64,000 nucleotides of DNA from Verrucomicrobiia bacterium. Lineage in GTDB: Bacteria > Verrucomicrobiota > Verrucomicrobiia > Limisphaerales > DSYF01. The stretch covers positions 1-64,000 of the forward strand of contig DASTWL010000061.1 of NCBI GenBank assembly GCA_035765895.1, read 5' to 3'. The notes under the pieces are model-generated. The model was not told where the DNA came from, searched no databases, and saw only the letters and a list, made by a program, of their open reading frames with translations. Position numbers and translations under genes: made by a program. Position 1 is the stretch's first letter; the number at the start of each line of letters is the position of its first letter. Shown here one piece after another: positions 1-64,000 of this stretch.

Positions 1-659
1 CGGCGCTCACGGATGGCACGCTCGGGCCGACCGGGCTGGGCACGACCAACTTCGCCACCTGCGGCGGCGCTTTCGGGGCCGGGTCTTCCGTGATTTACGC
101 AGCGGCGAGCGGCTGGGATTTGACGAACATCGTTGTTTACAGCGGTTGGGGGAATTACGACCGCGACGGCCAGTTCTACGACATCACCTATTCGACCCTG
201 GCGGCGCCGACCACCTTCGTCCCGCTGGTGAGCGTGGATTACAACCCGCTGGCCGGTTTCGGGCCGTCGGTGAATCGCGTGGCTATTTCGCCCACCAACG
301 GCGCGACCACGCTGGCCACGAACGTGTATGCGGTGAAGTTCGACTTCACGCGCCAGGGCACGCAGGACAACGGCTATTCCGGCTACAGCGAAATCGTCTT
401 GCAGGGAACGAGCCTGGCGCCGGCCCAGCCGCCAACCCTCAGCAGCACCGCGCCGGGTGACGGCACGCTGGTGTTGACGGGTGCGGGCGGCACACCGGGA
501 CGCGCCTATTCGGTGTTGAGCACGACCAACCTGCTGGCGCCGCTCGACAGTTGGACGGTCAGCACGACGGGCGTGCTGGACGGCACCGGTTCCTTTTCCA
601 ACACCATCCCGGTCAACGCCGGTGAGCCGGAGCGATTCTTCCGCATTCGCGTTCCGTGA
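1..659 (+). CDS. Secreted beta-sandwich protein, C-terminal part (5' end outside window)
   Basis: The reading frame is open from the first bases of the window to a TGA at 657-659, so this is the 3' part of a longer gene; the internal GTG at 90 is not a real start. The visible part carries a module ([11 protein letters not shown], then a Phe/Pro/Val-rich stretch) also present near the C-terminus of the GH78 rhamnosidase downstream (about 5460-5790). It ends in a short tail of the type Y.VLSTTNL...W...FFRI that recurs on two other secreted proteins here. The product is probably extracellular and may be a carbohydrate-active enzyme, but no catalytic domain is in view. Residues before the window would be needed to name it. 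Confidence 0.7.
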
Positions 660-693
660 GGGGAGGTGGGGCACAGTTGGATTCAGTCGGGCT

Positions 694-730
694 GCCGCCC
701 GTCCCGGACCGGGGTTCCGGGGCGGGCGGC
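694..730 (+). terminator. Strong GC hairpin between genes, probable terminator
   Basis: A 15-bp stem (694-708 with 716-730, one G-T pair) closes a 7-nt loop, 35 bases after the stop of the upstream gene. It is followed only by GTTTGTGG, so a U-tract is weak. It lies just before the ATG at 746 and could also structure that gene's leader. Confidence 0.55.
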
Positions 731-745
731 GTTTGTGGATGGCTT

Positions 746-1591
746 ATGAAATGCAGACCGGTTTGTTCCCGCGCGTTTACCTTGATTGAGTTGCTGGTGG
801 TCATCGCCATCATCGCCATCCTGGCGGCGTTGCTGTTGCCGGCGTTGTCCCGGGCCAAGGAGCGCGCCACCGGCATCAACTGCCTCAGCAATCTGCGGCA
901 ACTGACGCTGGCGGCCTTGCTCTATGGCGGGGATTTCAGCGACGCGATTCCGCCCAACCGCGGGCAGACGCTGGATTCCTGGGTGCCCGGGGGCAATGCG
1001 ACCTATGATGTCGATTCGCTGCCCGGCGCCACCAATGTCGCGAACCTCCGTGCCGCGTTGCTCTATCCCTACAACCGCTCCGATGGCATCTACCGTTGTC
1101 CGGGTGACAAGAATCTGGTCGAAGGCACCAGCCTGCCGCGCGTGCGGGATTACTCGCTGAATGGCATGATGGGCGACAACGCCGGATTCGGCGTGGATGT
1201 GCATCCCAATATTTCCGAACACAAACGGTTCACGGACGTCGTCATTCCCAGCCCGGCGGGCGCTTCGTTCTTCATCGACGAGCAGGCCAGTGCGAGCACG
1301 TTGAAATCCAAAACGAGCGTGGACGATGGCTACTTTGCCGTGGATTCGGGCAGCGGTTCCAAAACGACCTACAACAGCCAGATCTGGCGCAACGTCCCGG
1401 CCAGCCGGCATGGCGACTGCGGGCAATTGTCCTACGCCGACGGGCACGCCGCCAAAATGAGGTGGCTCGTGCCAGGCACGCACGCCTTGCAAGGCCAGGA
1501 CGCCAGTTCCGCCGTGTTCAACAACGCGGACCGCAAGCAACTTTGGCTGAGCACCTATGCCTCCGGATCGGTGCCGGGGGTGCCATGGTGA
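746..1591 (+). CDS. Type II secretion/pilin-like protein with prepilin N-terminus and H-X9-DG domain
   Basis: The predicted 281-residue protein begins with a short charged leader followed by [16 protein letters not shown], the prepilin peptidase cleavage/methylation site and hydrophobic pilin helix. Near the C-terminus it has [12 protein letters not shown], an exact H-X9-DG 'processing-associated' motif typical of Verrucomicrobia, Planctomycetes and Lentisphaerae. Such proteins are expanded in these phyla and are presumed pseudopilin-like, inserted in the inner membrane with an exposed globular domain; their substrates are unknown. The ATG at 746 is chosen because it gives the usual short leader; the frame is open further upstream. 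Placement before secreted rhamnosidases suggests a role in surface display or secretion of the polysaccharide-degrading apparatus, which is inference. Confidence 0.85.
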
Positions 1592-1695
1592 CGGCCGCCC
1601 ACAGGGGCCTGGCGTTGGTGGGGCGTGGCGGCCGTCGGCGGGCCGGCGAAGTCCTGCGTTCTTCGTTCAATTCATTTTTCGGACCATCTCGTTTC

Positions 1696-4600
1696 ATGAA
1701 ATTGGCAATACATCGCGTCCGGGCGGTGGCAATGGGGGTTGCGCTGACGGTCGGCGTGGGTGGCGGGCTGGCGCAAGGCGCGTTGCTCCCCGTGAACCTG
1801 CGGTGCGCGGACCGCGTGAATCCGCTGGGCATTGGCGACGCGGCACCGCGGCTGTCGTGGCAGTTGCAGGGCGATGACGCGGCGCGCGGCGAGGTGCAGA
1901 GCGCGTATCAAATCCAGGTTGGCTCGACGCCCGGCGCGGCGGATTTGTGGGACAGCGGCAAGGTGCTCAGCCGTCAAACGGTGGACGTCGGGTATGCGGG
2001 GCTGCCATTGACGAGCGGCCAGGCCTGTTACTGGCGGGTGCGAACCTACGACGGCGGCGACCAGGTTTCGGCATGGAGCGCGCCCGCGCAGTGGTCGATG
2101 GGATTGTTGCAACGCACCGACTGGAGCGCGCAGTGGATCGGTTACGACGCGGCCTACAACCTCACGCCGGCGCAGGCCACGAACAACGCCCTGTTCAACA
2201 CCGCCGGGCTCGGCTGGATTCGCTGTCCCGGACAGGTGGCCCAGGGTGGAATTCACCAGTCGGCCTTGCGCCGGCCAGTGGTAATGCCGGCCGGCCAGAG
2301 CATCACCAACGCCGTCCTGGCGCTGTATGCGGACAACGAGTGCCGGGCGTTTGTGAACGGGGTGGCGGCCACGAATGAGGCGCTGCGCTGGGAAGCCACC
2401 GCGCGGATCAATGTGACGTCACTGCTGCACACGGGCACCAACCTGCTTGCGCTTTCCACCACCAACAGCGACGCCCAGCAGCCGGCCAGCGTGATTGGCC
2501 GGCTTGTCGTGCAGTTCGCGTCCGGCAGTGTGACCAACCTCCCGGTGGACACGTCGTGGAAGGCCGCCCAGTGGCCGGCGGGGAACTGGACGCAGCCGGG
2601 CTACGACGACGCCAGCTGGGTCACGCCCGAAAGCACCGGCACGCCATGGGGCCTGCCGGCGTTGAATGACCTGGCCCGCGTGCCCGCGCCGTATCTGCGG
2701 AAGGAATTCACAGTTGGCCCGGCCGTCCGGCGCGCGATGGTTTATGTCACCGCGCTCGGCACCTACGAATTGCATCTCAACGGCCAGAAAGTGGGCAACG
2801 ACGTGCTGACGCCGGGTTGGACGCAGTTCTCGAAGCGGGTTTACTACCAGACCTACGATGTCACCACGATGGTTGGTGCGGGCACGAATGTCATCGGCGC
2901 CATTCTCGGCGACGGCTGGTATGCGGGCGATGTGGGTTACAAGGGCAGCCGGCTCAATTACGGCGGCCTGCCCCGGCTGCTGGTGCAACTCGTCATCGAA
3001 CTGGCGGACGGCACGACGCAAACGGTGGTCAGCGACGGCTCGTGGAAGGCGCGTTACGGGCCGATACAATTTGCCGACCTGTTGATCGGTTCGGATTACG
3101 ACGCGCGGCGCGAGCTGCCCGGCTGGGACGCGGCGCCGTTCGATGACCACGACTGGGCGCCGGTGTTGACCGGGCTCAAAGCCACCACCGGCGGCTATGC
3201 GGACGTGACCACCAACGTCGCCGGCCTGGTGGTGAACAACCAGCTCAACTTCGTGGTTGGCAACGACGCGCTCGGCGGCGATCCGGCTTACGGCATCGTC
3301 AAGACGTTGGAAATGGATTTCTCGCTGGGTGGCACGAATCAGACGGCGTTCTTCGGCGAAAACGAAACGGTGAACCTGGGCGGCGCTGGCCTGCCATTGA
3401 CGATTGGGCGGGCGTTCTATGGCAACCCCGCGGCTTTTCCGGGGCTGGGCGGGATGCGGTTGCAGGCGGCGGTCACCGAGCCGGCCCGGGTGATGGAAAC
3501 GCTGCCGGCCATTCAACTCACCGAACCCAAGCCGGGTCGTTACACCTTCGATTTGGGCCAGAACATGGTGGGCTGGGTGCGGTTGAACATGAGCGGTCTG
3601 CCAGGCGACCGAATCACGGTGCGCCACGGCGAAATGCTGAATCCCGACGGCACGGTTTACACGGCCAACCTGCGCGGCGCCAACGCGACGGATTGCTACA
3701 CCTTCGGCACAAATGGCGCCGTGGTTTACGAGCCGCGTTTCACGTTCCACGGCTTTCGCTACGTGGAAGTGCGCGGCCTCTCCGTCCCGCCCCAGTTCAA
3801 CACCGTGACCGGCGTGGTGGTGCATTCGGACCTGCCGCGGACGGGGCACTTCCAATGTTCAGACCCCCTGGTGAATCAACTCTTCAGCAACATCATCTGG
3901 GGGCAGAAGGGCAATTACCTCGAAGTGCCCACGGATTGTCCGCAACGGGATGAACGCCTTGGCTGGAGCGGCGATACGGAATTTTTCGTGCCCACCGCGG
4001 CCTACAACTTCGACGTGCAGTCGTTTTTCCGCCGGCACATGACGACGTTCTGCGAGGATTCCCAGCAGGCGGACGGCTCCTTCGCCAACGTGGCGCCGGA
4101 CGTCGGTGCGGGCAGCGGCGCGGCGGCGTGGGGCGACGCCGCGTGGATTTGCCCCTACGTTATGTATCAGGACTACGGCGACACCAACATCATCGCGGAT
4201 CACTACGCAGCCTGGCAGAAATACGGCGCGTTCTTGGCCGCGCACGCCACGAACCACGTAATTGCGAGCCTGCCCGGCGACTTCGGGGACTGGGTGAATC
4301 TCGGCGGCGGCGCGTCGAGCCGGGTGATTGACACGGCGTTTTACGCCTACTACGCGCAGGCGATGTCCGAGATGGCTGCTGTTCTCGGTCGGAACGCGGA
4401 CGCGGCCAGCTACGCGACGCTGCACAGCAACATCGCCGCGGCATTCGCGGACTTCTTCAAGGCGGATGGTTCGTTCACGGACGACAGCAGCCAGACCGGC
4501 TACGCGCTCGCCTTCACGCTCGGGCTGGTGCCGGGCAATTTGCGCAGCGCGGCGGCGCAACGATTCGCGGACAGCATCGCGCAATTCGACGGTCATCTCG

Positions 4601-6036
4601 CCACCGGTTTCATTGGCACACCGCGCCTGCTGCCGGCGTTGCACGCTGCGGGCCGCGACGACCTTGCCTATCAATTGCTGCTCCAGAAAACCTATCCCTC
4701 GTGGCTGTATCAGGTGACGCTGGGCGCGACCACCATGTGGGAACGGTGGGACGGGTGGACCCCGGGCGGCGGGTTTCAAACCGTCGGGATGAATTCATTC
4801 AACCACTATGCCTTCGGCGCTGTGGGCGAGTATTTATACGGCGTTGTGGGTGGCATCAAACCGGCCCGGCCCGGTTATGAATCCATCCGCATTCAACCCG
4901 TGCCGGGCGTGGGATTGACGTGGGCGGACGCCCGTTACGATTCGATCCGCGGTCCGATTGCCACCACGTGGACCAATCGCGACGACCGCTTTGACCTCGC
5001 CGTGTCCATCCCGCCGAACACCACGGCGGAGGTCTGGGTGCCCACGACCAATGCCGCCGCAATCACCGAGAGCGGCGGGCCGGCGGCGAGTGCGCCGGGC
5101 GTGACGTTTACGGGCGTCTCCAACAATTGCGCCGTGTTTCAGGTCGGCTCCGGTCATTACCTGTGGTCTTCGCCGCTGCCCACCGCGCAACCGACGGGAC
5201 CGGAGATTCTCATTGCCACCACCAATCAGACGGGCAGCGGCACGGGCACGTTTTACCCGAACTGGGGCTGGGTGACCAACGGCAGTCTGATTGCCGGACA
5301 GGCGCCGGCGACGGCGCAGGGCAATTTCAGCGAGGAAGCGAACGGGCGGAGTGTCAATGCGCTCACCGCGGGCGGCAGCCTGGCGTTGACGCAGATCACC
5401 GGCAATCCCGGCTATCCCATCACGACCAGCACGAACTACGTGACCTGCGGCAACGGGAACGGCGCCGGCTCCGTGCTCATCTACGCGCTCACGAATGCGC
5501 CGGCGGGTTATGACGTGACCAACATCACGGTCTATGGCGGTTGGGCGGATGCCGGGCGCGACCAGCAGGCTTACGGCGTTTACTGCTCGACGGTCGCGGC
5601 GCCGGCCACGTTCACCAAGCTGACGAGCGTCAACTTCAACCCGCCCAATCCGGCCAACGTGCAATCGGCCACGCGGGTCAGCATTTCGTCCGCCGCGGGT
5701 GTGCTGGCCACCAACGTGGCGGCGGTGAAGTTTGATTTCACCAGTCCCGCCTCCGAGAACGGCTTTTGCGGCTACGGCGCCATTGCCATCTTTGGCAAAC
5801 CCAGCGTGATTCCGCGCCCGGCCATGAGCGCATCAGTGCCGGGGGAGTTGAACCGCTTCGTCATGGATGTCACCGGCCTCTTTCCAGGCTGGAGCTACAC
5901 GCTCCAGAGCACGACCAATCTGATCGCGCCCGCGTGGCTGGCGGAAACCAACTTCATTGCCACGCAGCCTGCGGTCAGCTTTACCTTTTCCACGCTGAAT
6001 CCCGCGCAAAAGTTTTTTCGCGTTGTGGGAAATTGA
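1696..6036 (+). CDS. Secreted alpha-L-rhamnosidase, GH78 family, with extra C-terminal modules
   Basis: A 1446-residue exported enzyme predicted to release terminal L-rhamnose from glycans. The ATG at 1696 gives a signal peptide; the frame is open further upstream. Order: N-terminal Ig-like domain, a beta-sandwich at about 200-300 with YADNECRAFVNG, the rhamnosidase N-domain (GTYELHLNG, about 355-370), a non-standard insertion at about 500-575 (DVTTNVAGLVVNNQL then GDPAYGIVKTLEMDF), and an (alpha/alpha)6 catalytic domain. Family hallmarks are D747-CPQRDER-LGW with acidic D752/E753 and TTMWERWDGW with E1016, matching the general acid and base regions of GH78. After the C-terminal beta-sandwich comes a tail module shared with the gene at 1-659 and a final STNL...FFRV element. 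The length is above the usual 900-1100 residues because of these additions. It heads a run of glycosidase genes. Confidence 0.93.
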   Translation: MKLAIHRVRAVAMGVALTVGVGGGLAQGALLPVNLRCADRVNPLGIGDAAPRLSWQLQGDDAARGEVQSAYQIQVGSTPGAADLWDSGKVLSRQTVDVGYAGLPLTSGQACYWRVRTYDGGDQVSAWSAPAQWSMGLLQRTDWSAQWIGYDAAYNLTPAQATNNALFNTAGLGWIRCPGQVAQGGIHQSALRRPVVMPAGQSITNAVLALYADNECRAFVNGVAATNEALRWEATARINVTSLLHTGTNLLALSTTNSDAQQPASVIGRLVVQFASGSVTNLPVDTSWKAAQWPAGNWTQPGYDDASWVTPESTGTPWGLPALNDLARVPAPYLRKEFTVGPAVRRAMVYVTALGTYELHLNGQKVGNDVLTPGWTQFSKRVYYQTYDVTTMVGAGTNVIGAILGDGWYAGDVGYKGSRLNYGGLPRLLVQLVIELADGTTQTVVSDGSWKARYGPIQFADLLIGSDYDARRELPGWDAAPFDDHDWAPVLTGLKATTGGYADVTTNVAGLVVNNQLNFVVGNDALGGDPAYGIVKTLEMDFSLGGTNQTAFFGENETVNLGGAGLPLTIGRAFYGNPAAFPGLGGMRLQAAVTEPARVMETLPAIQLTEPKPGRYTFDLGQNMVGWVRLNMSGLPGDRITVRHGEMLNPDGTVYTANLRGANATDCYTFGTNGAVVYEPRFTFHGFRYVEVRGLSVPPQFNTVTGVVVHSDLPRTGHFQCSDPLVNQLFSNIIWGQKGNYLEVPTDCPQRDERLGWSGDTEFFVPTAAYNFDVQSFFRRHMTTFCEDSQQADGSFANVAPDVGAGSGAAAWGDAAWICPYVMYQDYGDTNIIADHYAAWQKYGAFLAAHATNHVIASLPGDFGDWVNLGGGASSRVIDTAFYAYYAQAMSEMAAVLGRNADAASYATLHSNIAAAFADFFKADGSFTDDSSQTGYALAFTLGLVPGNLRSAAAQRFADSIAQFDGHLATGFIGTPRLLPALHAAGRDDLAYQLLLQKTYPSWLYQVTLGATTMWERWDGWTPGGGFQTVGMNSFNHYAFGAVGEYLYGVVGGIKPARPGYESIRIQPVPGVGLTWADARYDSIRGPIATTWTNRDDRFDLAVSIPPNTTAEVWVPTTNAAAITESGGPAASAPGVTFTGVSNNCAVFQVGSGHYLWSSPLPTAQPTGPEILIATTNQTGSGTGTFYPNWGWVTNGSLIAGQAPATAQGNFSEEANGRSVNALTAGGSLALTQITGNPGYPITTSTNYVTCGNGNGAGSVLIYALTNAPAGYDVTNITVYGGWADAGRDQQAYGVYCSTVAAPATFTKLTSVNFNPPNPANVQSATRVSISSAAGVLATNVAAVKFDFTSPASENGFCGYGAIAIFGKPSVIPRPAMSASVPGELNRFVMDVTGLFPGWSYTLQSTTNLIAPAWLAETNFIATQPAVSFTFSTLNPAQKFFRVVGN

Positions 6037-6067
6037 TGGAAAAGCATTCTTGGTGCGTCTTTCAACC

Positions 6068-7786
6068 GTGAGCAACAACCCGCATCACCACCCGACCCGA
6101 CCGGTGGTCATCCGTCCGTGCGTCCGGTGGGCGTTTGCCTTGCTGGCGGGGATTTGCGGATCCCTGGTCGCCGTCCACCCGGCCCCGGCGAACGCGGCCG
6201 AACCGCGCATCGTCAATATTTACAACTTCATTCGCAATTCGGACTTTCGTCTGCCTGACTCCGAGGCGGTGCTCTTCGACTGCACGCGGCGCCAGATCGA
6301 GCTGTTGAAACGTTCCGGATTGCCGGCGACGTGGGCGTTGCAATACGACGCCTTGATGAACCCCCGCTACCAGCAGTTGCTCAAGACGGAACTGGGCACC
6401 AATGATGAGATCGCCGCCTGGTGGGAAATTCCGCAAGCGCTGGCCGAGAAGGCCGGCCTGCCCTGGCGCGGGCAGCACGCGTGGGATCCGGTGGCGAACG
6501 TGGGATTCTCGCCGGGTTACCCGCCGGAAGCACGGCGCCGGCTCGTGGATGTTTACATGGCGGACTTCAAAGCCGTCTTCGGCTGCTATCCCCGCACGGT
6601 GGGCTCGTGGTATATCGACGAAATCACCCTGGCTTACCTGGCCGAACGCTACGGCATCGTGGCGTCGTGCAACTGCAAGGATCAAATCGGCACCGACTTT
6701 TACACGCTGTGGGGCGGCTATTGGAACCAGGCTTACTATCCCAGCCGGCTCAACGCCTACATGCCGGCCCAGACCCGGGCGGGGCAGATCAATGTGCCCA
6801 TCTTTCGGATGCTGGGCAGTGATCCGATTTATCAGCACGGCACCACGCCTGGTTTGCAATCGTTGGAACCGGTTTACCCCGAATCCGGCGGCTCGCCCCG
6901 CTGGGTGGCCTGGTTCATGAACAACCTCGTGCATCAACCATCGCTCGCGTTCGGCTACGCCCAAGCCGGTCAGGAGAACTCGTTTGGCTGGGACGCGATG
7001 AAGACGGGGTTGACCCATCAGGTGGAAATGTTCGCGGCGGCGGCCAGGGCTGGCAGCATTCGGGTGGAAACCCTCGCGCAAACCGGGCGCTGGTTCCGCG
7101 AACATTATCCGCTCACGCCGGCGACGTCCGTGGTGGCCCTGGACGATTGGAAAAACCAAAACCGCAGGACGGTCTGGTATGACAGCCGGTTTTATCGGCT
7201 GAACCTCCTCTGGGAGAGCAACGCGTTTTTCATCCGCGACCTGCATTGCTTCGACGAATCGGTCGTTTCGCCCACGCACCGAACGGCGCTCATGGCGACG
7301 TCGCTGGCTTACGAGACGTTGCCGGTCATGGATTGGGCCGTCTGGTCCCGGCAGAGCCCGAAGCCGGTCGGCGCGTGGCCGGTTTTTTTGTCGGCCGATG
7401 AGGTTGTTACGCCGATGACGCCCGTGGGCGAGCCGGTCGTCAAGGAACGCGGCGCAACCACGTTGAGCCTCGAGCAACCTCTGGCCGGCGGTGGAACGTT
7501 GTCCATCGTCTGCGCCGAAACCAGCCTCACGTTCGACGCGGTGAGCGGGTCGGGCCGGCCGGCGCGCTGGGCGTTGCAACTCGTCGGCGGAGAGGGGTTG
7601 AAATCCGTGGTGAAACAGGTCACAACGAACGCGGTCACCTGCGACTTTGCCGGAACGAATTATCGGATCGGGTTGGCGCCGGGGATGGGCAGCTGCCGTT
7701 CGCTCGACGATGGCGTCCTCCGGATGGCCGCAAACCCGGCGGGCAAACTGGTCATCAACCTCAACGTCCACGAGCCTCAACGCTGA
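6068..7786 (+). CDS. Secreted protein with NodB-like (polysaccharide deacetylase-like) N-terminal region, function unknown
   Basis: About 572 residues with a signal peptide (WAFALLAGICGSLVAV... ANAAEP). The start is uncertain: GTG at 6068 fits the signal peptide, while GTGs at 6053 and 6023 (the latter overlapping the rhamnosidase stop) are possible. The N-terminal half reads like a NodB/GH-type barrel scanning domain (RQIELLKRSGLPATWALQYDAL, EIAAWWEIP, GSWYIDE) as seen in deacetylase-fold enzymes, but the classical metal-binding H-x3-H triad is not evident, so a deacetylase activity cannot be claimed. The second half has a beta-rich end. It sits between GH78 and GH106 genes with 5 bases to the next start, so a step in rhamnoglycan breakdown is inferred. 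Confidence 0.75.
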   Translation: MSNNPHHHPTRPVVIRPCVRWAFALLAGICGSLVAVHPAPANAAEPRIVNIYNFIRNSDFRLPDSEAVLFDCTRRQIELLKRSGLPATWALQYDALMNPRYQQLLKTELGTNDEIAAWWEIPQALAEKAGLPWRGQHAWDPVANVGFSPGYPPEARRRLVDVYMADFKAVFGCYPRTVGSWYIDEITLAYLAERYGIVASCNCKDQIGTDFYTLWGGYWNQAYYPSRLNAYMPAQTRAGQINVPIFRMLGSDPIYQHGTTPGLQSLEPVYPESGGSPRWVAWFMNNLVHQPSLAFGYAQAGQENSFGWDAMKTGLTHQVEMFAAAARAGSIRVETLAQTGRWFREHYPLTPATSVVALDDWKNQNRRTVWYDSRFYRLNLLWESNAFFIRDLHCFDESVVSPTHRTALMATSLAYETLPVMDWAVWSRQSPKPVGAWPVFLSADEVVTPMTPVGEPVVKERGATTLSLEQPLAGGGTLSIVCAETSLTFDAVSGSGRPARWALQLVGGEGLKSVVKQVTTNAVTCDFAGTNYRIGLAPGMGSCRSLDDGVLRMAANPAGKLVINLNVHEPQR

Positions 7787-7791
7787 TAAGA

Positions 7792-10700
7792 ATGATAACA
7801 AAAGCCTTGCTGGTCTTGCTCCTGTCGCTCGGCGTCGGGCTTTCGCGGGCGGCCGATCTCGCCAAACCCTTTGCCCATCCGCCCGCCTCCGCCCGGCCGT
7901 GGGTGTATTGGTTTTGGAACAATGGCAACATTACCAAGGCCGGCATCACCGCCGACCTGGAGGCCATGCAGCGCGTGGGCATCGGCGGGGTCATCATCAT
8001 GGACGTGGTGGAACGCTTTGCGCCGCCGCCCGGCCCGGCGGATTACCTGAACGCCGAGTGGCAGGAGTTGTTCTGCTTTGCCGTTGCCGAGGCGCACCGG
8101 CTGGGCCTGGAAATCAACCTTACCAACGGGCCGGGCTGGTGCGGCAGCAGCGGACCGTGGATCACGCCTGAGCTGTCCATGCAGATGCTCGTCGTTACGA
8201 ATGTCGCGGTGACGGGGCCATTGCGATTTGCCACCGTCCTGCCGCGTCCAGCCATGGGCAGCGTCCGGCCGCACGATGGTTTCAACAGCACGGTGAAATA
8301 TGATGATTATTATCGCGACATTGCCGTGCTGGCGTATCCCGCGACCACGAATGCGTTCCTGCCTCCGGAAGCGGTTTTGAACCTGACCACGAACCTGGAC
8401 CGCGAGGGCAACTTGAACTGGGAGGTGCCGGCCGGGGCATGGGTCATCGCGCGGATCGGGCACACCACGACGGGCTCCTCCACCCGCCCACCGGTCAAGG
8501 GTGGCAATGGCCTCGAATGCGACAAACTAAGCCGCGCGGCGATGGATGTCCATTTCACGAACCTGCTGGGAAAGCTCATCACGGAAATCGGCCCGCTGGC
8601 CGGGCGGACGTTGGTGGCGACACACATTGACAGTTGGGAGGTGGGCGCGCAGAACTGGACGGCCCAATTGCGGGAGGAGTTTTTGAAGCGGCGCGGCTAT
8701 GATCCGCTTCCCTATTTGCCGGATGTGATTCACGCCAATGATCACGTCGTGATCGGCGCCCCGGCCATCGCCCGGCGTTTTCGCTGGGACTACGACCAGA
8801 CGATTGCGGAATTGCTCGCGGAAAATTATGTCGGCCGGCTGGCCGAACTGGCGCACCAGCATGGCCTGCGGCTCAGCATCGAGGGCTACGATTTGCCCTT
8901 TGGTGACGAAGCAACCTACACGGCCGCGGCCGATGAACCGATGAGCGAGTTCTGGGCGACCGGCGGAAATCAGAACGAGGCCAAGGCGCGGCAGATGGCG
9001 TCGGTCGCGCACATCATGGGAGAAAAGATCGTCGGCGCGGAGGCGTTTACCTCGGGCGACAACGAGCAGTGGAAGTTTCATCCGGCGACCGTCAAGGCCC
9101 TTGGCGATTACGAGTTTTCCCAGGGCATCAACCGGTTTGTCATCCATCGCTACGCGTTTCAGCCGTATCTCGACCGTTACCCTGGTTCCACGATGGGGCC
9201 GTGGGGACTGCACTACGAACGCACCCAGACCTGGTGGGAAATGTCCGGGCCCTGGCACGAATACCTGGCCCGCTGCCAGTTCATGTTGCGGCAGGGATGG
9301 TTCGTCGCTGATCTGTGCTACCTGCGTCCGCAGTTGCCCAACCAGACTTATTTCACTCCCAATCCGGCCGTTCCGGACGGTTACAAATACGATGAATGCA
9401 GCGCCGCGGCGTTGTTGTCCAGGATGCGCGTGAAGGCCGGACGGCTGGTGTTGCCGGACGGCATGAGCTATCGCCTGCTGGTGCTGCCCGCCGGAGTGCG
9501 GTCGATGACGCCGGAGCTCGTCAAAAAAATCAAACAACTGGTCGCCGACGGAGCCACTGTGTTCGGTCCGCGTCCGCTCGCTTCGCCCAGCCTTGCCGAT
9601 TATCCCAAGTGCGATGACGAAGTGACGCAACTGGCGGCGCAGGTCTGGGGTGATTGTGACGGCGAGACCGTGACGGAACATGCCTTTGGCAAAGGCCGGG
9701 TCATTTGGGGGCAGCCGTTGAAAACCGTCCTGGAAAAATTGCCGACGCCGGCGGATTTCACGGCGAGCACGAAGCTGAACTGGATTCATCGCGAGGTGGG
9801 CGGGCAGCAGGTTTACTTTGTGGCCAATGAACGGGCCATTCCGGTGGAAGCGCGTTGCACGTTCCGGGTAAAGAATCTGCGGCCCGAGTTGTGGGATCCG
9901 AAAACCGGAACGATTTCGCCCTTGCCCCTGTTTGCGGAAACGAATGGGACGATTGCCGCAACCTTGCGCTTGGGCGGCAGTGGTTCGACGTTTGTGGTCT
10001 TTCGCCAGCGCAGCCGGCCGGCCGATTCCGTGATCGATTTCACCCGCGCCGGGCAGCCTGTGGTGCCGTTGACCCGGGCGTCGGTCATTCGGATTCAGCG
10101 CGCCATTTACGGGGTGCCGGGCGACGCGTCACGCACGCGGGATGTGGCGGCCAAATTGCAGGCGCTGGTGGACGGCGGGCAAACGGATTTCCGGGTCACC
10201 CAAATGGCCGCGGGCGACGATCCGGCTTACGGCATTGTCAAAACCCTCGAGGCGGATTACACCGTTGACGGCGGCGCGCATCACCTCAGCGCGAAAGATC
10301 CCGACGCAATCAGCCTCGCAGCGGTCCAGGCCGTGCCCGAACGGCCGGCGGAACTCGAATCCGATGCCAATGGCACCTTGCGTTTGGCAGCGCGCGAGCC
10401 CGGTCAATATGAATGGAAGACTGCGGCCGGAACGGTGCGACGGGTGGACATTGCTGCGGTGCCTGCGCCGCAGGAAATCACCGGACCGTGGGAGGTTCAT
10501 TTTCCGCCCAAGTGGGGAGCGCCGTCACAAATCACCCTGGAGCGCCTGAGTTCATTGAGCGATTCGCCGATCGCCGGTGTTAAGTATTTTTCCGGCACGG
10601 CGACCTACGTGACGACGTTTGACTGGAATCCGGTTGCCGGTCCGGGCCAATCGAAGCCTGAATACTGGCTGGATCTGGGCGGGGTGCAGGTGATGGCGGC

Positions 10701-10980
10701 ATTGCGACTGAATGGGCACGACCTGGGTGTTTTATGGAAACCACCGTTCCGCCGGAACATCACGGATGTGCTGAAACCCGGCCGTAATTCTTTGGAAATC
10801 CGGGTGGCGAATCTCTGGCCCAACCGGATGATCGGCGACGCGGCCTTGCCGGCAGCGGAGCGCTTTACGTGGAGTTCGTATGAGCCCTTCACCAAGGATT
10901 CGCCGCTGCCGGAGTCCGGTCTGCTCGGCCCGGTAACCATTCACACGATTGAAACCAGCCTGCCGTCCTCGAAGAATTGA
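7792..10980 (+). CDS. Secreted alpha-L-rhamnosidase, GH106 family (copy 1)
   Basis: A 1062-residue enzyme with a signal peptide (LLVLLLSLGVGLSRA). The N-terminus is diagnostic for GH106: PWVYWFWNNGNITKAGI, TADLEAMQRVGIGG and later GPGWCGSSGPWITPE. The barrel continues through IDSWEVGAQNWT and the region LRREFLKRRGYD-like. At about residues 768-842 it carries a domain IQRAIYG...GDDPAYGIVKTLEADYT also found in the adjacent rhamnosidases. The C-terminus is a GH2-type jelly roll (YFSGTATY, LNGHDLGVLWKPPFR). Predicted to hydrolyse alpha-L-rhamnosides outside the cytoplasm. The start lies 5 bases after the upstream stop and the next gene begins 16 bases downstream, so co-transcription is likely. 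Confidence 0.92.
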   Translation: MITKALLVLLLSLGVGLSRAADLAKPFAHPPASARPWVYWFWNNGNITKAGITADLEAMQRVGIGGVIIMDVVERFAPPPGPADYLNAEWQELFCFAVAEAHRLGLEINLTNGPGWCGSSGPWITPELSMQMLVVTNVAVTGPLRFATVLPRPAMGSVRPHDGFNSTVKYDDYYRDIAVLAYPATTNAFLPPEAVLNLTTNLDREGNLNWEVPAGAWVIARIGHTTTGSSTRPPVKGGNGLECDKLSRAAMDVHFTNLLGKLITEIGPLAGRTLVATHIDSWEVGAQNWTAQLREEFLKRRGYDPLPYLPDVIHANDHVVIGAPAIARRFRWDYDQTIAELLAENYVGRLAELAHQHGLRLSIEGYDLPFGDEATYTAAADEPMSEFWATGGNQNEAKARQMASVAHIMGEKIVGAEAFTSGDNEQWKFHPATVKALGDYEFSQGINRFVIHRYAFQPYLDRYPGSTMGPWGLHYERTQTWWEMSGPWHEYLARCQFMLRQGWFVADLCYLRPQLPNQTYFTPNPAVPDGYKYDECSAAALLSRMRVKAGRLVLPDGMSYRLLVLPAGVRSMTPELVKKIKQLVADGATVFGPRPLASPSLADYPKCDDEVTQLAAQVWGDCDGETVTEHAFGKGRVIWGQPLKTVLEKLPTPADFTASTKLNWIHREVGGQQVYFVANERAIPVEARCTFRVKNLRPELWDPKTGTISPLPLFAETNGTIAATLRLGGSGSTFVVFRQRSRPADSVIDFTRAGQPVVPLTRASVIRIQRAIYGVPGDASRTRDVAAKLQALVDGGQTDFRVTQMAAGDDPAYGIVKTLEADYTVDGGAHHLSAKDPDAISLAAVQAVPERPAELESDANGTLRLAAREPGQYEWKTAAGTVRRVDIAAVPAPQEITGPWEVHFPPKWGAPSQITLERLSSLSDSPIAGVKYFSGTATYVTTFDWNPVAGPGQSKPEYWLDLGGVQVMAALRLNGHDLGVLWKPPFRRNITDVLKPGRNSLEIRVANLWPNRMIGDAALPAAERFTWSSYEPFTKDSPLPESGLLGPVTIHTIETSLPSSKN

Positions 10981-10996
10981 ACCCGGTTGTCCCCGC

Positions 10997-13900
10997 ATGA
11001 ATATGAAACGCACCCAACCTCTCCACTTTTCCCTTTTCGTCGCCTCCTTCGGGAGCGTAACGCTCCTTGGCGCATGGCTGCTGGCGCTCGGGGCCAGCTC
11101 GTTGTCGGCTGCGCCAGCCGATCCGCTGGAAGCCGGCTTTCGCAATCCGCCCGATGCGGCGAAGCCCCAGACGTGGTGGCATTGGATGAACGGCAATATC
11201 ACCCGGGCCGGCATCACCGCCGACCTCGAAGCGATGAAGGCCATCGGCCTCGGCGGCGCGACGATTGTGAACGTGGACTGCGGGATTCCGTCCGGGCAGG
11301 TGAAATTCATGAGTCCTGAATGGCGCGCAGACTTCAAATTTGCGGTGCAGGAGGCGGACCGGCTTGGGCTCAAGCTGTCCGTGGAAAACTGCGCCGGCTG
11401 GTCCAGCAGCGGCGGTCCGTGGAACACGGTGACCAACGCCATGCAGCGCCTGACGGCCAGCGAAACCAATGTCAGCGGGCCCGGCGAGTTCGCCGCCGTG
11501 CTCCCGCAACCGCCGGTGACGCTGGGCTATTATCGCGACATCACGGTGCTCGCGTTCAAGACGCCGCCGGAAGTGCCGGCCGAGCCCGCGAATGCCGCGC
11601 CTGCGGGCGAGCGGATTGTCATCCAGCGCGCCGTGTTTGAGACGAAGGCCGGCGGGGCGGCGGCGGACGTGACGGCGAAGATCAACCGCCTGATTCAACG
11701 TGGCCAAAGGTCGGTGGTCGTCGGCCCGGATGAATTCGGCGATCCGGCCTACGGACAGGTCAAGCAACTGCGCCTCGAATTCACGCACAACGGCCAGCCC
11801 GGCACGTTGACCGTGGACGAAGGCGAGACGCTGCGGTTGCCGGTTCAAGGGGCGGCGCTGGCGGCGGTGCGATCGGGGGCCAAGACGGATGTGGACCGCA
11901 CCTTTGCCAAGCCACCGCCCGCATCCGCCGCCACCGCGGGTGCAATCATTCCGCGTGACGGCATCTTGGATTTGACGGCGAACCTGGGCGCGGACGGCCG
12001 TCTGCAATGGCGCGTTCCGGCCGGGCAGTGGACGATTCTGCGCCTCGGGCATACGCCGACCGGCAAGAACAATCACCCGGCGCCCGCGGAGGGCACGGGT
12101 TTGGAATGCGACAAGTTCAGCCAGGCGGCGTTGGACGCGCATTGGGCCGGCTTCATGGAGAAGATTCTCAGTGACGTCGGCCCGCTGGCCGGCCGGACGC
12201 TCGACACCTCGTTGATCGACAGCTACGAAGTCGGCGACCAGGACTGGACCGGAACGTTTCGCGAGGAATTCATCCGGCGGCGCGGCTACGATCCCTTGAA
12301 GTTCCTGCCCGTGTTTACCCGGCGCGTGGTGGACAATCCGGCCGTGACGGCGCGGTTTCTCTGGGACATGCGCCGCACCATCGCCGATTTGTTTGCGGAG
12401 AATTACTTTGGGCACTTTGCCGAACTCTGCCGCCAGCACGGGCTGCTGAATGCCGTCGAGCCTTACACGGGGCCGTTCGAGTCGTTGCAATGCGGCGCGC
12501 CGGCGGACGTGGTGATGGGTGAATTCTGGAGCGGCTCGTCGGGGCATCCGTCGGTCAAACTGGCCGCCTCCATCGCGCACATTTACGGCAAAACCATCGT
12601 CGGCGCCGAATCGTTCACGGCCAGCCCCGAGCACGGGCGCTGGCAAAATGATCCGTATGGGCTCAAGCCGCTCGGCGATTTGATGTTCTGCCAGGGCCTG
12701 AACCGCTACATCTTTCATCGCTACGCGCATCAGCCGTGGCTGGACCGCTGGCCCGGCATGACAATGGGGCAGTGGGGCTTTCACTTCGAGCGCACCGAAA
12801 CGTGGTGGAACCAGGGCAAGCCGTGGATCGATTACATCTCGCACTGCCAGTTTCTCCTGCAACAGGGCCGCGCGGTCGCCGACGTGGCGTATTTCACCGG
12901 TGAAAGCGCACCGGTCGAAATGCGGGAAGGCAAGCCGCCGCTGCCCGCGGGCTACGATTATGACGCCGTGAACGCGGCGGTGTTGCAACAGGGCGCCACC
13001 GTCCGCAAAGGCCGTGTCACGCTTGCGAGCGGCGCCAGCCATGCCGTGCTCGTCCTGCCGCCTGACGACATCAACCTGACGCCGCAAATGCTGGCGTGTC
13101 TCCGCAAACTCGTGCGCGCCGGGGCGACCGTGGTGGGCCCGCGGCCGCAACATTCACCGAGTCTCGCCGGCTATCCGCAATGTGATGCGGAGGTGAAGCA
13201 ACTCGTCAATGAGTTGTGGGGCGCGTGCGACGGCACCAAGGTGCAGGAGAACCGTTGTGGCAAAGGACGCGTCATTTGGGGCCAATCGCTCGACCAGATC
13301 CTGGCGGCACAAAAGCTGGGCCCGGATTTTAGTCACGGCCCGGGCGAGCCCGCCGCACGACTGGCTTACGCGCATCGGACCACGGGCAAGGCCGACATTT
13401 ATTTTGTCTCCAATCAGCAGCGGCGATTTGCGACGGTCGAGTGCTCATTCCGTGTGAGCGGCCGGACACCGGAGCTCTGGCATCCGGACACCGCTGTGAT
13501 TGAACCCGCGCCAGTCTGGACGAGCCACGACGGACGCACCTCGGTCCGGTTGGACCTGGATCCGGCCGGGTCGGTGTTCGTGGTGTTCCGGTCCGCGGCG
13601 AAGAAAAGTCCGCATCTGATTGCCGCGCAGGGCGAGTTCGCGGACCACCCCGGCGCCCGGCCGGTTCTGAAAATCCAGCGCGCGATTTATGGCGCAACGG
13701 ACGGTGCGGGCGAAATGGACGTCACAGCCAAATTCAACGGTCATTTGGTGGACGGCCAGGTGGAACTCGCCGTGGGCAACGACACCTTTGGCCGTGATCC
13801 GGCCAAGGATCACCGGAAGGAACTGCGCGTGGATTATACGCTGGATCAGCAGCCGGGTCACGCGACCGTGGCTGAAGGCGAAACGCTCACGCTGCCGCCG

Positions 13901-14614
13901 GGTGCGGTCATTGATCCGGCGCCGCGCTGGACCATTCGCACCCGGGCGGACGGCTCGGCGGCAATCACCGCGTGGAGCAACGGCCGGGTGAAGTTGCAGC
14001 CGGCGCGCGGTCGCGAGCGCACCGTGGAGGTCGGCGGTTTGCCGGACGCGCAACCAGTCGCCGGTGAATGGCAACTGAGCTTCCCGCCGCATTGGGGCGC
14101 GCCGCCGTCCCTGACCCTGGAGAAGTTGATGTCGTGGACGGATTCCACGAACGCCGGCGTGCGTTATTTCTCCGGCACGGCGACCTACGAAAAGGAGCTG
14201 ACGATTGCCGCCGATCAGTTTGGTGCGAACCGCGAATTGTGGCTCGACCTGGGTGCGGTGAAAAACTTTGCCGAAGTTTCGCTCAACGGACAGGACCTGG
14301 GGGTGTTGTGGAAGCCACCGTTCCGGGTGAACCTTACGTCCGTCGCCAAGCCGGGCCGGAACACGCTGGTCGTCAAGGTAACCAATCTCTGGCCAAACCG
14401 GATCATCGGCGATGAGCAGTTGCCCGCGGACTGCGAATGGGATGGCAAACAACTCAAGGCCTGGCCGCAGTGGCTGCTCGACGGCAAGCCCAGTCCGACG
14501 GGCCGGCTCACCTTCACCACGTGGCATCACTACACCAAGGATTCGCCGTTGCTCGAATCGGGGCTGCTCGGCCCCGTCACCTTGCAGTCGGCCGAGACGG
14601 TGGCGCTGCCTTGA
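10997..14614 (+). CDS. Secreted alpha-L-rhamnosidase, GH106 family (copy 2)
   Basis: A 1205-residue paralogue of the preceding gene; ATG at 10997 (or 11003) gives a signal peptide ending near SSLSAAPAD. GH106 hallmarks are TWWHWMNGNITRAGI, TADLEAMKAIGLGG and GWSSSGGPWNTV. It is longer than copy 1 because it has two copies of the accessory domain: residues about 206-290 (IQRAVFE...GDPAYGQVKQL...EGETLRLP), inserted in the N-terminal part of the barrel, and about 891-971 (IQRAIYG...DPAKDHRKEL...EGETLTLP). The C-terminal jelly roll (YFSGTATYEKEL, LNGQDLGVLWKPPFR) matches copy 1. The two paralogues have diverged enough to suggest different rhamnoside linkages. A near-perfect inverted repeat sits in the signal-peptide coding region at 11052-11066. 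Confidence 0.93.
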   Translation: MNMKRTQPLHFSLFVASFGSVTLLGAWLLALGASSLSAAPADPLEAGFRNPPDAAKPQTWWHWMNGNITRAGITADLEAMKAIGLGGATIVNVDCGIPSGQVKFMSPEWRADFKFAVQEADRLGLKLSVENCAGWSSSGGPWNTVTNAMQRLTASETNVSGPGEFAAVLPQPPVTLGYYRDITVLAFKTPPEVPAEPANAAPAGERIVIQRAVFETKAGGAAADVTAKINRLIQRGQRSVVVGPDEFGDPAYGQVKQLRLEFTHNGQPGTLTVDEGETLRLPVQGAALAAVRSGAKTDVDRTFAKPPPASAATAGAIIPRDGILDLTANLGADGRLQWRVPAGQWTILRLGHTPTGKNNHPAPAEGTGLECDKFSQAALDAHWAGFMEKILSDVGPLAGRTLDTSLIDSYEVGDQDWTGTFREEFIRRRGYDPLKFLPVFTRRVVDNPAVTARFLWDMRRTIADLFAENYFGHFAELCRQHGLLNAVEPYTGPFESLQCGAPADVVMGEFWSGSSGHPSVKLAASIAHIYGKTIVGAESFTASPEHGRWQNDPYGLKPLGDLMFCQGLNRYIFHRYAHQPWLDRWPGMTMGQWGFHFERTETWWNQGKPWIDYISHCQFLLQQGRAVADVAYFTGESAPVEMREGKPPLPAGYDYDAVNAAVLQQGATVRKGRVTLASGASHAVLVLPPDDINLTPQMLACLRKLVRAGATVVGPRPQHSPSLAGYPQCDAEVKQLVNELWGACDGTKVQENRCGKGRVIWGQSLDQILAAQKLGPDFSHGPGEPAARLAYAHRTTGKADIYFVSNQQRRFATVECSFRVSGRTPELWHPDTAVIEPAPVWTSHDGRTSVRLDLDPAGSVFVVFRSAAKKSPHLIAAQGEFADHPGARPVLKIQRAIYGATDGAGEMDVTAKFNGHLVDGQVELAVGNDTFGRDPAKDHRKELRVDYTLDQQPGHATVAEGETLTLPPGAVIDPAPRWTIRTRADGSAAITAWSNGRVKLQPARGRERTVEVGGLPDAQPVAGEWQLSFPPHWGAPPSLTLEKLMSWTDSTNAGVRYFSGTATYEKELTIAADQFGANRELWLDLGAVKNFAEVSLNGQDLGVLWKPPFRVNLTSVAKPGRNTLVVKVTNLWPNRIIGDEQLPADCEWDGKQLKAWPQWLLDGKPSPTGRLTFTTWHHYTKDSPLLESGLLGPVTLQSAETVALP
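11052..11066. repeat. Short perfect inverted repeat inside signal-peptide coding region
   Basis: GGAGCG-TAA-CGCTCC: 6-bp arms with a 3-nt loop, encoding part of FGSVTLLG in the second GH106 gene. It could be a trace of a palindromic repeat element or a chance hairpin. Confidence 0.4.
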
Positions 14615-14661
14615 AATCGCAAACGCCAGTCGAAGGCTGCCGCCGCGCGGCGCGGGAACGC

Positions 14662-16107
14662 ATGCCGGCAGGCCTGGCTGTGTGGCTCGCGCTGATGCTG
14701 GGGCTGGCTGCCGTGCACGGACAGGACCACGGTTTGACCAACGTCCCGGCGACGCTGATGTCCTCCGAAACCTTCAGCAACACACTGGGCTCGTGGATTT
14801 GGGCGGACACCCGCGCCGACGGCCAGGTGTGCCGGTTTTGGCGGACCTTCACCGTTCCGGAGGGAACCCGTGTTCGCAAGGCCCGCCTGCGCATGACCGC
14901 GGACAATGAATTCATCCTGAGCCTCGACGGACGGGAGATGGGTCGCGGGGCCGAGTGGCGCGAGATTTATGACTTCGATCTCACGCCGCTGATTTCGCCG
15001 GGACGGCATGTGCTGGCCGTGCGGGCGCGGAATTCCTTCTCGTTCGCCGGGATGATCTTTGGACTGCGCGTTGACCTCGCGGATGGGCGGGTGATCGAGG
15101 TCAAATCGGATCCGACGTGGCGCATTGTGCCGGACGACTCGCGGCATTGGGAAACCGCGATCAGTGCCTTGCCGGACTGGCCCGCGGCCAGGGTGGTGGC
15201 GGCGTTCGGCGGTGATCCGTGGTCGCAAATGCCCGTCAACGTGAACGTCATGCCGGTGCTGCAACCCATTCATTTGTCCTTCTGGCAGACGGGCTGGTTT
15301 CAGGTCACGCTGCTGGCGGTTTGCGGCCTGGTCATGTTGCTCAGCCTCTGGTTGATGACGCAGCTCGCGTTGCACAAGCAGGAGCAGCTGCTCTTGCGCC
15401 GCGAACGTGCCCGCATCGCCCGCGACATTCACGATGATCTCGGTTCGCGGATGACGCAACTGGTGCTGCATGGGGAGGTGGCGTTGAGTGAACTGACGCC
15501 CGAAACCGCGGCCGGCGGGCAGTTGGAACGCATCTGCCAAGACGCGCGCGGCGTGCTTTCGACGCTCGATGAAATCCTCTGGGCCGTGAATCCGCGCCGC
15601 GACACGTTGAACGATTTCACCGCCTACGTGTGCAGCTACGCGGAGGAATTCCTCCGGCCGACGGCGATCCAGTGCCGGTTCGACGTGGACTCGGAAACGA
15701 CGTCCGTGGTGCTGGACCTGCCGGTTCGTCGGGCGCTGCTCATGGCCATCAAGGAAACCCTGAACAATGCCGTAAAGCATTCGGGCGCCACGGAATTGCA
15801 GCTGCAGATCCAGCGGCGCGGGCGGAAGCTCGCGGTCGTGGTGACGGACAACGGCCAGGGCTTTGATCCGACGGCGGTCACGGCCCGGCGCAATGGCCTG
15901 ACGAACATGGCCCAGCGGCTGCGCGAACTGGGCGGCACGTGTGTCGTCACCAGCCGGCCGGGGCAGGGTTGCCGCGTCGAGTTTGCCCTTGCCCTGAAAC
16001 CCTCGCGTTGGCGACCGTTCACGAACTGGTGGCCGGCGAAATCCCCGGCCATAACCCGGTCATCCGCCCATGAAACCACGCAAACCAACGAATCCGCCGG
16101 GCACTAA
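14662..16107 (+). CDS. NarL-type sensor histidine kinase with a rhamnosidase-like extracytoplasmic beta-sandwich
   Basis: A 481-residue kinase. A signal sequence (LAVWLALMLGLAAVHG) is followed at about residues 50-165 by a beta-sandwich with RMTADNEFILSLDGR and LISPGRHVLAVRARN, closely resembling the YADNECRAFVNG/LLHTGTNLLALSTTN module of the GH78 enzyme at 1696. A membrane helix lies at about 210-240 (VTLLAVCGLVMLLSLWLM). The cytoplasmic part is a HisKA_3 dimerisation box (RARIARDIHDDLGSRM, H257) and an HATPase domain (NNAVKHS, TDNGQGFDP). The stop overlaps the response regulator gene. An alternative TTG at 14611 overlaps the upstream stop as TTGA and would couple translation to the GH106 gene. 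A role in sensing rhamnosylated glycans or released rhamnose is inferred from domain similarity and gene order. Confidence 0.9.
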   Translation: MPAGLAVWLALMLGLAAVHGQDHGLTNVPATLMSSETFSNTLGSWIWADTRADGQVCRFWRTFTVPEGTRVRKARLRMTADNEFILSLDGREMGRGAEWREIYDFDLTPLISPGRHVLAVRARNSFSFAGMIFGLRVDLADGRVIEVKSDPTWRIVPDDSRHWETAISALPDWPAARVVAAFGGDPWSQMPVNVNVMPVLQPIHLSFWQTGWFQVTLLAVCGLVMLLSLWLMTQLALHKQEQLLLRRERARIARDIHDDLGSRMTQLVLHGEVALSELTPETAAGGQLERICQDARGVLSTLDEILWAVNPRRDTLNDFTAYVCSYAEEFLRPTAIQCRFDVDSETTSVVLDLPVRRALLMAIKETLNNAVKHSGATELQLQIQRRGRKLAVVVTDNGQGFDPTAVTARRNGLTNMAQRLRELGGTCVVTSRPGQGCRVEFALALKPSRWRPFTNWWPAKSPAITRSSAHETTQTNESAGH

Positions 16108-16804
16108 CGGCGCCACGGCTCCGGCTCCGCCTGCGGTGGGCCGGACCGCATTGAAGGTCGCGCTGGTCGAGGACCAGCCGAAGGTGCGCGAAAGCTGGAG
16201 CCGGCTCATCAATTCCTTTCCGGATTTCGCCTGCATCTGCACGTGCGCCACCGGCGAGGAAGCGTTGCGGGTGGTGCCCGAGACGCGGCCGGACGTGATT
16301 CTCATGGATATTTTTCTGCCGCGCATGTCGGGCATTGAATGCACCGTGCGGATGAAGGAGCTGCTGCCTGACACGCAAATCGTGATTTTGACGGCGATGG
16401 ACGACCAGGAACTGGTTTTCATGGCGCTGGAGGCCGGGGCGGATGGCTACCTGTTGAAGCGCACGCGGCCGGCGGGTTTGCGGGCCGCGCTGCTCGATGT
16501 GCTGGGCGGCGGCGCACCGATGACCAGCCAGATTGCGCGGCGCGTCATCGAATCGTTTCGCCGCAAGTCCAAGGAGCCGGATGAGGGCACGCATTTGTCG
16601 GTGCGCGAGGAGCAAATCCTGCGGCTGCTGGCGCAGGGCTATTCGAACAAGCTGATTGCCGACAAGCTGGAGATCAGCGTCGATACGGTGTGCAGCCATC
16701 TCAAGCACGTCTTCGACAAGCTGCATGTGAACTCGCGCACCGAGGCGGTGGTGCGCTACATGGCGTTCAAGAACTCGCGCCAGAGTTCCGAAGGGGGCGG
16801 CTGA
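16070..16804 (+). CDS. LuxR/NarL-family response regulator
   Basis: A 244-residue two-domain regulator. The receiver domain has the acidic pair E34-D35, phospho-acceptor D80 in ILMDIFLPRMSG, T108 and K130. The output domain is a LuxR-type helix-turn-helix (LSVREEQILRLLAQGYSN, LEISVDTVCSHLKHVFDKL) at about 175-230. A poorly conserved Pro/Ala-rich segment of about 25 residues precedes the receiver. The ATG at 16070 overlaps the kinase gene by 38 bases, which marks the two as a cognate pair. The likely targets are the rhamnosidase genes upstream, but no binding site was identified. The 3' end overlaps the convergent GH63 gene by 38 bases. Confidence 0.93.
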   Translation: MKPRKPTNPPGTNGATAPAPPAVGRTALKVALVEDQPKVRESWSRLINSFPDFACICTCATGEEALRVVPETRPDVILMDIFLPRMSGIECTVRMKELLPDTQIVILTAMDDQELVFMALEAGADGYLLKRTRPAGLRAALLDVLGGGAPMTSQIARRVIESFRRKSKEPDEGTHLSVREEQILRLLAQGYSNKLIADKLEISVDTVCSHLKHVFDKLHVNSRTEAVVRYMAFKNSRQSSEGGG

Positions 16805-19607
16805 CGCCGGGACCGGCCGGCTGATTTCCCACGGGCGGCTTCTTTCCGCGACGCACCGCGCCCGCATCAACCCGGCGCGGTTGCAGCAGCTTGGCAACGA
16901 GACCGGTCCAGCCCGTCTGGTGGGAGGCACCCAAACCACACCCTGTATCGCCGTGGAAATACTCGTGGAACAGCACGTAGTCGCGGAAATGCGGATCGGT
17001 GGCGAGTTTGGGATGTTGTTTCAACACGGGCCGCTGGCCGTCTGCGCCTTTCAAGAACAGTTTTGTCAACCGCTGCGTCAGTTCCACCGCAACTTCATTG
17101 ATGGTGATGAACCGGCCGGAACCAGTCGGGCACTCGACCTTGAAATCATCGCCATAGTAGTGGTGGAATTTTTGCAGCGATTCGATGATGAGAAAGTTCA
17201 TCGGCATCCAGACCGGGCCGCGCCAGTTGGAATTGCCGCCGAAGAGGCCGGACCGGGCTTCGGCCGGCCAGTAGCTGACGCTCAAGGTGTGTCCATCCGT
17301 GCGGAATTCATAGGGCTGCTCCAGATGCACGCGGGAGAGCGCCCGCGCGCCGTGGTCCGACAGGAATTCCGTCTCGTCCAGCAGGCGGCGCAGCAGGCAT
17401 TTCATGCGGTGGCCGCGCAGGAGTGAAAGCAGTTTGCGGTCGCAGTCGCCGCATTCGTGCCAGCGCGAAACGAGTTTTGCGAGCTCGGGGCGATGGTTGA
17501 GATACCAGTCCATCCGGGCCGCAAATGCGGGCACCTGCCGCATTTGCGCGGGCTCGAGCGTCTCGACGGCGAAGAGGGGAATCAGCCCGACCAGCGAGCG
17601 CACTTTCAGCGGGATCTCCCGGCCGTCGGGCAGGCGCAGTTCGTCGTAGTAGAACTCATCCTGCTCGTCCCACAAGCCCAGGCCGTCCTCCTCCGTGTTG
17701 ATGGCCGCGGCAATGCCCAGGAAGTGCTCGAAAAACTTCGTGGCGATGTCTTCGTAGGTCTTGTTGTGCTGGGCCAGTTCAAGTGCGATGCGCAGCAGGT
17801 TCAGGCAATACATCGCCATCCACGCGGTGCCGTCGGCCTGGTTGATGAACCCGCCGGTGGGCACGGGCGCGCTGCGGTCGAACACGCCGATGTTGTCGAG
17901 CCCGAGGAAGCCGCCCTGAAAAATGTTGCGGCCCTGCGCGTCCTTGCGGTTCACCCACCACGTGAAATTGAGCAGGAGCTTGTGATAGACACGCTCGAGA
18001 AAATGCAGGTCGCCCGGATCGGCGGGATTCGTGGCGCGCCGTTGTTTGCGGTCGATCTGAAACACGCGCCAGGTGGCCCACGCATGCACCGGCGGATTCA
18101 CATCGCTGAAGGACCATTCGTAGGCGGGGAACTGGCCGTTCGGGTGCATATACCATTCGCGCGTCAGCAGCACGAGCTGGTGCTTGGCAAACCCGGCATC
18201 AACGAGCGCAAGCGAAATGGTGTGGAACGCGAGATCCCACGCCGCATACCACGGATACTCCCACTTGTCCGGCATGGAAATGATGTCGGCGTTGTTGAGG
18301 TGGGTCCATTCGTGGTTGCGGCCGAGCTTGCGTTCGGGCGGCGGCGGCGGCTCGGTCGGGTCGCCGCGCAGCCACTCGGGCACGTCGTAGTAATAGAACT
18401 GCTTCGACCAGATCATGCCGGCAAAGGCCTGGCGCTGCACGTTGCGGGCGTCGGCGTCGGTGATTTCGTGCTGGAGCGCGGCATAGAATTCATCGGCTTC
18501 GCTGCGGCGCTGGGTGAAGATGGCGTCAAAGTCGGCAAATGCTTTGGTGGCCGCCGCCATGAGTCGGCTCCGACTGGATGGAGCGGACTCATGTCCGTTG
18601 CTGCGGGTTAAACGCAGTCGCACGCTGACGGAACCACTGGCCGGAGCGGTGAGTTGATAATGTGCGGCGGCTTTCGTTCCTGATTGCTGCGGGTTCACGG
18701 CGGCTCTGTTGCCGTGGACGACGTAGTCGTGAAAAGCGTCCTTGAAGAAACCCGGTGCGTCCGGCCGGCCATAATGCCGGCGCGGGTTGGTTTCGTTTTC
18801 GGTGAAGAGCAAAGTCGGTGAACACCCGTCCTCGCCCGGGCCCTCTCCTCCGGGAAGAGGGAGGCCGTTACTCACTCTGTCGGCGAAAAACTGATGCTCT
18901 CCGAGTTCAGGGTGCTGGGCGACGATGACGCCGTCCTTGGCCTGCAATGACGGCCTGGCGCTGTTATTCTGCCACGACCAGGTGTTACGGAACCAGAGTT
19001 GCGGCAGGAGATGAATTGTCGCGGTTTCGGGTCCGCGATTCTGGATGGTCGCGCGCATCAGGATGTCGTCCGGCCCCGCCTTGGCGTATTCAACGAACAC
19101 GTCGAAGTAGCGGTCGTCGTCAAAGAGGCCGGTGTCGAGCAGTTCGAATTCCGGCAGGCGGGGGTCGCTTTTGCGGCGATGGTTCTCCTCGACCAGCCGA
19201 CGGTAGGGAAATTCCCGCTGGGGATACTTGTAGAGCAGCTTCAGGTGGGAATGCGTGGGCGTGGCGTCGAGGTAATAATACAACTCCTTCACGTCCTCTC
19301 CGTGGTTGCCTTCGTGGTTGGTCAGGCCGAACAGGCGTTCCTTGAGAATCGGGTCCTTCTCATTCCACAAGGCAAGCGAGAGACAGAGGCGGGCCTGCTT
19401 GTCGCTGAAGCCTGCCAGACCATCCTCACCCCAGCGGTAAGCGCGACTGCGGGCGTGATCATGTGGGAAATAGTCCCACGCTTCGCCGTTGGCAGAATAA
19501 TCCTCCCGCACGGTGCCCCATTGGCGTTCGGCAAGGTAGGGCCCCCAGAGGCGCCAGGCTTCGGCGCCGTTTTGGGCGGCCGCGAGACGAAGTTGTTCGG
19601 CAGTCAT
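16767..19607 (-). CDS. Glucosidase of family GH63 (mannosyl-oligosaccharide glucosidase-like)
   Basis: A 946-residue cytoplasmic-looking protein without signal peptide. The catalytic (alpha/alpha)6 domain shows WDLAFH with D458 as probable general acid, NWRGPVWMPMNF, and the C-terminal EYFHGDTGCGLGASHQ/TGWTGLVAKLL signature of bacterial GH63 enzymes. Bacterial members act on alpha-glucosides such as glucosylglycerate, mannosylglycerate or trehalose-related compounds; the substrate here is not predictable. Two palindromic DNA elements are embedded in frame at about residues 248-262 (LPLPGGEGPGEDG) and 338-350 (HESAPSSRSRLM), in loops that look expendable. It is 100 bases downstream of an SDR gene on the same strand. 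Confidence 0.9.
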   Translation of the reverse strand: MTAEQLRLAAAQNGAEAWRLWGPYLAERQWGTVREDYSANGEAWDYFPHDHARSRAYRWGEDGLAGFSDKQARLCLSLALWNEKDPILKERLFGLTNHEGNHGEDVKELYYYLDATPTHSHLKLLYKYPQREFPYRRLVEENHRRKSDPRLPEFELLDTGLFDDDRYFDVFVEYAKAGPDDILMRATIQNRGPETATIHLLPQLWFRNTWSWQNNSARPSLQAKDGVIVAQHPELGEHQFFADRVSNGLPLPGGEGPGEDGCSPTLLFTENETNPRRHYGRPDAPGFFKDAFHDYVVHGNRAAVNPQQSGTKAAAHYQLTAPASGSVSVRLRLTRSNGHESAPSSRSRLMAAATKAFADFDAIFTQRRSEADEFYAALQHEITDADARNVQRQAFAGMIWSKQFYYYDVPEWLRGDPTEPPPPPERKLGRNHEWTHLNNADIISMPDKWEYPWYAAWDLAFHTISLALVDAGFAKHQLVLLTREWYMHPNGQFPAYEWSFSDVNPPVHAWATWRVFQIDRKQRRATNPADPGDLHFLERVYHKLLLNFTWWVNRKDAQGRNIFQGGFLGLDNIGVFDRSAPVPTGGFINQADGTAWMAMYCLNLLRIALELAQHNKTYEDIATKFFEHFLGIAAAINTEEDGLGLWDEQDEFYYDELRLPDGREIPLKVRSLVGLIPLFAVETLEPAQMRQVPAFAARMDWYLNHRPELAKLVSRWHECGDCDRKLLSLLRGHRMKCLLRRLLDETEFLSDHGARALSRVHLEQPYEFRTDGHTLSVSYWPAEARSGLFGGNSNWRGPVWMPMNFLIIESLQKFHHYYGDDFKVECPTGSGRFITINEVAVELTQRLTKLFLKGADGQRPVLKQHPKLATDPHFRDYVLFHEYFHGDTGCGLGASHQTGWTGLVAKLLQPRRVDAGAVRRGKKPPVGNQPAGPGVSRPLRNSGASS
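18558..18593. repeat. Palindromic element inserted in frame in the GH63 gene
   Basis: Arms 18558-18571 and 18580-18593 pair over 14 bases with one mismatch around an 8-base loop. On the coding (minus) strand it is translated as roughly GHESAPSSRSRLMA. The peptide has no counterpart expected in GH63 enzymes and sits between recognisable conserved blocks. Confidence 0.6.
18832..18870. repeat. Second palindromic GC element in frame in the GH63 gene (LPLPGGEG type)
   Basis: Core hairpin 18841-18861: CCCTCT pairs with AGAGGG, with further G-C pairs inside. On the coding strand it reads GLPLPGGEGPGEDG, a translated-repeat signature I have seen in many unrelated bacterial proteins. It interrupts the beta-sandwich domain between ADRVSN and CSPTLLF. 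Confidence 0.6.
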
Positions 19608-19707
19608 GGTGGTGTGGAATCGTCAGCGCATTGAACCGTTGCAGGGTTGCATCGTTTGGATGCGAGTCAATCCGGAGGCGGATTGAATGGGGCCGCGAAG
19701 GGCCCGC

Positions 19708-20643
19708 TCAGCCGCCCGTCTCAAAGCCGGGATACAGTGTCATCCCGCCGTCCACGAAGATGCTCGCGCCGTGGATGTAGTCGGAATCGTCGCTGGCGAG
19801 CCAGACGCAGGCCCGGCCGATGTCATCGGGCTCGCCAATGCGCTTGTAGGGAATCAGTTTCATCAACTCGCGATACGCCTCGGGCGTGCCCCAGGCCTCC
19901 ATGTTGATGGGGGTGCGCACGGCGCCGGGGCAGACACTGTTCACGCGGATACGGTGCGGGGCGACTTCCTGCGCGATGCTTTTCATCATGAGCATCACGC
20001 CACCTTTGCTCGCGGCGTAATTCACATGGCCGGCCCACGGAATGACTTCGTGAACGCTCGACATGCAGATGATTTTACCGGCGGCGCAACTGACTTCCTT
20101 GCGGATGCCCCGGCGCTTGAACTCGCGCACGGCCTCGCGGGCGCACAGAAACTGCCCGGTGAGATTCACGTCAAGCACGAGCTGCCAGTCCGCGAGCGTC
20201 ATCTGGTCGATGGGCGCGTCCTTTTGCAGACCGGCGTTGTTGACGAGGATGTCAATCGTGCCGAATTCCTGGATCATCTTCTTGAACATCGCCTGAACCT
20301 GATCCTCCCGGCGCACGTCCGCCTGGTGGGCGAAGGCCGTGCCGCCGTGCCGCTTGATTTCGTCCACCACTGCGGCGGCGGCTTCCGGACGTGACACGAA
20401 ATTCACGACGACGTCGGCGCCAGCGTGGGCGAGGGCGAGGGCAACCGCCTGGCCGATGCCGGAATTGGCGCCGGTGACCAGAGCCTTCTGGCCGCGCAGC
20501 ACCTTGTTGATCGGTGTGGCGGGCATGACGGCTTCGGGCAGTTTTGCCGCCCGCAGATGTTCCTGCATCAGCTCCAAGTGTGCGGGCGACAGGGGATTGG
20601 TGACGCTGGTTGCGGTTTTTGAGTCGGTGGAATGGGTGTTCAT
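19708..20643 (-). CDS. SDR-family NAD(P)-dependent oxidoreductase
   Basis: A 311-residue short-chain dehydrogenase with the N-terminal extension of about 45 residues typical of the YghA/glucose-dehydrogenase-like stress group. The nucleotide-binding motif is TGANSGIG (T57-G64), the structural NNAG is at 136-139, and the catalytic S196, Y209 and K213 are all present (MSSVHE, YAASKGG). It probably oxidises or reduces a sugar or polyol; the substrate is unknown. It is transcribed toward the GH63 gene and may be its operon partner. Its start faces the ECF sigma gene across 278 bases. Confidence 0.93.
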   Translation of the reverse strand: MNTHSTDSKTATSVTNPLSPAHLELMQEHLRAAKLPEAVMPATPINKVLRGQKALVTGANSGIGQAVALALAHAGADVVVNFVSRPEAAAAVVDEIKRHGGTAFAHQADVRREDQVQAMFKKMIQEFGTIDILVNNAGLQKDAPIDQMTLADWQLVLDVNLTGQFLCAREAVREFKRRGIRKEVSCAAGKIICMSSVHEVIPWAGHVNYAASKGGVMLMMKSIAQEVAPHRIRVNSVCPGAVRTPINMEAWGTPEAYRELMKLIPYKRIGEPDDIGRACVWLASDDSDYIHGASIFVDGGMTLYPGFETGG

Positions 20644-20838
20644 GAGTTCATTTTACTTCGTTTTTATGAACGGCCAAGGTTGGTCGCCCCGGCCGCCGGA
20701 GCCGATGAGACGCGGAACCGCATGCGGGAGAAGGCATGGCGGTCATCCCCTTGGGCGGCGTGCCGCCACAGAAATCCAGACCGTCGGGCGGCGGCGGTGT
20801 TCAATTTTTGCGATTTTGCCTGCGCAAATGAAAAAAGC

Positions 20839-20866
20839 TGTAAGGTTTCTCCGGGTTCACCGACTC
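20839..20866 (+). promoter_or_regulatory. Possible ECF-type promoter upstream of the sigma factor gene
   Basis: TGTAAGG at 20839-20845, followed after a spacer by CCGACTC-like bases, resembles ECF-type -35/-10 spacing and would allow autoregulation. The rest of 20644-20921 shows no gene. Weak, motif-only call. Confidence 0.3.
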
Positions 20867-20921
20867 AGGCACGCGGGTGCACTGGCAATGGTCCGTGCGG
20901 TTCGTTCATCAAAATTTGTTT

Positions 20922-21611
20922 ATGTCCAACCATGAACTGGCGGCTGCGACCGGCGGCGATACGGAGTCCGCGGCCGAATCACAGGCATCGCCCGTGCGGG
21001 CGGAAGCGGCGGAGACCGGGGCGAGCCCGTCGGATCCAGAACAATGGGTTGAGGCTTACGGTGACTACCTGTTCCGTTATGCTCTGGCGCGTTTGCGCGA
21101 CCCGGCGCGGGCGGAGGATGTGGTGCAGGAAACTTTTCTCGCGGCGTGGAAGGGCCGGAAGAAGTTTGCGGGCCGCGCCGCGGAGAAGAGCTGGCTGGTG
21201 GGCATCCTGAAGAACAAGATTTTCGACCACTACCGCAAGGCCAGCCGCGAAACGTCTTTCACCGACCTCGAATTCTACCACGACGAGGAGGGCGACCGCT
21301 TCATTCCGGACGGGTTGTTCAAGGATGGCTGGGTGCACGAGCTCGGTCCGTTGGAGTGGTCCACGGAACCCGGTGCGACGCTCGACCGCGAAGTGTTTTG
21401 GCAGACGTTTCATGATTGCGCGAACAAGCTGCCTAAGAATGTCGCCACGGTGTTCAGCCTGCGCGAAGTGGATGGCGTGGAAAGCCGGGAAATCTGCGAG
21501 CTGCTCAACATCTCGGAGGGCAACCTCTGGGTCATGCTGCACCGGGCGCGCATGGCCTTGCGCCGCTGTCTGGAAATGAACTGGTTTGGCAAATCGGCGC
21601 CACGCAAATGA
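20922..21611 (+). CDS. ECF RNA polymerase sigma factor
   Basis: A 229-residue sigma-70 family factor. Region 2 is at about residues 38-90 (YGDYLFRYALARLRD, AEDVVQETFLAAWKG) and region 4 at about 165-220 (LPKNVATVFSLREVDG, ICELLNISEGNLWVMLHRAR). The central linker is longer than in minimal ECF factors. ATG at 20922 is preferred over an upstream in-frame ATG because the protein then begins just before the low-complexity N-terminus. Its stop overlaps the next start as ATGA, coupling it to a zinc-finger anti-sigma-like protein. The signal and regulon are unknown. Confidence 0.92.
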   Translation: MSNHELAAATGGDTESAAESQASPVRAEAAETGASPSDPEQWVEAYGDYLFRYALARLRDPARAEDVVQETFLAAWKGRKKFAGRAAEKSWLVGILKNKIFDHYRKASRETSFTDLEFYHDEEGDRFIPDGLFKDGWVHELGPLEWSTEPGATLDREVFWQTFHDCANKLPKNVATVFSLREVDGVESREICELLNISEGNLWVMLHRARMALRRCLEMNWFGKSAPRK

Positions 21612-21904
21612 AACTCGGATCATCAATCAAGGAGCGCTGCATCCTGTGGGTCTGGCGGCACACGCCCAACTGTGCGGAGATGTCCCGCCTGGCCTCGCAG
21701 CGGCTCGACCGGCCGCTGCCGTGGCGAACACGGTTGCAGATGAGGTTGCATTTTGTGATTTGCGTGTGGTGCCGGCGCTACTTCAAGCAACTGGACTTCC
21801 TGCACCGGCAGGCGCCCCGGTCGGAGGCGTATCTCGTGGTGGCGACGCGCCGCGGCCTCAGCCCCGCAGCCAAACAGCGCATCGTGCAGCAACTGCGGAA
21901 ATAG
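21608..21904 (+). CDS. Small zinc-binding anti-sigma-like protein (ZAS type), copy 1
   Basis: A 98-residue soluble protein with H48-x3-C52-x2-C55 (HFVICVWC), the zinc-binding core of ZAS-type anti-sigma factors, plus an upstream Cys at 22. It has no membrane helix, so it would be a cytoplasmic regulator. The ATGA overlap with the sigma gene supports a stoichiometric partnership. Similar HxxxCxxC proteins accompany this ECF group in other bacteria. It could alternatively act as a sigma co-factor. Confidence 0.8.
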   Translation: MKLGSSIKERCILWVWRHTPNCAEMSRLASQRLDRPLPWRTRLQMRLHFVICVWCRRYFKQLDFLHRQAPRSEAYLVVATRRGLSPAAKQRIVQQLRK

Positions 21905-22016
21905 GTGGCGGTTGTGTAAGGCCGGTCCCGATTCACGCGACGAATCCGAACGGGCCGCTGTCGTGGCCGAATCCGCGCTGCCGTTGACCGCATTTGATCC
22001 GAATGATAACTGAATC

Positions 22017-22346
22017 ATGCCCAAGCGGGGCTTGCCAATTGTGAAGCATTGGATTCGCTCGTGGGTGGGGAACCTGTCCCTGAGCTGCCGCCGGGCGGTC
22101 CACCTGCAATCCGAGGCGATGGATCATTCGCTGGCGTGGCGCCAGCGGCTCGGCTTGTGGCTGCATTTGCGCCTGTGCCGCTGGTGTCGCCGGTATGGCG
22201 CGCAGCTGCGATTCATCCGCGAAACGAGCCGCGCGCCGGCGAAGGCAAATCGGAACGCGTTTGCGCCGCACGCGCGGCTGTCTCCCGAAGCCCGCGAACG
22301 CCTGCACCGCCGGCTGACGGAGGCCCAAAAGGCCGATGACCAGTAA
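22017..22346 (+). CDS. Small zinc-binding anti-sigma-like protein (ZAS type), copy 2
   Basis: A 109-residue paralogue of the upstream protein: H50-x3-C54-x2-C57 (HLRLCRWC) with Cys at 24 in the equivalent place. The gap to copy 1 is 112 bases. The C-terminus is longer and Arg/Ala-rich (LSPEARERLHRRL, matching LSPAAKQRIVQQL of copy 1). The tandem duplication suggests a second partner for the same sigma factor or a divergent redox sensor. Confidence 0.75.
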   Translation: MPKRGLPIVKHWIRSWVGNLSLSCRRAVHLQSEAMDHSLAWRQRLGLWLHLRLCRWCRRYGAQLRFIRETSRAPAKANRNAFAPHARLSPEARERLHRRLTEAQKADDQ

Positions 22347-22431
22347 GGTTTGCCTGGGGCCGGCGACTTGCTCACACTCCGGGCGGCGGTCGCCTTCCGG
22401 GCCCGCGGACGGGGTGGCAGACAGGGGTTGC

Positions 22432-23185
22432 ATGAATAATCCTTTGGATACAGTGCGCTTGCTGGTGAGCCTGCCGGCGCATTATCAAGCCCGGCTGGCG
22501 CGGGACATGGATGACATCCGGACGGCGCAGGCCTTGCGCAATCAGGTTTCTAACGTGGATAACGTGGAACTCAGCGAGGGGTTGGCGGCCTCGCACTTGA
22601 CGGTCGGGATGAGGACCCGTTCGATGCGGTGTGCGACCCCTGATCGGTGAATACGTTCCCATGGGCGAGGTCGTGGGCACTTATCGTTTACAGACCGGCA
22701 TCAGTGCGGCGCGGCAGCGGGGCTACTACTGCGAACAGGAATTTGTTTGAGCCAATGCGGGCGGAGATCGTCGAGTTGGGCCGGGCGTGCGTGCACAAGC
22801 ATCATCGAAACTTGCTCGTCTTGGGCGCCCTCTGGAAAGGGATTGCCGATTACGCGCGGCGGGCGGGCGCCCGTTATCTGATGGGGTGCAGTTCACTGAC
22901 GCCCCAGGATCCGGCGGTGGGGGCGTCCGCCTGCGCGGAGCTTTGCCGCCGTCATCTGGCGCCGCCGCCGTGGCGCACCGCACCCTTGGCCGATTGCGAA
23001 TGTCCGCTGCACCAGCTGGCGGCCAATGCGCCCAAGGTTCCTAAGTTGCTGCGGGCCTACCTGAGTTTGGGCGCCAAGATTTGCGGTCCCCCGGCCCTGG
23101 ACCGGCATTTCAAAACCATCGATTTTTGACGCTGCTGGACCTTGCGCAACTGCCGGAAGCGGCCCGGCTCCGGTTTCTAGGCTAG
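22432..23185 (+). pseudogene. Degraded OlsB-like (ornithine-acyl-ACP acyltransferase / hemolysin-like GNAT) pseudogene
   Basis: Read across frames, the segment gives a recognisable OlsB-type acyltransferase: DDIRTAQALRNQV, then DEDPFDAVCD, then VVGTYRLQTG, then EPMRAEIVELGRACV...HHRN...YLMGCSSL, ending LTLLDLAQLPEAARLRFLG at a TAG at 23183. Keeping this homology needs frame changes near 22603, 22640, 22745 and 23127, and a short tandem duplication (AACGTGGA) lies at about 22551. OlsB transfers a 3-hydroxyacyl group to ornithine, the first step of ornithine lipid synthesis. Surrounding genes are intact over kilobases, so decay is more likely than poor sequence. The longest surviving frame is 22749-23129. 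Confidence 0.8.
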
Positions 23186-23197
23186 AGCGAGCGGCAC

Positions 23198-23675
23198 ATG
23201 AAATCATTGTGGGCGCATCCGTTGCGGGTGGCGGGCCGGTTGTTGTGGCTGGTTCGTCCGGCTGGCCGGCACTGTGTTTGTGCACCGTGAAAGCCGCACT
23301 CACGTGGGCCAAGTGGCGGATGCCATGCAGGCCGCCGTGGTTCAAGGGACGTTGGTGGTCCTGTTTCCCGAGGGCACCAGTTCCAACGGCCAAACCGTCC
23401 TGCCTTTTCGCTCCTCTTTGCTGGAGCCGGCCACGCGGCTTGCCCAACCGGTGACGGCGGCGTGGATTGGTTATGAACTGGCCGATGGCGACGTCGGCGA
23501 AGAAGTGTGTTATTGGAAGGACATGACGCTCCTGCCGCACTTGATCAATCTGCTCGGCAAACACCAGGTGCGGGCGCGGTTGCGCTTTCGGCGCGTGCCG
23601 GCGCCGGCGGTGGAGCGCAAGGAACTCGCGCGCCAGTTGCACGCCGAAGTCGTCCGGCTGAAGGAATCCCCATGA
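23198..23675 (+). pseudogene. Truncated PlsC/OlsA-like acyltransferase pseudogene
   Basis: An ATG at 23198 opens a normal-looking N-terminus (KSLWAHPLRVAGRLLWL) that stops at 23290. In another frame, from about 23255, the C-terminal half of a lysophospholipid-type acyltransferase continues intact to 23675: GTVFVHRESR, VLFPEGTSSNGQTVLPFRSS and EVCYWKDMTLLPHL. The middle of the N-terminal half is missing, including the catalytic NHx4D motif, so an internal deletion plus frameshift is inferred. With the OlsB-like pseudogene upstream this would be the OlsA partner (O-acylation of lyso-ornithine lipid). The stop overlaps the next ATG as ATGA. Confidence 0.8.
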
Positions 23676-24367
23676 AAGTGATTGTCACGTGCGGCCCCAG
23701 TTACGAGCCCATTGATGAGGTGCGGCGGCTGACCAATTTTTCCAGCGGCGAACTGGGCGTGTTGTTGAGCCGCGAACTGGCCCGCGCTGGTTGTGAGGTG
23801 CTCTGTTTCAAAGGCAGCGGCGCCACCGCCACCGGGCCGGAATCTCCGTGCCGGGTGAGCGCCTTCAACACCAACGATGATCTGCTCGCACTTCTGTCAC
23901 AAGCCGCGGCGGGCGGCGACATCGCAGCTGTGTTTCAGGCAGCCGCGCTGTGCGATTACCGGGTCAAGCAGGTGCTGGACGAGCAGGGGACGGATTGCGC
24001 CGCGCCGAAGATCGCCAGCCGTGCCGGGGCGTTGACGCTGCAACTCGAGCCCTCCACGAAAGTGATCGCGCAGTTGCGCCGGTTGTTTCCGCAGAGCCTG
24101 CTCGTCGGATGGAAATATGAACTGGCGGGCACCCGGGAGGAGGCTCTTGCGCGGGCGCACCGCCAGATCGCCGAGGCGCGCGTGGATGCCTGCGTGGTGA
24201 ACGGCCGCGCCTTCGGCCCCGGTTTCGGTATCTGCCGTCCGGGCCGCCCGCTCGCCGTGTGCGCGGATAAATCGCAACTGGTCGTGCACCTGGCGGACTG
24301 GTTGCTCGCCGTGTTCTCCCGCGCGGCTACCGAAGCGGGAACGACGGGCCGTGCGGCCGGGGGTTAA
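23672..24367 (+). CDS. CoaB-domain protein (phosphopantothenoylcysteine synthetase/decarboxylase family)
   Basis: A 231-residue protein made of the CoaB-type nucleotide-binding fold only: VTCGPSYEPIDEVRRLTN, FSSGELG at the N-terminus and ACVVNGRAFG near the C-terminus. In CoaBC proteins this half ligates cysteine to 4'-phosphopantothenate; no flavin-binding CoaC half is present. It is intact, while the two acyltransferase genes ahead of it in the same apparent operon are broken, so it presumably still serves CoA synthesis or has an independent role. Whether it is the organism's main CoaB cannot be told from this window. Confidence 0.82.
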   Translation: MKVIVTCGPSYEPIDEVRRLTNFSSGELGVLLSRELARAGCEVLCFKGSGATATGPESPCRVSAFNTNDDLLALLSQAAAGGDIAAVFQAAALCDYRVKQVLDEQGTDCAAPKIASRAGALTLQLEPSTKVIAQLRRLFPQSLLVGWKYELAGTREEALARAHRQIAEARVDACVVNGRAFGPGFGICRPGRPLAVCADKSQLVVHLADWLLAVFSRAATEAGTTGRAAGG

Positions 24368-24529
24368 AGGCTCCCACACCCAACGGCGGGACTCCGCAGC
24401 AATCAATGGCCGGCCGCGCCGTTTTCCGGGGACCGTGCTGGCAACTCCTTCCGGCCCGGCCTTGCCTGCCGTTGGTCCAATGTCGGGCCAACAAAAAACA
24501 GTTGCCATCAGGATGGGATTATCAGATAG

Positions 24530-24554
24530 TTCTGTCGTGACAGAAATAGCTGTC
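24530..24554. promoter_or_regulatory. Overlapping TGTC/GACA palindromes upstream of membrane-protein gene
   Basis: TTCTGTC-GT-GACAGAA (24530-24545) is a perfect 7+7 inverted repeat, and its right arm pairs again with CTGTC at 24550-24554. It lies about 20 bases upstream of the ATG at 24576, where a repressor could act. The remainder of 24368-24529 shows no gene. Confidence 0.4.
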
Positions 24555-24575
24555 ATAAATAGAGAAAGGCTGATT

Positions 24576-24986
24576 ATGACCCTGATTGTATGGACTCACC
24601 TGGCGTATTTGAGCATCAGCGTTGCGTTGACCGTCTGGGTGGCGCGGACGCTGCATCGGAACGGGCGCGTGTTCCTCGTGGAATGCTTCCGGGGTAACAC
24701 CGAGCTCGCCGATTCGGTCAATCATCTCCTGCTCGTCGGCTTCTATCTGATCAACGTGGGCTACGTGACGCTGGCGTTGAAATACGGCGTGCGGGCGGCC
24801 GATGCGCAGGAGGCGTTGGAAACGCTGAGCACTAAGGTCGGGCTGGTCCTGCTGGTGCTCGGTGGGATGCATTTCTTTAATCTGGCCCTCTTCGCGCGGT
24901 TGCGTCGGCGTGGGACCGCGCACGCGGGCGTGCCCGGCGGAATCACGCCGCCCTATCTGCCGGTGAACAAAATGACCGGCGTCTAA
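24576..24986 (+). CDS. Small integral membrane protein, function unknown
   Basis: A 136-residue protein with three predicted membrane helices at about 4-25, 47-68 and 86-106 (LTVWVARTL, LLLVGFYLINVGYVTLAL, VGLVLLVLGGMHFFNLALF) and a positively charged C-terminal tail. The ATG at 24576 follows AGAAAGG at a good distance. I do not recognise the family with confidence; similar small proteins of unknown function occur in Verrucomicrobia and Bacteroidetes. Palindromes near the promoter suggest that it is specifically regulated, and a strong terminator follows. Confidence 0.8.
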   Translation: MTLIVWTHLAYLSISVALTVWVARTLHRNGRVFLVECFRGNTELADSVNHLLLVGFYLINVGYVTLALKYGVRAADAQEALETLSTKVGLVLLVLGGMHFFNLALFARLRRRGTAHAGVPGGITPPYLPVNKMTGV

Positions 24987-25004
24987 AAATTGCCAGCTTG
25001 GACT

Positions 25005-25039
25005 AATGCGCCGCGCGGAGGGACTCCGCGCGGCGCATT
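25005..25039 (+). terminator. Perfect 16-bp hairpin terminator
   Basis: Arms 25005-25020 and 25024-25039 pair perfectly around a GGA loop, followed by GAGTTTTGG, 18 bases after the membrane-protein stop. Confidence 0.8.
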
Positions 25040-25053
25040 GAGTTTTGGAATAC

Positions 25054-25098
25054 TGCACCGTGCAAGCCGGGCGATTGGGGGTTCGTGCATTTTGCACG
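25054..25098. promoter_or_regulatory. Two TGCAC/GTGCA palindromes about three helical turns apart
   Basis: TGCAC-C-GTGCA (25054-25064) and CGTGCA-TTT-TGCACG (25084-25098) have centres 32 bases apart, upstream of the DUF6600-like gene. They resemble paired operator half-sites. No regulator is assigned. Confidence 0.35.
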
Positions 25099-25223
25099 CC
25101 AGCATGTGCGGGCCAATTTACCGACAAGATGGAATTTACTGATTTGCAATCACTTGTTCTTCGACCCCCGAACTGGCCCCGATTTAGCTATGAACTATTT
25201 CAACCAAACGGAAAGGGAGCCTC

Positions 25224-26120
25224 ATGAAAGTGATTTCCCGGAATTTGCTGGTGGCCGCATGTGGATTGCTGATGGGTGGAGCGCCCATGGCGCGGGCCGA
25301 ACTCGAAGTTTCCGCCAATGTCAGCATTCACGCGGTCGCTGATTTTGACGCGCCACTGACGGCACGCGGCACGTGGATCACCGTCGGCACCTACGGTCGG
25401 TGCTGGCGCCCGGCGGGTGTGGCAGTTTCCTGGCGCCCCTACTGTGAGGGGCACTGGGTATGGACGGATTGCGGCTGGTATTGGGAAAGCGATGAGCCCT
25501 GGGCGTGGGCCTGTTACCACTATGGCTACTGGGTTTACGATTCGGCCCATGGCTGGGTTTGGCTGCCGGGCGTGGAGTGGGGGCCGGCCTGGGTTTCCTG
25601 GCGGGTGGGCGGCGGCTACATCGGCTGGGCGCCGCTGCCGCCGCCGCGGGTTAAAGTGGTTGATGCGCGCTTCGTATTCGTCAAGGGCGCGCACTTCGCC
25701 GAACCCATTCGGTCCACCACCATCGTTGTGAGCAGTCCGCAAATCATTCGCGAAACCCGCGTCATCAACAATATCAAGCATCAGGAAAAGGTCATTGGCG
25801 ATCGCGGGGCCCGGCGCGTGGTGGTGAACGAAGGTCCGGGACTGTCCGTGGTGGAAAAGGCCACCGGCCGGAAGTTTGAACGGGTGGCCATTCAGGAGGC
25901 GGCGCGACAAACGCCCGTGCCGTCGGCCGTTTCCCATGCGCCGCACGCACAGCCACCAAGGCAGCCAGAGCGAACCGGAAAGCCCGAGGCGCCACATCAA
26001 TCCGATGTCGCCGCACCGGACCATCCGCCGGCTGCGCCGCATCGTCACGAACCGTCCAACGCCGGTCAGCGCGGCCATGTCTGGGGTCCCAGCCATGATC
26101 ATGGGAAAGGGCGGAAATGA
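25224..26120 (+). CDS. Secreted Trp-rich DUF6600-like protein with His/Pro-rich tail
   Basis: A 298-residue exported protein (signal ending near GAPMARA). The core is the aromatic repeat typical of DUF6600: YGRCWRPAGVAVSWRPY, WTDCGWYWESDEPWAWA, YHYGYWVYD and WVSWRVGGGYIGWAPLPPP. The C-terminal 80 residues are rich in His, Pro and Gln and end HDHGKGRK, possibly metal-binding. The family's function is unknown; members are common in Verrucomicrobia and Proteobacteria and are presumed periplasmic or surface proteins. The start is fixed by a strong GGAAAGGGAG ribosome-binding site at 25209-25218. Confidence 0.88.
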   Translation: MKVISRNLLVAACGLLMGGAPMARAELEVSANVSIHAVADFDAPLTARGTWITVGTYGRCWRPAGVAVSWRPYCEGHWVWTDCGWYWESDEPWAWACYHYGYWVYDSAHGWVWLPGVEWGPAWVSWRVGGGYIGWAPLPPPRVKVVDARFVFVKGAHFAEPIRSTTIVVSSPQIIRETRVINNIKHQEKVIGDRGARRVVVNEGPGLSVVEKATGRKFERVAIQEAARQTPVPSAVSHAPHAQPPRQPERTGKPEAPHQSDVAAPDHPPAAPHRHEPSNAGQRGHVWGPSHDHGKGRK

Positions 26121-26376
26121 ATTCGCGCAGCCGACGGGAGGGCGCCGTTCGTCTGACCCTGCCCGTTGCATGGCGGCACGAAGCCCGTGTGGCCATTGCC
26201 ATTCGCCGTTCGTCCGTCGCCAGCCCGTCGTGGGCGGCGTGGCGGGGGCTGGATTTCCGGGAGCGGCAGCACGAAGAGCACGGATGCGATGCGTCCGCGG
26301 GAATTGACGGACTTTGGCGCAAAACGATTCAGGAAACAGCGGTGATTCAACTCAAACCCATACAGGAAAGGAAAAC

Positions 26377-26820
26377 ATGAAAACGAGATACACGGTTCTG
26401 TTTTGTTCGGCGATGATTGCCCTGGTCGGCTGCAATTCCAGCGAGACCACGGGAGAGACGCCAACCACCAACGCGCCGGCGGCGACCAATGCGCAGCCGG
26501 ACAAACCCGCCGCGGGTGCGGCTGCGGCCATCATGGAGGGTAAGACCGAATTTGTGGCCAGCGCCGAGGCGCAGCTCAATACGCTGCGCGGCCAGATCGA
26601 CGACCTGGCCCAGCGGTCGCAAAGTTTGACGGGCGAAGTCAAGGCGCAGGCGGATGCGGCGCTGGCCACCTTGAAAACGCAACAGTCCGCGGCCCAGGCA
26701 AAGTTTGACGCGCTCAAGCAGGCCGGTGCCGGGAGCTGGGCGGATTTGAAGGCCGGGTTGGCGACGGCCCTCGCTGACTTGCAAAAGGCCTGCGACAACG
26801 CGAAGGCCAAGTTCAGTTGA
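26377..26820 (+). CDS. Small coiled-coil lipoprotein
   Basis: A 147-residue protein with a lipoprotein signal (IALVGC, Cys at 19), a Thr/Ala/Pro-rich linker and an Ala/Gln/Lys-rich helical C-terminus with heptad character ([34 protein letters not shown]). It probably forms a periplasmic coiled coil, as in small outer-membrane structural lipoproteins. AGGAAAGGAAA lies just before the ATG. The 256 bases upstream (26121-26376) contain no convincing gene; a weak ORF overlapping the previous stop was rejected. A 13-bp terminator hairpin follows. Confidence 0.85.
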
Positions 26821-26883
26821 GCCATTCGGTGGCGAACGGCGCGAACCGGATGGCCGGTTGGTTGGGTTGGTTGGGGAAGGACA

Positions 26884-26915
26884 CTTGGGCCGCGCCGGCA
26901 ATGGCGCGGCCCAAG
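26884..26915 (+). terminator. 13-bp hairpin, probable terminator
   Basis: CTTGGGCCGCGCC (26884-26896) pairs perfectly with 26903-26915 around a 6-base loop, 63 bases after the lipoprotein gene. No U-tract follows, so termination may be inefficient. Confidence 0.6.
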
Positions 26916-26992
26916 TCGTTGTCGGCCACTTATTCCAGCGTCACGTCCATTGGAGTCTGGCGTGTCCCTTGTTCGTTCGCTACCATGGTGGA

Positions 26993-28360
26993 ATGGAATC
27001 GTCCAAAGCGAACCGCCCCATGCGCGTGTTGATCATCGATGACGAAGGCAACATTCGTCGCACGACAGCCGTCGTGTTTGAAGCGATGGGACATGAGGTC
27101 GTGGGTGTCGCGCGCGGCGCGGCGGCGCTGGATCAGCTGGATGCCGGCTCGTTTAACATCGCCTTTCTGGATCTCAAACTCGGTGCCGAGAACGGCCTGG
27201 ACCTGCTGCCGGAATTGCTCAAACGTGATCCCAGCCTGGACGTCGTCGTGTTCACGGCTTACGCCTCGATCGAGACGGCGGTCGAGGCCATGCGGCGCGG
27301 CGCGGCTGATTACATTCCCAAGCCGTTCACGCCGGAGCAGATTCGGCGCGTCTTCGAACGCATCACCAAGGCGCGCAAGCTCGCGAGCCGCGTGGCCGAA
27401 CTGGAATCCCGCCTGTCGGTGGAGGCGCCGACCATCCTGCTGAACACGGCCGTGCCGGCAGTGCAAAAGGCACAGGAACTGGTGTTCAAGGCCGCGCCCA
27501 CCCCGGCGACGATTCTGCTCCTCGGCGAGAGCGGCACCGGCAAATCCGTGCTCGCCCGGGCGATTCACGAGCGCAGTCCGCAAAAGGAAAACGCCTTCGT
27601 GACGGTCAACTGTCCGAGCCTGTCGCGTGATCTGCTCGAAAGTGAGTTGTTTGGCCACATCAAGGGTGCGTTTACTGGCGCCACGGCGGATGCGGCGGGC
27701 AAGGTGGCGGCGGCCGATGGCGGCACGCTTTTCCTCGACGAGATCGGCGACCTCCCGTTGGAAATCCAGCCCAAGCTGCTCCGGTTGTTGCAGGAAAAGG
27801 AATACGAACGCGTGGGCGAGGCGAAAACACGACGGGCCAACGTGCGTGTGGTGGCGGCGACGAATCACGATTTGGAGCAGTCGGTCAAGGAAGGCCGGTT
27901 TCGCGAGGACCTGTATTACCGGCTGAACGTCATCGCGGTGGTGATGCCGCCGTTGCGTGAGCGCCTGCTGGATTTGCAGGGCATTGCCGACAATTACCTC
28001 CAGTTCTTTGCCCGGCAGTGCGGGAAAAATCTCCAGGGCTTTTCCGGCGATGCCCAGCGCGCCTTGCTCCACTACCACTGGCCGGGAAACCTGCGTGAAC
28101 TCCGCAATGTTGTCGAGCGGGCGGTCATTCTGGCCGGCGGCAACCGGGTTGAGCGGGACGATTTGCCCGACAAACTCGAACAGCCGCGGGCCGGGGCGGG
28201 CCGTGAGGTGCATGTGGGCGAACGGGTGTCACTGGAGGAACTCGAACAGGAGCACATCAACCGCGTGTTGCAGCAGGCGTCCACCATGGAGGAGGCCGCC
28301 CAGATTCTCGGCATCAATCCGGCCACCCTTTACCGGAAGCGGAAGAAGCTCGTTCAGTAA
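26993..28360 (+). CDS. Sigma54-dependent response regulator (NtrC family)
   Basis: A 455-residue activator. The receiver domain has D60 as phospho-acceptor (AFLDLKLG) and ends ADYIPKPF. The AAA+ domain shows Walker A GESGTGKS, the sigma54-contact motif GAFTGA, and Walker [12 protein letters not shown]. The C-terminal Fis-type helix-turn-helix is [18 protein letters not shown]. All parts needed for sigma54 activation are intact. ATG at 26993 is chosen because it leaves a short leader before the receiver. The kinase gene follows 24 bases after the stop, so the two form a cognate pair. Targets are unknown. Confidence 0.95.
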
Positions 28361-28384
28361 GCCGGCGCGCCGGCGGCCTGGGTT

Positions 28385-30235
28385 ATGTTGCGCACGCGCT
28401 TGTTTTTGGGTCTTGTGCCGTTCGTGGTGCTGCTGCTCGCCACGGGCGTGTATGCCATCATCCTGTTCTCGCGCCTCGTGCACCGGGTGGACGCCACCGT
28501 CAGCGGCAACTACCGCAGCATCCTGGTGGCGCAGTCGATGCGCCTCGAATTGACGGCCATCGAGCGGGAGGCCTGGACGTCGAACACCGGCACCAACGCC
28601 GCCACGCCCGCCTTTTTGCAGTTGCAGAAGCAGTTTGAGGACAACCTGTCCCTTCTGACGAACGGCATGAGCCAGCCTGCGGAGCAGGAACTCACTCAAA
28701 GGCTGGCCACCAACTATGCCGCCTTCAGGCGGGCGATGATTGTGTTCAATGCCGCGGGCGGTGCGGAGAACCGCCAGCGCACCTACCAGACGGGCGTCAC
28801 GCCCAGCGTGCTCGCGCTGGACCACACGCTGGAAAAAATCCGCGACCTCAACGATCAGGCCATTCTTGCCACGCGGGAGAGCATTCAGCAGATCATGCGG
28901 GACATCACGCGGCCGATGTTGATCGGCATGGTGGTCACGCTGGCCATCGCGCTCTATGCCTACTATCGCCTGAGCCGGTCCCTGCTGCTGCCGATCGAAT
29001 CGTTGACCCGCGCCACCCGGGAACTGAGCCAGGGAAACTGGCACCAGCCCGTGCCGGTCGAATCCCGCGATGAACTGGGCCAGCTGGCCATTGCCTTCAA
29101 CACCATGGCCGCCCAGCTTCAGGAATACCGTCAGAGCACCAGCGCGGAAATCGTCCGCCTGCACCGCACCATGGAGACGACGCTGGCCTCGTTTCCCGAT
29201 CCCATTTTCGTGCTCAACCACAAGGCGCGCATCGAGCTGAAGAACCCGGCGGCGGATGAATTTGCCGCCGGTTTGGGTCTCACGGAACGGCTTCCGGGTG
29301 AGTTGCAGCGGATTGCCGCAACCGCGCTGGCCCGTGGCGAAAACTTCCTCCCGCACACCTTCGACGACGTGGTCAGTTATCACCCGCCGGCCGGCGAAAA
29401 GTTTTACCTGCCCCGCGTGCTCGTCATGCGGGACAAGAACAATGCGACCTTTGGTGTTGCTGTGGTGTTGTATGACGTGACGCGTTTCCGCCTCCTGGAT
29501 GCGGCCAAGACCAATCTCGTGGCCACCGTCAGCCACGAACTGAAGACCCCGCTCACCAGCCTGCGCATGGCCCTGCACATTCTCCTCGAAAAAACCATCG
29601 GCCGCATCAACGCCCGGCAGGACGAGATGTTGCGCGGCGCCCGCGACGATGCCGAGCGGCTGCTGAACATTTTGAACGACCTGCTGGACCTGGCACGATT
29701 GGAGGCGGGCAACGCGGAGCTGCGCAAGGAACCGGTCATGCCGGGCGAACTGCTGGAACACGTTGCGCGGGAGGCGGCGGATCAGGCGGCGGGCGGCCGC
29801 GTGCGGGTCCACTGGTCGGCCGAATCGAACCTGCCGGCCGTGCATGTGGACCGGCAGCGCATCAGCCACGTCTTTGGCAACCTGGTCAACAACGCCATCA
29901 AACACTCGCCGGCCGGGGCGGACGTGAGGCTCCACGCGGCGTCCGGCGAAGAGGGCGGCGTGCAATTCACCGTGACCGACCGTGGCCCTGGCGTGCCCGA
30001 GGAATTTCAGAGCCGCATCTTTGACCGCTTTTTCCGTGTGCCCGGTCAGGACAAAACCGGAGCCGGTCTCGGATTGTCCATCGCCCGGGAAATCACGGTG
30101 GCCCACGGCGGTCGTATTGGTGTGCGCAGCGAGCCGGGGCAGGGGAGCCAGTTCTTCGTCATTCTACCCGCTGCGAATGCGGCCGAAGCTGCGGCGGGCA
30201 ACCACCTCATTGATGGCCCCGCTGGGCCAGGATGA
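28385..30235 (+). CDS. Membrane sensor histidine kinase with HAMP and PAS domains (KinB/NtrB-like)
   Basis: A 616-residue kinase. Helix 1 is at about 5-30 and helix 2 at about 178-200 (IGMVVTLAIALYAYYRL), enclosing a helical periplasmic sensor of about 145 residues. HAMP follows (LLPIESLTRATRELSQGNW), then a PAS-like domain at about 255-370. The HisKA box is SHELKTPLTSLRMAL with H384, and the ATPase domain has NNAIKHS and TDRGPGVPEE...GAGLGLSIA. It is adjacent to the sigma54 regulator. The arrangement resembles KinB-AlgB systems, which pair this domain order with an NtrC-type regulator. The last 29 bases overlap the convergent PH-domain gene. Confidence 0.94.
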   Translation: MLRTRLFLGLVPFVVLLLATGVYAIILFSRLVHRVDATVSGNYRSILVAQSMRLELTAIEREAWTSNTGTNAATPAFLQLQKQFEDNLSLLTNGMSQPAEQELTQRLATNYAAFRRAMIVFNAAGGAENRQRTYQTGVTPSVLALDHTLEKIRDLNDQAILATRESIQQIMRDITRPMLIGMVVTLAIALYAYYRLSRSLLLPIESLTRATRELSQGNWHQPVPVESRDELGQLAIAFNTMAAQLQEYRQSTSAEIVRLHRTMETTLASFPDPIFVLNHKARIELKNPAADEFAAGLGLTERLPGELQRIAATALARGENFLPHTFDDVVSYHPPAGEKFYLPRVLVMRDKNNATFGVAVVLYDVTRFRLLDAAKTNLVATVSHELKTPLTSLRMALHILLEKTIGRINARQDEMLRGARDDAERLLNILNDLLDLARLEAGNAELRKEPVMPGELLEHVAREAADQAAGGRVRVHWSAESNLPAVHVDRQRISHVFGNLVNNAIKHSPAGADVRLHAASGEEGGVQFTVTDRGPGVPEEFQSRIFDRFFRVPGQDKTGAGLGLSIAREITVAHGGRIGVRSEPGQGSQFFVILPAANAAEAAAGNHLIDGPAGPG

Positions 30236-30686
30236 GTTCGCGCAACGCGTGCGGATTCGGCACCCCTTCGATGCGCTCCGCGGCATCCACGGTTGCGGAT
30301 GTGGAAATGGTGAGGTCACCCATGCCCACGAGCCGCGCGAGAAATCCCTGGTCAATGTCAATCGCCCGAATGTCCCGCACGAGGAATTCGCGGTAGCACT
30401 TTGTAATCAAGCCGCGCTCCACCGTCACGCGCCCCGGATAAATGCGCAGCACCACGGACGCCCGGCGGGCCCACGCCACCAGCGGCGGCACAATCAGCCA
30501 GAAAAAGAACAGGTGCCAGAAGAAGCGCCACCACGACGGCTGCGCCTGCGCGAGCAGTTCATGGCCGGCGGCGGCCTTCGAGGTGCCGGCTCCAGTCTGG
30601 GCCGCCACCGGGTAACCGCACGCGGGGCACATCGGCGCAAGGGAGGAAACCGGATTCGTGCATTCCGGACATTTGATCAGAGCCAT
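30207..30686 (-). CDS. Zinc-ribbon and bacterial PH-domain membrane protein
   Basis: A 159-residue protein. The N-terminal zinc ribbon has C6-x2-C9 and C20-x2-C23 (CPEC, CPAC). A hydrophobic segment at about 52-72 (WWRFFWHLFFFWLIVPPLVAW) is followed by a bPH2-type domain with VLRIYPGRVTVERGL, IRAIDIDQGFLARLVGMG and ISTSA. Such proteins are membrane-associated, with unknown ligands. The 3' end overlaps the kinase gene on the other strand. It is separated by 54 bases from mpl and transcribed in the same direction, downstream of no obvious partner. Confidence 0.85.
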   Translation of the reverse strand: MALIKCPECTNPVSSLAPMCPACGYPVAAQTGAGTSKAAAGHELLAQAQPSWWRFFWHLFFFWLIVPPLVAWARRASVVLRIYPGRVTVERGLITKCYREFLVRDIRAIDIDQGFLARLVGMGDLTISTSATVDAAERIEGVPNPHALRELILAQRGHQ

Positions 30687-30740
30687 GAGGGCATCCTTGC
30701 GCCACGGCGACCGCTTGGCAAGCGGCGGGTTCCCGCGCGC

Positions 30741-32135
30741 TCACCGGCGGCCAAGCGTGGCGAGCAGCTTTTCGTGGATGTTCCCGAACCCGCCGTTGCT
30801 GAAGACACACACGACTTCACCGCCCTGCGCGTGGCGCGCGAGGTGTGCCACGATGGCGTCCGCGTCCGGCAGATAGCTGGCATCCTTGCCGCCCGTGCGC
30901 AGGTCTTCCATCAGGCGCTCGGGGTCCAGGCGTTCTGCGACGGGCAACTGCTCCAGGCGCGCGACCTGGGCGACCACCACGGCATTCGCATCCACAAAGG
31001 AGCCGGCCAGCTCCGTTTGGAACACATTCCGGCGCGTGGTGTTGCTGCGTGGTTCGAAAACGGCCCAGATTTTCTCGTGCGGATACTTGATGCGCAACGC
31101 CCGCAACGTTTCGCGAATGGCGGTCGGATGATGTCCGAAGTCGTCAATCACAGTCACGCCGCCCGCGACGCCACGCACTTCGAGCCGGCGGCGGATGCCC
31201 TTGAACGTGTCGAAGCCCGCCTGAATCTGTTTGTTGGTCAGCCCGCAGTGCTTGGCGGCGGCGACCACGGCGAGGGCGTTGCGCACGTTCAGTTCGCCGA
31301 CGAGGTTGAGGTGGAACTTGAAACCCGGGATTTCGAACTCGCTCGCCGTGGGCCCGAGCCGGAGGTTGAACGCCTGAATCGCATTCGGTTCGCCGAGGCC
31401 GAAGCGTTTGATCGGGCAGAAGGTGATGTTCAACAGCGGCGCCAGTTGCGGGTCGTCCCCGTTCGCCAGCAGCAGACCGTTGCGCGGCACGAGCCGGATG
31501 AACTGGCTAAATGCGTGCTGCACCGCGGCGACATCCGAGAAAATGTCCGCGTGATCGAATTCAAGGTTGTTCAGGATGGCGACTTCGGGCAGGTAATGCA
31601 CAAACTTGCTGCGCTTGTCGAAGAACGCGGTGTCGTATTCGTCCCCCTCGATGATGAACCATTCGCTGTCGGTGAACCGCGCGCCCTGGCCCAGGTTGGT
31701 CGGGATGCCGCCGATCAGGTAGCTCGGGTTCAGGCCGGCGTGCTCGAAGACCCACGTCAACAGGCTGGTGGTCGTGGTTTTGCCGTGCGTGCCGGCGACC
31801 ACCAGGGAGCGTTTGCCGCGGATGAAATACTCCTTCAGCAGCTCGGGCAACGAGCAGTAACGCAGCCGCTGCGCGAGCACCGCCTCGGCTTCGGGATTGC
31901 CGCGTGAAATGGCGTTGCCGACGACGACGAGGTCGGGTTTGTGCGCGAGATTCGCCTCGGTGTAGCCGTTGAACACTTCGATCTGCCGTTGGGCCAGAAA
32001 GGTGGACATCGGGGGATACACGTTCTGGTCCGAGCCGGTGACGACGTAGCCTTTTTCCTGCAAGGCGGCTGCGGCGGATGCCATTGCGGTGCCGCAAATG
32101 CCGATGAAATGAACTGAGCGAATCTCCGAAATCAT
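30741..32135 (-). CDS. mpl: UDP-N-acetylmuramate:L-Ala-gamma-D-Glu-meso-DAP ligase (Mpl)
   Basis: A 464-residue cytoplasmic Mur-ligase family enzyme that attaches recycled murein tripeptide to UDP-MurNAc. The N-terminal Rossmann part begins VHFIGICGTAMASAAAAL with GSDQNVYPPMSTFL, the Mpl form of the motif that separates it from MurC. The ATP site is AGTHGKTTTTSLL. Other conserved blocks are NNLEFDHADIF, GELNVRNALAVVAAA and DDFGHHPTAIRETL. The ATG at 32135 is preferred over one 17 codons upstream because it sits just before the fold. Length matches the family. MurC is the alternative but less likely. Confidence 0.88.
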   Translation of the reverse strand: MISEIRSVHFIGICGTAMASAAAALQEKGYVVTGSDQNVYPPMSTFLAQRQIEVFNGYTEANLAHKPDLVVVGNAISRGNPEAEAVLAQRLRYCSLPELLKEYFIRGKRSLVVAGTHGKTTTTSLLTWVFEHAGLNPSYLIGGIPTNLGQGARFTDSEWFIIEGDEYDTAFFDKRSKFVHYLPEVAILNNLEFDHADIFSDVAAVQHAFSQFIRLVPRNGLLLANGDDPQLAPLLNITFCPIKRFGLGEPNAIQAFNLRLGPTASEFEIPGFKFHLNLVGELNVRNALAVVAAAKHCGLTNKQIQAGFDTFKGIRRRLEVRGVAGGVTVIDDFGHHPTAIRETLRALRIKYPHEKIWAVFEPRSNTTRRNVFQTELAGSFVDANAVVVAQVARLEQLPVAERLDPERLMEDLRTGGKDASYLPDADAIVAHLARHAQGGEVVCVFSNGGFGNIHEKLLATLGRR

Positions 32136-32214
32136 GTGGGGCGAAGATAGGGCAACGCGGCAGGCGGAAAAGCAGGAAGTGGGCAAAACAGGTGGTGCGG
32201 GCGTGGAATTTCAT

Positions 32215-32249
32215 TTGACCGGCGTTCGTCCCGCGCCTAGTCAAGGCGC
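32215..32249 (+). promoter_or_regulatory. Possible sigma70 promoter and hairpin before glycan operon
   Basis: TTGACC (32215-32220) is 17 bases from TAGTCA (32238-32243), a weak promoter match in the mpl/glycosyltransferase divergent gap. The same bases hold a hairpin GCGCCT-AGTCA-AGGCGC (32233-32249), 9 bases before the ATG, which could limit translation. Confidence 0.3.
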
Positions 32250-32258
32250 TCGCAAATC

Positions 32259-33368
32259 ATGAGTCGCCAGGTGTGCATTCTGCTGCCGCGGACGGGGCTG
32301 TATCCCGGTTTGGGAAAAATGCTCGCGGACGCCTTTGGAGAACTGGGCTGGCAGCCCACCGTGCGCCACCGCGCCGACGCGGAGGTGCTGCGCCACGATC
32401 TCCTGCTGCTGGCGGGTTTTTGCCGCTACATTGAGGGCTTGCCCGCGGTGCTCGCGCAGCGGCGGGGCCGGTCGCCCGTCACGCTGCTCTGGCAGTTGGA
32501 ACCGCTGCCGCCGGAGCAGTTGAGCCTGCTCGGCGAACAGGTCGGCCGGCGCCTTGCCGCGCTGGACTGGGGCCGGTTGCCGCGCCCGGCACGGAAGCTC
32601 CTCGGCAACCTCATTCCCTTCCGCACGCAGTTGCTGCGGACCCTGCGCCGGTGGCAGGCCCGGGAATACACGCGCGCTGTCCGGCAGGCGCCGGACCAGG
32701 AGGGCTGGATCCAATACGACGTGGAAAATTTTTTCAACGCGGCGGGCGATTGGGAATGGATCCGGCGGGCGCAGGCGCAGGGCTGGCTGGACCATTGTTT
32801 TGCCACCGTGCAGCCACGGGTGCGTTTTCTCCGGAGCCGCGGAGTGCCGGCCGGGCTGGCACCGTTTGGCTATCATCCGGATTGGGGTCGCGACCAGCAG
32901 TTGCCCCGGGACATTGACGTGTTGTTTCTGGGCGCGCTGGGGCGAGGGCCGCGCCACGAGAAGCTGCGTCATTTGCGGGATGCGCTGGCGGCGCGGGGCC
33001 GCACCCTGACGTTTGTGTCCGGGGTCCAGGGCGCCGTCCGGGAAGCGTGGTTGAACCGCGCGCGGATCGTGCTGTGCCTGCTGCGGACGCCGCACGACCT
33101 GCCGGCGATGCGCGTGATGCTCGGCCTTGCGTGCGGCGCGCTGGTCGTGTGCGAACCGTGCGCGGACACGGGGGCGTTCGTGGCGGGGGAGCACTTCGTG
33201 ATGACGTCCTTGGAGGAAATGCCCGCCGTGATAGACCGTTATCTGACGCACGAAGCGGAGCGGCGGGCCGTTGCCGCGGCGGGTCACCGTTTCGTGACCA
33301 CGGAATTGACCCTGCCGCAAGTTCTCCGCAGGATGCTGGCCGTGGCGAATCTCAGAAGTTCCCCATGA
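32259..33368 (+). CDS. CgeB-like glycosyltransferase (GT-B fold)
   Basis: A 369-residue cytoplasmic protein with the C-terminal block of CgeB/YkvP-type glycosyltransferases: IDVLFLGALGRGPR, LNRARIVLCLLRTPHDLPAMR, LACGALVVCEPCADTGAFVAGEHFV. The N-terminal half is a poorly conserved Rossmann-like domain. It probably adds a sugar to an exported polysaccharide or glycoprotein glycan. Its stop overlaps the next ATG (CCATGA), so it leads an operon of aminotransferase stub, acetyltransferase, BKACE, sugar kinase and slyX. Acceptor and donor are unknown. Confidence 0.82.
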   Translation: MSRQVCILLPRTGLYPGLGKMLADAFGELGWQPTVRHRADAEVLRHDLLLLAGFCRYIEGLPAVLAQRRGRSPVTLLWQLEPLPPEQLSLLGEQVGRRLAALDWGRLPRPARKLLGNLIPFRTQLLRTLRRWQAREYTRAVRQAPDQEGWIQYDVENFFNAAGDWEWIRRAQAQGWLDHCFATVQPRVRFLRSRGVPAGLAPFGYHPDWGRDQQLPRDIDVLFLGALGRGPRHEKLRHLRDALAARGRTLTFVSGVQGAVREAWLNRARIVLCLLRTPHDLPAMRVMLGLACGALVVCEPCADTGAFVAGEHFVMTSLEEMPAVIDRYLTHEAERRAVAAAGHRFVTTELTLPQVLRRMLAVANLRSSP

Positions 33369-33532
33369 TACCAACATTTCGTCCCAGTCTGGGCGCCGAA
33401 GAACAGCGCGCCGTCGAGTCCGTGTTTGCCAGCCGCTGGCTGGGCATGGGACCGGTGACGGAGCGATTGGCAGCCGTCGTGTTCCGAACCTCATCGGACA
33501 ACGTCGCCGTTTCCACGCTCACCCCCGCATGA
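33365..33532 (+). pseudogene. N-terminal stub of a DegT/DnrJ/EryC1/StrS aminotransferase
   Basis: A 55-codon frame starting in the stop of the glycosyltransferase gene. Its first 36 residues (MIPTFRPSLGAEEQRAVE, SRWLGMGPVTERL) are the canonical beginning of sugar-nucleotide PLP aminotransferases of about 370 residues, with the S/N..W...G.....E motif. It then runs into 18 unrelated residues and stops at 33532, overlapping the next start (ATGATG). The PLP lysine domain is absent, so an internal deletion of about 950 bases is inferred. It would have been the PglE-like partner of the downstream PglD-like acetyltransferase. Confidence 0.8.
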
Positions 33533-34179
33533 TGAATACCGGAAAACCCCTGCTCATTCTTGGCACCGGCCCGTTTGCCGTGGAAATTGCCGACCTCGCC
33601 TCCGAAATCCCCGGCGTGACGGTTGCCGGTTTCGTGGAAAACCTGGATCGTGCCCGTTGCGCGCAGCCGCTGGATGGCCGGCCGGTGTATTGGATCGATG
33701 AACTTGGTCCGCGCGTGGTCACGCACCAGTTTGTGTGCGGGCTGGGCACCACGCACCGCGGCCGGTTTACCGCGCAGGTGGCCGCGCTCGGCGGCGAATT
33801 CGCCACCCTGGTGCATCCCAGCGCCCGGGTCTCCACGCGCAGCACGCTGGGCCCGGGAACGATTCTCAACGTCGGCGTCATCATTGCGTCGCACACCCGG
33901 TTGGGCGCGCACGTTTCGGTGAACCGCGGCGCCACCATCGGCCACCACACGCAGATTGATGATTTTGTCACCGTCGGCCCGGGTGTGAATCTGGCGGGCA
34001 GTTGTCACGTCGGCCGGGCGGTGTATGTGGGCATCGGCGCCACCATCATCGACCACAAGGTCATCGGCGCGCAGTCCGTCGTGGGGGCCGGCGCGGTGGT
34101 GACCGAGGACGTGCCGGAACGCGTGCTCGTGGTGGGCGTGCCGGCCAAAATTGTGAAGCGAGACATCGCAGGCAAATAA
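33529..34179 (+). CDS. PglD/NeuD-family sugar O- or N-acetyltransferase
   Basis: A 216-residue left-handed beta-helix enzyme. The N-terminal Rossmann-like domain opens LLILGTGPFAVEIADLA. Hexapeptide repeats run from about residue 105 to 205 (LGPGTILNVGVIIASHTRLG, HTQIDDFVTVGPG, VGIGATIIDHKVIG, VVGAGAVVTEDVP), ending VVGVPAKIVKR. Relatives acetylate UDP-4-amino-sugars with acetyl-CoA in bacillosamine or related pathways. The expected aminotransferase partner immediately upstream is only a stub, so the amino-sugar substrate must come from another locus or this pathway is dead. The start ATG overlaps the stub's stop. Confidence 0.9.
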   Translation: MMNTGKPLLILGTGPFAVEIADLASEIPGVTVAGFVENLDRARCAQPLDGRPVYWIDELGPRVVTHQFVCGLGTTHRGRFTAQVAALGGEFATLVHPSARVSTRSTLGPGTILNVGVIIASHTRLGAHVSVNRGATIGHHTQIDDFVTVGPGVNLAGSCHVGRAVYVGIGATIIDHKVIGAQSVVGAGAVVTEDVPERVLVVGVPAKIVKRDIAGK

Positions 34180-34187
34180 TCCGCGCC

Positions 34188-35081
34188 ATGAAACTGGACA
34201 AGCTCATCATCAACGCCGCGCTCACCGGCATGGTGCCGCAGAAGCGGGACAACCCGCACACGCCCATTGCCCCCGCGGAAATCATCGCCGATGCCCGGCG
34301 CTGTCACGCCGCGGGCGCGAGCATCATTCACGTCCACGCCCGCGACGCCTCGGGCCGGCCCGACTGGCACAAGGAGGCGTATGCCGAAATCATCACCGGC
34401 ATTCGTGCCGCGTGCCCGGGCCTCCTGATTTCCGCCACCACGAGCGGGCGCACGGACAATTCGTTTGCCTGCCGGTCGGACGTGCTCGACCTGACGGGCG
34501 ACGCGAAGCCGGACTTTGCCTCGCTGACCCTCGGCTCGCTGAACTTTCCGAACCAGGCATCGGTCAATGAGCCCAGGATGATTCAGGCCCTGGCTGAAAA
34601 AATGCAGCAGCGCGGCATTATTCCCGAACTCGAGCTGTTCGAGCTGGGCATGGCCGACTACGCGCGCCGGCTGATTCAACTTGGGCGGTTGCAGCCGCCG
34701 TTCTACGCCAACGTGCTGCTTGGCTCCCTGGGCACGCTGGCGGCCACGCCGGACAATCTTGTCACGCTCGTGCGCGCGCTGCCGACCGGCACCACGTGGT
34801 CCGCCGCGGGCATCGGCCGCTTCCAATTTTACGTCAACAGCATGGCCATCACCATGGGCGGTCACGTGCGGGTCGGGCTGGAGGACAACCTCTGGTTTGA
34901 CGCCGCCCGCACGGAGCTGGCGACGAATGTGAAGTTGATCGAGCGCCTGGTGAAGCTGGCCCAATGCGCGGGGCGCGACATCGCCTCGCCGGCGGAGGCC
35001 CGCGCGTTGATTGGCCTGCCGGCCCCGGCGGAAGCCACCACCCTTCGCTTCGACGTGACAACTCCGCCCGTCCGCTGCTAA
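34188..35081 (+). CDS. BKACE-family beta-keto acid cleavage enzyme (DUF849)
   Basis: A 297-residue TIM-barrel protein with the metal-binding H48-V-H50-A-R-D block (IIHVHARD) and DNPHTPIAPAEI, as in 3-keto-5-aminohexanoate cleavage enzymes, which condense a beta-keto acid with acetyl-CoA to give acetoacetate and a CoA ester. The substrate varies widely within the family and is not predictable here. The gene lies 8 bases after the acetyltransferase stop and 9 before the kinase, an unusual place for this enzyme; lysine-fermentation partners are absent. ATG at 34188 is chosen because homology begins at the first residues (KLDKLIINAALTG). Confidence 0.88.
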   Translation: MKLDKLIINAALTGMVPQKRDNPHTPIAPAEIIADARRCHAAGASIIHVHARDASGRPDWHKEAYAEIITGIRAACPGLLISATTSGRTDNSFACRSDVLDLTGDAKPDFASLTLGSLNFPNQASVNEPRMIQALAEKMQQRGIIPELELFELGMADYARRLIQLGRLQPPFYANVLLGSLGTLAATPDNLVTLVRALPTGTTWSAAGIGRFQFYVNSMAITMGGHVRVGLEDNLWFDAARTELATNVKLIERLVKLAQCAGRDIASPAEARALIGLPAPAEATTLRFDVTTPPVRC

Positions 35082-35090
35082 TCAATCGCC

Positions 35091-36623
35091 ATGCGCGAAC
35101 TCCTCATCGGCATTGACAGCGGCACGCAGTCCACCAAGGCCCTGGTCGTGGACGCGAACACAGGCAGGGTGCTCGGCGCGGGCGCGGCGAAATACGATTT
35201 ACTGCCCGGCCTCCCGCCCGGCGCGAAGGAACAGCACCCGGAGACGTGGCGCCGCGCCACGGCCGCCGCAGTCAAGGCTGCGTTAAAGGCGGCCAAAGCC
35301 CGCCCCGCCGAAGTCAAGGCCATGGGTGTCAGCGGCCAGCAGCACGGCTTTGTGCCGCTCGATGCCGCGGGCGAAGTCATCCGCCCGGCCAAACTCTGGT
35401 GCGACACCGCCACGAGCGCCGAGTGCGATGCAATCACCGCGCGGCTCGGCGGGCCGAAGAAAACCATCGCGGCGCTGGGCAACGTCGTGTTGCCCGGTTT
35501 CACCGCCTCGAAAATTCTCTGGCTGAAACGGCGCGAGCCGAAAAACTTCACCCGGCTCGCCACCGTGCTCCTGCCGCATGACTACCTGAACTTCTGGCTG
35601 ACCGGCGAACGCGTGATGGAGTATGGCGACGCCAGCGGCACCGCGCTGTTCGATGTGCGCCGCCGCCAATGGTGCGCCGCCGCGCTGCAGGCAATTGACG
35701 CAAGCCTCGTTGATAAACTGCCACCCTTGATTTCCAGCGATCAGCCCGCGGGCCTGCTGCGTCCGGCCACGGCGCGCGAACTGGGGCTGAACCCCGGCGT
35801 GCTGGTCAGCGCCGGGGGCGGCGACAACATGATGGGCGCCATCGGCACCGGCAACACCCGGCCCGGCATCGTCACCGCCAGCTTCGGCACGAGCGGAACG
35901 ATTTACGCCTGCGCGGACCGGCCGGTGGTCGATCCGGCCGGGGAAATCGCGGCGTTTTGCGATTCCACGAACCGCTGGCTGCCGTTGCTGTGCACCATGA
36001 ACGTGACCGTGGCGACGGAGATGGTGCGGAAGGATTTTGGGCTCGACCACGCGGCGTTGGAGAAAATGGCGGCGAAAGCGCCGGCCGGCTGCGACGGCTT
36101 GTTCCTCCTGCCGTATCTCGAAGGCGAGCGCACGCCGAACGTGCCCGACGGCACAGGCGTGTATCTCGGTGTCAACCCGCGCACCTTCACGGCGCCTCAC
36201 TTCGCCCGGGCCACGATGGAAGGCGTAACACTGGGGATGAATTACGGCCTGCGCCGGCTGGCGCAACTCGGCGTCAAGGCGAAGCAAATTCGCGCCACGG
36301 GCGGCGGTGCGAACTCCCGGTTCTGGCGCCAGATCATGGCGGACGTCTTCAACGCGCCGGTCGTCACCTTGAAAGTTGGCGAAGGCGCGGCCTACGGGGC
36401 GGCGTTGCAGGCGTTGTGGTGCTGGAAACTCCAATCCGGCGAACGCGTGCAGATCGAGGAGATTACGGATGCGTTCGTCACGTTGAACCGCGCGGAAACA
36501 ACGCAACCGAAGGCGGCGAATGTCCGGTGCTACGCGGCCTTGCAGGCGCTGCAGGATGAAGCGTCGCTCTCCCTGCGGGGTGTGTTTGGGCGGCAGCGGC
36601 AGTTTACCTGGAAGCGCGCATGA
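35091..36623 (+). CDS. xylB: FGGY-family carbohydrate kinase, xylulokinase-like
   Basis: A 510-residue kinase of the actin-like fold. The N-terminal phosphate motif is GIDSGTQSTKALVVD. GVSGQQHGFVPLD is the signature of xylulokinases, and the catalytic Asp lies in GGGDNMMGAIGTG. ATP-site motifs are ASFGTSGTIYA and ATGGGANSRFWRQ. It probably phosphorylates D-xylulose or a related ketose to feed the pentose phosphate pathway, but no xylose isomerase is nearby, so another substrate is possible. It overlaps slyX by an ATGA junction and is in the same operon as BKACE. Confidence 0.88.
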   Translation: MRELLIGIDSGTQSTKALVVDANTGRVLGAGAAKYDLLPGLPPGAKEQHPETWRRATAAAVKAALKAAKARPAEVKAMGVSGQQHGFVPLDAAGEVIRPAKLWCDTATSAECDAITARLGGPKKTIAALGNVVLPGFTASKILWLKRREPKNFTRLATVLLPHDYLNFWLTGERVMEYGDASGTALFDVRRRQWCAAALQAIDASLVDKLPPLISSDQPAGLLRPATARELGLNPGVLVSAGGGDNMMGAIGTGNTRPGIVTASFGTSGTIYACADRPVVDPAGEIAAFCDSTNRWLPLLCTMNVTVATEMVRKDFGLDHAALEKMAAKAPAGCDGLFLLPYLEGERTPNVPDGTGVYLGVNPRTFTAPHFARATMEGVTLGMNYGLRRLAQLGVKAKQIRATGGGANSRFWRQIMADVFNAPVVTLKVGEGAAYGAALQALWCWKLQSGERVQIEEITDAFVTLNRAETTQPKAANVRCYAALQALQDEASLSLRGVFGRQRQFTWKRA

Positions 36624-36829
36624 ACGACGAAACCGCCGAACGCTTTGCCCGCCTCGAATCGCACCTTGCCCACCTGGAACATCAGGTGGAGCAGTTGAAC
36701 GAGGTGGTGATTGAACAGGGCAAGACCCTCGACCGCCTGGTGAAGCAGATGCAGGTGCAATCGCGGGCGTTGGAGACGGCTGAGCTCGAACGCGCCAAGG
36801 CGAACAATCCCAAGCCGCCGCATTACTAG
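36620..36829 (+). CDS. slyX: SlyX-family small coiled-coil protein
   Basis: A 69-residue protein, nearly all coiled coil (RFARLESHLAHLEHQVEQL, QGKTLDRLVKQMQ), ending ERAKANNPKPPHY, the C-terminal KPPHY form of SlyX. Its biochemical function is unknown. The ATG overlaps the kinase stop. Its last 22 codons reappear in degenerate form at 46559-46625, so the intervening 9.7 kb is flanked by a direct repeat of its 3' end. Confidence 0.9.
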   Translation: MNDETAERFARLESHLAHLEHQVEQLNEVVIEQGKTLDRLVKQMQVQSRALETAELERAKANNPKPPHY

Positions 36830-36905
36830 CGTAGGCAAGTCATGGTAAGGGCCGACGTTTTCGTAGCCAAGACCCGGCACAGAATCTATCTTGCGGTCAG
36901 ATTGC

Positions 36906-37475
36906 ATGAACCTGGCTGGACTCACGTTAATCTTCGCATTGGCCTTGCCGGCGTTGGCGCAGACCAACTCGGCGGTGGAAACGGATTCCTCCCACGCCGC
37001 CGCGCCGACACATCAAACGCATGACGCTGCGGTCCTTCGCGCGGAGCAAATCCGGGCGGATTGCATTGCCGGTCGTCGTTGCATCTGCGGCAAGATTATG
37101 AAAATTCTACCCGAAGGACTGGTGGTGGAGAGTGGTTACACCAATCTTTTGCGTGAGCCGTTGACGCGTTCCTGGCTCGTGCCGGGCACGGTGACCACCA
37201 GCCGCCCGGAAAAGTTGGTGGAAAGCGGCATTCCCGGAACGCCCTGCGTCGGCACGGTGTTGCTGACGGACTATCCCAAATCACGAAAGCTGAAGCCGAA
37301 GGCATACGATTACGTGATTATTGAAGGTTACCCCACCGGGCAGCATACCTATCATTCCGTGGGCACGGTGCAGAAGACGGTGCGGCGATTTTCCGCGCAA
37401 CTTGCCACGGCGGTTGCCTGGCATCTGGCCGAAGGCAGCACCAACGCTTCGCCCTCGAGTGCAGGATCAAAGTGA
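36906..37475 (+). CDS. Secreted protein of unknown function
   Basis: A 189-residue protein with a clear signal peptide (LAGLTLIFALALPALAQ). The mature part has several Cys (DCIAGRRCICGK) and a compact beta-rich core (GKIMKILPEGLVVESGYT, GTVLLTDYPKS, DYVIIEGYPTG). I do not recognise the family. The stop overlaps the GTG start of the diheme cytochrome gene, so it is likely co-translated and may be its periplasmic partner. ATG at 36906 is chosen over an in-frame upstream start because it begins at the signal peptide. Confidence 0.8.
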   Translation: MNLAGLTLIFALALPALAQTNSAVETDSSHAAAPTHQTHDAAVLRAEQIRADCIAGRRCICGKIMKILPEGLVVESGYTNLLREPLTRSWLVPGTVTTSRPEKLVESGIPGTPCVGTVLLTDYPKSRKLKPKAYDYVIIEGYPTGQHTYHSVGTVQKTVRRFSAQLATAVAWHLAEGSTNASPSSAGSK

Positions 37476-38854
37476 CGCGCGCCTTTCGAATTGTTGGAGC
37501 AAAGTTTCTGCCCCGTCTGGCTACCATTGCGGGAATGGGCGTGCTCGCAACTCGCGCCGTCCACCCATGTCTGGCTGACGCCGTTGCCCCCCGCTCGTGG
37601 GAGGTTCAACCCCGGTCACGCCCGTTTCTCGCCATGCCGGCCACGGCCGCCTCAACCTTGCCGGCACTGTTGTCTCAAACTGGAGCGTTCAAGGATGTCC
37701 GGCATCTTGTCCCGGCCGATGGATTACTCCCGTATGAGCTCATCGTCCCATTCTGGTCGGACGGTGCGGAGAAAGCGCGCTGGGTTTCCGTGCCTGCCGG
37801 CGCGACGATAAAATTTTCGCCGACGGGCGAATGGAGCTTTCCGAAAGGAACGGTCTTTGTAAAGACGTTCACTTTCATTACCAACGAACTGCAGCCCGAG
37901 TCGATTCGCCGGCTGGAGACGCGGTTGCTGGTGTGCGATGCGGATGGCGGCGTTTACGGGGCCGTTTACAAATGGCGCCCCGACAACAGTGACGCTGAGT
38001 TGCTGGAAACGAATTTGATGGAAACGATCACCATTATAACCGCGACCGGCGTGCGAACCCAGTCGTGGTATTACCCCAGCCGCAAGGATTGCCTGACCTG
38101 CCACACGGACAACGCCGGGCATGTCCTGGGGGTAAAAACCCGGCAGTTGAACCGGGAGTATGCCTACCCTGCCGGGGTCACTGAAAATGAACTGCTGAGG
38201 TGGAGCCGGCTTGGCCTGTTCGATACCAACCTGCACAAAGCCGACGTAAAAGCGTTGCCGACGCTGGCCCGTCCCGATGACCTGGCCCGCAGCCTGGAAG
38301 ATCGCGCGCGTTCCTACCTCGATGCGAATTGCGCCAATTGCCATCGGCCGAAGGGCACCGTTGCCTATTTCGACGCGCGCTACGACACGCCATTGGCAAA
38401 GCAGGGCCTGATTGACGGTCCGGTGCTGATTGACGAACGCATCGACAGCGCGCGGGTCATGGCGCCGAACGACATCTGGCGTTCCATTCTTTACCTGCGG
38501 GCGAACACGACCGAAGCCTTCAAGATGCCGCCGCTGGCCCGCAACGCGATCGATGAAAAGGGCATGGCCTTGCTGCGACAATGGATCGAAAGCCTTCCGG
38601 GGCCGCCGGTGCTGCCGCCGCCGGAAATCTCGCCGGCCGGCGGCAGTCTGACGAACGCCGTGGAGGTCACATTGAGCAGCGTGCCGGGTGCGACCATCCG
38701 TTACACAATCGACGGCACGGTGCCGACGAAGTCGGATTTGCTCTATGACAAACCCATTCGCCTGACCGGGCCAACCATTCTGCGCGCCCGGGCGTTCAAG
38801 ACGGGCTTCACCAAGAGCATTACCACCCAGCAGTTCTTTCTCACCGGCCAGTAG
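37472..38854 (+). CDS. Exported diheme c-type cytochrome (SO2930/HNE_0200-like) with chitobiase-type C-terminal domain
   Basis: A 460-residue protein starting at GTG 37472, which overlaps the upstream stop as GTGA. Core motifs are PFWSDGAEKARWVSVP, FPKGTVFVKTF and RRLETRLLV. Two haem sites are present: CLTCH at C207 and CANCH at C287. A chitobiase C-terminal-type module (TIRYTIDGTVPT, DKPIRLTGPTIL) closes the protein. It is closely related to residues 1637-2057 of the giant protein at 40142. Proteins of this family are periplasmic or surface electron carriers of unknown partner. The N-terminus is atypical as a signal peptide, with a hydrophobic stretch at about 12-27. Confidence 0.85.
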   Translation: MTRAFRIVGAKFLPRLATIAGMGVLATRAVHPCLADAVAPRSWEVQPRSRPFLAMPATAASTLPALLSQTGAFKDVRHLVPADGLLPYELIVPFWSDGAEKARWVSVPAGATIKFSPTGEWSFPKGTVFVKTFTFITNELQPESIRRLETRLLVCDADGGVYGAVYKWRPDNSDAELLETNLMETITIITATGVRTQSWYYPSRKDCLTCHTDNAGHVLGVKTRQLNREYAYPAGVTENELLRWSRLGLFDTNLHKADVKALPTLARPDDLARSLEDRARSYLDANCANCHRPKGTVAYFDARYDTPLAKQGLIDGPVLIDERIDSARVMAPNDIWRSILYLRANTTEAFKMPPLARNAIDEKGMALLRQWIESLPGPPVLPPPEISPAGGSLTNAVEVTLSSVPGATIRYTIDGTVPTKSDLLYDKPIRLTGPTILRARAFKTGFTKSITTQQFFLTGQ

Positions 38855-39944
38855 CCGTTTGACTCACTTCGCGCCCGGCAACCACGACGATACCCCACGG
38901 ACTGCCGGGTGATTTGACGCGCGTAATTTCCTGGTCAGTTGAAAGGTCCACCACCGAGACATCGTCCGATGGGCCGTTGGCGGCGAACAAATATTTGTTG
39001 TCCGGTGACAGGGCGATGCCCCACGGACGCTTTCCAACGGGGATCGTGTGCAGCACCTCGAACGTATTGGCATCAACCACACACACCGTGCCGCCCCGCC
39101 CGGTGCTGACATAAATCTTCTTCCCATCGGATGAAACCACGACGCATTGCGGACGCGCGTGCGGCGGCAAGGTGATTACCCGGGCGAGTTTTTGCGCCGC
39201 GGTGTCGATGACGTTCAACTCGCCTACGGATTCAGATGGAATGAACGCGCGCGAGCCGTCCGGCAGGAACGCCACGCTGCGGGGACGTGGATGAACGTTG
39301 AGGTGACCGATGACCTTGAACGTCTGCGCGTCGATGGCGAACACATCGCCCGCCGTCTCGCAGGTGACGTAGAAAAATTTCCCGTCCGGACTGGCGCCGA
39401 CGCCTTCCGGCTCACGGCTCACCGGGATGAACGTGACCACCTTGCCGGTGGCGGCATCAAGCACGGTGGCGGCACTCACGTCTTCGTTGGCAATGTAGAT
39501 GCGCGAACCGTCCGGGCTGAGACAGAATTGTTCGGGGTCGGAGCCGGCGGGAATTTTACGCAGGAATTTTTTCTGCCCGGCGTCCACGAGGGCGATGCCG
39601 TCGGCTGATTTGTCCGCCTTGGCCTCCTTGTCATCATCATCGTGGCCTTTTTCGAAAATGGGGTTGCCATTCGCATCCAATTTCGGCGGGGGTTCGATGG
39701 GAGTGCCGCTTAACGCGACATAAACCGTCTTTCCATCCGGACTGGCATGGATGCCCCGTGGCCGCTTGCCCACGGGAATGGTGGTGGCGACCTTGAAATC
39801 CGCTCCGTCGATGACCGTCAGAGTGCCGGCCTTTTCATTGGAAACAAAAACCGAATAGGCGCCGGCACAGTGCGCGGATGGGCTCCAGAAAAACGCGCTG
39901 CCGGCCAGCGCGGCGATCCATGCTGAGTAAAGGGAAATTCTCAT
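38841..39944 (-). CDS. Exported YVTN-type seven-blade beta-propeller protein
   Basis: A 367-residue protein with a signal peptide ending near PSAHCAG. Repeated blades read VFVSNEKAGTLTVIDG, IPVGKRPRGIHASPDGKTVYV, FCLSPDGSRIYIANED, VGASPDGKFFYVTCET, VSSDGKKIYVSTGRGG and LSPDNKYLFAANGPSD. A loop between blades 1 and 2 is acidic and Lys-rich (HDDDDKEAKADK). Such propellers are secreted scaffold or surface-layer proteins, sometimes tied to quinoprotein or cytochrome pathways. The 3' end overlaps the diheme cytochrome gene by 14 bases. The start faces the giant gene across a gap of 197 bases. Confidence 0.9.
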   Translation of the reverse strand: MRISLYSAWIAALAGSAFFWSPSAHCAGAYSVFVSNEKAGTLTVIDGADFKVATTIPVGKRPRGIHASPDGKTVYVALSGTPIEPPPKLDANGNPIFEKGHDDDDKEAKADKSADGIALVDAGQKKFLRKIPAGSDPEQFCLSPDGSRIYIANEDVSAATVLDAATGKVVTFIPVSREPEGVGASPDGKFFYVTCETAGDVFAIDAQTFKVIGHLNVHPRPRSVAFLPDGSRAFIPSESVGELNVIDTAAQKLARVITLPPHARPQCVVVSSDGKKIYVSTGRGGTVCVVDANTFEVLHTIPVGKRPWGIALSPDNKYLFAANGPSDDVSVVDLSTDQEITRVKSPGSPWGIVVVAGREVSQTATGR

Positions 39945-39980
39945 GTTGGAAATCGAAGTCAGTTTTTGCGCGAACGTGAT

Positions 39981-39994
39981 AATGCCGGGGCATT
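39981..39994. promoter_or_regulatory. Palindrome in divergent promoter region
   Basis: AATGCC-GG-GGCATT, a perfect 6+6 inverted repeat, lies between the YVTN propeller gene and the 2128-residue gene and could serve both promoters. Nothing else is visible in 39945-40141. Confidence 0.3.
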
Positions 39995-40141
39995 TGAAAC
40001 GAGAGTGAAAACAGGAAAAATTGGGGTGTCCATGGTTCGCGCTTAAGCATAAAGTAAGAACACATCATTTCCGCCGCAAGCTGTTCGTGGATAAACGACC
40101 GTGGCTGGACAAAAGTGATGGGAGACCTTGCTCAACAGTAA

Positions 40142-43100
40142 ATGAAAAACCATTTGGGCTTCATCATCAGGGGGTTCGCGGTCATCAGCGTCGTTCTCGC
40201 AACCCTGTCCCAGCTTTGCCCTGAAGCCAAAGCCCAGACGCTGCGGTTGCGTTTTGCCTTCGAAGACAGCGGCTCGACCACGACCGATTCCGCGGCGGGA
40301 GTTACGTTGAAGCTGGTCAACGGCAGCACGGCGACGGATTTGCACGGGACTGCCGGATCCGGCGTGGCCGGGATTGGCAAAGCCTTGGACTTTTTCTCCG
40401 GGACTTACAACAACGCAGCGTCGCCGATCGCTTTTGCGACCAACAACGGAGCACTGAACTTTGGGCCGATTTCCAATTTTACCCTGACCCAGTGGATCAA
40501 ACCTGGCGTGGTTTCCCAGTATCCGCGCTTCTTTGAAATTGGACCCAATACGTTCACGGTCGAGACGGCGGCGAATTCGTTTGCCTACCTGCTGAACAAT
40601 GGACCCGGCTTTCAAGTCTTCCTGAACGGGGTTCAGCAGTTGACCACGGGAACGGTTCCCGGCTTGTCCGCGGGAAGTTGGAGCTTTATTGCGATTACTT
40701 ACGATGGCAGCACGCTGAATCTGTATGCTGGTTCGGAGACCAGTCCCGTGGCGCTTGTCACGAGCGCATCGGTTTCAGGGCAGACCATCAATCTGGGCAG
40801 CTCCGGCACCGTTTTTTTGGGCAATCGGTTGAGTGACCAGCTTCGGGCATTCCAAGGATTGCTGGATGACACACGGTTTTATACGGATGCGGCGGATGTG
40901 AACTTTCTGGAAAGCGTGCGGCTGTCTGCTTTGAGCGACCCGTATGCGGGGCCGACGACAATTTCACCATCGGCAACAGCCATTCTTGGCAGCAATGTAA
41001 CCATCAGTGCCATCGCCGATGGCACTCCGCCGATTACTTTTCGGTGGTTCTTCACCAACACGAACGGCGTCACCAGCCTGGTTTCCGGCGCCACCACGAG
41101 CACGTTTACGCTCACCAATGTGCAATATGCCAATGCCGGAAATTATTTTTTGGTGGTCTCCAACAACCCGGGCGGCACCCCAAAGGTCTTCACCAACACA
41201 CCTGCTGCCTTGACGGTGACGGCGGAGGTGCCGCCGGTCGTGCTGGTGGATTTCGGCATCAATGCGCCGACGCCGGGGATTAACGACGCTTTTCAGTTCA
41301 GCACGGCCGGCCAGGCAAACCAGCCGGATGGACTTAATTACTATACCGACAACCAGGTCAGTTACGGCTCGGGCGAACCCGGACAGACATTTTTTACGCC
41401 CGACGGCTCGGCCGGTTTCCTTTTGACCTCGCTGGCCTTTAAAACCGGGGGCGGCACCAGTTCGGGGACCGGCACCCCGCAGGGGTATTTGCTGCACATT
41501 TATTCGGTGAGCAATGGCGCCGCCACCGTGCTCGCCACTTATAGTGCGACGAACTTCACTTTTTCGGATGGTGACTGGTTGCAGTGGACCAACCTCGACT
41601 TGTCGCTCATGCCCAATTCGACTTATGGCTATTCCTTCGGAAAAGTCTCCGCGGCAGTTGGGGGTTGGGATCAGCTGGGCAATGCCAGTGGCAATCCTTA
41701 TCCGAATGGTGAACTGGGCATTTTCCCGGTGGCTGGCGGCAACATCACCTTTGCCAGCAGCCATGACTACGATGGCGTTTTTGATGTGGGATTGACTTCG
41801 CTCGGACCTCCGTCGCCAGCGACGGTCGCAAACAAGCCCGCTACGACCATCCAAGGGACGGCCGCAACCTTGAACGGAACCATTGTTGCGAGCGGAGGCA
41901 GCCTTCCGTATGTCACGATCTACTATGGCGCGACCGACGGCGGGACGAATGCCGCCGCCTGGTCCAACGATGTCGCTCTGGGCGCACAGTTGGGGGACTT
42001 TTCGACGATGGTGACCGGCCTGACGACCAACACGACGTATTACTACACCGCCCAGGCTTCCAACACGGCCGGCATTTCGTGGGCCGCGCCGGCCTCCAGC
42101 TTTACCACGGCGGCGACGGTGAACCCACCCACCGTAACCAACCTGCCAGCAATGCTCGTCGGCGCGACCACAGTCACCTTGAACGGTCAGGTGCTGGATA
42201 CGGGCAATGAGTGGCCGATCATCACGATTTATTACGGGACCACCGATGGCGGCGCCAATCCGGCCGCTTGGTCCAATCACATTTCCCTGCCGGCGCAGGG
42301 AGGAGTTTTCAATTTGCAGGTGGCCGGGCTGTCAGAAGGCGCGACTTATTACTTTGCCGCTTACGCGTCCAACTCGGCTGGATCCTCATGGGGTGGTCCA
42401 TCGCAGTCGTTCACCACGCTGGCAGTCAAACACATCCCGGTGCTGACGTATCATTACGACAACACCCGCCAGGGATTGAACGCCAACGAAACCCTGCTGA
42501 CTCCGGCCAATGTGAACACCGCCAGCTTCGGAAAACTGTTCACCTATCCGGTGGATGGCTATGTGTATGCCCAGCCGCTGATCATGACCAATCTGACCAT
42601 TCCCGGCAAAGGCACGCACAACGTGCTGTTCGTCCTCACCATGCACGACACGGTTTATGCCTTTGACGCCGACAGCAATGGCGGGGCCGATGGGGGCTTA
42701 TTGTGGAAAACCAACGTCGGCATTTCGGCCGTCTCGCCTTCCACCGAATACGGTCTGCGTTACCACGCTCAAGGCAATACGGACGTGGTGCCGGAGGAGG
42801 GAATGGTGGGCACGCCGGTCATTGACGCGGCAACGGGCACGCTTTACCTGGATGCCTTCACGCGGGAAGTCGTGCCGGGCGTTTCCACCAACTACTATCA
42901 TCGTATTCACGCACTGGATGTGACGACCGGCAACGAGCGGCCCTACGGCCCGGTGGTCGTCGCCGGTTCCGTGCCGGGCACCGGCGTGAATGGCAGTGGC
43001 GGCGTATCCGGAGCCGGCACCGGCGCCACGATTACGGACGGCGGCCCCACCGTAACGTTTTCGGCCATTCAACATTGCGCCCGCCCGGCGCTGACGCTGG

Positions 43101-46100
43101 CCGGTGGCGTTTTGTATGTGGCTTACGGCAGCCACGATGACACCGATCCATATCACGGGTGGGTTTTTGGCTACAACCCCGCCAATCTTGCTTTGGTGAG
43201 CATCTACTGCACCTCGCCCAACGCAACACTGGCGGCGTTTGGTTCCCATGCAGGCGAAGGTGCGATTTGGATGGCAGGCAACGGCCTTTGCGCGGATGCC
43301 AGCAACAATCTCTATTTCATGACTGGCAACGGGGCGTTCAGCCAGAACACCAACGGTGGCGATTACGGCGACAGTTTCGTCAAGCTTTCCACAACCGCGA
43401 ACCAGCTCAGCGCAACCGATTATTTCACGCCCTACAACCAGGCCTCTTTGCAGAGCAGCGACGCGGATTTGGGGTCGGGTGGCGCCATGCTGCTGCCGGA
43501 CGCAGCCGGCAGTGCGGCCCATCCGCACTTGATCGTGGGGGCCGGCAAGCAGGGAAAGATTTATCTCGTGGATCGCGACAACATGGGACATTACCAGGCG
43601 GGCAGCGACAGTCAGATTGTGCAGTCCATCGGCGGCGCCGTGGGCGGGTGCTGGTGTTCGCCCGCCTACTTCAACAACTGGATTTATTATCAAGGCAACG
43701 GTGATGTGATGAAGGCGTTCTTTATCACCAATGGGAGCATCGCCACCACGCCGGTTTCAAAATCCACCACCAGTTTTGGTTTTCCCGGCCAGACGCCAAC
43801 CATCTCCGCGGACGGCTCGAGCAACGGCATCGCGTGGGTCATTGATGCCAGCGCGTATCTGAGCAGCGGCCCGGCAGTGTTGCATGCCTACAACGCAACC
43901 AACCTTGCCGACGAACTGTATAACTCCAGCCAGAATCCTTCGCGCGACTATCCGGGCGCAGGCGTGAAAATGGTTCCACCTGTTATTGCCGGCGGCAAGG
44001 TGTATGTCGGCGCACAATACGCCGTATCCGTCTTTGGCAACGCCGTTTTTCTGACCGCTCCGACCATCTCCCCCAACGGCGGCCCCTTTACCAATTCGGT
44101 GATGGTGACGCTGTCGGACGCCACGGCGGGCGCGTCCATCTTTTATACGCTGGACGGCACAACCCCCACCACGGATTCGACGCCATACACCGGGCCATTC
44201 GCACTGACGAGCAATGCTTTGGTGCAGGCCATTGCCGCCGCGCCCGGCGCGGTGAACAGCGCCGTCACCAGCGCATCGTTCAACAACACCGCCGCCAGTG
44301 GCACTGGCACCGGCTTGCAGGCCGAATATTTTGCCAATCACACCAGCGCCGCTCCGTTCACCGGTTCGCCAGCGCTCGTGCAGACGAATGCGACCGTCAA
44401 CTTTAACTGGGGCACAATCGGTCCGGCTCCCAGTGTGGGCGCGACCAATTTCACCGTGCGCTGGACCGGCTGCGTGCAACCTCGGTTCTCTGAAAGTTAC
44501 ACCTTCACCACCACGGCGGACGATGGCGTGCGCCTGTATGTAAACGGGCAGTTGTTGATTGATGACTGGACCGACAAGGCCAGCGCCACGACGAGGAGCA
44601 ATTCCATCGCGCTCGCGGCGCAGCAGCTTTACAACATCGAACTGGATTATTACCAGAAGACCAACAACGCCTCGGTGACGCTTTCCTGGAACAGTCCTTC
44701 GACGCCGAACGGTGTTGTTCCGCAGACCCAGTTGTATCCTTATTCGAACCCGGCTCCGGCCGTTGTCCTGACCGCACCAGCCGACGGTTCGGGTTATACC
44801 GCGCCAGCCAGCGTGACCATTTCTGCCGATGCGGACGCGCCATACAACCCGGTCAGCGTCGTCAGCTTTTACGCCAACGGTGCGTATTTGGGCAGCGTCA
44901 GCAATGCGCCCTACACCCTCACCACGACTGGATTGGCGGCCGCCAGTTACGCCTTAACCGCCGTGGCGGTGGACGGCAGCGGCTTGAGCAGCACGTCTGC
45001 CGTGGTGAACGTTTCTGTGGGCGCCGGCAGCGGCCAGCCTTATGGACTCACCACCCGCCTGCCAATGAACGCTTTCCTGAACATGCCGACGACAGCGGCG
45101 GGATCGATGCCGGCGCTGCTGTCACAGGTGGGCATTTTCAGCAACACGCCCGGCATGACGCCGGTGACGGCATTGATTCCTTATACTCCCAATACGCCAC
45201 TCTGGTCGGACGGTGCACTGAAGACGCGTTACTTCGCCGTGCCCAACGACGGCGGAACCATCACACCGGATGAGCAAATTGATTTTGCGCCGACCGGTTC
45301 GTGGTCTTTCCCGGCCGGGACGGTATTTGTGAAAACCTTTGAACTGAATACCGACACCACGAATCCCAATGTCAAACGCCGGCTCGAAACCCGCCTGCTG
45401 GTGCGCGACATCAACGGCCAGGTTTACGGTGTGACCTACAAATGGCGTGCCGACAACAGTGATGCCGACCTGCTCCCCGGCAGCTTGAACGAGGACATCC
45501 TCATTACCAACGCCACCGGCGTGACCACGCAAACGTGGTATTATCCAAGCCGGGCGGACTGTCTCACCTGCCACACGCCGGTGGCCAATTACGTGCTGGG
45601 AGTGAATACCCGTCAGTTGAACGGCGATGAGACGTATCCATCAACCGGGGTGACCGACAATCAGTTGCGCACCTTGAACCGGCTCGGCCTGTTCAACGCC
45701 GCGTTTGATGAGGCGATCATCACGAACTTTGCCAGAATGGCCGCCCTGACCAACCTTTCGGCCTCGCTCGAGACCCGGGTGCGTTCCTATCTCGACGCCA
45801 ACTGCGTGCAATGTCATCAGCCCGGAGGAATCGGGCCGACGTTTGACGCGCGCTTCGACCTGCCGCTGGCCAGTCAAAACATCATCAACGGCGGACTGGA
45901 TTCGGACGGCTTCGCCATGGTGGTGCCCAAAGACATCTGGCGCTCGGAAATCCATCAGCGGATGGACACGACCAACAACACCATCAAGATGCCGCCGCTC
46001 GCGCGCAATTTGATTGATACCAATGCCGTGCAGGTCCTCACCGACTGGATCAACAGTCTGCCGGGGGTTCCCGCGCTGGCCCCGCCCGTCCTCACGCCCA

Positions 46101-46528
46101 ACGGCGGCAACTTCGTGGCTTCGGTGAATGTTGCGGCGCAACAACCGGACACCAATGCGGTGATTTACTACACGCTGGATGGCTCGAAGCCGACGACGAA
46201 CTCGCTGCTTTACACCGGGCCGTTCACCTTGCTGGACAGCGCCACGGTCTCGGCCAGTTCCTTCCGCACCGGTTACGTCAACAGCGTCACGACCAGCGCG
46301 CTGTTCACGGTTGAACCGCTGCATTTTGTTGCGGAAGAACTCACGAACAATATGTTCCGTTTGACCTTCAGTGGCACGGCGGGCGGCAATTACGTGCTTG
46401 AAGCGAGCACGAATCTTGTCACTTGGACGCCCATTGCCACCAACATGCCGGACACGAACGTGTTCGATTTGTTCGATCCAGGAGCGACCAATTATCCTTA
46501 CCGGTTCTATCGGGTGCGGCGCCAGTAA
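40142..46528 (+). CDS. Giant secreted multidomain protein: LamG, Ig, quinoprotein-like propeller, PA14 and diheme cytochrome
   Basis: A 2128-residue exported protein (signal near residue 31, EAKAQT). Approximate order: LamG-type jelly roll 35-255; Ig-like 270-362; a beta-rich domain 366-560; two FN3-like domains 561-760; a PQQ/quinoprotein-like propeller 763-1303 (YDNTRQGLNANETLL, VYAFDADSNG, GKIYLVDRDN); chitobiase C-terminal domain 1307-1382; PA14 1390-1533 (TTADDGVRLYVNGQLLIDDW); Ig-like 1539-1627; diheme cytochrome 1637-1978 with CLTCH at C1807 and CVQCH at C1888; second chitobiase-type domain 1980-2057; and a C-terminal STNLVTW...FYRV element. It is probably anchored at the cell surface. 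A covalent propeller-cytochrome pairing suggests extracellular oxidation or electron transfer; substrate and PQQ use are unproven. Confidence 0.92.
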   Translation: MKNHLGFIIRGFAVISVVLATLSQLCPEAKAQTLRLRFAFEDSGSTTTDSAAGVTLKLVNGSTATDLHGTAGSGVAGIGKALDFFSGTYNNAASPIAFATNNGALNFGPISNFTLTQWIKPGVVSQYPRFFEIGPNTFTVETAANSFAYLLNNGPGFQVFLNGVQQLTTGTVPGLSAGSWSFIAITYDGSTLNLYAGSETSPVALVTSASVSGQTINLGSSGTVFLGNRLSDQLRAFQGLLDDTRFYTDAADVNFLESVRLSALSDPYAGPTTISPSATAILGSNVTISAIADGTPPITFRWFFTNTNGVTSLVSGATTSTFTLTNVQYANAGNYFLVVSNNPGGTPKVFTNTPAALTVTAEVPPVVLVDFGINAPTPGINDAFQFSTAGQANQPDGLNYYTDNQVSYGSGEPGQTFFTPDGSAGFLLTSLAFKTGGGTSSGTGTPQGYLLHIYSVSNGAATVLATYSATNFTFSDGDWLQWTNLDLSLMPNSTYGYSFGKVSAAVGGWDQLGNASGNPYPNGELGIFPVAGGNITFASSHDYDGVFDVGLTSLGPPSPATVANKPATTIQGTAATLNGTIVASGGSLPYVTIYYGATDGGTNAAAWSNDVALGAQLGDFSTMVTGLTTNTTYYYTAQASNTAGISWAAPASSFTTAATVNPPTVTNLPAMLVGATTVTLNGQVLDTGNEWPIITIYYGTTDGGANPAAWSNHISLPAQGGVFNLQVAGLSEGATYYFAAYASNSAGSSWGGPSQSFTTLAVKHIPVLTYHYDNTRQGLNANETLLTPANVNTASFGKLFTYPVDGYVYAQPLIMTNLTIPGKGTHNVLFVLTMHDTVYAFDADSNGGADGGLLWKTNVGISAVSPSTEYGLRYHAQGNTDVVPEEGMVGTPVIDAATGTLYLDAFTREVVPGVSTNYYHRIHALDVTTGNERPYGPVVVAGSVPGTGVNGSGGVSGAGTGATITDGGPTVTFSAIQHCARPALTLAGGVLYVAYGSHDDTDPYHGWVFGYNPANLALVSIYCTSPNATLAAFGSHAGEGAIWMAGNGLCADASNNLYFMTGNGAFSQNTNGGDYGDSFVKLSTTANQLSATDYFTPYNQASLQSSDADLGSGGAMLLPDAAGSAAHPHLIVGAGKQGKIYLVDRDNMGHYQAGSDSQIVQSIGGAVGGCWCSPAYFNNWIYYQGNGDVMKAFFITNGSIATTPVSKSTTSFGFPGQTPTISADGSSNGIAWVIDASAYLSSGPAVLHAYNATNLADELYNSSQNPSRDYPGAGVKMVPPVIAGGKVYVGAQYAVSVFGNAVFLTAPTISPNGGPFTNSVMVTLSDATAGASIFYTLDGTTPTTDSTPYTGPFALTSNALVQAIAAAPGAVNSAVTSASFNNTAASGTGTGLQAEYFANHTSAAPFTGSPALVQTNATVNFNWGTIGPAPSVGATNFTVRWTGCVQPRFSESYTFTTTADDGVRLYVNGQLLIDDWTDKASATTRSNSIALAAQQLYNIELDYYQKTNNASVTLSWNSPSTPNGVVPQTQLYPYSNPAPAVVLTAPADGSGYTAPASVTISADADAPYNPVSVVSFYANGAYLGSVSNAPYTLTTTGLAAASYALTAVAVDGSGLSSTSAVVNVSVGAGSGQPYGLTTRLPMNAFLNMPTTAAGSMPALLSQVGIFSNTPGMTPVTALIPYTPNTPLWSDGALKTRYFAVPNDGGTITPDEQIDFAPTGSWSFPAGTVFVKTFELNTDTTNPNVKRRLETRLLVRDINGQVYGVTYKWRADNSDADLLPGSLNEDILITNATGVTTQTWYYPSRADCLTCHTPVANYVLGVNTRQLNGDETYPSTGVTDNQLRTLNRLGLFNAAFDEAIITNFARMAALTNLSASLETRVRSYLDANCVQCHQPGGIGPTFDARFDLPLASQNIINGGLDSDGFAMVVPKDIWRSEIHQRMDTTNNTIKMPPLARNLIDTNAVQVLTDWINSLPGVPALAPPVLTPNGGNFVASVNVAAQQPDTNAVIYYTLDGSKPTTNSLLYTGPFTLLDSATVSASSFRTGYVNSVTTSALFTVEPLHFVAEELTNNMFRLTFSGTAGGNYVLEASTNLVTWTPIATNMPDTNVFDLFDPGATNYPYRFYRVRRQ

Positions 46529-46962
46529 ACCTGTCCACCCGCTTGTCCGTTGGCGCAGGCGGGCGTTGGAGACGTTTGCAATCGAGCGCACCAAGGCAAA
46601 CAATCCCCAAGCCGCCGCATTATTGATGGCGCGCCGCAGACTTCGGTCGAAAAACAAACCAGGACCAGCTTATGGAAGGTTCGCCGGCCGTTCTGTGGGT
46701 AGCTTGTGTTCTGTTCACGGCGGTCGCATTCAATTGTTCTGAAGCTTCCTACAACTTGGCTTGACACGGACAAAAAGTGGCGCATTGATAGCCCACATCA
46801 AGCCTCAGGTGGCAGCCGGCCCAACTTCCGGCTTATTTCCAACTTGGGCTATGACCGTCAAAATCAGAACGGGAACGGCAACCCGATGTTGCATGCAAGC
46901 AACAGTAAGCTCGACGTGGGTGGGGGGGACCCCCGCCAACTACTTCAGTGTAGGGAGACCCC
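46529..46962 (+). other. 434-base gap: slyX remnant, possible promoter and G7 tract
   Basis: Apart from the slyX tail (46558-46625) there is no credible gene. TTGACA at 46761-46766 is 17 bases from ATTGAT (46784-46789), a candidate promoter for the next gene. A run of seven G (46921-46927), followed by ACCCCCG, can form a hairpin in the leader, and TAGGGAGACCCC precedes the ATG at 46963. Confidence 0.5.
46558..46625 (+). pseudogene. Degenerate copy of the slyX 3' end
   Basis: Aligns with 36763-36829 over about 66 bases with roughly 80 percent identity by eye, including GCGGGCGTTGGAGACG and AAGCCGCCGCATTA. One extra C breaks the frame (in one frame it still ends KPPHY). Only the last 22 codons are represented. 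Confidence 0.75.
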
Positions 46963-48135
46963 ATGAAAAATACCCTCGTATTAGTTGTGGCTTTGTCGCT
47001 CGCGGCCACTGCCTGGAGTTATGCAGATGGCACAATTCAAAGTGCCAATTCTTGGGCTGGCAGTCGGGTCGTAAGGTATATGCCAGCGGATCTTGGAGCC
47101 GACTACCGCGTCTGGAACAAGGTAATCGCCAGAACCAACTCATTGGGAAGCGTCACCTATTCCACCAATCAAGCCTACGTCGAACTGGCGACTGGCTTGA
47201 ACTATCAGGATGCGCAAGGCCAATGGCAGGAATCGAAGGCGGAATTTCAATTGGTGCCCGGCTGGGCGGTGGCCAACACGGGGCGGCACAAAATTGGCCT
47301 TGCATACAACCTGAACACCAAGGGTTCGGTCGCCATCACCATGCCGGATGGACACAACATGTGGGGCCAGGTGCTGGCATTAAGCTACGTTGATCCCGCA
47401 ACCGGGCAGTCGGTGTTACTGGGGGAGGTGAAAGACTGTGTGGGCACATTGGTGGCGTCCAACCAGGTGCTCTATGCGGATGCGTTTACTGATGTAAAGG
47501 CGGACGTTCGTTACACCTATACCAAGGCCGGGATTGAGCAGGACATCGTGCTGCGAGAACAATTGCCTGATCCATCACTCATCGGCATGAACCCCGCAAC
47601 TACCCGCCTTGCGGTCGTCACTGAATTTATCAATCCGCCTTCAGCCAGTGTTACGGAAGATGCCGCATCTTCAAATTCAACCGACACGAACAGCTTGCCC
47701 GACGAAAGAATCAACCTGGGTGTCATGCGTTTTGGGGAAGGACGAGCCTTCGAGACGGGGCAACAATCGGTGCGTCGTCAGCGGGTTGGCAAAAAGTGGG
47801 CAACCATGAACGGCCGGACCTTTCTGTTCGAGGAAGTGCCGCTGTCGGTCATCAAAGCCTCCGTGAATCAACTGCCCAAACAAGCCAGTGCGCGGCCCTC
47901 GGCAAAGGTCAAGTCGCTGGCCCAAATGGAGATTCCGAGCCAACGGGTGGCGCATACAGAACGCAGAAAAATGCAAATGGCGAAGATCGAGGATGAGGGG
48001 ACTTCCAGCGGATTCGTGTTGGACTACGTTTTGCTCAACTCGTCCACTTACAATTACACATTCAGAGGAAATACCACTTACTTCGTATCTGGGTCTGTTT
48101 ACATAGACGGCGTGACGGTCGAGGGGGGGCAGTAG
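46963..48135 (+). CDS. N-terminal part of a frameshifted secreted beta-helix/RCC1 giant protein
   Basis: A 390-residue frame with a signal peptide (TLVLVVALSLAATAWSYA). It contains a beta-rich domain (YVELATGLNYQDAQGQW, VLLGEVKDCVGTLV) and a linker, and ends SGSVYIDGVTVEGGQ at a TAG immediately after a run of seven G (48123-48129). In the next frame the protein continues AVVKFDSDSLHIEDG and joins the 1440-residue frame downstream, matching the usual 'V.GGTVIKF' coil of secreted beta-helix proteins. One missing G explains the break. The gene is therefore probably 46963-52505 in origin. Base composition is more AT-rich than neighbouring regions. Confidence 0.82.
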   Translation: MKNTLVLVVALSLAATAWSYADGTIQSANSWAGSRVVRYMPADLGADYRVWNKVIARTNSLGSVTYSTNQAYVELATGLNYQDAQGQWQESKAEFQLVPGWAVANTGRHKIGLAYNLNTKGSVAITMPDGHNMWGQVLALSYVDPATGQSVLLGEVKDCVGTLVASNQVLYADAFTDVKADVRYTYTKAGIEQDIVLREQLPDPSLIGMNPATTRLAVVTEFINPPSASVTEDAASSNSTDTNSLPDERINLGVMRFGEGRAFETGQQSVRRQRVGKKWATMNGRTFLFEEVPLSVIKASVNQLPKQASARPSAKVKSLAQMEIPSQRVAHTERRKMQMAKIEDEGTSSGFVLDYVLLNSSTYNYTFRGNTTYFVSGSVYIDGVTVEGGQ

Positions 48136-48182
48136 TCAAATTTGATTCTGATTCCCTCCACATTGAGGACGGAATCAATTTC

Positions 48183-51100
48183 ATGACAACGCCCTACCGT
48201 CCTGCCGTTTTCACCACAAAAAACGACAACTCAATCGGCGAGCCCATCGACGGCAGCACCGGAGACCCTGTTAATGATTATGTCTACGGCGGGTTGGTCA
48301 TTGAAGGTTATTTCAGCGAGGATCCGGTTATTAAATATGCCCGATTCCTTCACTTCATAGTCTCTCCCGGAATTGACGTTGAAGGGGGCAGCACCATTAC
48401 GGTGAAGCACTGCGAGTTTGAGGATTGTAGCCAAGCCATCTATGTGCCCTCTACGTCATATTACCCATTGCCGGTATCGGTTCAGAACTGCCTGTTCAGC
48501 GGATGCGGAACTGCGGTTTACCACAACGGTTATGCCCAAGTCATCGGAGTAAACCTGACGATTGACAATTGCAGCCAAGTGGTGGACCAGTCTTGGCCGG
48601 AAACATATCTTACGAACTGTGTGCTGACAGATGTTTCGGACGTCAGCGCCATAGCCGGCACGGCATACACCGTCGTGACCAACGCATCGGGGGTTTATCA
48701 AACTGCAGGGGCGGGCAATTATTATCTCGCCAACGGCAGTTCCTATCGCGATTGGGGAACGACAAATATCGATCCCGCATTGGTGGCAGAAATCGCACAG
48801 ATGACAACCTACCCGCCCACAGTCTATGCCAATACCAACTTTGCGTCCTCGACCACCCTCAGTCCCCACGTCGAGTGCGATACAAATTCGATGGATATTG
48901 GCTACCATTATGCCGTGCTCGATTATGCGCTTTCAGCGGCGACAAATTCGAGCACCTTGACGCTGACCAATGGCGTGGTCGTGGGCCTCTTTGGCACCAA
49001 CGGTATCACGATGGCGGGCGGTGCCTCATTGGAAAGCGTTGGAACTCCATTGGCACTTAACCGCTTGGTTCATTGTCAGTTGGTTCAAGAACAGAGCCCC
49101 ACCGGTGTGCCTGGTGCCATGGTTTGGTTGAGTGGGACAGGGACAACTGTTGATCTGCGTTCAACCGTGTTGGGGGCCGTCTCGCCGGTTTATTATGTCT
49201 ACGGCTCCTACCTTCCGAATAATGTGTCATTGCGCGATTGTGAGCTTTATGGAGGGAGCGTAGCTCTCTCGGTTTATGGCGGCGGCACGGTTAGTGTGCG
49301 GAACAACCTGTTTCGCAGAGTCAACACGGGAGCCTATTACGCCGGAAACTTGGATATGGACCAAAACCTGTTTTGGGGTGGGTCTGTGGCATTTCAAGAC
49401 TGGCCTTCCACGTATGGCGTATATGACAATGCATTTGACGGAACCGACCTCTCCAATCTGGGCTTGCTGAGCGGACAGCATCACAACGCCTTTATCAATA
49501 CAAGTGGTTATTCCAGCACGAACAATGGCAATCTGACCTTGTCAAATTTCACCTATTCAGCCGGCGCTTTAGGAGACTTTTATCAGTCTGCAAACAGCCC
49601 ACTGCACAACGCAGGCAGCACCAATGCGGGTGTTTTGGGCTTCTACCATTACACGACGACCACCAATCAGGTGAAGGAAACCAACTCGGTGGTGGACATC
49701 GGTTACCATTACGTTTCGCTGGATACCGCCACCGGCCTGCCGATTGACTCGGATCTCGATGGCATTCCGGATTATCTCGACCCGGATTCAGACGGCGATT
49801 CCCTGCCCGACGATTGGGAGATTCACTGGTTTGGAAACCTCGACGCGACCGCATCGGACGATCCGGATGGCGACTGGCTCACGAATTACGAGGAATACCT
49901 CGCGGGCAGCAATCCGTCCGATGTGATGGTGGTCGCTTGGGGCATCGCGAATGGGGGAGCGCTCGCCGTGCCGACTAACGCACAAAACGTGGTGTCTGTG
50001 GACGGCAATTTTGAGGGGAGCCTGGCACTGCGCGCGGATGGTTCGGTGGTCGGTTGGGGGACAGGTGCTGCATCACTGCCGAATTGGACCAACATAGTCC
50101 AATTGTCGGCCGATTGGGATCAAGTGGCGGTCGTGGAATCCGACGGCATCGTTTCTGTGCTGAACACAAACGATGACCTCCCCCCGGGCGATTTGACCAA
50201 TGCCGTGCAGGTTGCAGCAGGTGACGGGTTCTGTGTTGCATTGCGTGCGAGTGGCACCGTTACTGCGTGGGGGGCGAACGATGCCGGGCAATGTGATGTG
50301 CCAGCAGGGCTGGCGAGCGCGAAGGCTGTCGCGGCCGGCTGGAGCCACGCAGTGGCATTGCTTCAGGACGGCAGCGTGGCCGTATGGGGGGACAATGGTT
50401 ATGGGCAGACGAACAAGCCCTCGGGACTAACTAATATCACCGCTGTCGCGGCCGGCGGTTTGCATTCACTTGCGCTCAGAGCCGACGGAACGGTTATTGC
50501 ATGGGGCACCGGTTGGACCAACAGTGGATCGTTGTTCAATTTTGGGCAGGCGATGGTTCCGTCCGGCCTGTCCAATGTGGTCTCCATTTCCGCTGGCGGT
50601 TATCATAGTGCAGCTCTTCGGTCTGACGGAACGGTGGTAGTCTGGGGCGATCTGGGCAGTATCGCCATTCCTGATGTTCAGGGACATATCGTCGCGATCG
50701 GATCGGGCGACATGCATATCCTGGCTTTGCGGGGTGGCCGGTTGACGCCGTTGATCGTCAGTCAGCCAACGGACCAATTTGCGCCAGCAGGCTATACGGT
50801 GGAGTTTACAGCCGTGGGCACGGGGCTGGCGGGCGTTCACTATCAATGGCAGTTTAATGGCACAAACATCGCAGGCGCAACCAATGGGACCCTAACCTTG
50901 CTCAACGTCTCTTCCAACGATGAAGGCAGCTATCGGGCCATTGTCTCGACGGGCGCGGGGTCGGTGCTGACATCCGATGCCACCTTCACGCTGGTGCGGC
51001 CCCCGGTCATCGCGAGCACCGCCCCGGCCAATCCGGGTGAGGTATGGATCACCAATTTCTTCACGCTGAATGTTGCGGCTACGGCGGCGGGCCAGTCGCA

Positions 51101-52505
51101 ATTTCCCCTGAGCTACCAGTGGCAGTTCAATGGCACCAACCTCGCCTCCGGAACCTCATCCAATTATTACGTCTATTTCTCACCGACCAATGAAGGTGAA
51201 TTCACCGTCGGCGTCAGCAACGCGGCGGGGTCCACCAACGCCGGTCCGTGGCGGATTCACCTGCTGCAACCCGGCGGGGTGGCGGCTTGGGGCGCCAATG
51301 ATTATGGCGAATGTGATAGCCCGTATAATCTGACAAATGCTATTTCGATTGCGGCGGGCGAACTCCACTCGGTGGCCGTGCGCGAGGACGGCAGCGTGGT
51401 GCAATGGGGGTATCACTGGGCCGACGTTCCCGCCGATTTGACCAACGCCGTGCAAGTCGCCGCCGGTTATGAGCACAGCCTCGCGTTACGCGCCGATGGC
51501 ACCGTGACCGCCTGGGGCGATGCCGGCGCGCCGAACTGGGTACCCACCAATCTGTCCGGCGTCAAAGCCGTTTCGGCCGGGGAATATCACAACCTCGCGC
51601 TGCTGACCAATGGCAGCGTGGTCGCCTGGGGCACGTCGCTTTGGGGCGTCACGAACGTCCCCGCCAACCTGACCAACGTGACGGCGATCTCCGCCGGGAC
51701 GCAGCACAATCTGGCGTTGAAGGCGGACGGGACGGTGGTGGCGTGGGGCTGGAACGACGTGGGGCAGACGAACGTGCCCGCCGGCTTGAGCAACGTGATC
51801 GCGATTGCGGCCGGCGGAATGCACAGCCTGGCGCTCAAATCGGATGGCACCGTGGTGGGCTGGGGCTACGGCAACGACGGCCAATGCACCCCACCTGCCG
51901 ATCTCACCAACGCGATGGCCATTGCGGCGGGCTGGCGGCACAGTGTGGCGCTGCGCGAGGATGGCACCGTGGTCGGCTGGGGCAGCGACAGCGCCGGGCA
52001 ATGCGACGTGCCGGCGACCCTGCACACCGTGAAACTCATTGCGGCGGGCGGCGACCACACGCTGGCGGCGGTGTTTTCGCCGTATCTGCGTTACCCGGGC
52101 AAAGCAGAATCGTTGGTGGACAACCTGCTGCACATGCTGACCAGCCGAACTAACGGCAATGGGAATGCCTACTTCGATTTGCCGCCGTATGATGTTGCAG
52201 GCCGTTTGCACGATTCGTGGGGAGGAACCAACTCGCCGACCATGCAGACAAACTTTTGGTTGCGAGACGTGACCAATATTTACACCTGCTCGGTGGCGGC
52301 GCTGCAACCAATTTGGCAAAGCTTAACGAACACAAACACGGCACACTATGTTTGCACAGCGATCTCGCCTCGCCATGCCATTACCGCAGGCCACGTAGGA
52401 AGCTTTTTCCAGCCCGGCCAGTTTCGGGGATTGAGACTACACAAAGCGCCAAAGCATTCACGTTTTTTGTGCAAACCCGCCGGATTGCTTGGTGATACAA
52501 AGTAG
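48183..52505 (+). CDS. C-terminal part of the frameshifted protein: beta-helix, TSP3-like, RCC1 and Ig domains, truncated protease-like end
   Basis: The frame is open upstream to about 48129; ATG 48183 is only the first Met. Order by residues from 48183: right-handed beta-helix 1-520 (VKHCEFEDCSQAIYV, SVQNCLFSGCGTAVY); calcium-binding TSP3-like repeats about 522-575 (DSDLDGIPDYLDPDSDGD); RCC1 repeats 580-860 (AAGWSHAVALLQDGSVAVWG); two Ig-like domains 860-1030; a second RCC1 set 1033-1295; and a tail with AISPRHAITAGHVGSFFQPG (about 1393), resembling the catalytic-His segment of trypsin-like proteases. The protein stops 34 residues later, before Asp and Ser motifs, so the protease domain is truncated. 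An extracellular or adhesive role is likely. Confidence 0.82.
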   Translation: MTTPYRPAVFTTKNDNSIGEPIDGSTGDPVNDYVYGGLVIEGYFSEDPVIKYARFLHFIVSPGIDVEGGSTITVKHCEFEDCSQAIYVPSTSYYPLPVSVQNCLFSGCGTAVYHNGYAQVIGVNLTIDNCSQVVDQSWPETYLTNCVLTDVSDVSAIAGTAYTVVTNASGVYQTAGAGNYYLANGSSYRDWGTTNIDPALVAEIAQMTTYPPTVYANTNFASSTTLSPHVECDTNSMDIGYHYAVLDYALSAATNSSTLTLTNGVVVGLFGTNGITMAGGASLESVGTPLALNRLVHCQLVQEQSPTGVPGAMVWLSGTGTTVDLRSTVLGAVSPVYYVYGSYLPNNVSLRDCELYGGSVALSVYGGGTVSVRNNLFRRVNTGAYYAGNLDMDQNLFWGGSVAFQDWPSTYGVYDNAFDGTDLSNLGLLSGQHHNAFINTSGYSSTNNGNLTLSNFTYSAGALGDFYQSANSPLHNAGSTNAGVLGFYHYTTTTNQVKETNSVVDIGYHYVSLDTATGLPIDSDLDGIPDYLDPDSDGDSLPDDWEIHWFGNLDATASDDPDGDWLTNYEEYLAGSNPSDVMVVAWGIANGGALAVPTNAQNVVSVDGNFEGSLALRADGSVVGWGTGAASLPNWTNIVQLSADWDQVAVVESDGIVSVLNTNDDLPPGDLTNAVQVAAGDGFCVALRASGTVTAWGANDAGQCDVPAGLASAKAVAAGWSHAVALLQDGSVAVWGDNGYGQTNKPSGLTNITAVAAGGLHSLALRADGTVIAWGTGWTNSGSLFNFGQAMVPSGLSNVVSISAGGYHSAALRSDGTVVVWGDLGSIAIPDVQGHIVAIGSGDMHILALRGGRLTPLIVSQPTDQFAPAGYTVEFTAVGTGLAGVHYQWQFNGTNIAGATNGTLTLLNVSSNDEGSYRAIVSTGAGSVLTSDATFTLVRPPVIASTAPANPGEVWITNFFTLNVAATAAGQSQFPLSYQWQFNGTNLASGTSSNYYVYFSPTNEGEFTVGVSNAAGSTNAGPWRIHLLQPGGVAAWGANDYGECDSPYNLTNAISIAAGELHSVAVREDGSVVQWGYHWADVPADLTNAVQVAAGYEHSLALRADGTVTAWGDAGAPNWVPTNLSGVKAVSAGEYHNLALLTNGSVVAWGTSLWGVTNVPANLTNVTAISAGTQHNLALKADGTVVAWGWNDVGQTNVPAGLSNVIAIAAGGMHSLALKSDGTVVGWGYGNDGQCTPPADLTNAMAIAAGWRHSVALREDGTVVGWGSDSAGQCDVPATLHTVKLIAAGGDHTLAAVFSPYLRYPGKAESLVDNLLHMLTSRTNGNGNAYFDLPPYDVAGRLHDSWGGTNSPTMQTNFWLRDVTNIYTCSVAALQPIWQSLTNTNTAHYVCTAISPRHAITAGHVGSFFQPGQFRGLRLHKAPKHSRFLCKPAGLLGDTK

Positions 52506-52517
52506 AAAGAGGAGAGC

Positions 52518-53198
52518 ATGAAGCCTAAATACCGGATTAGTCGGATCGTTTCTTTACTTGGGGTAGTCATCTGCTTTGGCATTTCATGCGGGAAGGACGA
52601 TGCTGATCGGGCTGATTACAAGAGCAAGCACGCGATAAATAACATGGTGCCCACTGCAAAGGTCCGGCTTGCAGGTGAAGAGCCCGTTCAAACCCAAACC
52701 ACAGTCGAGGGATGGTCATGTGTCCTGTCGATTGAAAACCGGATAACAAATACCAGCCAATCATCCCCGGTGTGCCGAATAATCGTCAAAAACGAGTCCA
52801 CAAATACACTCACGTGCTGGAGCGGATTATACTGTGAGACATATTCAAGAATCCAATTGACGGACGCCAATGGAGTGACGGTCGAGTTCACCTCAAGTGG
52901 GGGGCAAATTGGAACCAGAACCAGTGAGGATCAAATTAAGGCAATGGTAAAAAAGCGGTTTCAGGATTGGATGGAAGGCCAGTCCAGAACAGCGGGGTTT
53001 ATCTCAGTTCCTCCAGGTCAAAATTATGGGGTGGGATTCAGTCTTCCGGAATTGTTCGCAGTTTCAAAATCAGGAGTTTACGTGCTTAAGGTGCAAACGT
53101 GCCTGATCCAGAAGGTGGGAGGTCAAAGCTCCGATCCAAACCTTAAAATCGTATGGTTTCCCCAAATGACTGCCAAATTGGACATGGTCGTGAAGTAA
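52518..53198 (+). CDS. Probable lipoprotein of unknown function
   Basis: A 226-residue protein with a hydrophobic N-terminus (IVSLLGVVICFGISC) ending in a lipobox-like GISC-GKDD. The mature part is a beta-rich domain (SCVLSIENRITNTSQSSP, CRIIVKNESTNTLTCW, LTDANGVTVEFTS, GVYVLKVQTCLIQ), suggesting an immunoglobulin-like fold. I do not recognise the family. A strong AAAGAGGAGAG ribosome-binding site precedes the ATG at 52518, 12 bases after the giant gene. Visibly lower GC than flanking housekeeping genes suggests recent acquisition with the preceding gene. Confidence 0.78.
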   Translation: MKPKYRISRIVSLLGVVICFGISCGKDDADRADYKSKHAINNMVPTAKVRLAGEEPVQTQTTVEGWSCVLSIENRITNTSQSSPVCRIIVKNESTNTLTCWSGLYCETYSRIQLTDANGVTVEFTSSGGQIGTRTSEDQIKAMVKKRFQDWMEGQSRTAGFISVPPGQNYGVGFSLPELFAVSKSGVYVLKVQTCLIQKVGGQSSDPNLKIVWFPQMTAKLDMVVK

Positions 53199-53223
53199 AC
53201 GGCTCGTAAACCGAACGGGCAAC

Positions 53224-53242
53224 CCTCCGGCTTTGCTGGAGG
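53224..53242. repeat. REP-like hairpin 1
   Basis: CCTCCGGC-TTT-GCTGGAGG: 8-bp stem with one G-T pair. It lies in the 176-base gap before corA and may be a terminator for the lipoprotein gene or a repetitive extragenic palindrome. Confidence 0.45.
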
Positions 53243-53307
53243 ACTCACTAAGTTTGCCTGCTCCGGGAGTCGTTGCTTGCCCGTGATTTTGTGTCCGGTC
53301 GAGCCAC

Positions 53308-53325
53308 GTCAGGCGGCAGCCTGAC
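53308..53325. repeat. REP-like hairpin 2
   Basis: GTCAGGC-GGCA-GCCTGAC, a perfect 7-bp stem 66 bases after hairpin 1 in the same gap. The pair resembles REP doublets or the end of an IS200/IS605-like element; no transposase is present. Confidence 0.45.
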
Positions 53326-53374
53326 CTTCAAGAAGGCGTGACAAGTTGGCGCGCCCGGCTTAAACCGGTCGGGC

Positions 53375-54373
53375 ATGATTCGTTCCCTCGCCTTCACCAC
53401 GCAAGGCCGGCTCCATAGCCGGGATGTCGAGGTGTTTCTCATGCCCACGCTGCTGAACGACACCAACCTTTTCCTCTGGGTGGACCTCGAAAACCCCACG
53501 GCCGAGGAAACCAAAATGGTGCTCGAGGACATTTTTCACTTCCACCCGCTCGCCATCGAGGATTGCGTCATGGTCAGCCCGGCGCCCAAGGTCGAGGAGT
53601 ATCTGCCGAAGGAGGGCGACAGTTTCGCGCCGCACCTGTTCATGGTCATTCATGCCGTGGATTACAGCCGGAAGGACGGCGTGTTTGACACGAACGAGCT
53701 GAATTTCTTTCTCGGGAAGAACTTTCTCGTCACCTACCACGAACGGCCGGTGCGCAGCGTGACGGCGGTGGAGGACCTGGCGGTCAAAGGCACGGTGCAC
53801 ATCGCCAAGGCGCCCGACCGGGTGGCGCACCGGATTCTGGATTCCATCGTGGAAAACTACAAACCGGCCTTGGACGAGTTGTCCCTGGAAATTGGCGAGT
53901 TGGAGCAGGCGGCCCTGCAGGATCCGGGCACGGAAACGTTGAACCGGATTTTGCAGGAGAAGAAGGAGGTCATGCACCTGCGGCAGATTGTCGGGCCGCA
54001 ACGCGAGGTGCTGGCGCGCTTTGCCCGGGGCGAATTCACGCTCGTGCGCGCCCACATGGTGCCTTACTTCCGGGACGTGTATGACGGGCTGTCGCACATT
54101 GCGGACACGGCGCAAAACTACGCCGATTCGCTGACGGGCATCCTGCAAATCTACCTGAACATGTCCTCCAACCAGACGGGCGAAGTGGTCAAGCTGCTCA
54201 CGCTCATCACGGTCATCACCACGCCGCTGATGATGATCGGCACGTGGTATGGCATGAACTTCAAACACATGCCGGAACTGGACCTGGAGCACGGTTATCT
54301 GATTGCCGGTGGCGTGATGCTGGTGACCACGCTGCTGACCTACTGGTATTTCAAGAAGCGAAAGTGGTTCTGA
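53375..54373 (+). CDS. corA: CorA-family magnesium/cobalt transporter
   Basis: A 332-residue CorA protein. A large acidic cytoplasmic domain is followed by two C-terminal membrane helices: about 277-297 (LLTLITVITTPLMMIG), ending at the signature YGMN (WYGMNFKHMPEL), then about 307-327 (YLIAGGVMLVTTLLTYWYF) and a basic tail KKRKWF. The GMN loop is the Mg2+ selectivity site. The ATG at 53375 is the first in frame. It is followed after 4 bases by a histidine kinase gene, so it may share a transcript with the sigma54-type two-component system. Confidence 0.95.
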   Translation: MIRSLAFTTQGRLHSRDVEVFLMPTLLNDTNLFLWVDLENPTAEETKMVLEDIFHFHPLAIEDCVMVSPAPKVEEYLPKEGDSFAPHLFMVIHAVDYSRKDGVFDTNELNFFLGKNFLVTYHERPVRSVTAVEDLAVKGTVHIAKAPDRVAHRILDSIVENYKPALDELSLEIGELEQAALQDPGTETLNRILQEKKEVMHLRQIVGPQREVLARFARGEFTLVRAHMVPYFRDVYDGLSHIADTAQNYADSLTGILQIYLNMSSNQTGEVVKLLTLITVITTPLMMIGTWYGMNFKHMPELDLEHGYLIAGGVMLVTTLLTYWYFKKRKWF

Positions 54374-54377
54374 GCCG

Positions 54378-55601
54378 ATGGCGCTGCCCAAGACAAGTTT
54401 CCTCGACAAGGTGCTCGGCCGCATCGGGCGGCTCGACAGCGAAGGCCTGCAGACCGTCGTCCAGCGGCTCGCGCGCGAGCGCAGCTTCCTCGAGACGCTG
54501 TTCAACACCATCGAGGACGGCGTGCTGGTGGTGGATGAAGCGGGCCGCATCCTGTATTTCAATGAGGCGGTCACGCGGCTCATCGGCTTGAAGGCCGGTG
54601 CGGAAGGCGAGCCCATCACCAACTACCTCGCGGAACTCGACTGGCGGCGCATTGCGCGGTTCGACAGCGAAGGCGGCCGGCACGTCATCCGCCACGAATT
54701 CGAGGTGAGCTATCCGCGGCCGCGTTTCCTGCGGCTTTACGCGGCGCCGCTGGACGGCGAAGCAACGGGCAGCTCCGGCGTGGCGTTGATTTTGCACGAT
54801 GCCACCGAAGCCCGGCAGCAAACCTTTGAAGCCATCGAAAGCGAGCGCATCCAGGCGTTGACGCTGCTGGCGGCCAGCGTGGCACATGAACTGGGCAACC
54901 CGCTCAACGCGCTGCACATTCACCTGCAACTCATGGAGCGCGAATTGAAAAAGCTCACCCCGGCCGCCGGCGCCGGCGGCCGGCTGGCGGCGGGCGCGGG
55001 CGACGTTGCGGAATCGGTGCGCAAGCTTTCCCAGTTCCTGGGCGTGGCCAAGGGCGAGATCAACCGCCTCGATTACATCATCACGCAGTTCTTGCAGGCC
55101 ATCCGGCCCACGCCCGCGCAGCTCAAGCCCGGCCAGCTCAACGACGTGGTGGCCAAATCGCTCGACCTGCTCCGGCCGGAACTCGAAAACCGCGACATCG
55201 CCGTCAAGGAGAAGCTGGCCCGGCGGCTGCCGGACGCGCCGATTGACGCCGTGCAGCTGCAGCAGGCGCTGGTCAACCTCATCAAGAACGCCATGCAGGC
55301 CATGACCCGGGGCGGCACGCTGACGCTGGCCACGGGCGAGGGCTCGGAGGGCGTCTGGCTCAGCATCACGGACACCGGCTGCGGCATTGGCGACGAGCAG
55401 ATGAAGCACATTTTCGAGCCGTTTTACACGACGAAGAAAAAGGGCACCGGACTGGGTTTGATGATCGTGCAACGCATTGTCCGCGCCCACAACGGCCGCA
55501 TCGAACTGGACAGCCGCGCCGGCCGCGGAACGATGTTCCGCATCTGGCTGCCGTTGCATGAACCCAAACCGCGGCTGCTGGCCGCGCCGAACGCCCCTTG
55601 A
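54378..55601 (+). CDS. Soluble PAS-domain sensor histidine kinase (NtrB-like)
   Basis: A 407-residue kinase without membrane segments. A coiled-coil-like start is followed by a PAS domain at about 35-150 (DGVLVVDEAGRILYFNEAVTRLIG), a HisKA box (ASVAHELGNPLNALHIHL, H170), and an HATPase domain (NLIKNAMQAM, ITDTGCGIGDEQM, GTGLGLMIVQRIV). The architecture is that of NtrB-type cytoplasmic sensors paired with NtrC-type regulators; the partner gene begins 13 bases downstream. The signal is unknown; proximity to corA may be coincidental. Confidence 0.94.
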   Translation: MALPKTSFLDKVLGRIGRLDSEGLQTVVQRLARERSFLETLFNTIEDGVLVVDEAGRILYFNEAVTRLIGLKAGAEGEPITNYLAELDWRRIARFDSEGGRHVIRHEFEVSYPRPRFLRLYAAPLDGEATGSSGVALILHDATEARQQTFEAIESERIQALTLLAASVAHELGNPLNALHIHLQLMERELKKLTPAAGAGGRLAAGAGDVAESVRKLSQFLGVAKGEINRLDYIITQFLQAIRPTPAQLKPGQLNDVVAKSLDLLRPELENRDIAVKEKLARRLPDAPIDAVQLQQALVNLIKNAMQAMTRGGTLTLATGEGSEGVWLSITDTGCGIGDEQMKHIFEPFYTTKKKGTGLGLMIVQRIVRAHNGRIELDSRAGRGTMFRIWLPLHEPKPRLLAAPNAP

Positions 55602-55614
55602 AACCCGCCTTGCC

Positions 55615-56982
55615 ATGCTGAAGCCGACCCTGCTGATTGTGGATGACGAAAAGCCGACGCGCGAAGGGCTGCGTGCGGCGCTCGAGGAGCGCTTCGACGT
55701 TTACCTCGCCGAGGACGCGAAGGCCGCGCTGGACCTGCTCGAACGCGAGAGCTTTGACGTGATGCTCACCGACTTTCGCATGCCGAACGAGGACGGCTTG
55801 AAGCTGATTGCCCGCGCGAAATCCCTGCCCAAGCCGCCCGTTTGCATCTTGATGACCGCCTACGGCTCGGAGGAAATCGCGGTTGAGGCGATGAAACGCG
55901 GCGCGGATGATTACATCGCCAAGGGCCGGATGCAGATTGACGAGCTGGAAATGCGCATCGCGCGTTCGTTGCGGCGGCAAAATCTCGAAGTGGAGAACCT
56001 CGCACTGCGCCAGCAGCTCGACGCCAAGTTCGGCCTCGAAAACATCATCGGCGAATCGCCGGCCATGACCGAGGTGCTCGAGGTGGTGCAGCAGGTGGCG
56101 CCCACGCGGGCCACGGTGCTGCTGCTGGGCGAAAGCGGCACCGGCAAGGAACTCATCGCGAAGGCCGTTCACCAGCTCAGCCCGCGCGCGCGGCAGCCGC
56201 TGGTTACGGTGCACTGTGCGGCGCTCTCGCCCACCTTGCTGGAAAGCGAACTGTTCGGGCACGAGAAGGGCGCCTTCACGGGCGCGCACGAACGGCGCAT
56301 CGGCCGGTTCGAACAGGCGCAGGGCGGCACGTTGTTTCTCGACGAAATCGGTGAAATCGACGCGACCATTCAGATCAAGCTGTTGCGGTTTCTCGGCGAA
56401 CGCACCTTCGAGCGCGTCGGCTCCAACAAGACGTTGACGGCCGACGTGCGGCTCGTGGCGGCGACGAACAGGAATCTCGAAGAGCTGGTGAAGACGGGCA
56501 CGTTTCGCGAAGACCTGTTCTTCCGGTTGCGCGTCGTGGAAATCAATCTGCCGTCCCTGCGCGAACGGACCGGGGATATTCCGTTGCTGGCGCGGGCGTT
56601 CCTGCGCGAGTTTGCGCAGGAGAACAACAAGCCGGTCACGGACTTCACGGCGGACGCGCTGGAGGCGTTGATGGCGTATCGCTGGCCGGGCAACGTGCGG
56701 GAACTACGCACGGCCATTGAACACGCCGTGGTGTTGTCGCGCACGGAGAAGATTTCGCTGCGCGACCTCCCGCCGTCGGTGCGCAATTACACGCCGGACG
56801 CAGCCGGGCCGGCGCCGGATTTGACCGGGGAAAACCTCACGGTCAAGGACGCGGAAAAAAAGTTGCTGATTCGTGCCTTGAAGGAAACCGGAGGCAACCG
56901 CACACTCGCGGCCAAGAGGATCGGCATGAGCCGCCGCACGTTGCATCGGAAATTGCATCTGTATCATCTGGAAGACCTTTGA
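55615..56982 (+). CDS. Sigma54-dependent response regulator (NtrC family), second copy
   Basis: A 455-residue activator with receiver D53 ([12 protein letters not shown]), Walker A GESGTGKE, sigma54 contact GAFTGA, Walker [12 protein letters not shown], and a Fis-type helix-turn-helix ([18 protein letters not shown]). The receiver's usual K-P-F after the conserved lysine is replaced by [10 protein letters not shown], which may alter the switch. ATG at 55615 is chosen because it precedes [10 protein letters not shown]. It is the partner of the preceding kinase, and its stop is 3 bases before the glycosyltransferase gene. Confidence 0.95.
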
Positions 56983-56985
56983 CTT

Positions 56986-58824
56986 ATGCCCTTTTTGCAG
57001 GATGTGATTCATCAGTTGGAGGTGGGCGGCGGGAAGCGTTACGTCCGCGCGTTGCTCGGCGTGCTCGCGGTGGCGATGCTGCTGGTTGGTTACAACTGGC
57101 GCTGTTTCCGCAATTTTACGACTCAGGAGGCGATGGATTCGGCGCAACTGGCCCGCAACCTCAGCACCGGGCAGGGCTACACCACGAAGTTTATCCGCCC
57201 GTTCAGCATGTTTCTCGTGAAGCGCGCCAATCAGGCCGGGCTCGACAAACTTACTCCGGACCAGCGGGCGGATTTGTGCGAGGTGAAGGGGATGCATCCC
57301 GACATTGCCAATCCGCCGCTTTATCCGCTGGTGCTGGCGGGCGTGATGAAAGTGGTGCCGCCCACGGTGGACGCGGCGAAGGAACGGCCATTCTGGTGGA
57401 GCGGCGGGCGGTTTGCCCGGTATCAGCCCGACTTCGCGATCGCGGTGTTCAACGAACTGTTATTGCTGGTCGCGGCCGTGTTGGTGTTCTTCCTCGCGCG
57501 GCGGTTGTTTGACAATTATGTGGCGTGGTTGTCCGGCGTGTTGGTGCTGCTGGCCAACGTGCTGTGGCGGTTCAGCATCGCCGGCCTGTCCACGATGTTG
57601 CTGCTGCTGCTGTTTCTGGGCCTGGTGTGGGCGCTCGTGCGTTTTGAAGCGGCAGCCCGCGAGCCGGCGCCGCGACTGGGCAGCATGGTGGGGCTGGCCG
57701 TGTTGATGGGCCTGTTGCTTGGGCTCGGCACCTTGACACGTTACGCGTATGGTTTTTTGCTGTTGCCGGTGCTGGCGTTCGTGCTCCTGTATGGTGGCCG
57801 GTGGCGCGTGCCGGCGGCGCTGCTCGTGACGATCTTTTGCGTGGCAGTGGTCACGCCCTGGCTGGTGCGGAACATTTCGGTGTGCGGGCAGCCCTTTGGC
57901 ACGGCGGGCTATGCCGTCCTGGAGAATTCCGCGCTCTTCCCCGGACATCGCCTGGAACGTTCGCTGACGCCTGATTTTTCTCAGTTCGCCTTCAATCAGG
58001 TGTGGTGGAAGTTTTTCACCAACCTCCGGCAGATCATCCTCAACGAACTGCCGAAGTCCGGCGGTGGACTGGCCCTGGCGTTTTTCCTGGTGGGCCTGAT
58101 GGTCAGCTTTCGCAACCCCGCGCTTTCGCGCCTGCGCTATTTCACCCTCATGACGCTGGTGACGGTGCTGGCGGTGCAGGCGTTCGGGCGCACGGCACTG
58201 TCCGACGATTCGCCGGAAATCAATTCGGAAAACCTGCTGGTGTTGTTGCTGCCGTTGATTGTCATTTTCGGGGTGAGTTTCTTCCATGTCTTGCTGGATC
58301 AATTGCCCGAAGTGCTGGGCGGGATGCGGCTGGCGGTCACGTTGCTGTTTGCCGGTCTGGCGGCGTTGCCGATCATTTTCAGTTTTCTCCCGCCGCGCAC
58401 CCAGCCCGTGTCATTCCCGCCATATTTCCCGCCCACCATTCAGGCGGTGGCGGGTTGGATGCGTCCCGGCGAACTGACCATGAGCGATGTGCCGTGGGCG
58501 GTGGCCTGGTATGGCGACCGCCAGGCGATTCTGCTGACGTTGAATGCCGAAGATCAGTTCTACACCCTGAACGATTACATCAAGCCCGTGCGGGCGCTCT
58601 ACCTCACGCCCCAATCCATGGACGCGAAATTCCAGTCCCAATGGGGGCCCGGCGGCGGCGAGGGCAGTTGGGGGAGCTTGATAGTCAATGCCTTGAGCCG
58701 GCAGGTGTTGCCGGAACGGTTCCCGCTCCACAAATCCGTCCGGCTGCCCGACCAGCTTTTCCTCTCCGATTGGGAACGCTGGCAGGATGGGGGCGCCCCG
58801 GCGTCGGCCGGGCCGAAGAAATAA
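56986..58824 (+). CDS. GT-C membrane glycosyltransferase (ArnT/PMT-like)
   Basis: A 612-residue integral membrane protein with about 10-12 hydrophobic helices and a soluble C-terminal domain of about 150 residues. The first periplasmic loop has QEAMDSAQLARNLSTGQG and NPPLYPLVLAGVM, as in polyprenyl-phosphate-dependent GT-C enzymes that use an acidic residue in that loop. It would transfer a sugar from a lipid carrier to a glycan or protein on the outer face of the inner membrane. It directly follows the sigma54 regulator gene and may be co-transcribed. The acceptor is unknown. Confidence 0.86.
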   Translation: MPFLQDVIHQLEVGGGKRYVRALLGVLAVAMLLVGYNWRCFRNFTTQEAMDSAQLARNLSTGQGYTTKFIRPFSMFLVKRANQAGLDKLTPDQRADLCEVKGMHPDIANPPLYPLVLAGVMKVVPPTVDAAKERPFWWSGGRFARYQPDFAIAVFNELLLLVAAVLVFFLARRLFDNYVAWLSGVLVLLANVLWRFSIAGLSTMLLLLLFLGLVWALVRFEAAAREPAPRLGSMVGLAVLMGLLLGLGTLTRYAYGFLLLPVLAFVLLYGGRWRVPAALLVTIFCVAVVTPWLVRNISVCGQPFGTAGYAVLENSALFPGHRLERSLTPDFSQFAFNQVWWKFFTNLRQIILNELPKSGGGLALAFFLVGLMVSFRNPALSRLRYFTLMTLVTVLAVQAFGRTALSDDSPEINSENLLVLLLPLIVIFGVSFFHVLLDQLPEVLGGMRLAVTLLFAGLAALPIIFSFLPPRTQPVSFPPYFPPTIQAVAGWMRPGELTMSDVPWAVAWYGDRQAILLTLNAEDQFYTLNDYIKPVRALYLTPQSMDAKFQSQWGPGGGEGSWGSLIVNALSRQVLPERFPLHKSVRLPDQLFLSDWERWQDGGAPASAGPKK

Positions 58825-58951
58825 GGCCCCGCCACTTGCTCAAGCCGGTTCCGTGGCTATCTTGGTTGCCGTCAAACCAGCGGCGGATTTCGGGAAGCCG
58901 TTTTTCCGGAAGCGCTCGCCGCTAAGCAAGCAACAAAGCGAACCCATAGTC

Positions 58952-59338
58952 ATGAAAACCATTCTTGCCGTCCTCGGCTCATTCCTGCTCGCCACGACGA
59001 TCTTCGCGGCCGAGTTTCCCGACATCAGCATCCCCGACGTCAAGGCGGCCATCGCCGCCAGGAACGTGACCCTGCTCGACGCGAACGGCACCCGTTCCTA
59101 CAAGGCCGGCCACGTGCCGGGCGCCCTGAACTTCGAAGCCGTCAAGGCCGACCTGGCCAAGTCGCTCCCCGCCGACAAGAACTCCCTCATCGTCGCGTAT
59201 TGCGGCAACCCCAAGTGCATGGCCTACAAGGAAGCCGCCCAAGCCGTCAAGGAACTCGGTTATACGAACGTGAAGCACATGCCCGCGGGCATCGCCGGCT
59301 GGAAGCAAGCGGGCGAACCGACGGAAGCTGCGAAGTAA
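58952..59338 (+). CDS. Exported single-domain rhodanese
   Basis: A 128-residue protein with a signal peptide (TILAVLGSFLLATTIFAA) and one rhodanese domain: LLDANGTRSYKAGHVPGALN, active-site loop YCGNPKC with C84, and AGIAGWKQAG. The CxxxxC loop is suited to persulfide carriage in periplasmic sulfur metabolism or thiol chemistry. ATG at 58952 is taken because the frame upstream is not protein-like. It stands alone, with a clear terminator behind it. Confidence 0.93.
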   Translation: MKTILAVLGSFLLATTIFAAEFPDISIPDVKAAIAARNVTLLDANGTRSYKAGHVPGALNFEAVKADLAKSLPADKNSLIVAYCGNPKCMAYKEAAQAVKELGYTNVKHMPAGIAGWKQAGEPTEAAK

Positions 59339-59359
59339 GCGAACCTTCGTTTTTAAGCG

Positions 59360-59393
59360 GGGCGGTTGCTTTGGCAGCCGCCCTCTTTTTTTT
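59360..59393 (+). terminator. Rho-independent terminator
   Basis: Ten-base-pair stem GGGCGGTTGC/GCAGCCGCCC (one G-T pair) with a TTTG loop, followed by TCTTTTTTTT at 59384-59393, 22 bases after the rhodanese stop. Confidence 0.92.
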
Positions 59394-59547
59394 GAGCATT
59401 CAACTGCCGCTCAACACTCCCGGGGCGCGGCAACCGCCGTCTCTTGAGTCGGCGGGCGGCTGCGTCAGCTTGATCGAAATCTCACTTTCCGCCTGAACAA
59501 GAGCTTTGCGCGGGCGGGCGGGTGCATTATACATGCGCGACATTTTT

Positions 59548-62500
59548 ATGAGTTCCCAACCTGATTCGACGACTCCCCCGGCGCCGAAAAAGCTGCTGGC
59601 CGCCAATCGCAGCGAAATTGCCATCCGCATTTTCCGCTCGGCGACCGAACTAGGCATGCGCACCGTGGCCATTTACGCGCAGGAAGACCGGTTCGGCATC
59701 CACCGCTTCAAGGCTGACGAAGCTTACGTCGTCGGCGAGGGCAAGGGACCGGTGGCCGCCTACCTGGACATTCCGGGCATCGTGGCGCTGGCCCGGGAAA
59801 AGGGCGCCGAACTCATCCATCCGGGTTACGGCTTCCTGTCCGAGAACGCCGATTTTGCGCAGGCCTGCGCGGACGCGGGCATCACGTTCGTGGGGCCGCG
59901 GCCCGAGCTGTTAAAGCTCATGGGCGACAAAACGGCCGCACGGGCGGTGGCGCACAAGGTCGGCGTGCCAACGCTGCCCGGCACGGAGGACCCGGTGGAG
60001 GAGCGGGAGGAAGCGTTGAAGATCGCCAAGCAAATCGGCTTCCCGCTCATCATCAAGGCGGCCTTCGGCGGCGGCGGGCGCGGCATGCGCGTGGTGCACA
60101 AGGCCTCCGAACTGACGGACCTGCTCGACGAGGCCCGGACCGAAGCGGGCCGTGCGTTCGGCAATCCGGCGGTGTTCCTCGAGAAATACGTGCCGCATGC
60201 CAAGCACATCGAGGTGCAAATTCTGGGCGACCAGCACGGGAACGTGGTGCACCTGCATGAACGTGATTGTTCAGTGCAGCGCCGGCATCAAAAGGTCATC
60301 GAAATCGCGCCGTCCGTCGGGCTCGATGACCGGGTGCGTGAGGCCCTCTGCGCGGCGGCGGTGAAGATTGCGAAGGAGATCCGCTACGACAACGCGGGCA
60401 CCGTGGAGTTCCTGCTGGATACCGACACGAACGAGTGGTTCTTCATCGAGATGAACCCGCGCATTCAGGTCGAACATACGGTGACGGAGGTCATCACCAA
60501 CATCGACATCGTGCGTTCGCAAATCCTCATCGCGCAGGGCCGGTCGATGTTTGGTCCGGAAGTCGGCATGCCGCCGCAAAATGAAATCTCGCGCAACGGC
60601 TGCGCCATTCAATGCCGCGTCACAACCGAGGATCCGGAAAATAAATTTGCCCCCGATTACGGCCGCATCATGACCTACCGTTCGGCGGGCGGCTTCGGGC
60701 TGCGCCTGGACGGCGGCATGGGCTACGCCGGTGCGGTGATCACGCCGTTCTACGATTCGATGCTGGTCAAGTGCACGACCTTTGGCCGGACGTTCGACAT
60801 TGCCTGCCAGCGCATGGACCGCGCGCTGCGCGAGTTCCGCATTCGCGGCGTCAAAACCAACGTGCCGTTCCTGGAGAATGTCATCAACCATCCGACCTTC
60901 CGCGCCGGCCGGGCCACGACCACGCTGATTGACACGACGCCGGAGTTGTTCAAGTTCAAGGCGCGCCGTGACCGTGCGACGAAGCTGCTGGCTTACCTCG
61001 GCGAGGTTATTGTCAACGGCAACCCGCAGGTGAAGGGCCACGTGCCGAAGTCGCTGCCGACGCCGGTGGTGCCCGCGTATGACGAAAAGCAGCCGCCGGC
61101 GCCCGGGACGCGGCAGTTGTTGTTGAAGCTTGGGCCGCAGAAGTTCGCCGAGTGGGCGCGCCAGCAGAAGCGGCTGCTCGTGACGGACACGACGTTCCGC
61201 GACGCGCACCAGTCGCTGCTGGCCACGCGTGTGCGCACTTACGACATGGAACACATCGGCGCAGCGCTGGCCCGGCGCACGCCGGAGCTGTTCAGCGTCG
61301 AAATCTGGGGCGGCGCAAAGTTCGACACCTCGATGCGCTTTCTCCACGAGGATCCATGGGCGCGCCTGCGCAAGCTGCGGGAGCGGATACCGAACGTGTG
61401 TTTCCAGATGCTGTTCCGTGGCTCGAACGCGGTGGGTTATTCCAATTACCCGGACAACGTCGTGGCCGGCTTCATCAAGCACGCGGCGGCCACGGGCATT
61501 GACATCTTCCGCATCTTTGATTCGCTGAATTATCTGCCGAACCTCAAGGTGGCGATGGAGACGGTGCAGGACACGCACGCGATCTGCGAAGGCGCCATCT
61601 GCTATACCGGCGACATTCTGGACCCGGCGCGCACGAAGTATTCGCTGAAGTATTACCTCAAGCTGGCGAAGGAACTGGAGAAGATGGGGGCGCACATCCT
61701 GGCCATCAAGGACATGGCCGGCCTGTGCAAGCCGTTTGCCGCCCGCGCGCTCGTGAAGGCGCTGCGCGAGGAAATCAGCATCCCGATCCACTTCCACACG
61801 CACGACACCAGCGGCGTGGCGGCGGCCAGCGTGCTGCAGGCCAGCGAGGCCGGCGTGGACATAGCCGACCTGGCGATTGCTTCAATGTCCGGCTCCACCA
61901 GCCAGCCGTGCCTCAACTCCGTGGTGGCCGCGTTGCAGGGCACCCGGCGCGACACGCAGCTGGACCTGGCCTCGCTCAACGAATTCGCCAATTACTGGGA
62001 ACTCGTGCGGGAGTTTTACGCGCCGTTTGACACCAGTCCGCGGGCGGGCAGCGCCAACGTGTATGGGCACGAGATGCCCGGCGGTCAATACACGAACCTC
62101 AAGGAACAGGCGGCCTCGATGGGCCTGCTGTCGCGCTGGCCCGAGATCGAGCGCATGTATGCCGACGTGAACCAGCTCTTTGGCGACATTGTGAAGGTGA
62201 CGCCAAGCAGCAAGGTGGTGGGCGACATGACCATGTTCCTCATCACGCGCGGCCTCAAACCTGAGGACGTGCTCAAGCTCGAGCCCGGCAGCACCCCGTT
62301 TCCGGAATCGGTCATCGACATGCTCCAGGGCGGTCTGGGGCAGCCCGTCGGCGGCTGGCCGAAGAAGCTGCAAAAAATCGTGCTCGGCGACCGCAAGCCC
62401 TTCACGAACCGTCCGGGCGCGAATCTCAAGCCGCTCGATCTGGCCAAGGTGCGGGCCGACCTGACGCATAAGCTGCGGCGCGAAGCCACGGACGACGACG

Positions 62501-63024
62501 TTTACAGTTACCTCATGTATCCGGACGTCTTCCTCAATTACGTCAAAACGGAAGCCGCCTACGGCGACCTGTCCGTGCTGCCGACCCCGGCGTTCTTCTA
62601 CGGCATGAAGCCGGGCGACGAGATCACCGTGAATTTGGAAGAGGGCAAGACGCTGTTCATCAGCCTCACCAACATTCAGCCAGCCAACGCGGAAGGCAAG
62701 CGCGTGGTCTCCTTCGAACTCAACGGCATGGCCCGGCAGGCCGCCGTGGTGGACAAATCCGTCCAGCCGAAGGTGAAGTCCCGCGCCAAGGCCGATCCCG
62801 CGGATCCGATGCAGGTCGGTGCGCCCATTCCGGGCGTCATCACGGCGTTGCCGGTCAGTGTGGGCACGGTCGTGACCAAGGGCGAAAAGGTGCTTTCGCT
62901 CGAAGCCATGAAGATGCAGACGACCATTTATGCGCCCGCGCCGGGAGTGGTGCACGAGATTGCCGTGAAGGTGGGCGACGCCGTGGAGGCGAAGGATCTG
63001 CTCATCAAGCTCAAGGCGAATTGA
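59548..63024 (+). CDS. pyc: Pyruvate carboxylase
   Basis: A 1158-residue single-chain enzyme that carboxylates pyruvate to oxaloacetate with ATP and bicarbonate. The biotin carboxylase domain covers about 15-460 (LLAANRSEIAIRIFR, HPGYGFLSENADFAQ, GGGGRGMRVV, EMNPRIQVEHTVTE). The carboxyltransferase domain begins near 547 (DTTFRDAHQSLLATRVRT; metal-site HFHTHDTSG). The C-terminal biotinyl domain has EAMKMQT with biotinyl Lys1122. Length equals that of typical bacterial Pyc. ATG 59548 is preferred, with 59533 a close alternative; CATTATACAT lies just upstream as a possible -10 box. It is monocistronic. Confidence 0.96.
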   Translation: MSSQPDSTTPPAPKKLLAANRSEIAIRIFRSATELGMRTVAIYAQEDRFGIHRFKADEAYVVGEGKGPVAAYLDIPGIVALAREKGAELIHPGYGFLSENADFAQACADAGITFVGPRPELLKLMGDKTAARAVAHKVGVPTLPGTEDPVEEREEALKIAKQIGFPLIIKAAFGGGGRGMRVVHKASELTDLLDEARTEAGRAFGNPAVFLEKYVPHAKHIEVQILGDQHGNVVHLHERDCSVQRRHQKVIEIAPSVGLDDRVREALCAAAVKIAKEIRYDNAGTVEFLLDTDTNEWFFIEMNPRIQVEHTVTEVITNIDIVRSQILIAQGRSMFGPEVGMPPQNEISRNGCAIQCRVTTEDPENKFAPDYGRIMTYRSAGGFGLRLDGGMGYAGAVITPFYDSMLVKCTTFGRTFDIACQRMDRALREFRIRGVKTNVPFLENVINHPTFRAGRATTTLIDTTPELFKFKARRDRATKLLAYLGEVIVNGNPQVKGHVPKSLPTPVVPAYDEKQPPAPGTRQLLLKLGPQKFAEWARQQKRLLVTDTTFRDAHQSLLATRVRTYDMEHIGAALARRTPELFSVEIWGGAKFDTSMRFLHEDPWARLRKLRERIPNVCFQMLFRGSNAVGYSNYPDNVVAGFIKHAAATGIDIFRIFDSLNYLPNLKVAMETVQDTHAICEGAICYTGDILDPARTKYSLKYYLKLAKELEKMGAHILAIKDMAGLCKPFAARALVKALREEISIPIHFHTHDTSGVAAASVLQASEAGVDIADLAIASMSGSTSQPCLNSVVAALQGTRRDTQLDLASLNEFANYWELVREFYAPFDTSPRAGSANVYGHEMPGGQYTNLKEQAASMGLLSRWPEIERMYADVNQLFGDIVKVTPSSKVVGDMTMFLITRGLKPEDVLKLEPGSTPFPESVIDMLQGGLGQPVGGWPKKLQKIVLGDRKPFTNRPGANLKPLDLAKVRADLTHKLRREATDDDVYSYLMYPDVFLNYVKTEAAYGDLSVLPTPAFFYGMKPGDEITVNLEEGKTLFISLTNIQPANAEGKRVVSFELNGMARQAAVVDKSVQPKVKSRAKADPADPMQVGAPIPGVITALPVSVGTVVTKGEKVLSLEAMKMQTTIYAPAPGVVHEIAVKVGDAVEAKDLLIKLKAN

Positions 63025-63124
63025 TCGCCGCCGGTGCGCCGGTGATGCCGCGCTTCCGCCAGCCTTGCTGTCCGGGATGCTTCATGGCATTCGTGACGCG
63101 GTGCGGAAACAAGTGACACAGCTT

Positions 63125-64000
63125 ATGACGAATCAAGCGGAAACGGTTCAGGAAAAGGCGTTGCAGATCAATCTGGACACCAGCCGCTACGGAACCTTTG
63201 CCGAAATCGGGGCGGGGCAGGAGGTGGCGCGGCGGTTTTTCCGCGTCGGCGGCGCCTCCGGCACGGTGGCCAAGACCATTTCGGCTTACGACATGGCGGT
63301 GAGCGACGCGGTTTACGGGCCGACCGACCGCTACGTCAGCCGCCACCGTTTGCGGTCCATGCTGGATCATGAGTTTCAACTGCTCATCGAGCGGCTTGAC
63401 CAGAAGCGTGGCGACCGGACGGCCTTCTTCGTCTTTGCCAACACGGTGGCCACCAGCAATTACAAGACGCACAATGAGGGCCACGGGTGGATGGGGATTC
63501 GCTTTCAGGCCGCGCCGCGTGCGGAGCCTTCGGAGATCCTCGTTCACGTCCGCATGTTGGATCATGAACCCGACCGGCAGCAGGAGGCGCTGGGCATCCT
63601 CGGCGTAAACCTCATCCACGGCACCTGTTACTCCTACCACAATCCCGAGCAGCTCATCCACTCCCTGCTGGATGAACTCAGCTGGCGACGCGTGGAGGTT
63701 GACATGATCAGCTTTTCGGGCCCCGCTTTTGCCGGCGTGGACAACCGGCTCATGGCCCTGCAACTCGTCAAGCAGGGCCACACCGAGGCGGCGATGTTCA
63801 CCGCCGACGGCGAGGCGGTGCAATGGGGCGAGGTGCTCTACAAGAAGCCGGTGCTGGTGCAGCGCGGCAGCTTCCGGCCGTTGACCAATCCGATGCTCGA
63901 CATGCTCGAGCGGGCGCGGGAACAGTTCGTGCAGGAGGAATCACTCGGCGGCGAAGCGCCGATTGTGCTGCTGGAAATGACCCTGCGCCAGCTTCAGGTC
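63125..64000 (+). CDS. Conserved cytoplasmic protein, 5' part (continues past window end)
   Basis: From ATG 63125 the frame is open for all 292 codons to the window end. The N-terminus is highly conserved in style: ALQINLDTSRYGTFAEIGAG, QEVARRFFRVGGASGTVAK, TISAYDMAVSDAVYG, then VDMISFSGPAFAGVDNRLM and LYKKPVLVQRGSFRP. I recognise this as a widespread bacterial family that databases label inconsistently (including nicotinate-nucleotide adenylyltransferase and TonB receptor names, neither supported here). There is no signal peptide or membrane helix. Function unknown. Confidence 0.85.
   Translation, partial: MTNQAETVQEKALQINLDTSRYGTFAEIGAGQEVARRFFRVGGASGTVAKTISAYDMAVSDAVYGPTDRYVSRHRLRSMLDHEFQLLIERLDQKRGDRTAFFVFANTVATSNYKTHNEGHGWMGIRFQAAPRAEPSEILVHVRMLDHEPDRQQEALGILGVNLIHGTCYSYHNPEQLIHSLLDELSWRRVEVDMISFSGPAFAGVDNRLMALQLVKQGHTEAAMFTADGEAVQWGEVLYKKPVLVQRGSFRPLTNPMLDMLERAREQFVQEESLGGEAPIVLLEMTLRQLQV

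Follow-up and report, generated by a model that had tools for sequence, protein, structure and literature searches.

A verrucomicrobial DegT-type aminotransferase gene reduced to a 55-codon remnant with a plausible role in translational coupling

Translational coupling by termination and reinitiation is described (PMC6728339, PMC10666635) for neighboring genes whose stop and start codons overlap as ATGA or TGATG, and the same overlap geometry is present at both ends of a 55-codon open reading frame in the DNA analyzed here. Reporter work on two E. coli pairs (PMC10666635) found the terminal 15 nt of the upstream gene to be sufficient for coupling, so that little upstream sequence was required for reinitiation, which is a point of likeness to our short frame. 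The same paper reports that 38-nt gaps in E. coli lowered coupling by 80-90% or abolished it, and that in Haloferax almost none was left with gaps of 22-23 nt. Bicistronic designs in which a short cistron serves as leader (e.g. PMC5995908) provide a second parallel in that termination on the short first cistron feeds the next start, as it would in our frame; those designs are engineered, whereas our frame is a natural remnant. The known coupled pairs differ from the present case in that the upstream cistron here is what is left of a gene and the coupling is a prediction from sequence. Among the titles and abstract openings covered by our literature search, no description was found of a gene remnant that has been retained in nature as a coupler.

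The closest described enzymes are the aminotransferases of the DegT/DnrJ/EryC1/StrS family, of the ArnB/PseC kind, which the frame resembles in its residues 1-35 and in its genomic position but whose enzyme core it lacks. Pairs of an aminotransferase with a NeuD/PglD-type N-acetyltransferase belong to amino-sugar biosynthesis. Our locus resembles such pairs in that its acetyltransferase is a NeuD family member and relatives carry a DegT gene next to NeuD; it differs from them in that the partner is lost and that a gene for a beta-keto acid cleavage enzyme (BKACE) family protein follows in all five loci compared.

The window, that is, the whole 64,000-nt stretch that was analyzed, represents contig C61 of a 4.6-Mb draft genome (G000) of 96 contigs that is 96% complete. 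Four frames follow each other on the forward strand between 32259 and 35081: a glycosyltransferase (GT) as the first operon gene (32259-33368, 369 aa; Pfam Glyco_trans_1_2, PF13524, E 4e-14), the 55-codon frame with its TGA stop (33365-33532), an intact NeuD/PglD-type sugar N-acetyltransferase, hereafter NeuD (33529-34179, 216 aa), and the BKACE family protein (34188-35081, 297 aa; PF05853, E 5.2e-88). NeuD scores 167.1 bits against TIGR03570, above the curated cutoff of 160.8, which places it in that family, and its other matches are VioB, a pilin glycosylation protein and perosamine N-acetyltransferase. His139 of its hexapeptide domain, presumably the catalytic histidine, is invariant in all 17 aligned rows. 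The closest locus found, L039 (CAIQQM010000223.1), is from an uncultured Verrucomicrobia genome and is taken to be contig C223 of genome G477, and the window's GT is 58% identical to its counterpart there and 34-35% identical to those of three more genomes of the order (G518, G583 and G080); NeuD and BKACE, both intact, are 77% and 70% identical to those of L039. That a BKACE family enzyme should be tied to an amino-sugar gene pair was unexpected. Elsewhere in the window, frames at 37535-38854 (439 aa) and 40142-46528 (2128 aa) share by eye a similar segment with CxxCH motifs and a similar C-terminal repeat.

Residues 1-35 of the short frame (33365-33469) are 63% identical to residues 1-35 of P0004, the intact orthologous DegT of L039 (L039:7104-8252, 382 aa), with an E of 7.4e-6 when the whole genome was searched in all six frames; the solved relatives of P0004 are perosamine synthetase and ArnB. 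The NCBIfam ArnB model matches the frame at 22.5 bits, the cutoff of that model for a whole enzyme being 631, and a profile of DegT sequences matches it at 22.0 bits. This profile has 35 rows, L084 (which repeats the gene of L001) and L074 (a fusion with another domain) having been omitted; one DegT search covered the loci of 30 out of many more matching sequences. Pfam gave no family for the frame at E values up to 1. The similarity is no chance match, because the genes flanking the frame are orthologous to those around the full DegT in the relatives. For the remaining part of P0004 the genome holds no counterpart at the level of an orthologue, only full-length paralogues (32-39%) and weak fragments, so that what was found, homology to a gene start in the orthologous place and absence of all that follows, is the picture expected of a DegT pseudogene. 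A functional DegT would show the full-length fold of about 360-390 aa with the region of the PLP-binding lysine; the 55 codons have lost the enzyme core. By homology and position, 33365-33532 is the dead remnant of a DegT-type sugar aminotransferase gene, the usual second gene of the operon, and it cannot act as an aminotransferase. The sequence-only reading had seen the first 36 residues of such an enzyme in it; the DegT start holds and the length needs correction, since 35 residues align securely.

Comparison with related genomes also bears out the proposal that a deletion had removed the enzyme. In three of the five loci a full-length DegT lies at exactly the same place, between orthologous GT and NeuD genes, and the order GT-DegT-NeuD-BKACE is kept (382 aa in L039, 386 and 388 aa in G518 and G583). 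Because these relatives have the full gene in the same position, most of it must have been deleted in the window; by this comparison about 330 of roughly 385 codons (about 1 kb) are gone, the cofactor-binding core included. In G080 the GT is joined straight to NeuD by an ATGA with no DegT between them, and a DegT of another type lies divergently beside this DegT-less operon (the assemblies of G080 and G583 are 56% and 66% complete). A BKACE relative lies downstream of NeuD in all four other loci.

Only five of 320 genomes of the order have a NeuD more than 50% identical to that of the window; seven matched at E 1e-30, two of them with just 34% and 38% identity, where such searches score the best few candidates per genome (at most nine for NeuD in the order and five for the P0005 search described below). 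A sample of 387 genomes of the phylum gave a NeuD match at E 1e-45 only from the window's own genome, and when 146 relatives and 384 genomes of the class were searched with the GT, G080 was the sole good match besides the window, G477, G518 and G583 having come from other searches. Among 974 plasmid records P0004 had no match with more than 60% identity, the best listed one being an ArnB at 42%. The GT-(DegT)-NeuD-BKACE cassette of the five genomes (32259-35081 in the window, L039:5989-9906, and L066, L067 and L059) is set by eye among otherwise differing neighbors. In a NeuD tree with outgroups, built from one short gene with five ingroup sequences and with the outgroup rows L016 and L018 partial, the window groups with L039 (0.928), G080 with G518 and G583 (0.988), and all five together (0.998). 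The in-operon DegTs of L039, G518 and G583 are mutual best matches within the compared set. Given these groupings, the in-operon DegT is most simply read as ancestral and as lost separately, wholly in G080 and by internal deletion in the lineage of the window.

The part of the gene that is left has diverged no more than its surroundings. Against L039, residues 1-35 have a pN of 0.257, a value reached or exceeded by 51 of 156 windows of 35 codons from three intact neighbors, and a pN/pS of 0.40, compared with 0.43 for GT, 0.21 for NeuD and 0.30 for BKACE. Among the intact orthologues the DegT N-terminus tends, if at all, towards lower conservation than the full protein (43% and 35% identity to L039 over the first 40 codons, 49% and 48% overall). 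By these numbers, either the deletion would be young relative to the split between the window and L039 or residues 1-35 would be constrained. That the stub does more than couple and functions as a small protein, one that binds GT or NeuD for example, we consider very improbable: its frame is open and its N-terminal segment is recognizable, but the pN/pS ratio is like that of GT and above those of NeuD and BKACE and so signals no special constraint, the enzyme core is absent, and a second stub was not found among the five operon loci. The lack of extra decay would also be expected if a full DegT existed and about 1 kb had been lost in assembling what is apparently a draft or metagenome-assembled genome. 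The 96 contigs and 96% completeness leave room for such an artefact, and binning could have discarded a lone 1-kb fragment. For an assembly shortcut, however, the lost part would normally have to be flanked by a long exact repeat, and between the two ends just a short possible similarity is hinted at; nor does anything in the genome match the missing part at the level of an orthologue. We regard an artefact as improbable.

For the tail, codons 36-55 (33470-33529), a diverged continuation of the N-terminus, the native C-terminus, or both are candidate origins; of three alignments compared with shuffles, none was convincing. When the tail was scored as the native C-terminal helix, its score was equaled by 1531 of 5000 shuffles and by 1121 of 5000 random 24-mers from all six frames, and the same DNA read in a different frame scored higher (10.5 versus 8.5 bits); when the alignment was fixed at the C-terminus, 1212-1268 of 5000 shuffles were as high. 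A C-terminal 'PVTE' site, read as 'PVTERLA', reaches 15.8 bits, a score equaled by 3 of 3000 shuffles, one of 359 other 28-mers of intact DegTs, none of 35 N-terminal slices (the best, from L039, has 15.4) and none of 195 28-mers from window genes. Residues 30-34 of this reading also fall within the N-terminal homology, from residue 33 onward 1613 of 3000 shuffles are as high, and the SLP motif expected to follow is missing from the tail. Continuation of the N-terminus ('VAVSTLT' against 'VAVNSGT') was matched by 415-855 of 10000 shuffles, depending on settings, and in profile tests by 401 of 3000 with 15 hand-chosen sequences and by 924 of 3000 with all 35. The ArnB model gives the whole stub 22.5 bits and residues 1-35 alone 19.3, and none of eight shuffled tails (18.9-21.6) attains the former value. 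Frameshift-tolerant alignment to either end found nothing (61-67 and 32-38 of 120 shuffles as high), and 33464-33540 has no second copy in the genome, where, apart from itself, it matched one stretch of 24 nt at E 0.17. The C-termini of these enzymes are variable, which makes a native C-terminal origin of the tail hard to test.

The junctions on both sides of the remnant are as the sequence-only reading had described them, with ATGA at 33365-33368 (GT stop and remnant start) and at 33529-33532 (remnant stop and NeuD start). The second is part of an ATGATG (33529-33534) that can also be read as TGATG with the second ATG at 33532, so that NeuD overlaps the remnant by 4 nt or by 1 nt depending on which ATG is used; an overlap of 4 or 1 nt between stop and start on the same strand, the geometry of coupled pairs, is thus present at 33365 and at 33529. 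At the GT end the ATGA is shared with G518, L039 has a gap of 2 nt, and in G583 GT and DegT overlap by 32 nt, given the listed ATG start of its DegT. At the NeuD start the ATGA occurs in four of the five loci, where it follows DegT (G518 and G583), the stub (the window) or GT (G080). Creation of this overlap by the deletion alone is ruled out by its presence in G518, G583 and G080. L039 instead has a gap of 97 nt (8253-8349) that separates DegT from NeuD and carries a strong Shine-Dalgarno site, taking its NeuD start as 8350, which aligns with the others (an in-frame ATG is also present at 8197, inside DegT). Predicted Shine-Dalgarno pairing before NeuD, for which a canonical anti-Shine-Dalgarno sequence was assumed, is nil in the window (+0.7 kcal/mol), G518 (+0.1) and G583 (+0.4), weak in G080 (-3.1) and strong in L039 (-7.4). 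This pattern fits termination-reinitiation at the overlaps and independent initiation at the gap, and because of that gap coupling would be unneeded in L039. The missing site before the window's NeuD is weak evidence, since such sites are uncommon in the window, where 25 of 33 ORFs are weaker than -5 kcal/mol and eight are at -5 or better (the ORFs were picked mechanically and some are spurious). On this evidence coupling of the stub to NeuD is plausible.

The sequence-only reading went further and held that the deletion had left the coupling in place as if selection kept only the coupler. Both ATGA junctions stand; the appeal to selection does not follow from them, and selection on the stub is a possibility. 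A deletion stays in frame one time in three, and an open frame of the remnant's length is unremarkable because 479 of 660 comparable 20-codon stretches (about 73%), taken from non-coding frames of four neighboring genes in this DNA of 62% GC, are open by chance. These figures are equally what neutral decay would give, by which a recent deletion fell in frame by luck, the junctions are leftovers, the stub and any coupling are irrelevant, and NeuD may decay next. The unexceptional divergence of residues 1-35 is expected under such decay if the deletion is young, and L039 manages with gaps in place of overlaps. Against it, NeuD and BKACE are intact and conserved, and G080, which is also without an in-operon DegT, again has ATGA at its NeuD start. 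We hold neutral decay to be rather unlikely, though it is a serious possibility.

A NeuD that is still made and used, as the one in the window presumably is, would need its amino-sugar substrate from elsewhere, and the search for another aminotransferase that had been proposed yielded a lead. The genome has three further full-length DegTs. One of them, P0005 on contig C32 of G000 (L058:6148-8062 together with its adjacent NeuD), lies in what is by eye a polysaccharide cluster and shares 62% identity with the DegT that adjoins the DegT-less operon of G080. In a search of the 320 genomes of the order with P0005, 26 matched at E 1e-75, only G000 and G080 exceeded 50% identity, and the next was at 49%; the best matches in G477, G518 and G583 were at 35-36%. 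Among the five genomes with the operon, the C32-type DegT is thus present in both of those without an intact in-operon DegT and in none of the three that have one, a co-occurrence that comprises two genomes, uses a 50% threshold that was set once the data had been seen, and could have missed fragments at the E 1e-75 limit. Because both genomes without the in-operon enzyme carry the C32 type and the others of the 320 do not at that level of identity, the distribution suggests that this type displaced the in-operon enzyme and acts in trans. Against displacement, the C32 DegT has its own NeuD adjacent to it and could serve another pathway. The C68 DegT, the best match of P0004 in the window's genome (39%), was considered as a specific replacement and rejected; its type recurs at 77-84% in five other fetched loci, which makes it look like a general enzyme.

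Taking the evidence together, we lean slightly towards a joint reading in which the DegT gene is a dead remnant that probably serves as a passive coupling cistron, with transamination probably supplied in trans through the C32 DegT. The deletion would have spared the native start with its GT overlap, and a frame ending on the stop that overlaps the NeuD start. Ribosomes finishing GT would re-start on the stub, run through its 55 codons, terminate at the ATGA and then initiate again at NeuD, which has no Shine-Dalgarno site before its start; because they could do so, the stub probably acts as a short coupling cistron in a passive way. The C32 DegT is the most likely supplier of transamination because its closest relative found in the order adjoins the DegT-less operon of G080. 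A fuller history, in which a second DegT type took over the aminotransferase step of the GT-NeuD-BKACE pathway in the lineages of both the window and G080, with the in-operon DegT lost independently, the gap closed to ATGA in G080 and the dead gene trimmed in the window to a short cistron that was retained since NeuD lacks a ribosome-binding site, is offered very tentatively, as we think it unlikely to be right in every part.

Overall, the locus is a real and fairly ordinary deletion remnant with a plausible residual coupling role and a lead to enzyme replacement. Should the coupling be inoperative, nothing more than such a remnant is left. A working coupling would show a concrete route by which a gene that has died within tightly overlapping neighbors is unable simply to disappear and shrinks to a minimal coupling cistron, which would help to explain very short in-operon frames of the kind that annotation discards. 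The finding points to a specific replacement enzyme in trans, and a single junction offers three natural outcomes for comparison, namely the stub of the window, the gap with its Shine-Dalgarno site in L039 and the direct GT-NeuD joint in G080.

Follow-up and report, generated by a model that had tools for sequence, protein, structure and literature searches.

Within the window, the 64,000-nucleotide stretch of DNA that was analysed, lies an open reading frame of 2128 residues with an ATG start and zero internal stops. It is preceded by three smaller genes, and its domains and those genes are placed as follows:

36906-37475, forward strand: small exported protein, no family assigned
37472-38854, forward strand: free-standing diheme cytochrome with CHB_HEX, 460 residues, a gene of the conserved module
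38841-39944, reverse strand: YVTN beta-propeller
40142-46528, forward strand: fused quinoprotein-like propeller / diheme cytochrome protein
40460-40891, forward strand: Laminin_G_3 (ConA-like) domain, residues 107-250 (Pfam, E 5.3e-12)
40958-41164, forward strand: Ig domain (Ig_3), residues 273-341 (Pfam)
42434-44077, forward strand: quinoprotein-like beta-propeller, residues 765-1312 (paralogues, AlphaFold2 model, profile comparison)
44072-44272, forward strand: first CHB_HEX_C_1 / Fn3_assoc domain, residues 1311-1377 (Pfam)
44312-44704, forward strand: PA14 domain, residues 1391-1521 (Pfam)
44756-44962, forward strand: Big_7 Ig-like domain, residues 1539-1607 (Pfam)
45062-46096, forward strand: diheme c-type cytochrome domain, TIGR03806-related (match to residues 1657-1973)
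46085-46282, forward strand: second CHB_HEX_C_1 domain, residues ~1982-2047, boundaries approximate (two Pfam stretches and sequence)
46283-46525, forward strand: C-terminal module of ~80 residues, common to many proteins of the source genome

The source organism is a soil- or bog-type Verrucomicrobium. From the N- to the C-terminus, the fused protein harbors a signal peptide, a LamG domain, an Ig domain, the propeller of ~548 residues, CHB_HEX, PA14, Big_7, the diheme c-type cytochrome, a second CHB_HEX and a tail; CHB_HEX_C_1 is an Ig-like module, its name notwithstanding. Residues 1-~32 resemble a Sec signal peptide (MKNHLGFIIRGFAVISVVLATLSQLCPEAKAQ), as judged by eye, and the product is probably a very large exported protein. 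The earlier note had placed a propeller, PA14, chitobiase-type domains and a two-haem cytochrome in one 2128-residue chain, and this composition is borne out by the uninterrupted frame, by the Pfam and TIGR03806 matches and, for the propeller, by model and profiles; its span, 42430-46310, corresponds to residues ~764-2056, from the propeller through the second CHB_HEX. The free-standing cytochrome-chitobiase paralogue that it had reported at 37472 is also present, and is 49% identical to residues 1607-2057 of the fused protein.

A domain-architecture comparison has revealed the cytochrome fusion in 41 of 106 related propeller ORFs, from dozens of related genomes, and all taxonomically placed carriers are Verrucomicrobiota. 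Most fusions share the order propeller-CHB_HEX-PA14-Big_7-cytochrome, with the first CHB_HEX_C_1 / Fn3_assoc domain present in 39/40 fused proteins, Big_7 in 39/40 and PA14, between propeller and cytochrome, in 37/40. Chance or chimera is ruled out because the same fused architecture occurs in 41 ORFs from many assemblies; the unusual size of the protein, and nothing else, would suggest a chimera or assembly artefact, which the uninterrupted frame also makes vanishingly improbable. This fixed design, recurring as it does, probably marks a real family of putative outward-facing oxidation enzymes.

The propeller (residues 765-1312) gives no significant Pfam match; PQQ_2 reaches E 0.18 in this member and at best 0.00031 within the propeller family. 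PF07995 (GSDH/AA12) has no Pfam match in the fused protein, TIGR03075 has none at 1e-10 in the source genome, and a PDB sequence search with the propeller profile found no relative. Profile comparison (hhalign) of 100 propellers with 8-bladed quinoprotein alcohol dehydrogenases (ADHs) gave a probability of 91% (E 1e-6), whereas two other propeller families reached 0.4-2.1% and the reversed and shuffled controls 0.1-0.2%; the value against GSDH was 2.1%. On these profiles, the propeller is homologous specifically to the 8-bladed quinoprotein ADHs. The AlphaFold2 model (pLDDT 81, pTM 0.86) matches 8-bladed folds in Foldseek, its closest being BamB, quinohaemoprotein ADH, PedH, MDH and tetrathionate hydrolase. 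The positions that match the ADH pocket form a quartet:

43139-43141, forward strand: D1000, invariant (100/100); offset by one alignment column from the Glu that ligates the metal in quinoprotein ADHs
43328-43330, forward strand: N1063, 99/100; in the alignment it falls on the GTGN-motif Asn of the PQQ site
43466-43468, forward strand: D1109, 100/100; assigned to the catalytic Asp from its distance to the Lys, which follows 27 residues later
43547-43549, forward strand: K1136, 100/100; in the alignment it falls on the Lys that binds PQQ in quinohaemoprotein ADHs (APKNG motif)

The full Asp-Asn-Asp-Lys quartet is kept in 99/100 family members, its positions are among the most conserved of the whole propeller family, and PDB 1kv9 has the same Asn-Asp and Asp-Lys spacings, 45 and 27, that are most frequent in this family. 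The choice of D1109 over D1107 as catalytic Asp was made from this spacing and not from the automatic alignment. A lanthanide reading, in which D1107-x-D1109 would resemble the Asp-x-Asp of XoxF, was rejected: gap-free spacing places the catalytic Asp at D1109, which is followed at +2 by Gly in 93/100 members, and therefore no lanthanide claim is made. No Cys column is conserved at >=85% in the propeller alignment, so that the vicinal disulphide of many quinoprotein ADHs is absent.

It could be argued that the propeller has kept the fold and no longer uses PQQ, serving as another enzyme, as in tetrathionate hydrolase, or as a scaffold, as in BamB, while the cytochrome does the redox work. BamB binds no cofactor, and the Foldseek matches to BamB and tetrathionate hydrolase are as strong as those to quinoprotein ADHs; the PQQ Pfam repeat is not significant here, and neither PqqC nor PqqE was found above threshold in the source genome (96% complete), both also being absent in most relatives. 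One 'propeller' near pqqC/pqqE, located at the edge of a contig, is not the same protein. A scaffold, however, has no reason to keep the residues that match the PQQ pocket of ADHs top-conserved and at the typical spacing, and the cytochrome also partners a second PQQ-type propeller family. PQQ scavenging, moreover, is widespread (PMC12124388), and loss of PQQ use is rather unlikely. As a candidate for PQQ import, the source genome has one TonB receptor, whose closest PDB entries are mostly siderophore receptors.

The match of the cytochrome domain to TIGR03806 ('SO2930 family diheme c-type cytochrome') spans almost the whole model (E 2.2e-60), although the score of 204.5 bits stays below the curated cut-off of 313.3. 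The literature library that was searched had no paper on this family or on verrucomicrobial GSDH-cytochrome fusions. The haem sites of the domain are:

45560-45574, forward strand: haem-1 motif CLTCH, residues 1807-1811 (motif and alignment)
45803-45817, forward strand: haem-2 motif CVQCH, residues 1888-1892 (motif and alignment)
45989-45991, forward strand: M1950, in a KMPP motif, invariant in 78/78

Both CXXCH motifs are present in 78/78 aligned cytochrome sequences, and cytochrome c assembly genes are present in the source genome. Haem sites lacking axial ligands, together with a propeller lacking a cofactor pocket, would, according to the earlier note, have spoken against its proposal. Haem 2 has its His and, as likely distal ligand, the invariant M1950, but for haem 1 no invariant distal His or Met beyond CXXCH was found anywhere in the domain (78 sequences). 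Since Y1681, E1749, T1750, W1768 and W1799 are nonetheless near-invariant, haem 1 might be five-coordinate and reactive, the protein being mainly a cytochrome for extracellular electron transfer or small molecules that uses propeller and PA14 for attachment. The adjoining free-standing copy would fit this, as would a resemblance to Cytochrome_P460 (PF16694), which 34/44 members show at a weak, non-significant level (E 0.0034 at best). The P460 fold for the haem-1 half was rejected, as hhalign gave 9.7% over 14 columns, and the fold search with the cytochrome model (pLDDT 92, pTM 0.89) found no solved relative. What also argues against a mainly cytochrome function, which we regard as improbable, is the company that the domain keeps. 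In 35/35 further complete ORFs examined, it is fused to GSDH, another PQQ-type propeller, most often ~10 residues behind it, and the source genome itself has one such fusion. Because none of the complete ORFs examined has the fused domain without a quinoprotein-type propeller, it appears to accept electrons from these propellers.

The reading that we prefer, with a probability of roughly 60%, is that of an exported quinohaemoprotein-type dehydrogenase which belongs to a new and remote branch of the superfamily of 8-bladed PQQ propellers and passes electrons to two haems. The propeller would bind PQQ and a metal ion via Asn1063, Asp1109 and Lys1136, with Asp1000 replacing the usual metal-ligand Glu, and would oxidise an alcohol or aldose group. 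The haems bound covalently in the C-terminal diheme domain would take up the electrons and hand them on to an external partner, for which the free-standing diheme cytochrome encoded nearby is a candidate. PA14 may keep the enzyme attached to a carbohydrate substrate or close to it. The export-type start is observed, and the site of action would be outside the cell. Counting against this dehydrogenase are the missing PQQ synthesis genes, the apparent change of the Ca-ligand Glu to an Asp that is off by one column, the choice between D1107 and D1109 by spacing, the lack of a Cys pair and of a PDB sequence relative, the fold matches to BamB that equal those to dehydrogenases, and the haem 1 without invariant distal ligand. 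The 'enzyme with a built-in electron outlet' of the earlier note is supported by the homology to 8-bladed dehydrogenases, the near-invariant Asn, Asp and Lys with enzyme spacing, and the constant quinoprotein-type partner; the glycan oxidation outside the cell that it had added is plausible, PA14 and LamG being soft modules that are suggestive only.

Type II quinohaemoprotein ADHs (PDB 1kv9, 1kb0, 1yiq) likewise combine a PQQ-superfamily propeller and then a c-type cytochrome in one chain, with active-site Asn, Asp and Lys at the same typical spacing. The fused protein differs from them in a propeller too distant for PDB sequence matches, in the Asp apparently replacing the metal-ligand Glu, in having no vicinal Cys pair, in its different, diheme cytochrome, and in the PA14/Ig modules in between, at ~3x the length. 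CcPDH of Coprinopsis cinerea, a fungal enzyme of similar logic (AA12 PQQ domain, cytochrome and CBM1; CAZy AA12-AA8-CBM1) that has been proven by experiment and speaks for the preferred reading, is also an exported PQQ-type propeller with cytochrome and carbohydrate-binding module (PMC4332668, PMC6881789), but AA12 has six blades and the cytochrome of CcPDH contains haem b, whereas the propeller here is related to the 8-bladed type; the GSDH-diheme fusions, which share this order, come closer. As CcPDH drives lytic polysaccharide monooxygenases (LPMOs) via its cytochrome (PMC5960967), and a bacterial c-type cytochrome domain is able to reduce LPMOs (PMC8981238), the fused protein might reduce an LPMO, but this is very improbable, as the source genome has no match to AA10 LPMOs (PF03067). 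More speculatively, and doubtful as a whole, it could be the bacterial equivalent of such fungal enzymes (AA12-cytochrome-CBM), with the 8-bladed type of PQQ propeller instead: extracellular in Verrucomicrobiota, held on polysaccharide by PA14, taking PQQ from outside, with a five-coordinate and perhaps reactive haem 1.

Verrucomicrobiota of soils, bogs and lakes have many cytochrome proteins with carbohydrate-type modules and of unknown role (PMC5615132). The PSCyt proteins of PVC bacteria are similar in that they include verrucomicrobial cytochrome proteins with LamG and PA14, for which action on carbohydrates was suggested, but they have other cytochrome families and PSD domains, and the main text of that paper does not mention PQQ or quinoproteins (PMC5615132). 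The consistent coupling of one diheme domain to two separate PQQ-type propellers gives it a concrete and testable role, namely to accept the electrons of exported quinoprotein dehydrogenases. Should these enzymes be active, they would face outwards and oxidise carbohydrates from plants or microbes, in organisms that mostly do not make PQQ, which would have a bearing on the exchange of PQQ between soil organisms.

The small exported protein at 36906 lies beside fused genes at 11/41 loci and beside unfused ones at 0/58. For the YVTN beta-propeller the figures are 7/41 and 2/58, and it comes near TIGR03866, 'PQQ-dependent catabolism-associated', with 262.7 bits against a cut-off of 287.3.

The fused gene is an intact ORF (40142-46528, + strand) encoding, by Pfam/NCBIfam annotation, LamG, Ig, the quinoprotein-like propeller, CHB_HEX, PA14, Big_7, a TIGR03806-like diheme cytochrome, CHB_HEX and a tail. 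Its N-terminus, inspected by eye, looks like a Sec signal peptide. The C-terminal module of about 80 residues (46283-46525; 'YVLEASTNLVTW...FYRV') recurs in many proteins of the same genome (well over a dozen) and is possibly a sorting or anchoring tail.

The propeller model (pLDDT 81, pTM 0.86) matches BamB, quinohaemoprotein ADH (1yiq, 8gy2), PedH, methanol dehydrogenases and tetrathionate hydrolase, so that the fold by itself cannot separate an enzyme from a scaffold; a PDB sequence search with the propeller gave no match. Profile-profile comparison can make this separation. The propeller reaches 91% probability against quinoprotein dehydrogenases; YVTN propellers score 0.4%, GSDH propellers 2.1%, and reversed or shuffled profiles 0.1-0.2%. 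This result leans on profile depth, since a small ADH profile built from two sequences yields no more than 5.5%, yet aligns the same Asn and Lys. These pairs are the GTGN Asn with N1063 and the APKNG Lys with K1136. Automatic alignment gave no clean placement of the catalytic Asp, for which spacing points to D1109: the modal distances in the family, Asn-Asp 45 (30/99) and Asp-Lys 27 (72/99), are those of PDB 1kv9 (45 and 27). D1000 lies one alignment column off the metal-ligand Glu. The roles named here for Asn, Asp, Lys and Glu are those of the solved quinoprotein enzymes. Of 100 propellers, fused and unfused together, 99 retain all four of D1000, N1063, D1109 and K1136; the vicinal disulphide is absent from the propeller family.

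The diheme domain is confidently modelled (pLDDT 92, pTM 0.89), and a fold search with this model found no solved relative. Both CXXCH motifs and M1950 are invariant across 78 diheme sequences, in which no other His or Met of the domain reaches 55% conservation. As M1950 is the only such invariant residue, haem 2 is probably His/Met-ligated, and haem 1, whose invariant CXXCH (45560-45574) has no invariant distal His/Met in this set, may be five-coordinate or ligated by another residue. Y1681, E1749, T1750, W1768 and W1799 are near-invariant.

The diheme domain is present in 39 of 58 related genomes, and stands behind a GSDH propeller in all 35 complete ORFs examined (loci L185-L219), most often after about ten residues; a 36th ORF was a fragment of 267 residues lying at the edge of its locus. 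The fused protein's own genome has such a GSDH-diheme fusion on contig C14 (G000:C14, L036:4008-8348), the GSDH part of which aligns with soluble quinoprotein glucose dehydrogenase and hedgehog-interacting protein. That a single acceptor domain is joined to PQQ-type propellers of two separate kinds is the strongest functional hint, falling short of proof because GSDH folds include non-enzymes. The built-in electron outlet proposed in the earlier note is well supported. GSDH fusions of this kind are very common in the order, and some add a third haem domain (TIGR02603), CBM9 (L207) or DUF1028 (L215).

The propeller itself is present in 9 of the 58 related genomes; a weak match in genome G022 belongs to a different protein. 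From 579 candidate stretches of the GTDB collection encoding propeller relatives, 79 loci were retained, and 41 of 106 propeller ORFs also encode the diheme cytochrome, which has two CXXCH motifs wherever it is complete. All fused loci with a recorded phylum are Verrucomicrobiota; relatives lacking the fusion come from Acidobacteriota, Rokubacteria, Binatota and Burkholderiaceae plasmids, and in Caballeronia the propeller gene follows that of a membrane PQQ glucose/quinate dehydrogenase. The spacer between propeller and cytochrome measures 324-336 residues in 32 of 40 fused proteins, among which it contains CHB_HEX in 39, Big_7 in 39 and PA14 in 37. Fused proteins show strong clustering in the propeller tree, with 11 changes versus 31.6 in shuffles, 11 being an upper figure because some 'unfused' rows run past contig ends; the fused proteins form more than one clade, and the cytochrome has therefore been gained or lost several times. 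At locus L103, the propeller ORF (5758-8622) runs into a cytochrome ORF (8264-9928) read in another frame, so that a frameshift may have broken a fused gene here.

What is observed of the fused protein is its architecture, conservation, homology and motifs. The propeller would likely bind PQQ and a metal, and electrons would likely pass from it to the diheme domain. PA14 and analogy with CcPDH make a sugar or glycan a possible substrate, and the glycan oxidation outside the cell suggested earlier is therefore a plausible candidate activity. Regarding cofactor supply, PqqC and PqqE exceed their cut-offs in only three genomes out of 58, and two of these three have the propeller; neither protein does so in the own genome, a 4.64 Mb draft that is 96% complete. 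Missing PQQ synthesis would be fatal only if scavenging were impossible; PQQ import is common among non-producers, some Verrucomicrobia included (PMC12124388), and environmental PQQ could in principle load an extracellular enzyme directly. The closest named relatives are MAGs of Verrucomicrobia subdivision 3/Limisphaerales, whose isolate names suggest palsa, bog, lake and soil.

Genes preceding and including the fused gene, in order.
36906-37475, small exported protein
37472-38854, free-standing diheme cytochrome
38841-39944, opposite strand to its neighbours, YVTN propeller
40142-46528, + strand, fused gene

The same gene order is found at L058, whose propeller is 60% identical. The small exported protein, of no known family, is specific to the surroundings of fused genes, where 11 of 41 loci have it, against 0 of 58 for unfused genes (Fisher 2.5e-5); the YVTN protein is present in 7 of 41 and 2 of 58 (Fisher 0.03), values that are optimistic because related rows are not independent. 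A pseudopilin-like (N_methyl) gene, absent beside the fused gene in the window, follows its counterpart immediately or lies close to it in nine other loci, for example at L056:10037-10852, L058:9996-10820 and L067:9978-10787. Just downstream of the fused gene, 48183-52505 encodes a 1440-residue protein in which many RCC1 repeats are combined with a beta-helix stretch and an Ig domain, and upstream of the module (34002-36623) lie genes for a beta-keto acid cleavage enzyme and a xylulokinase.
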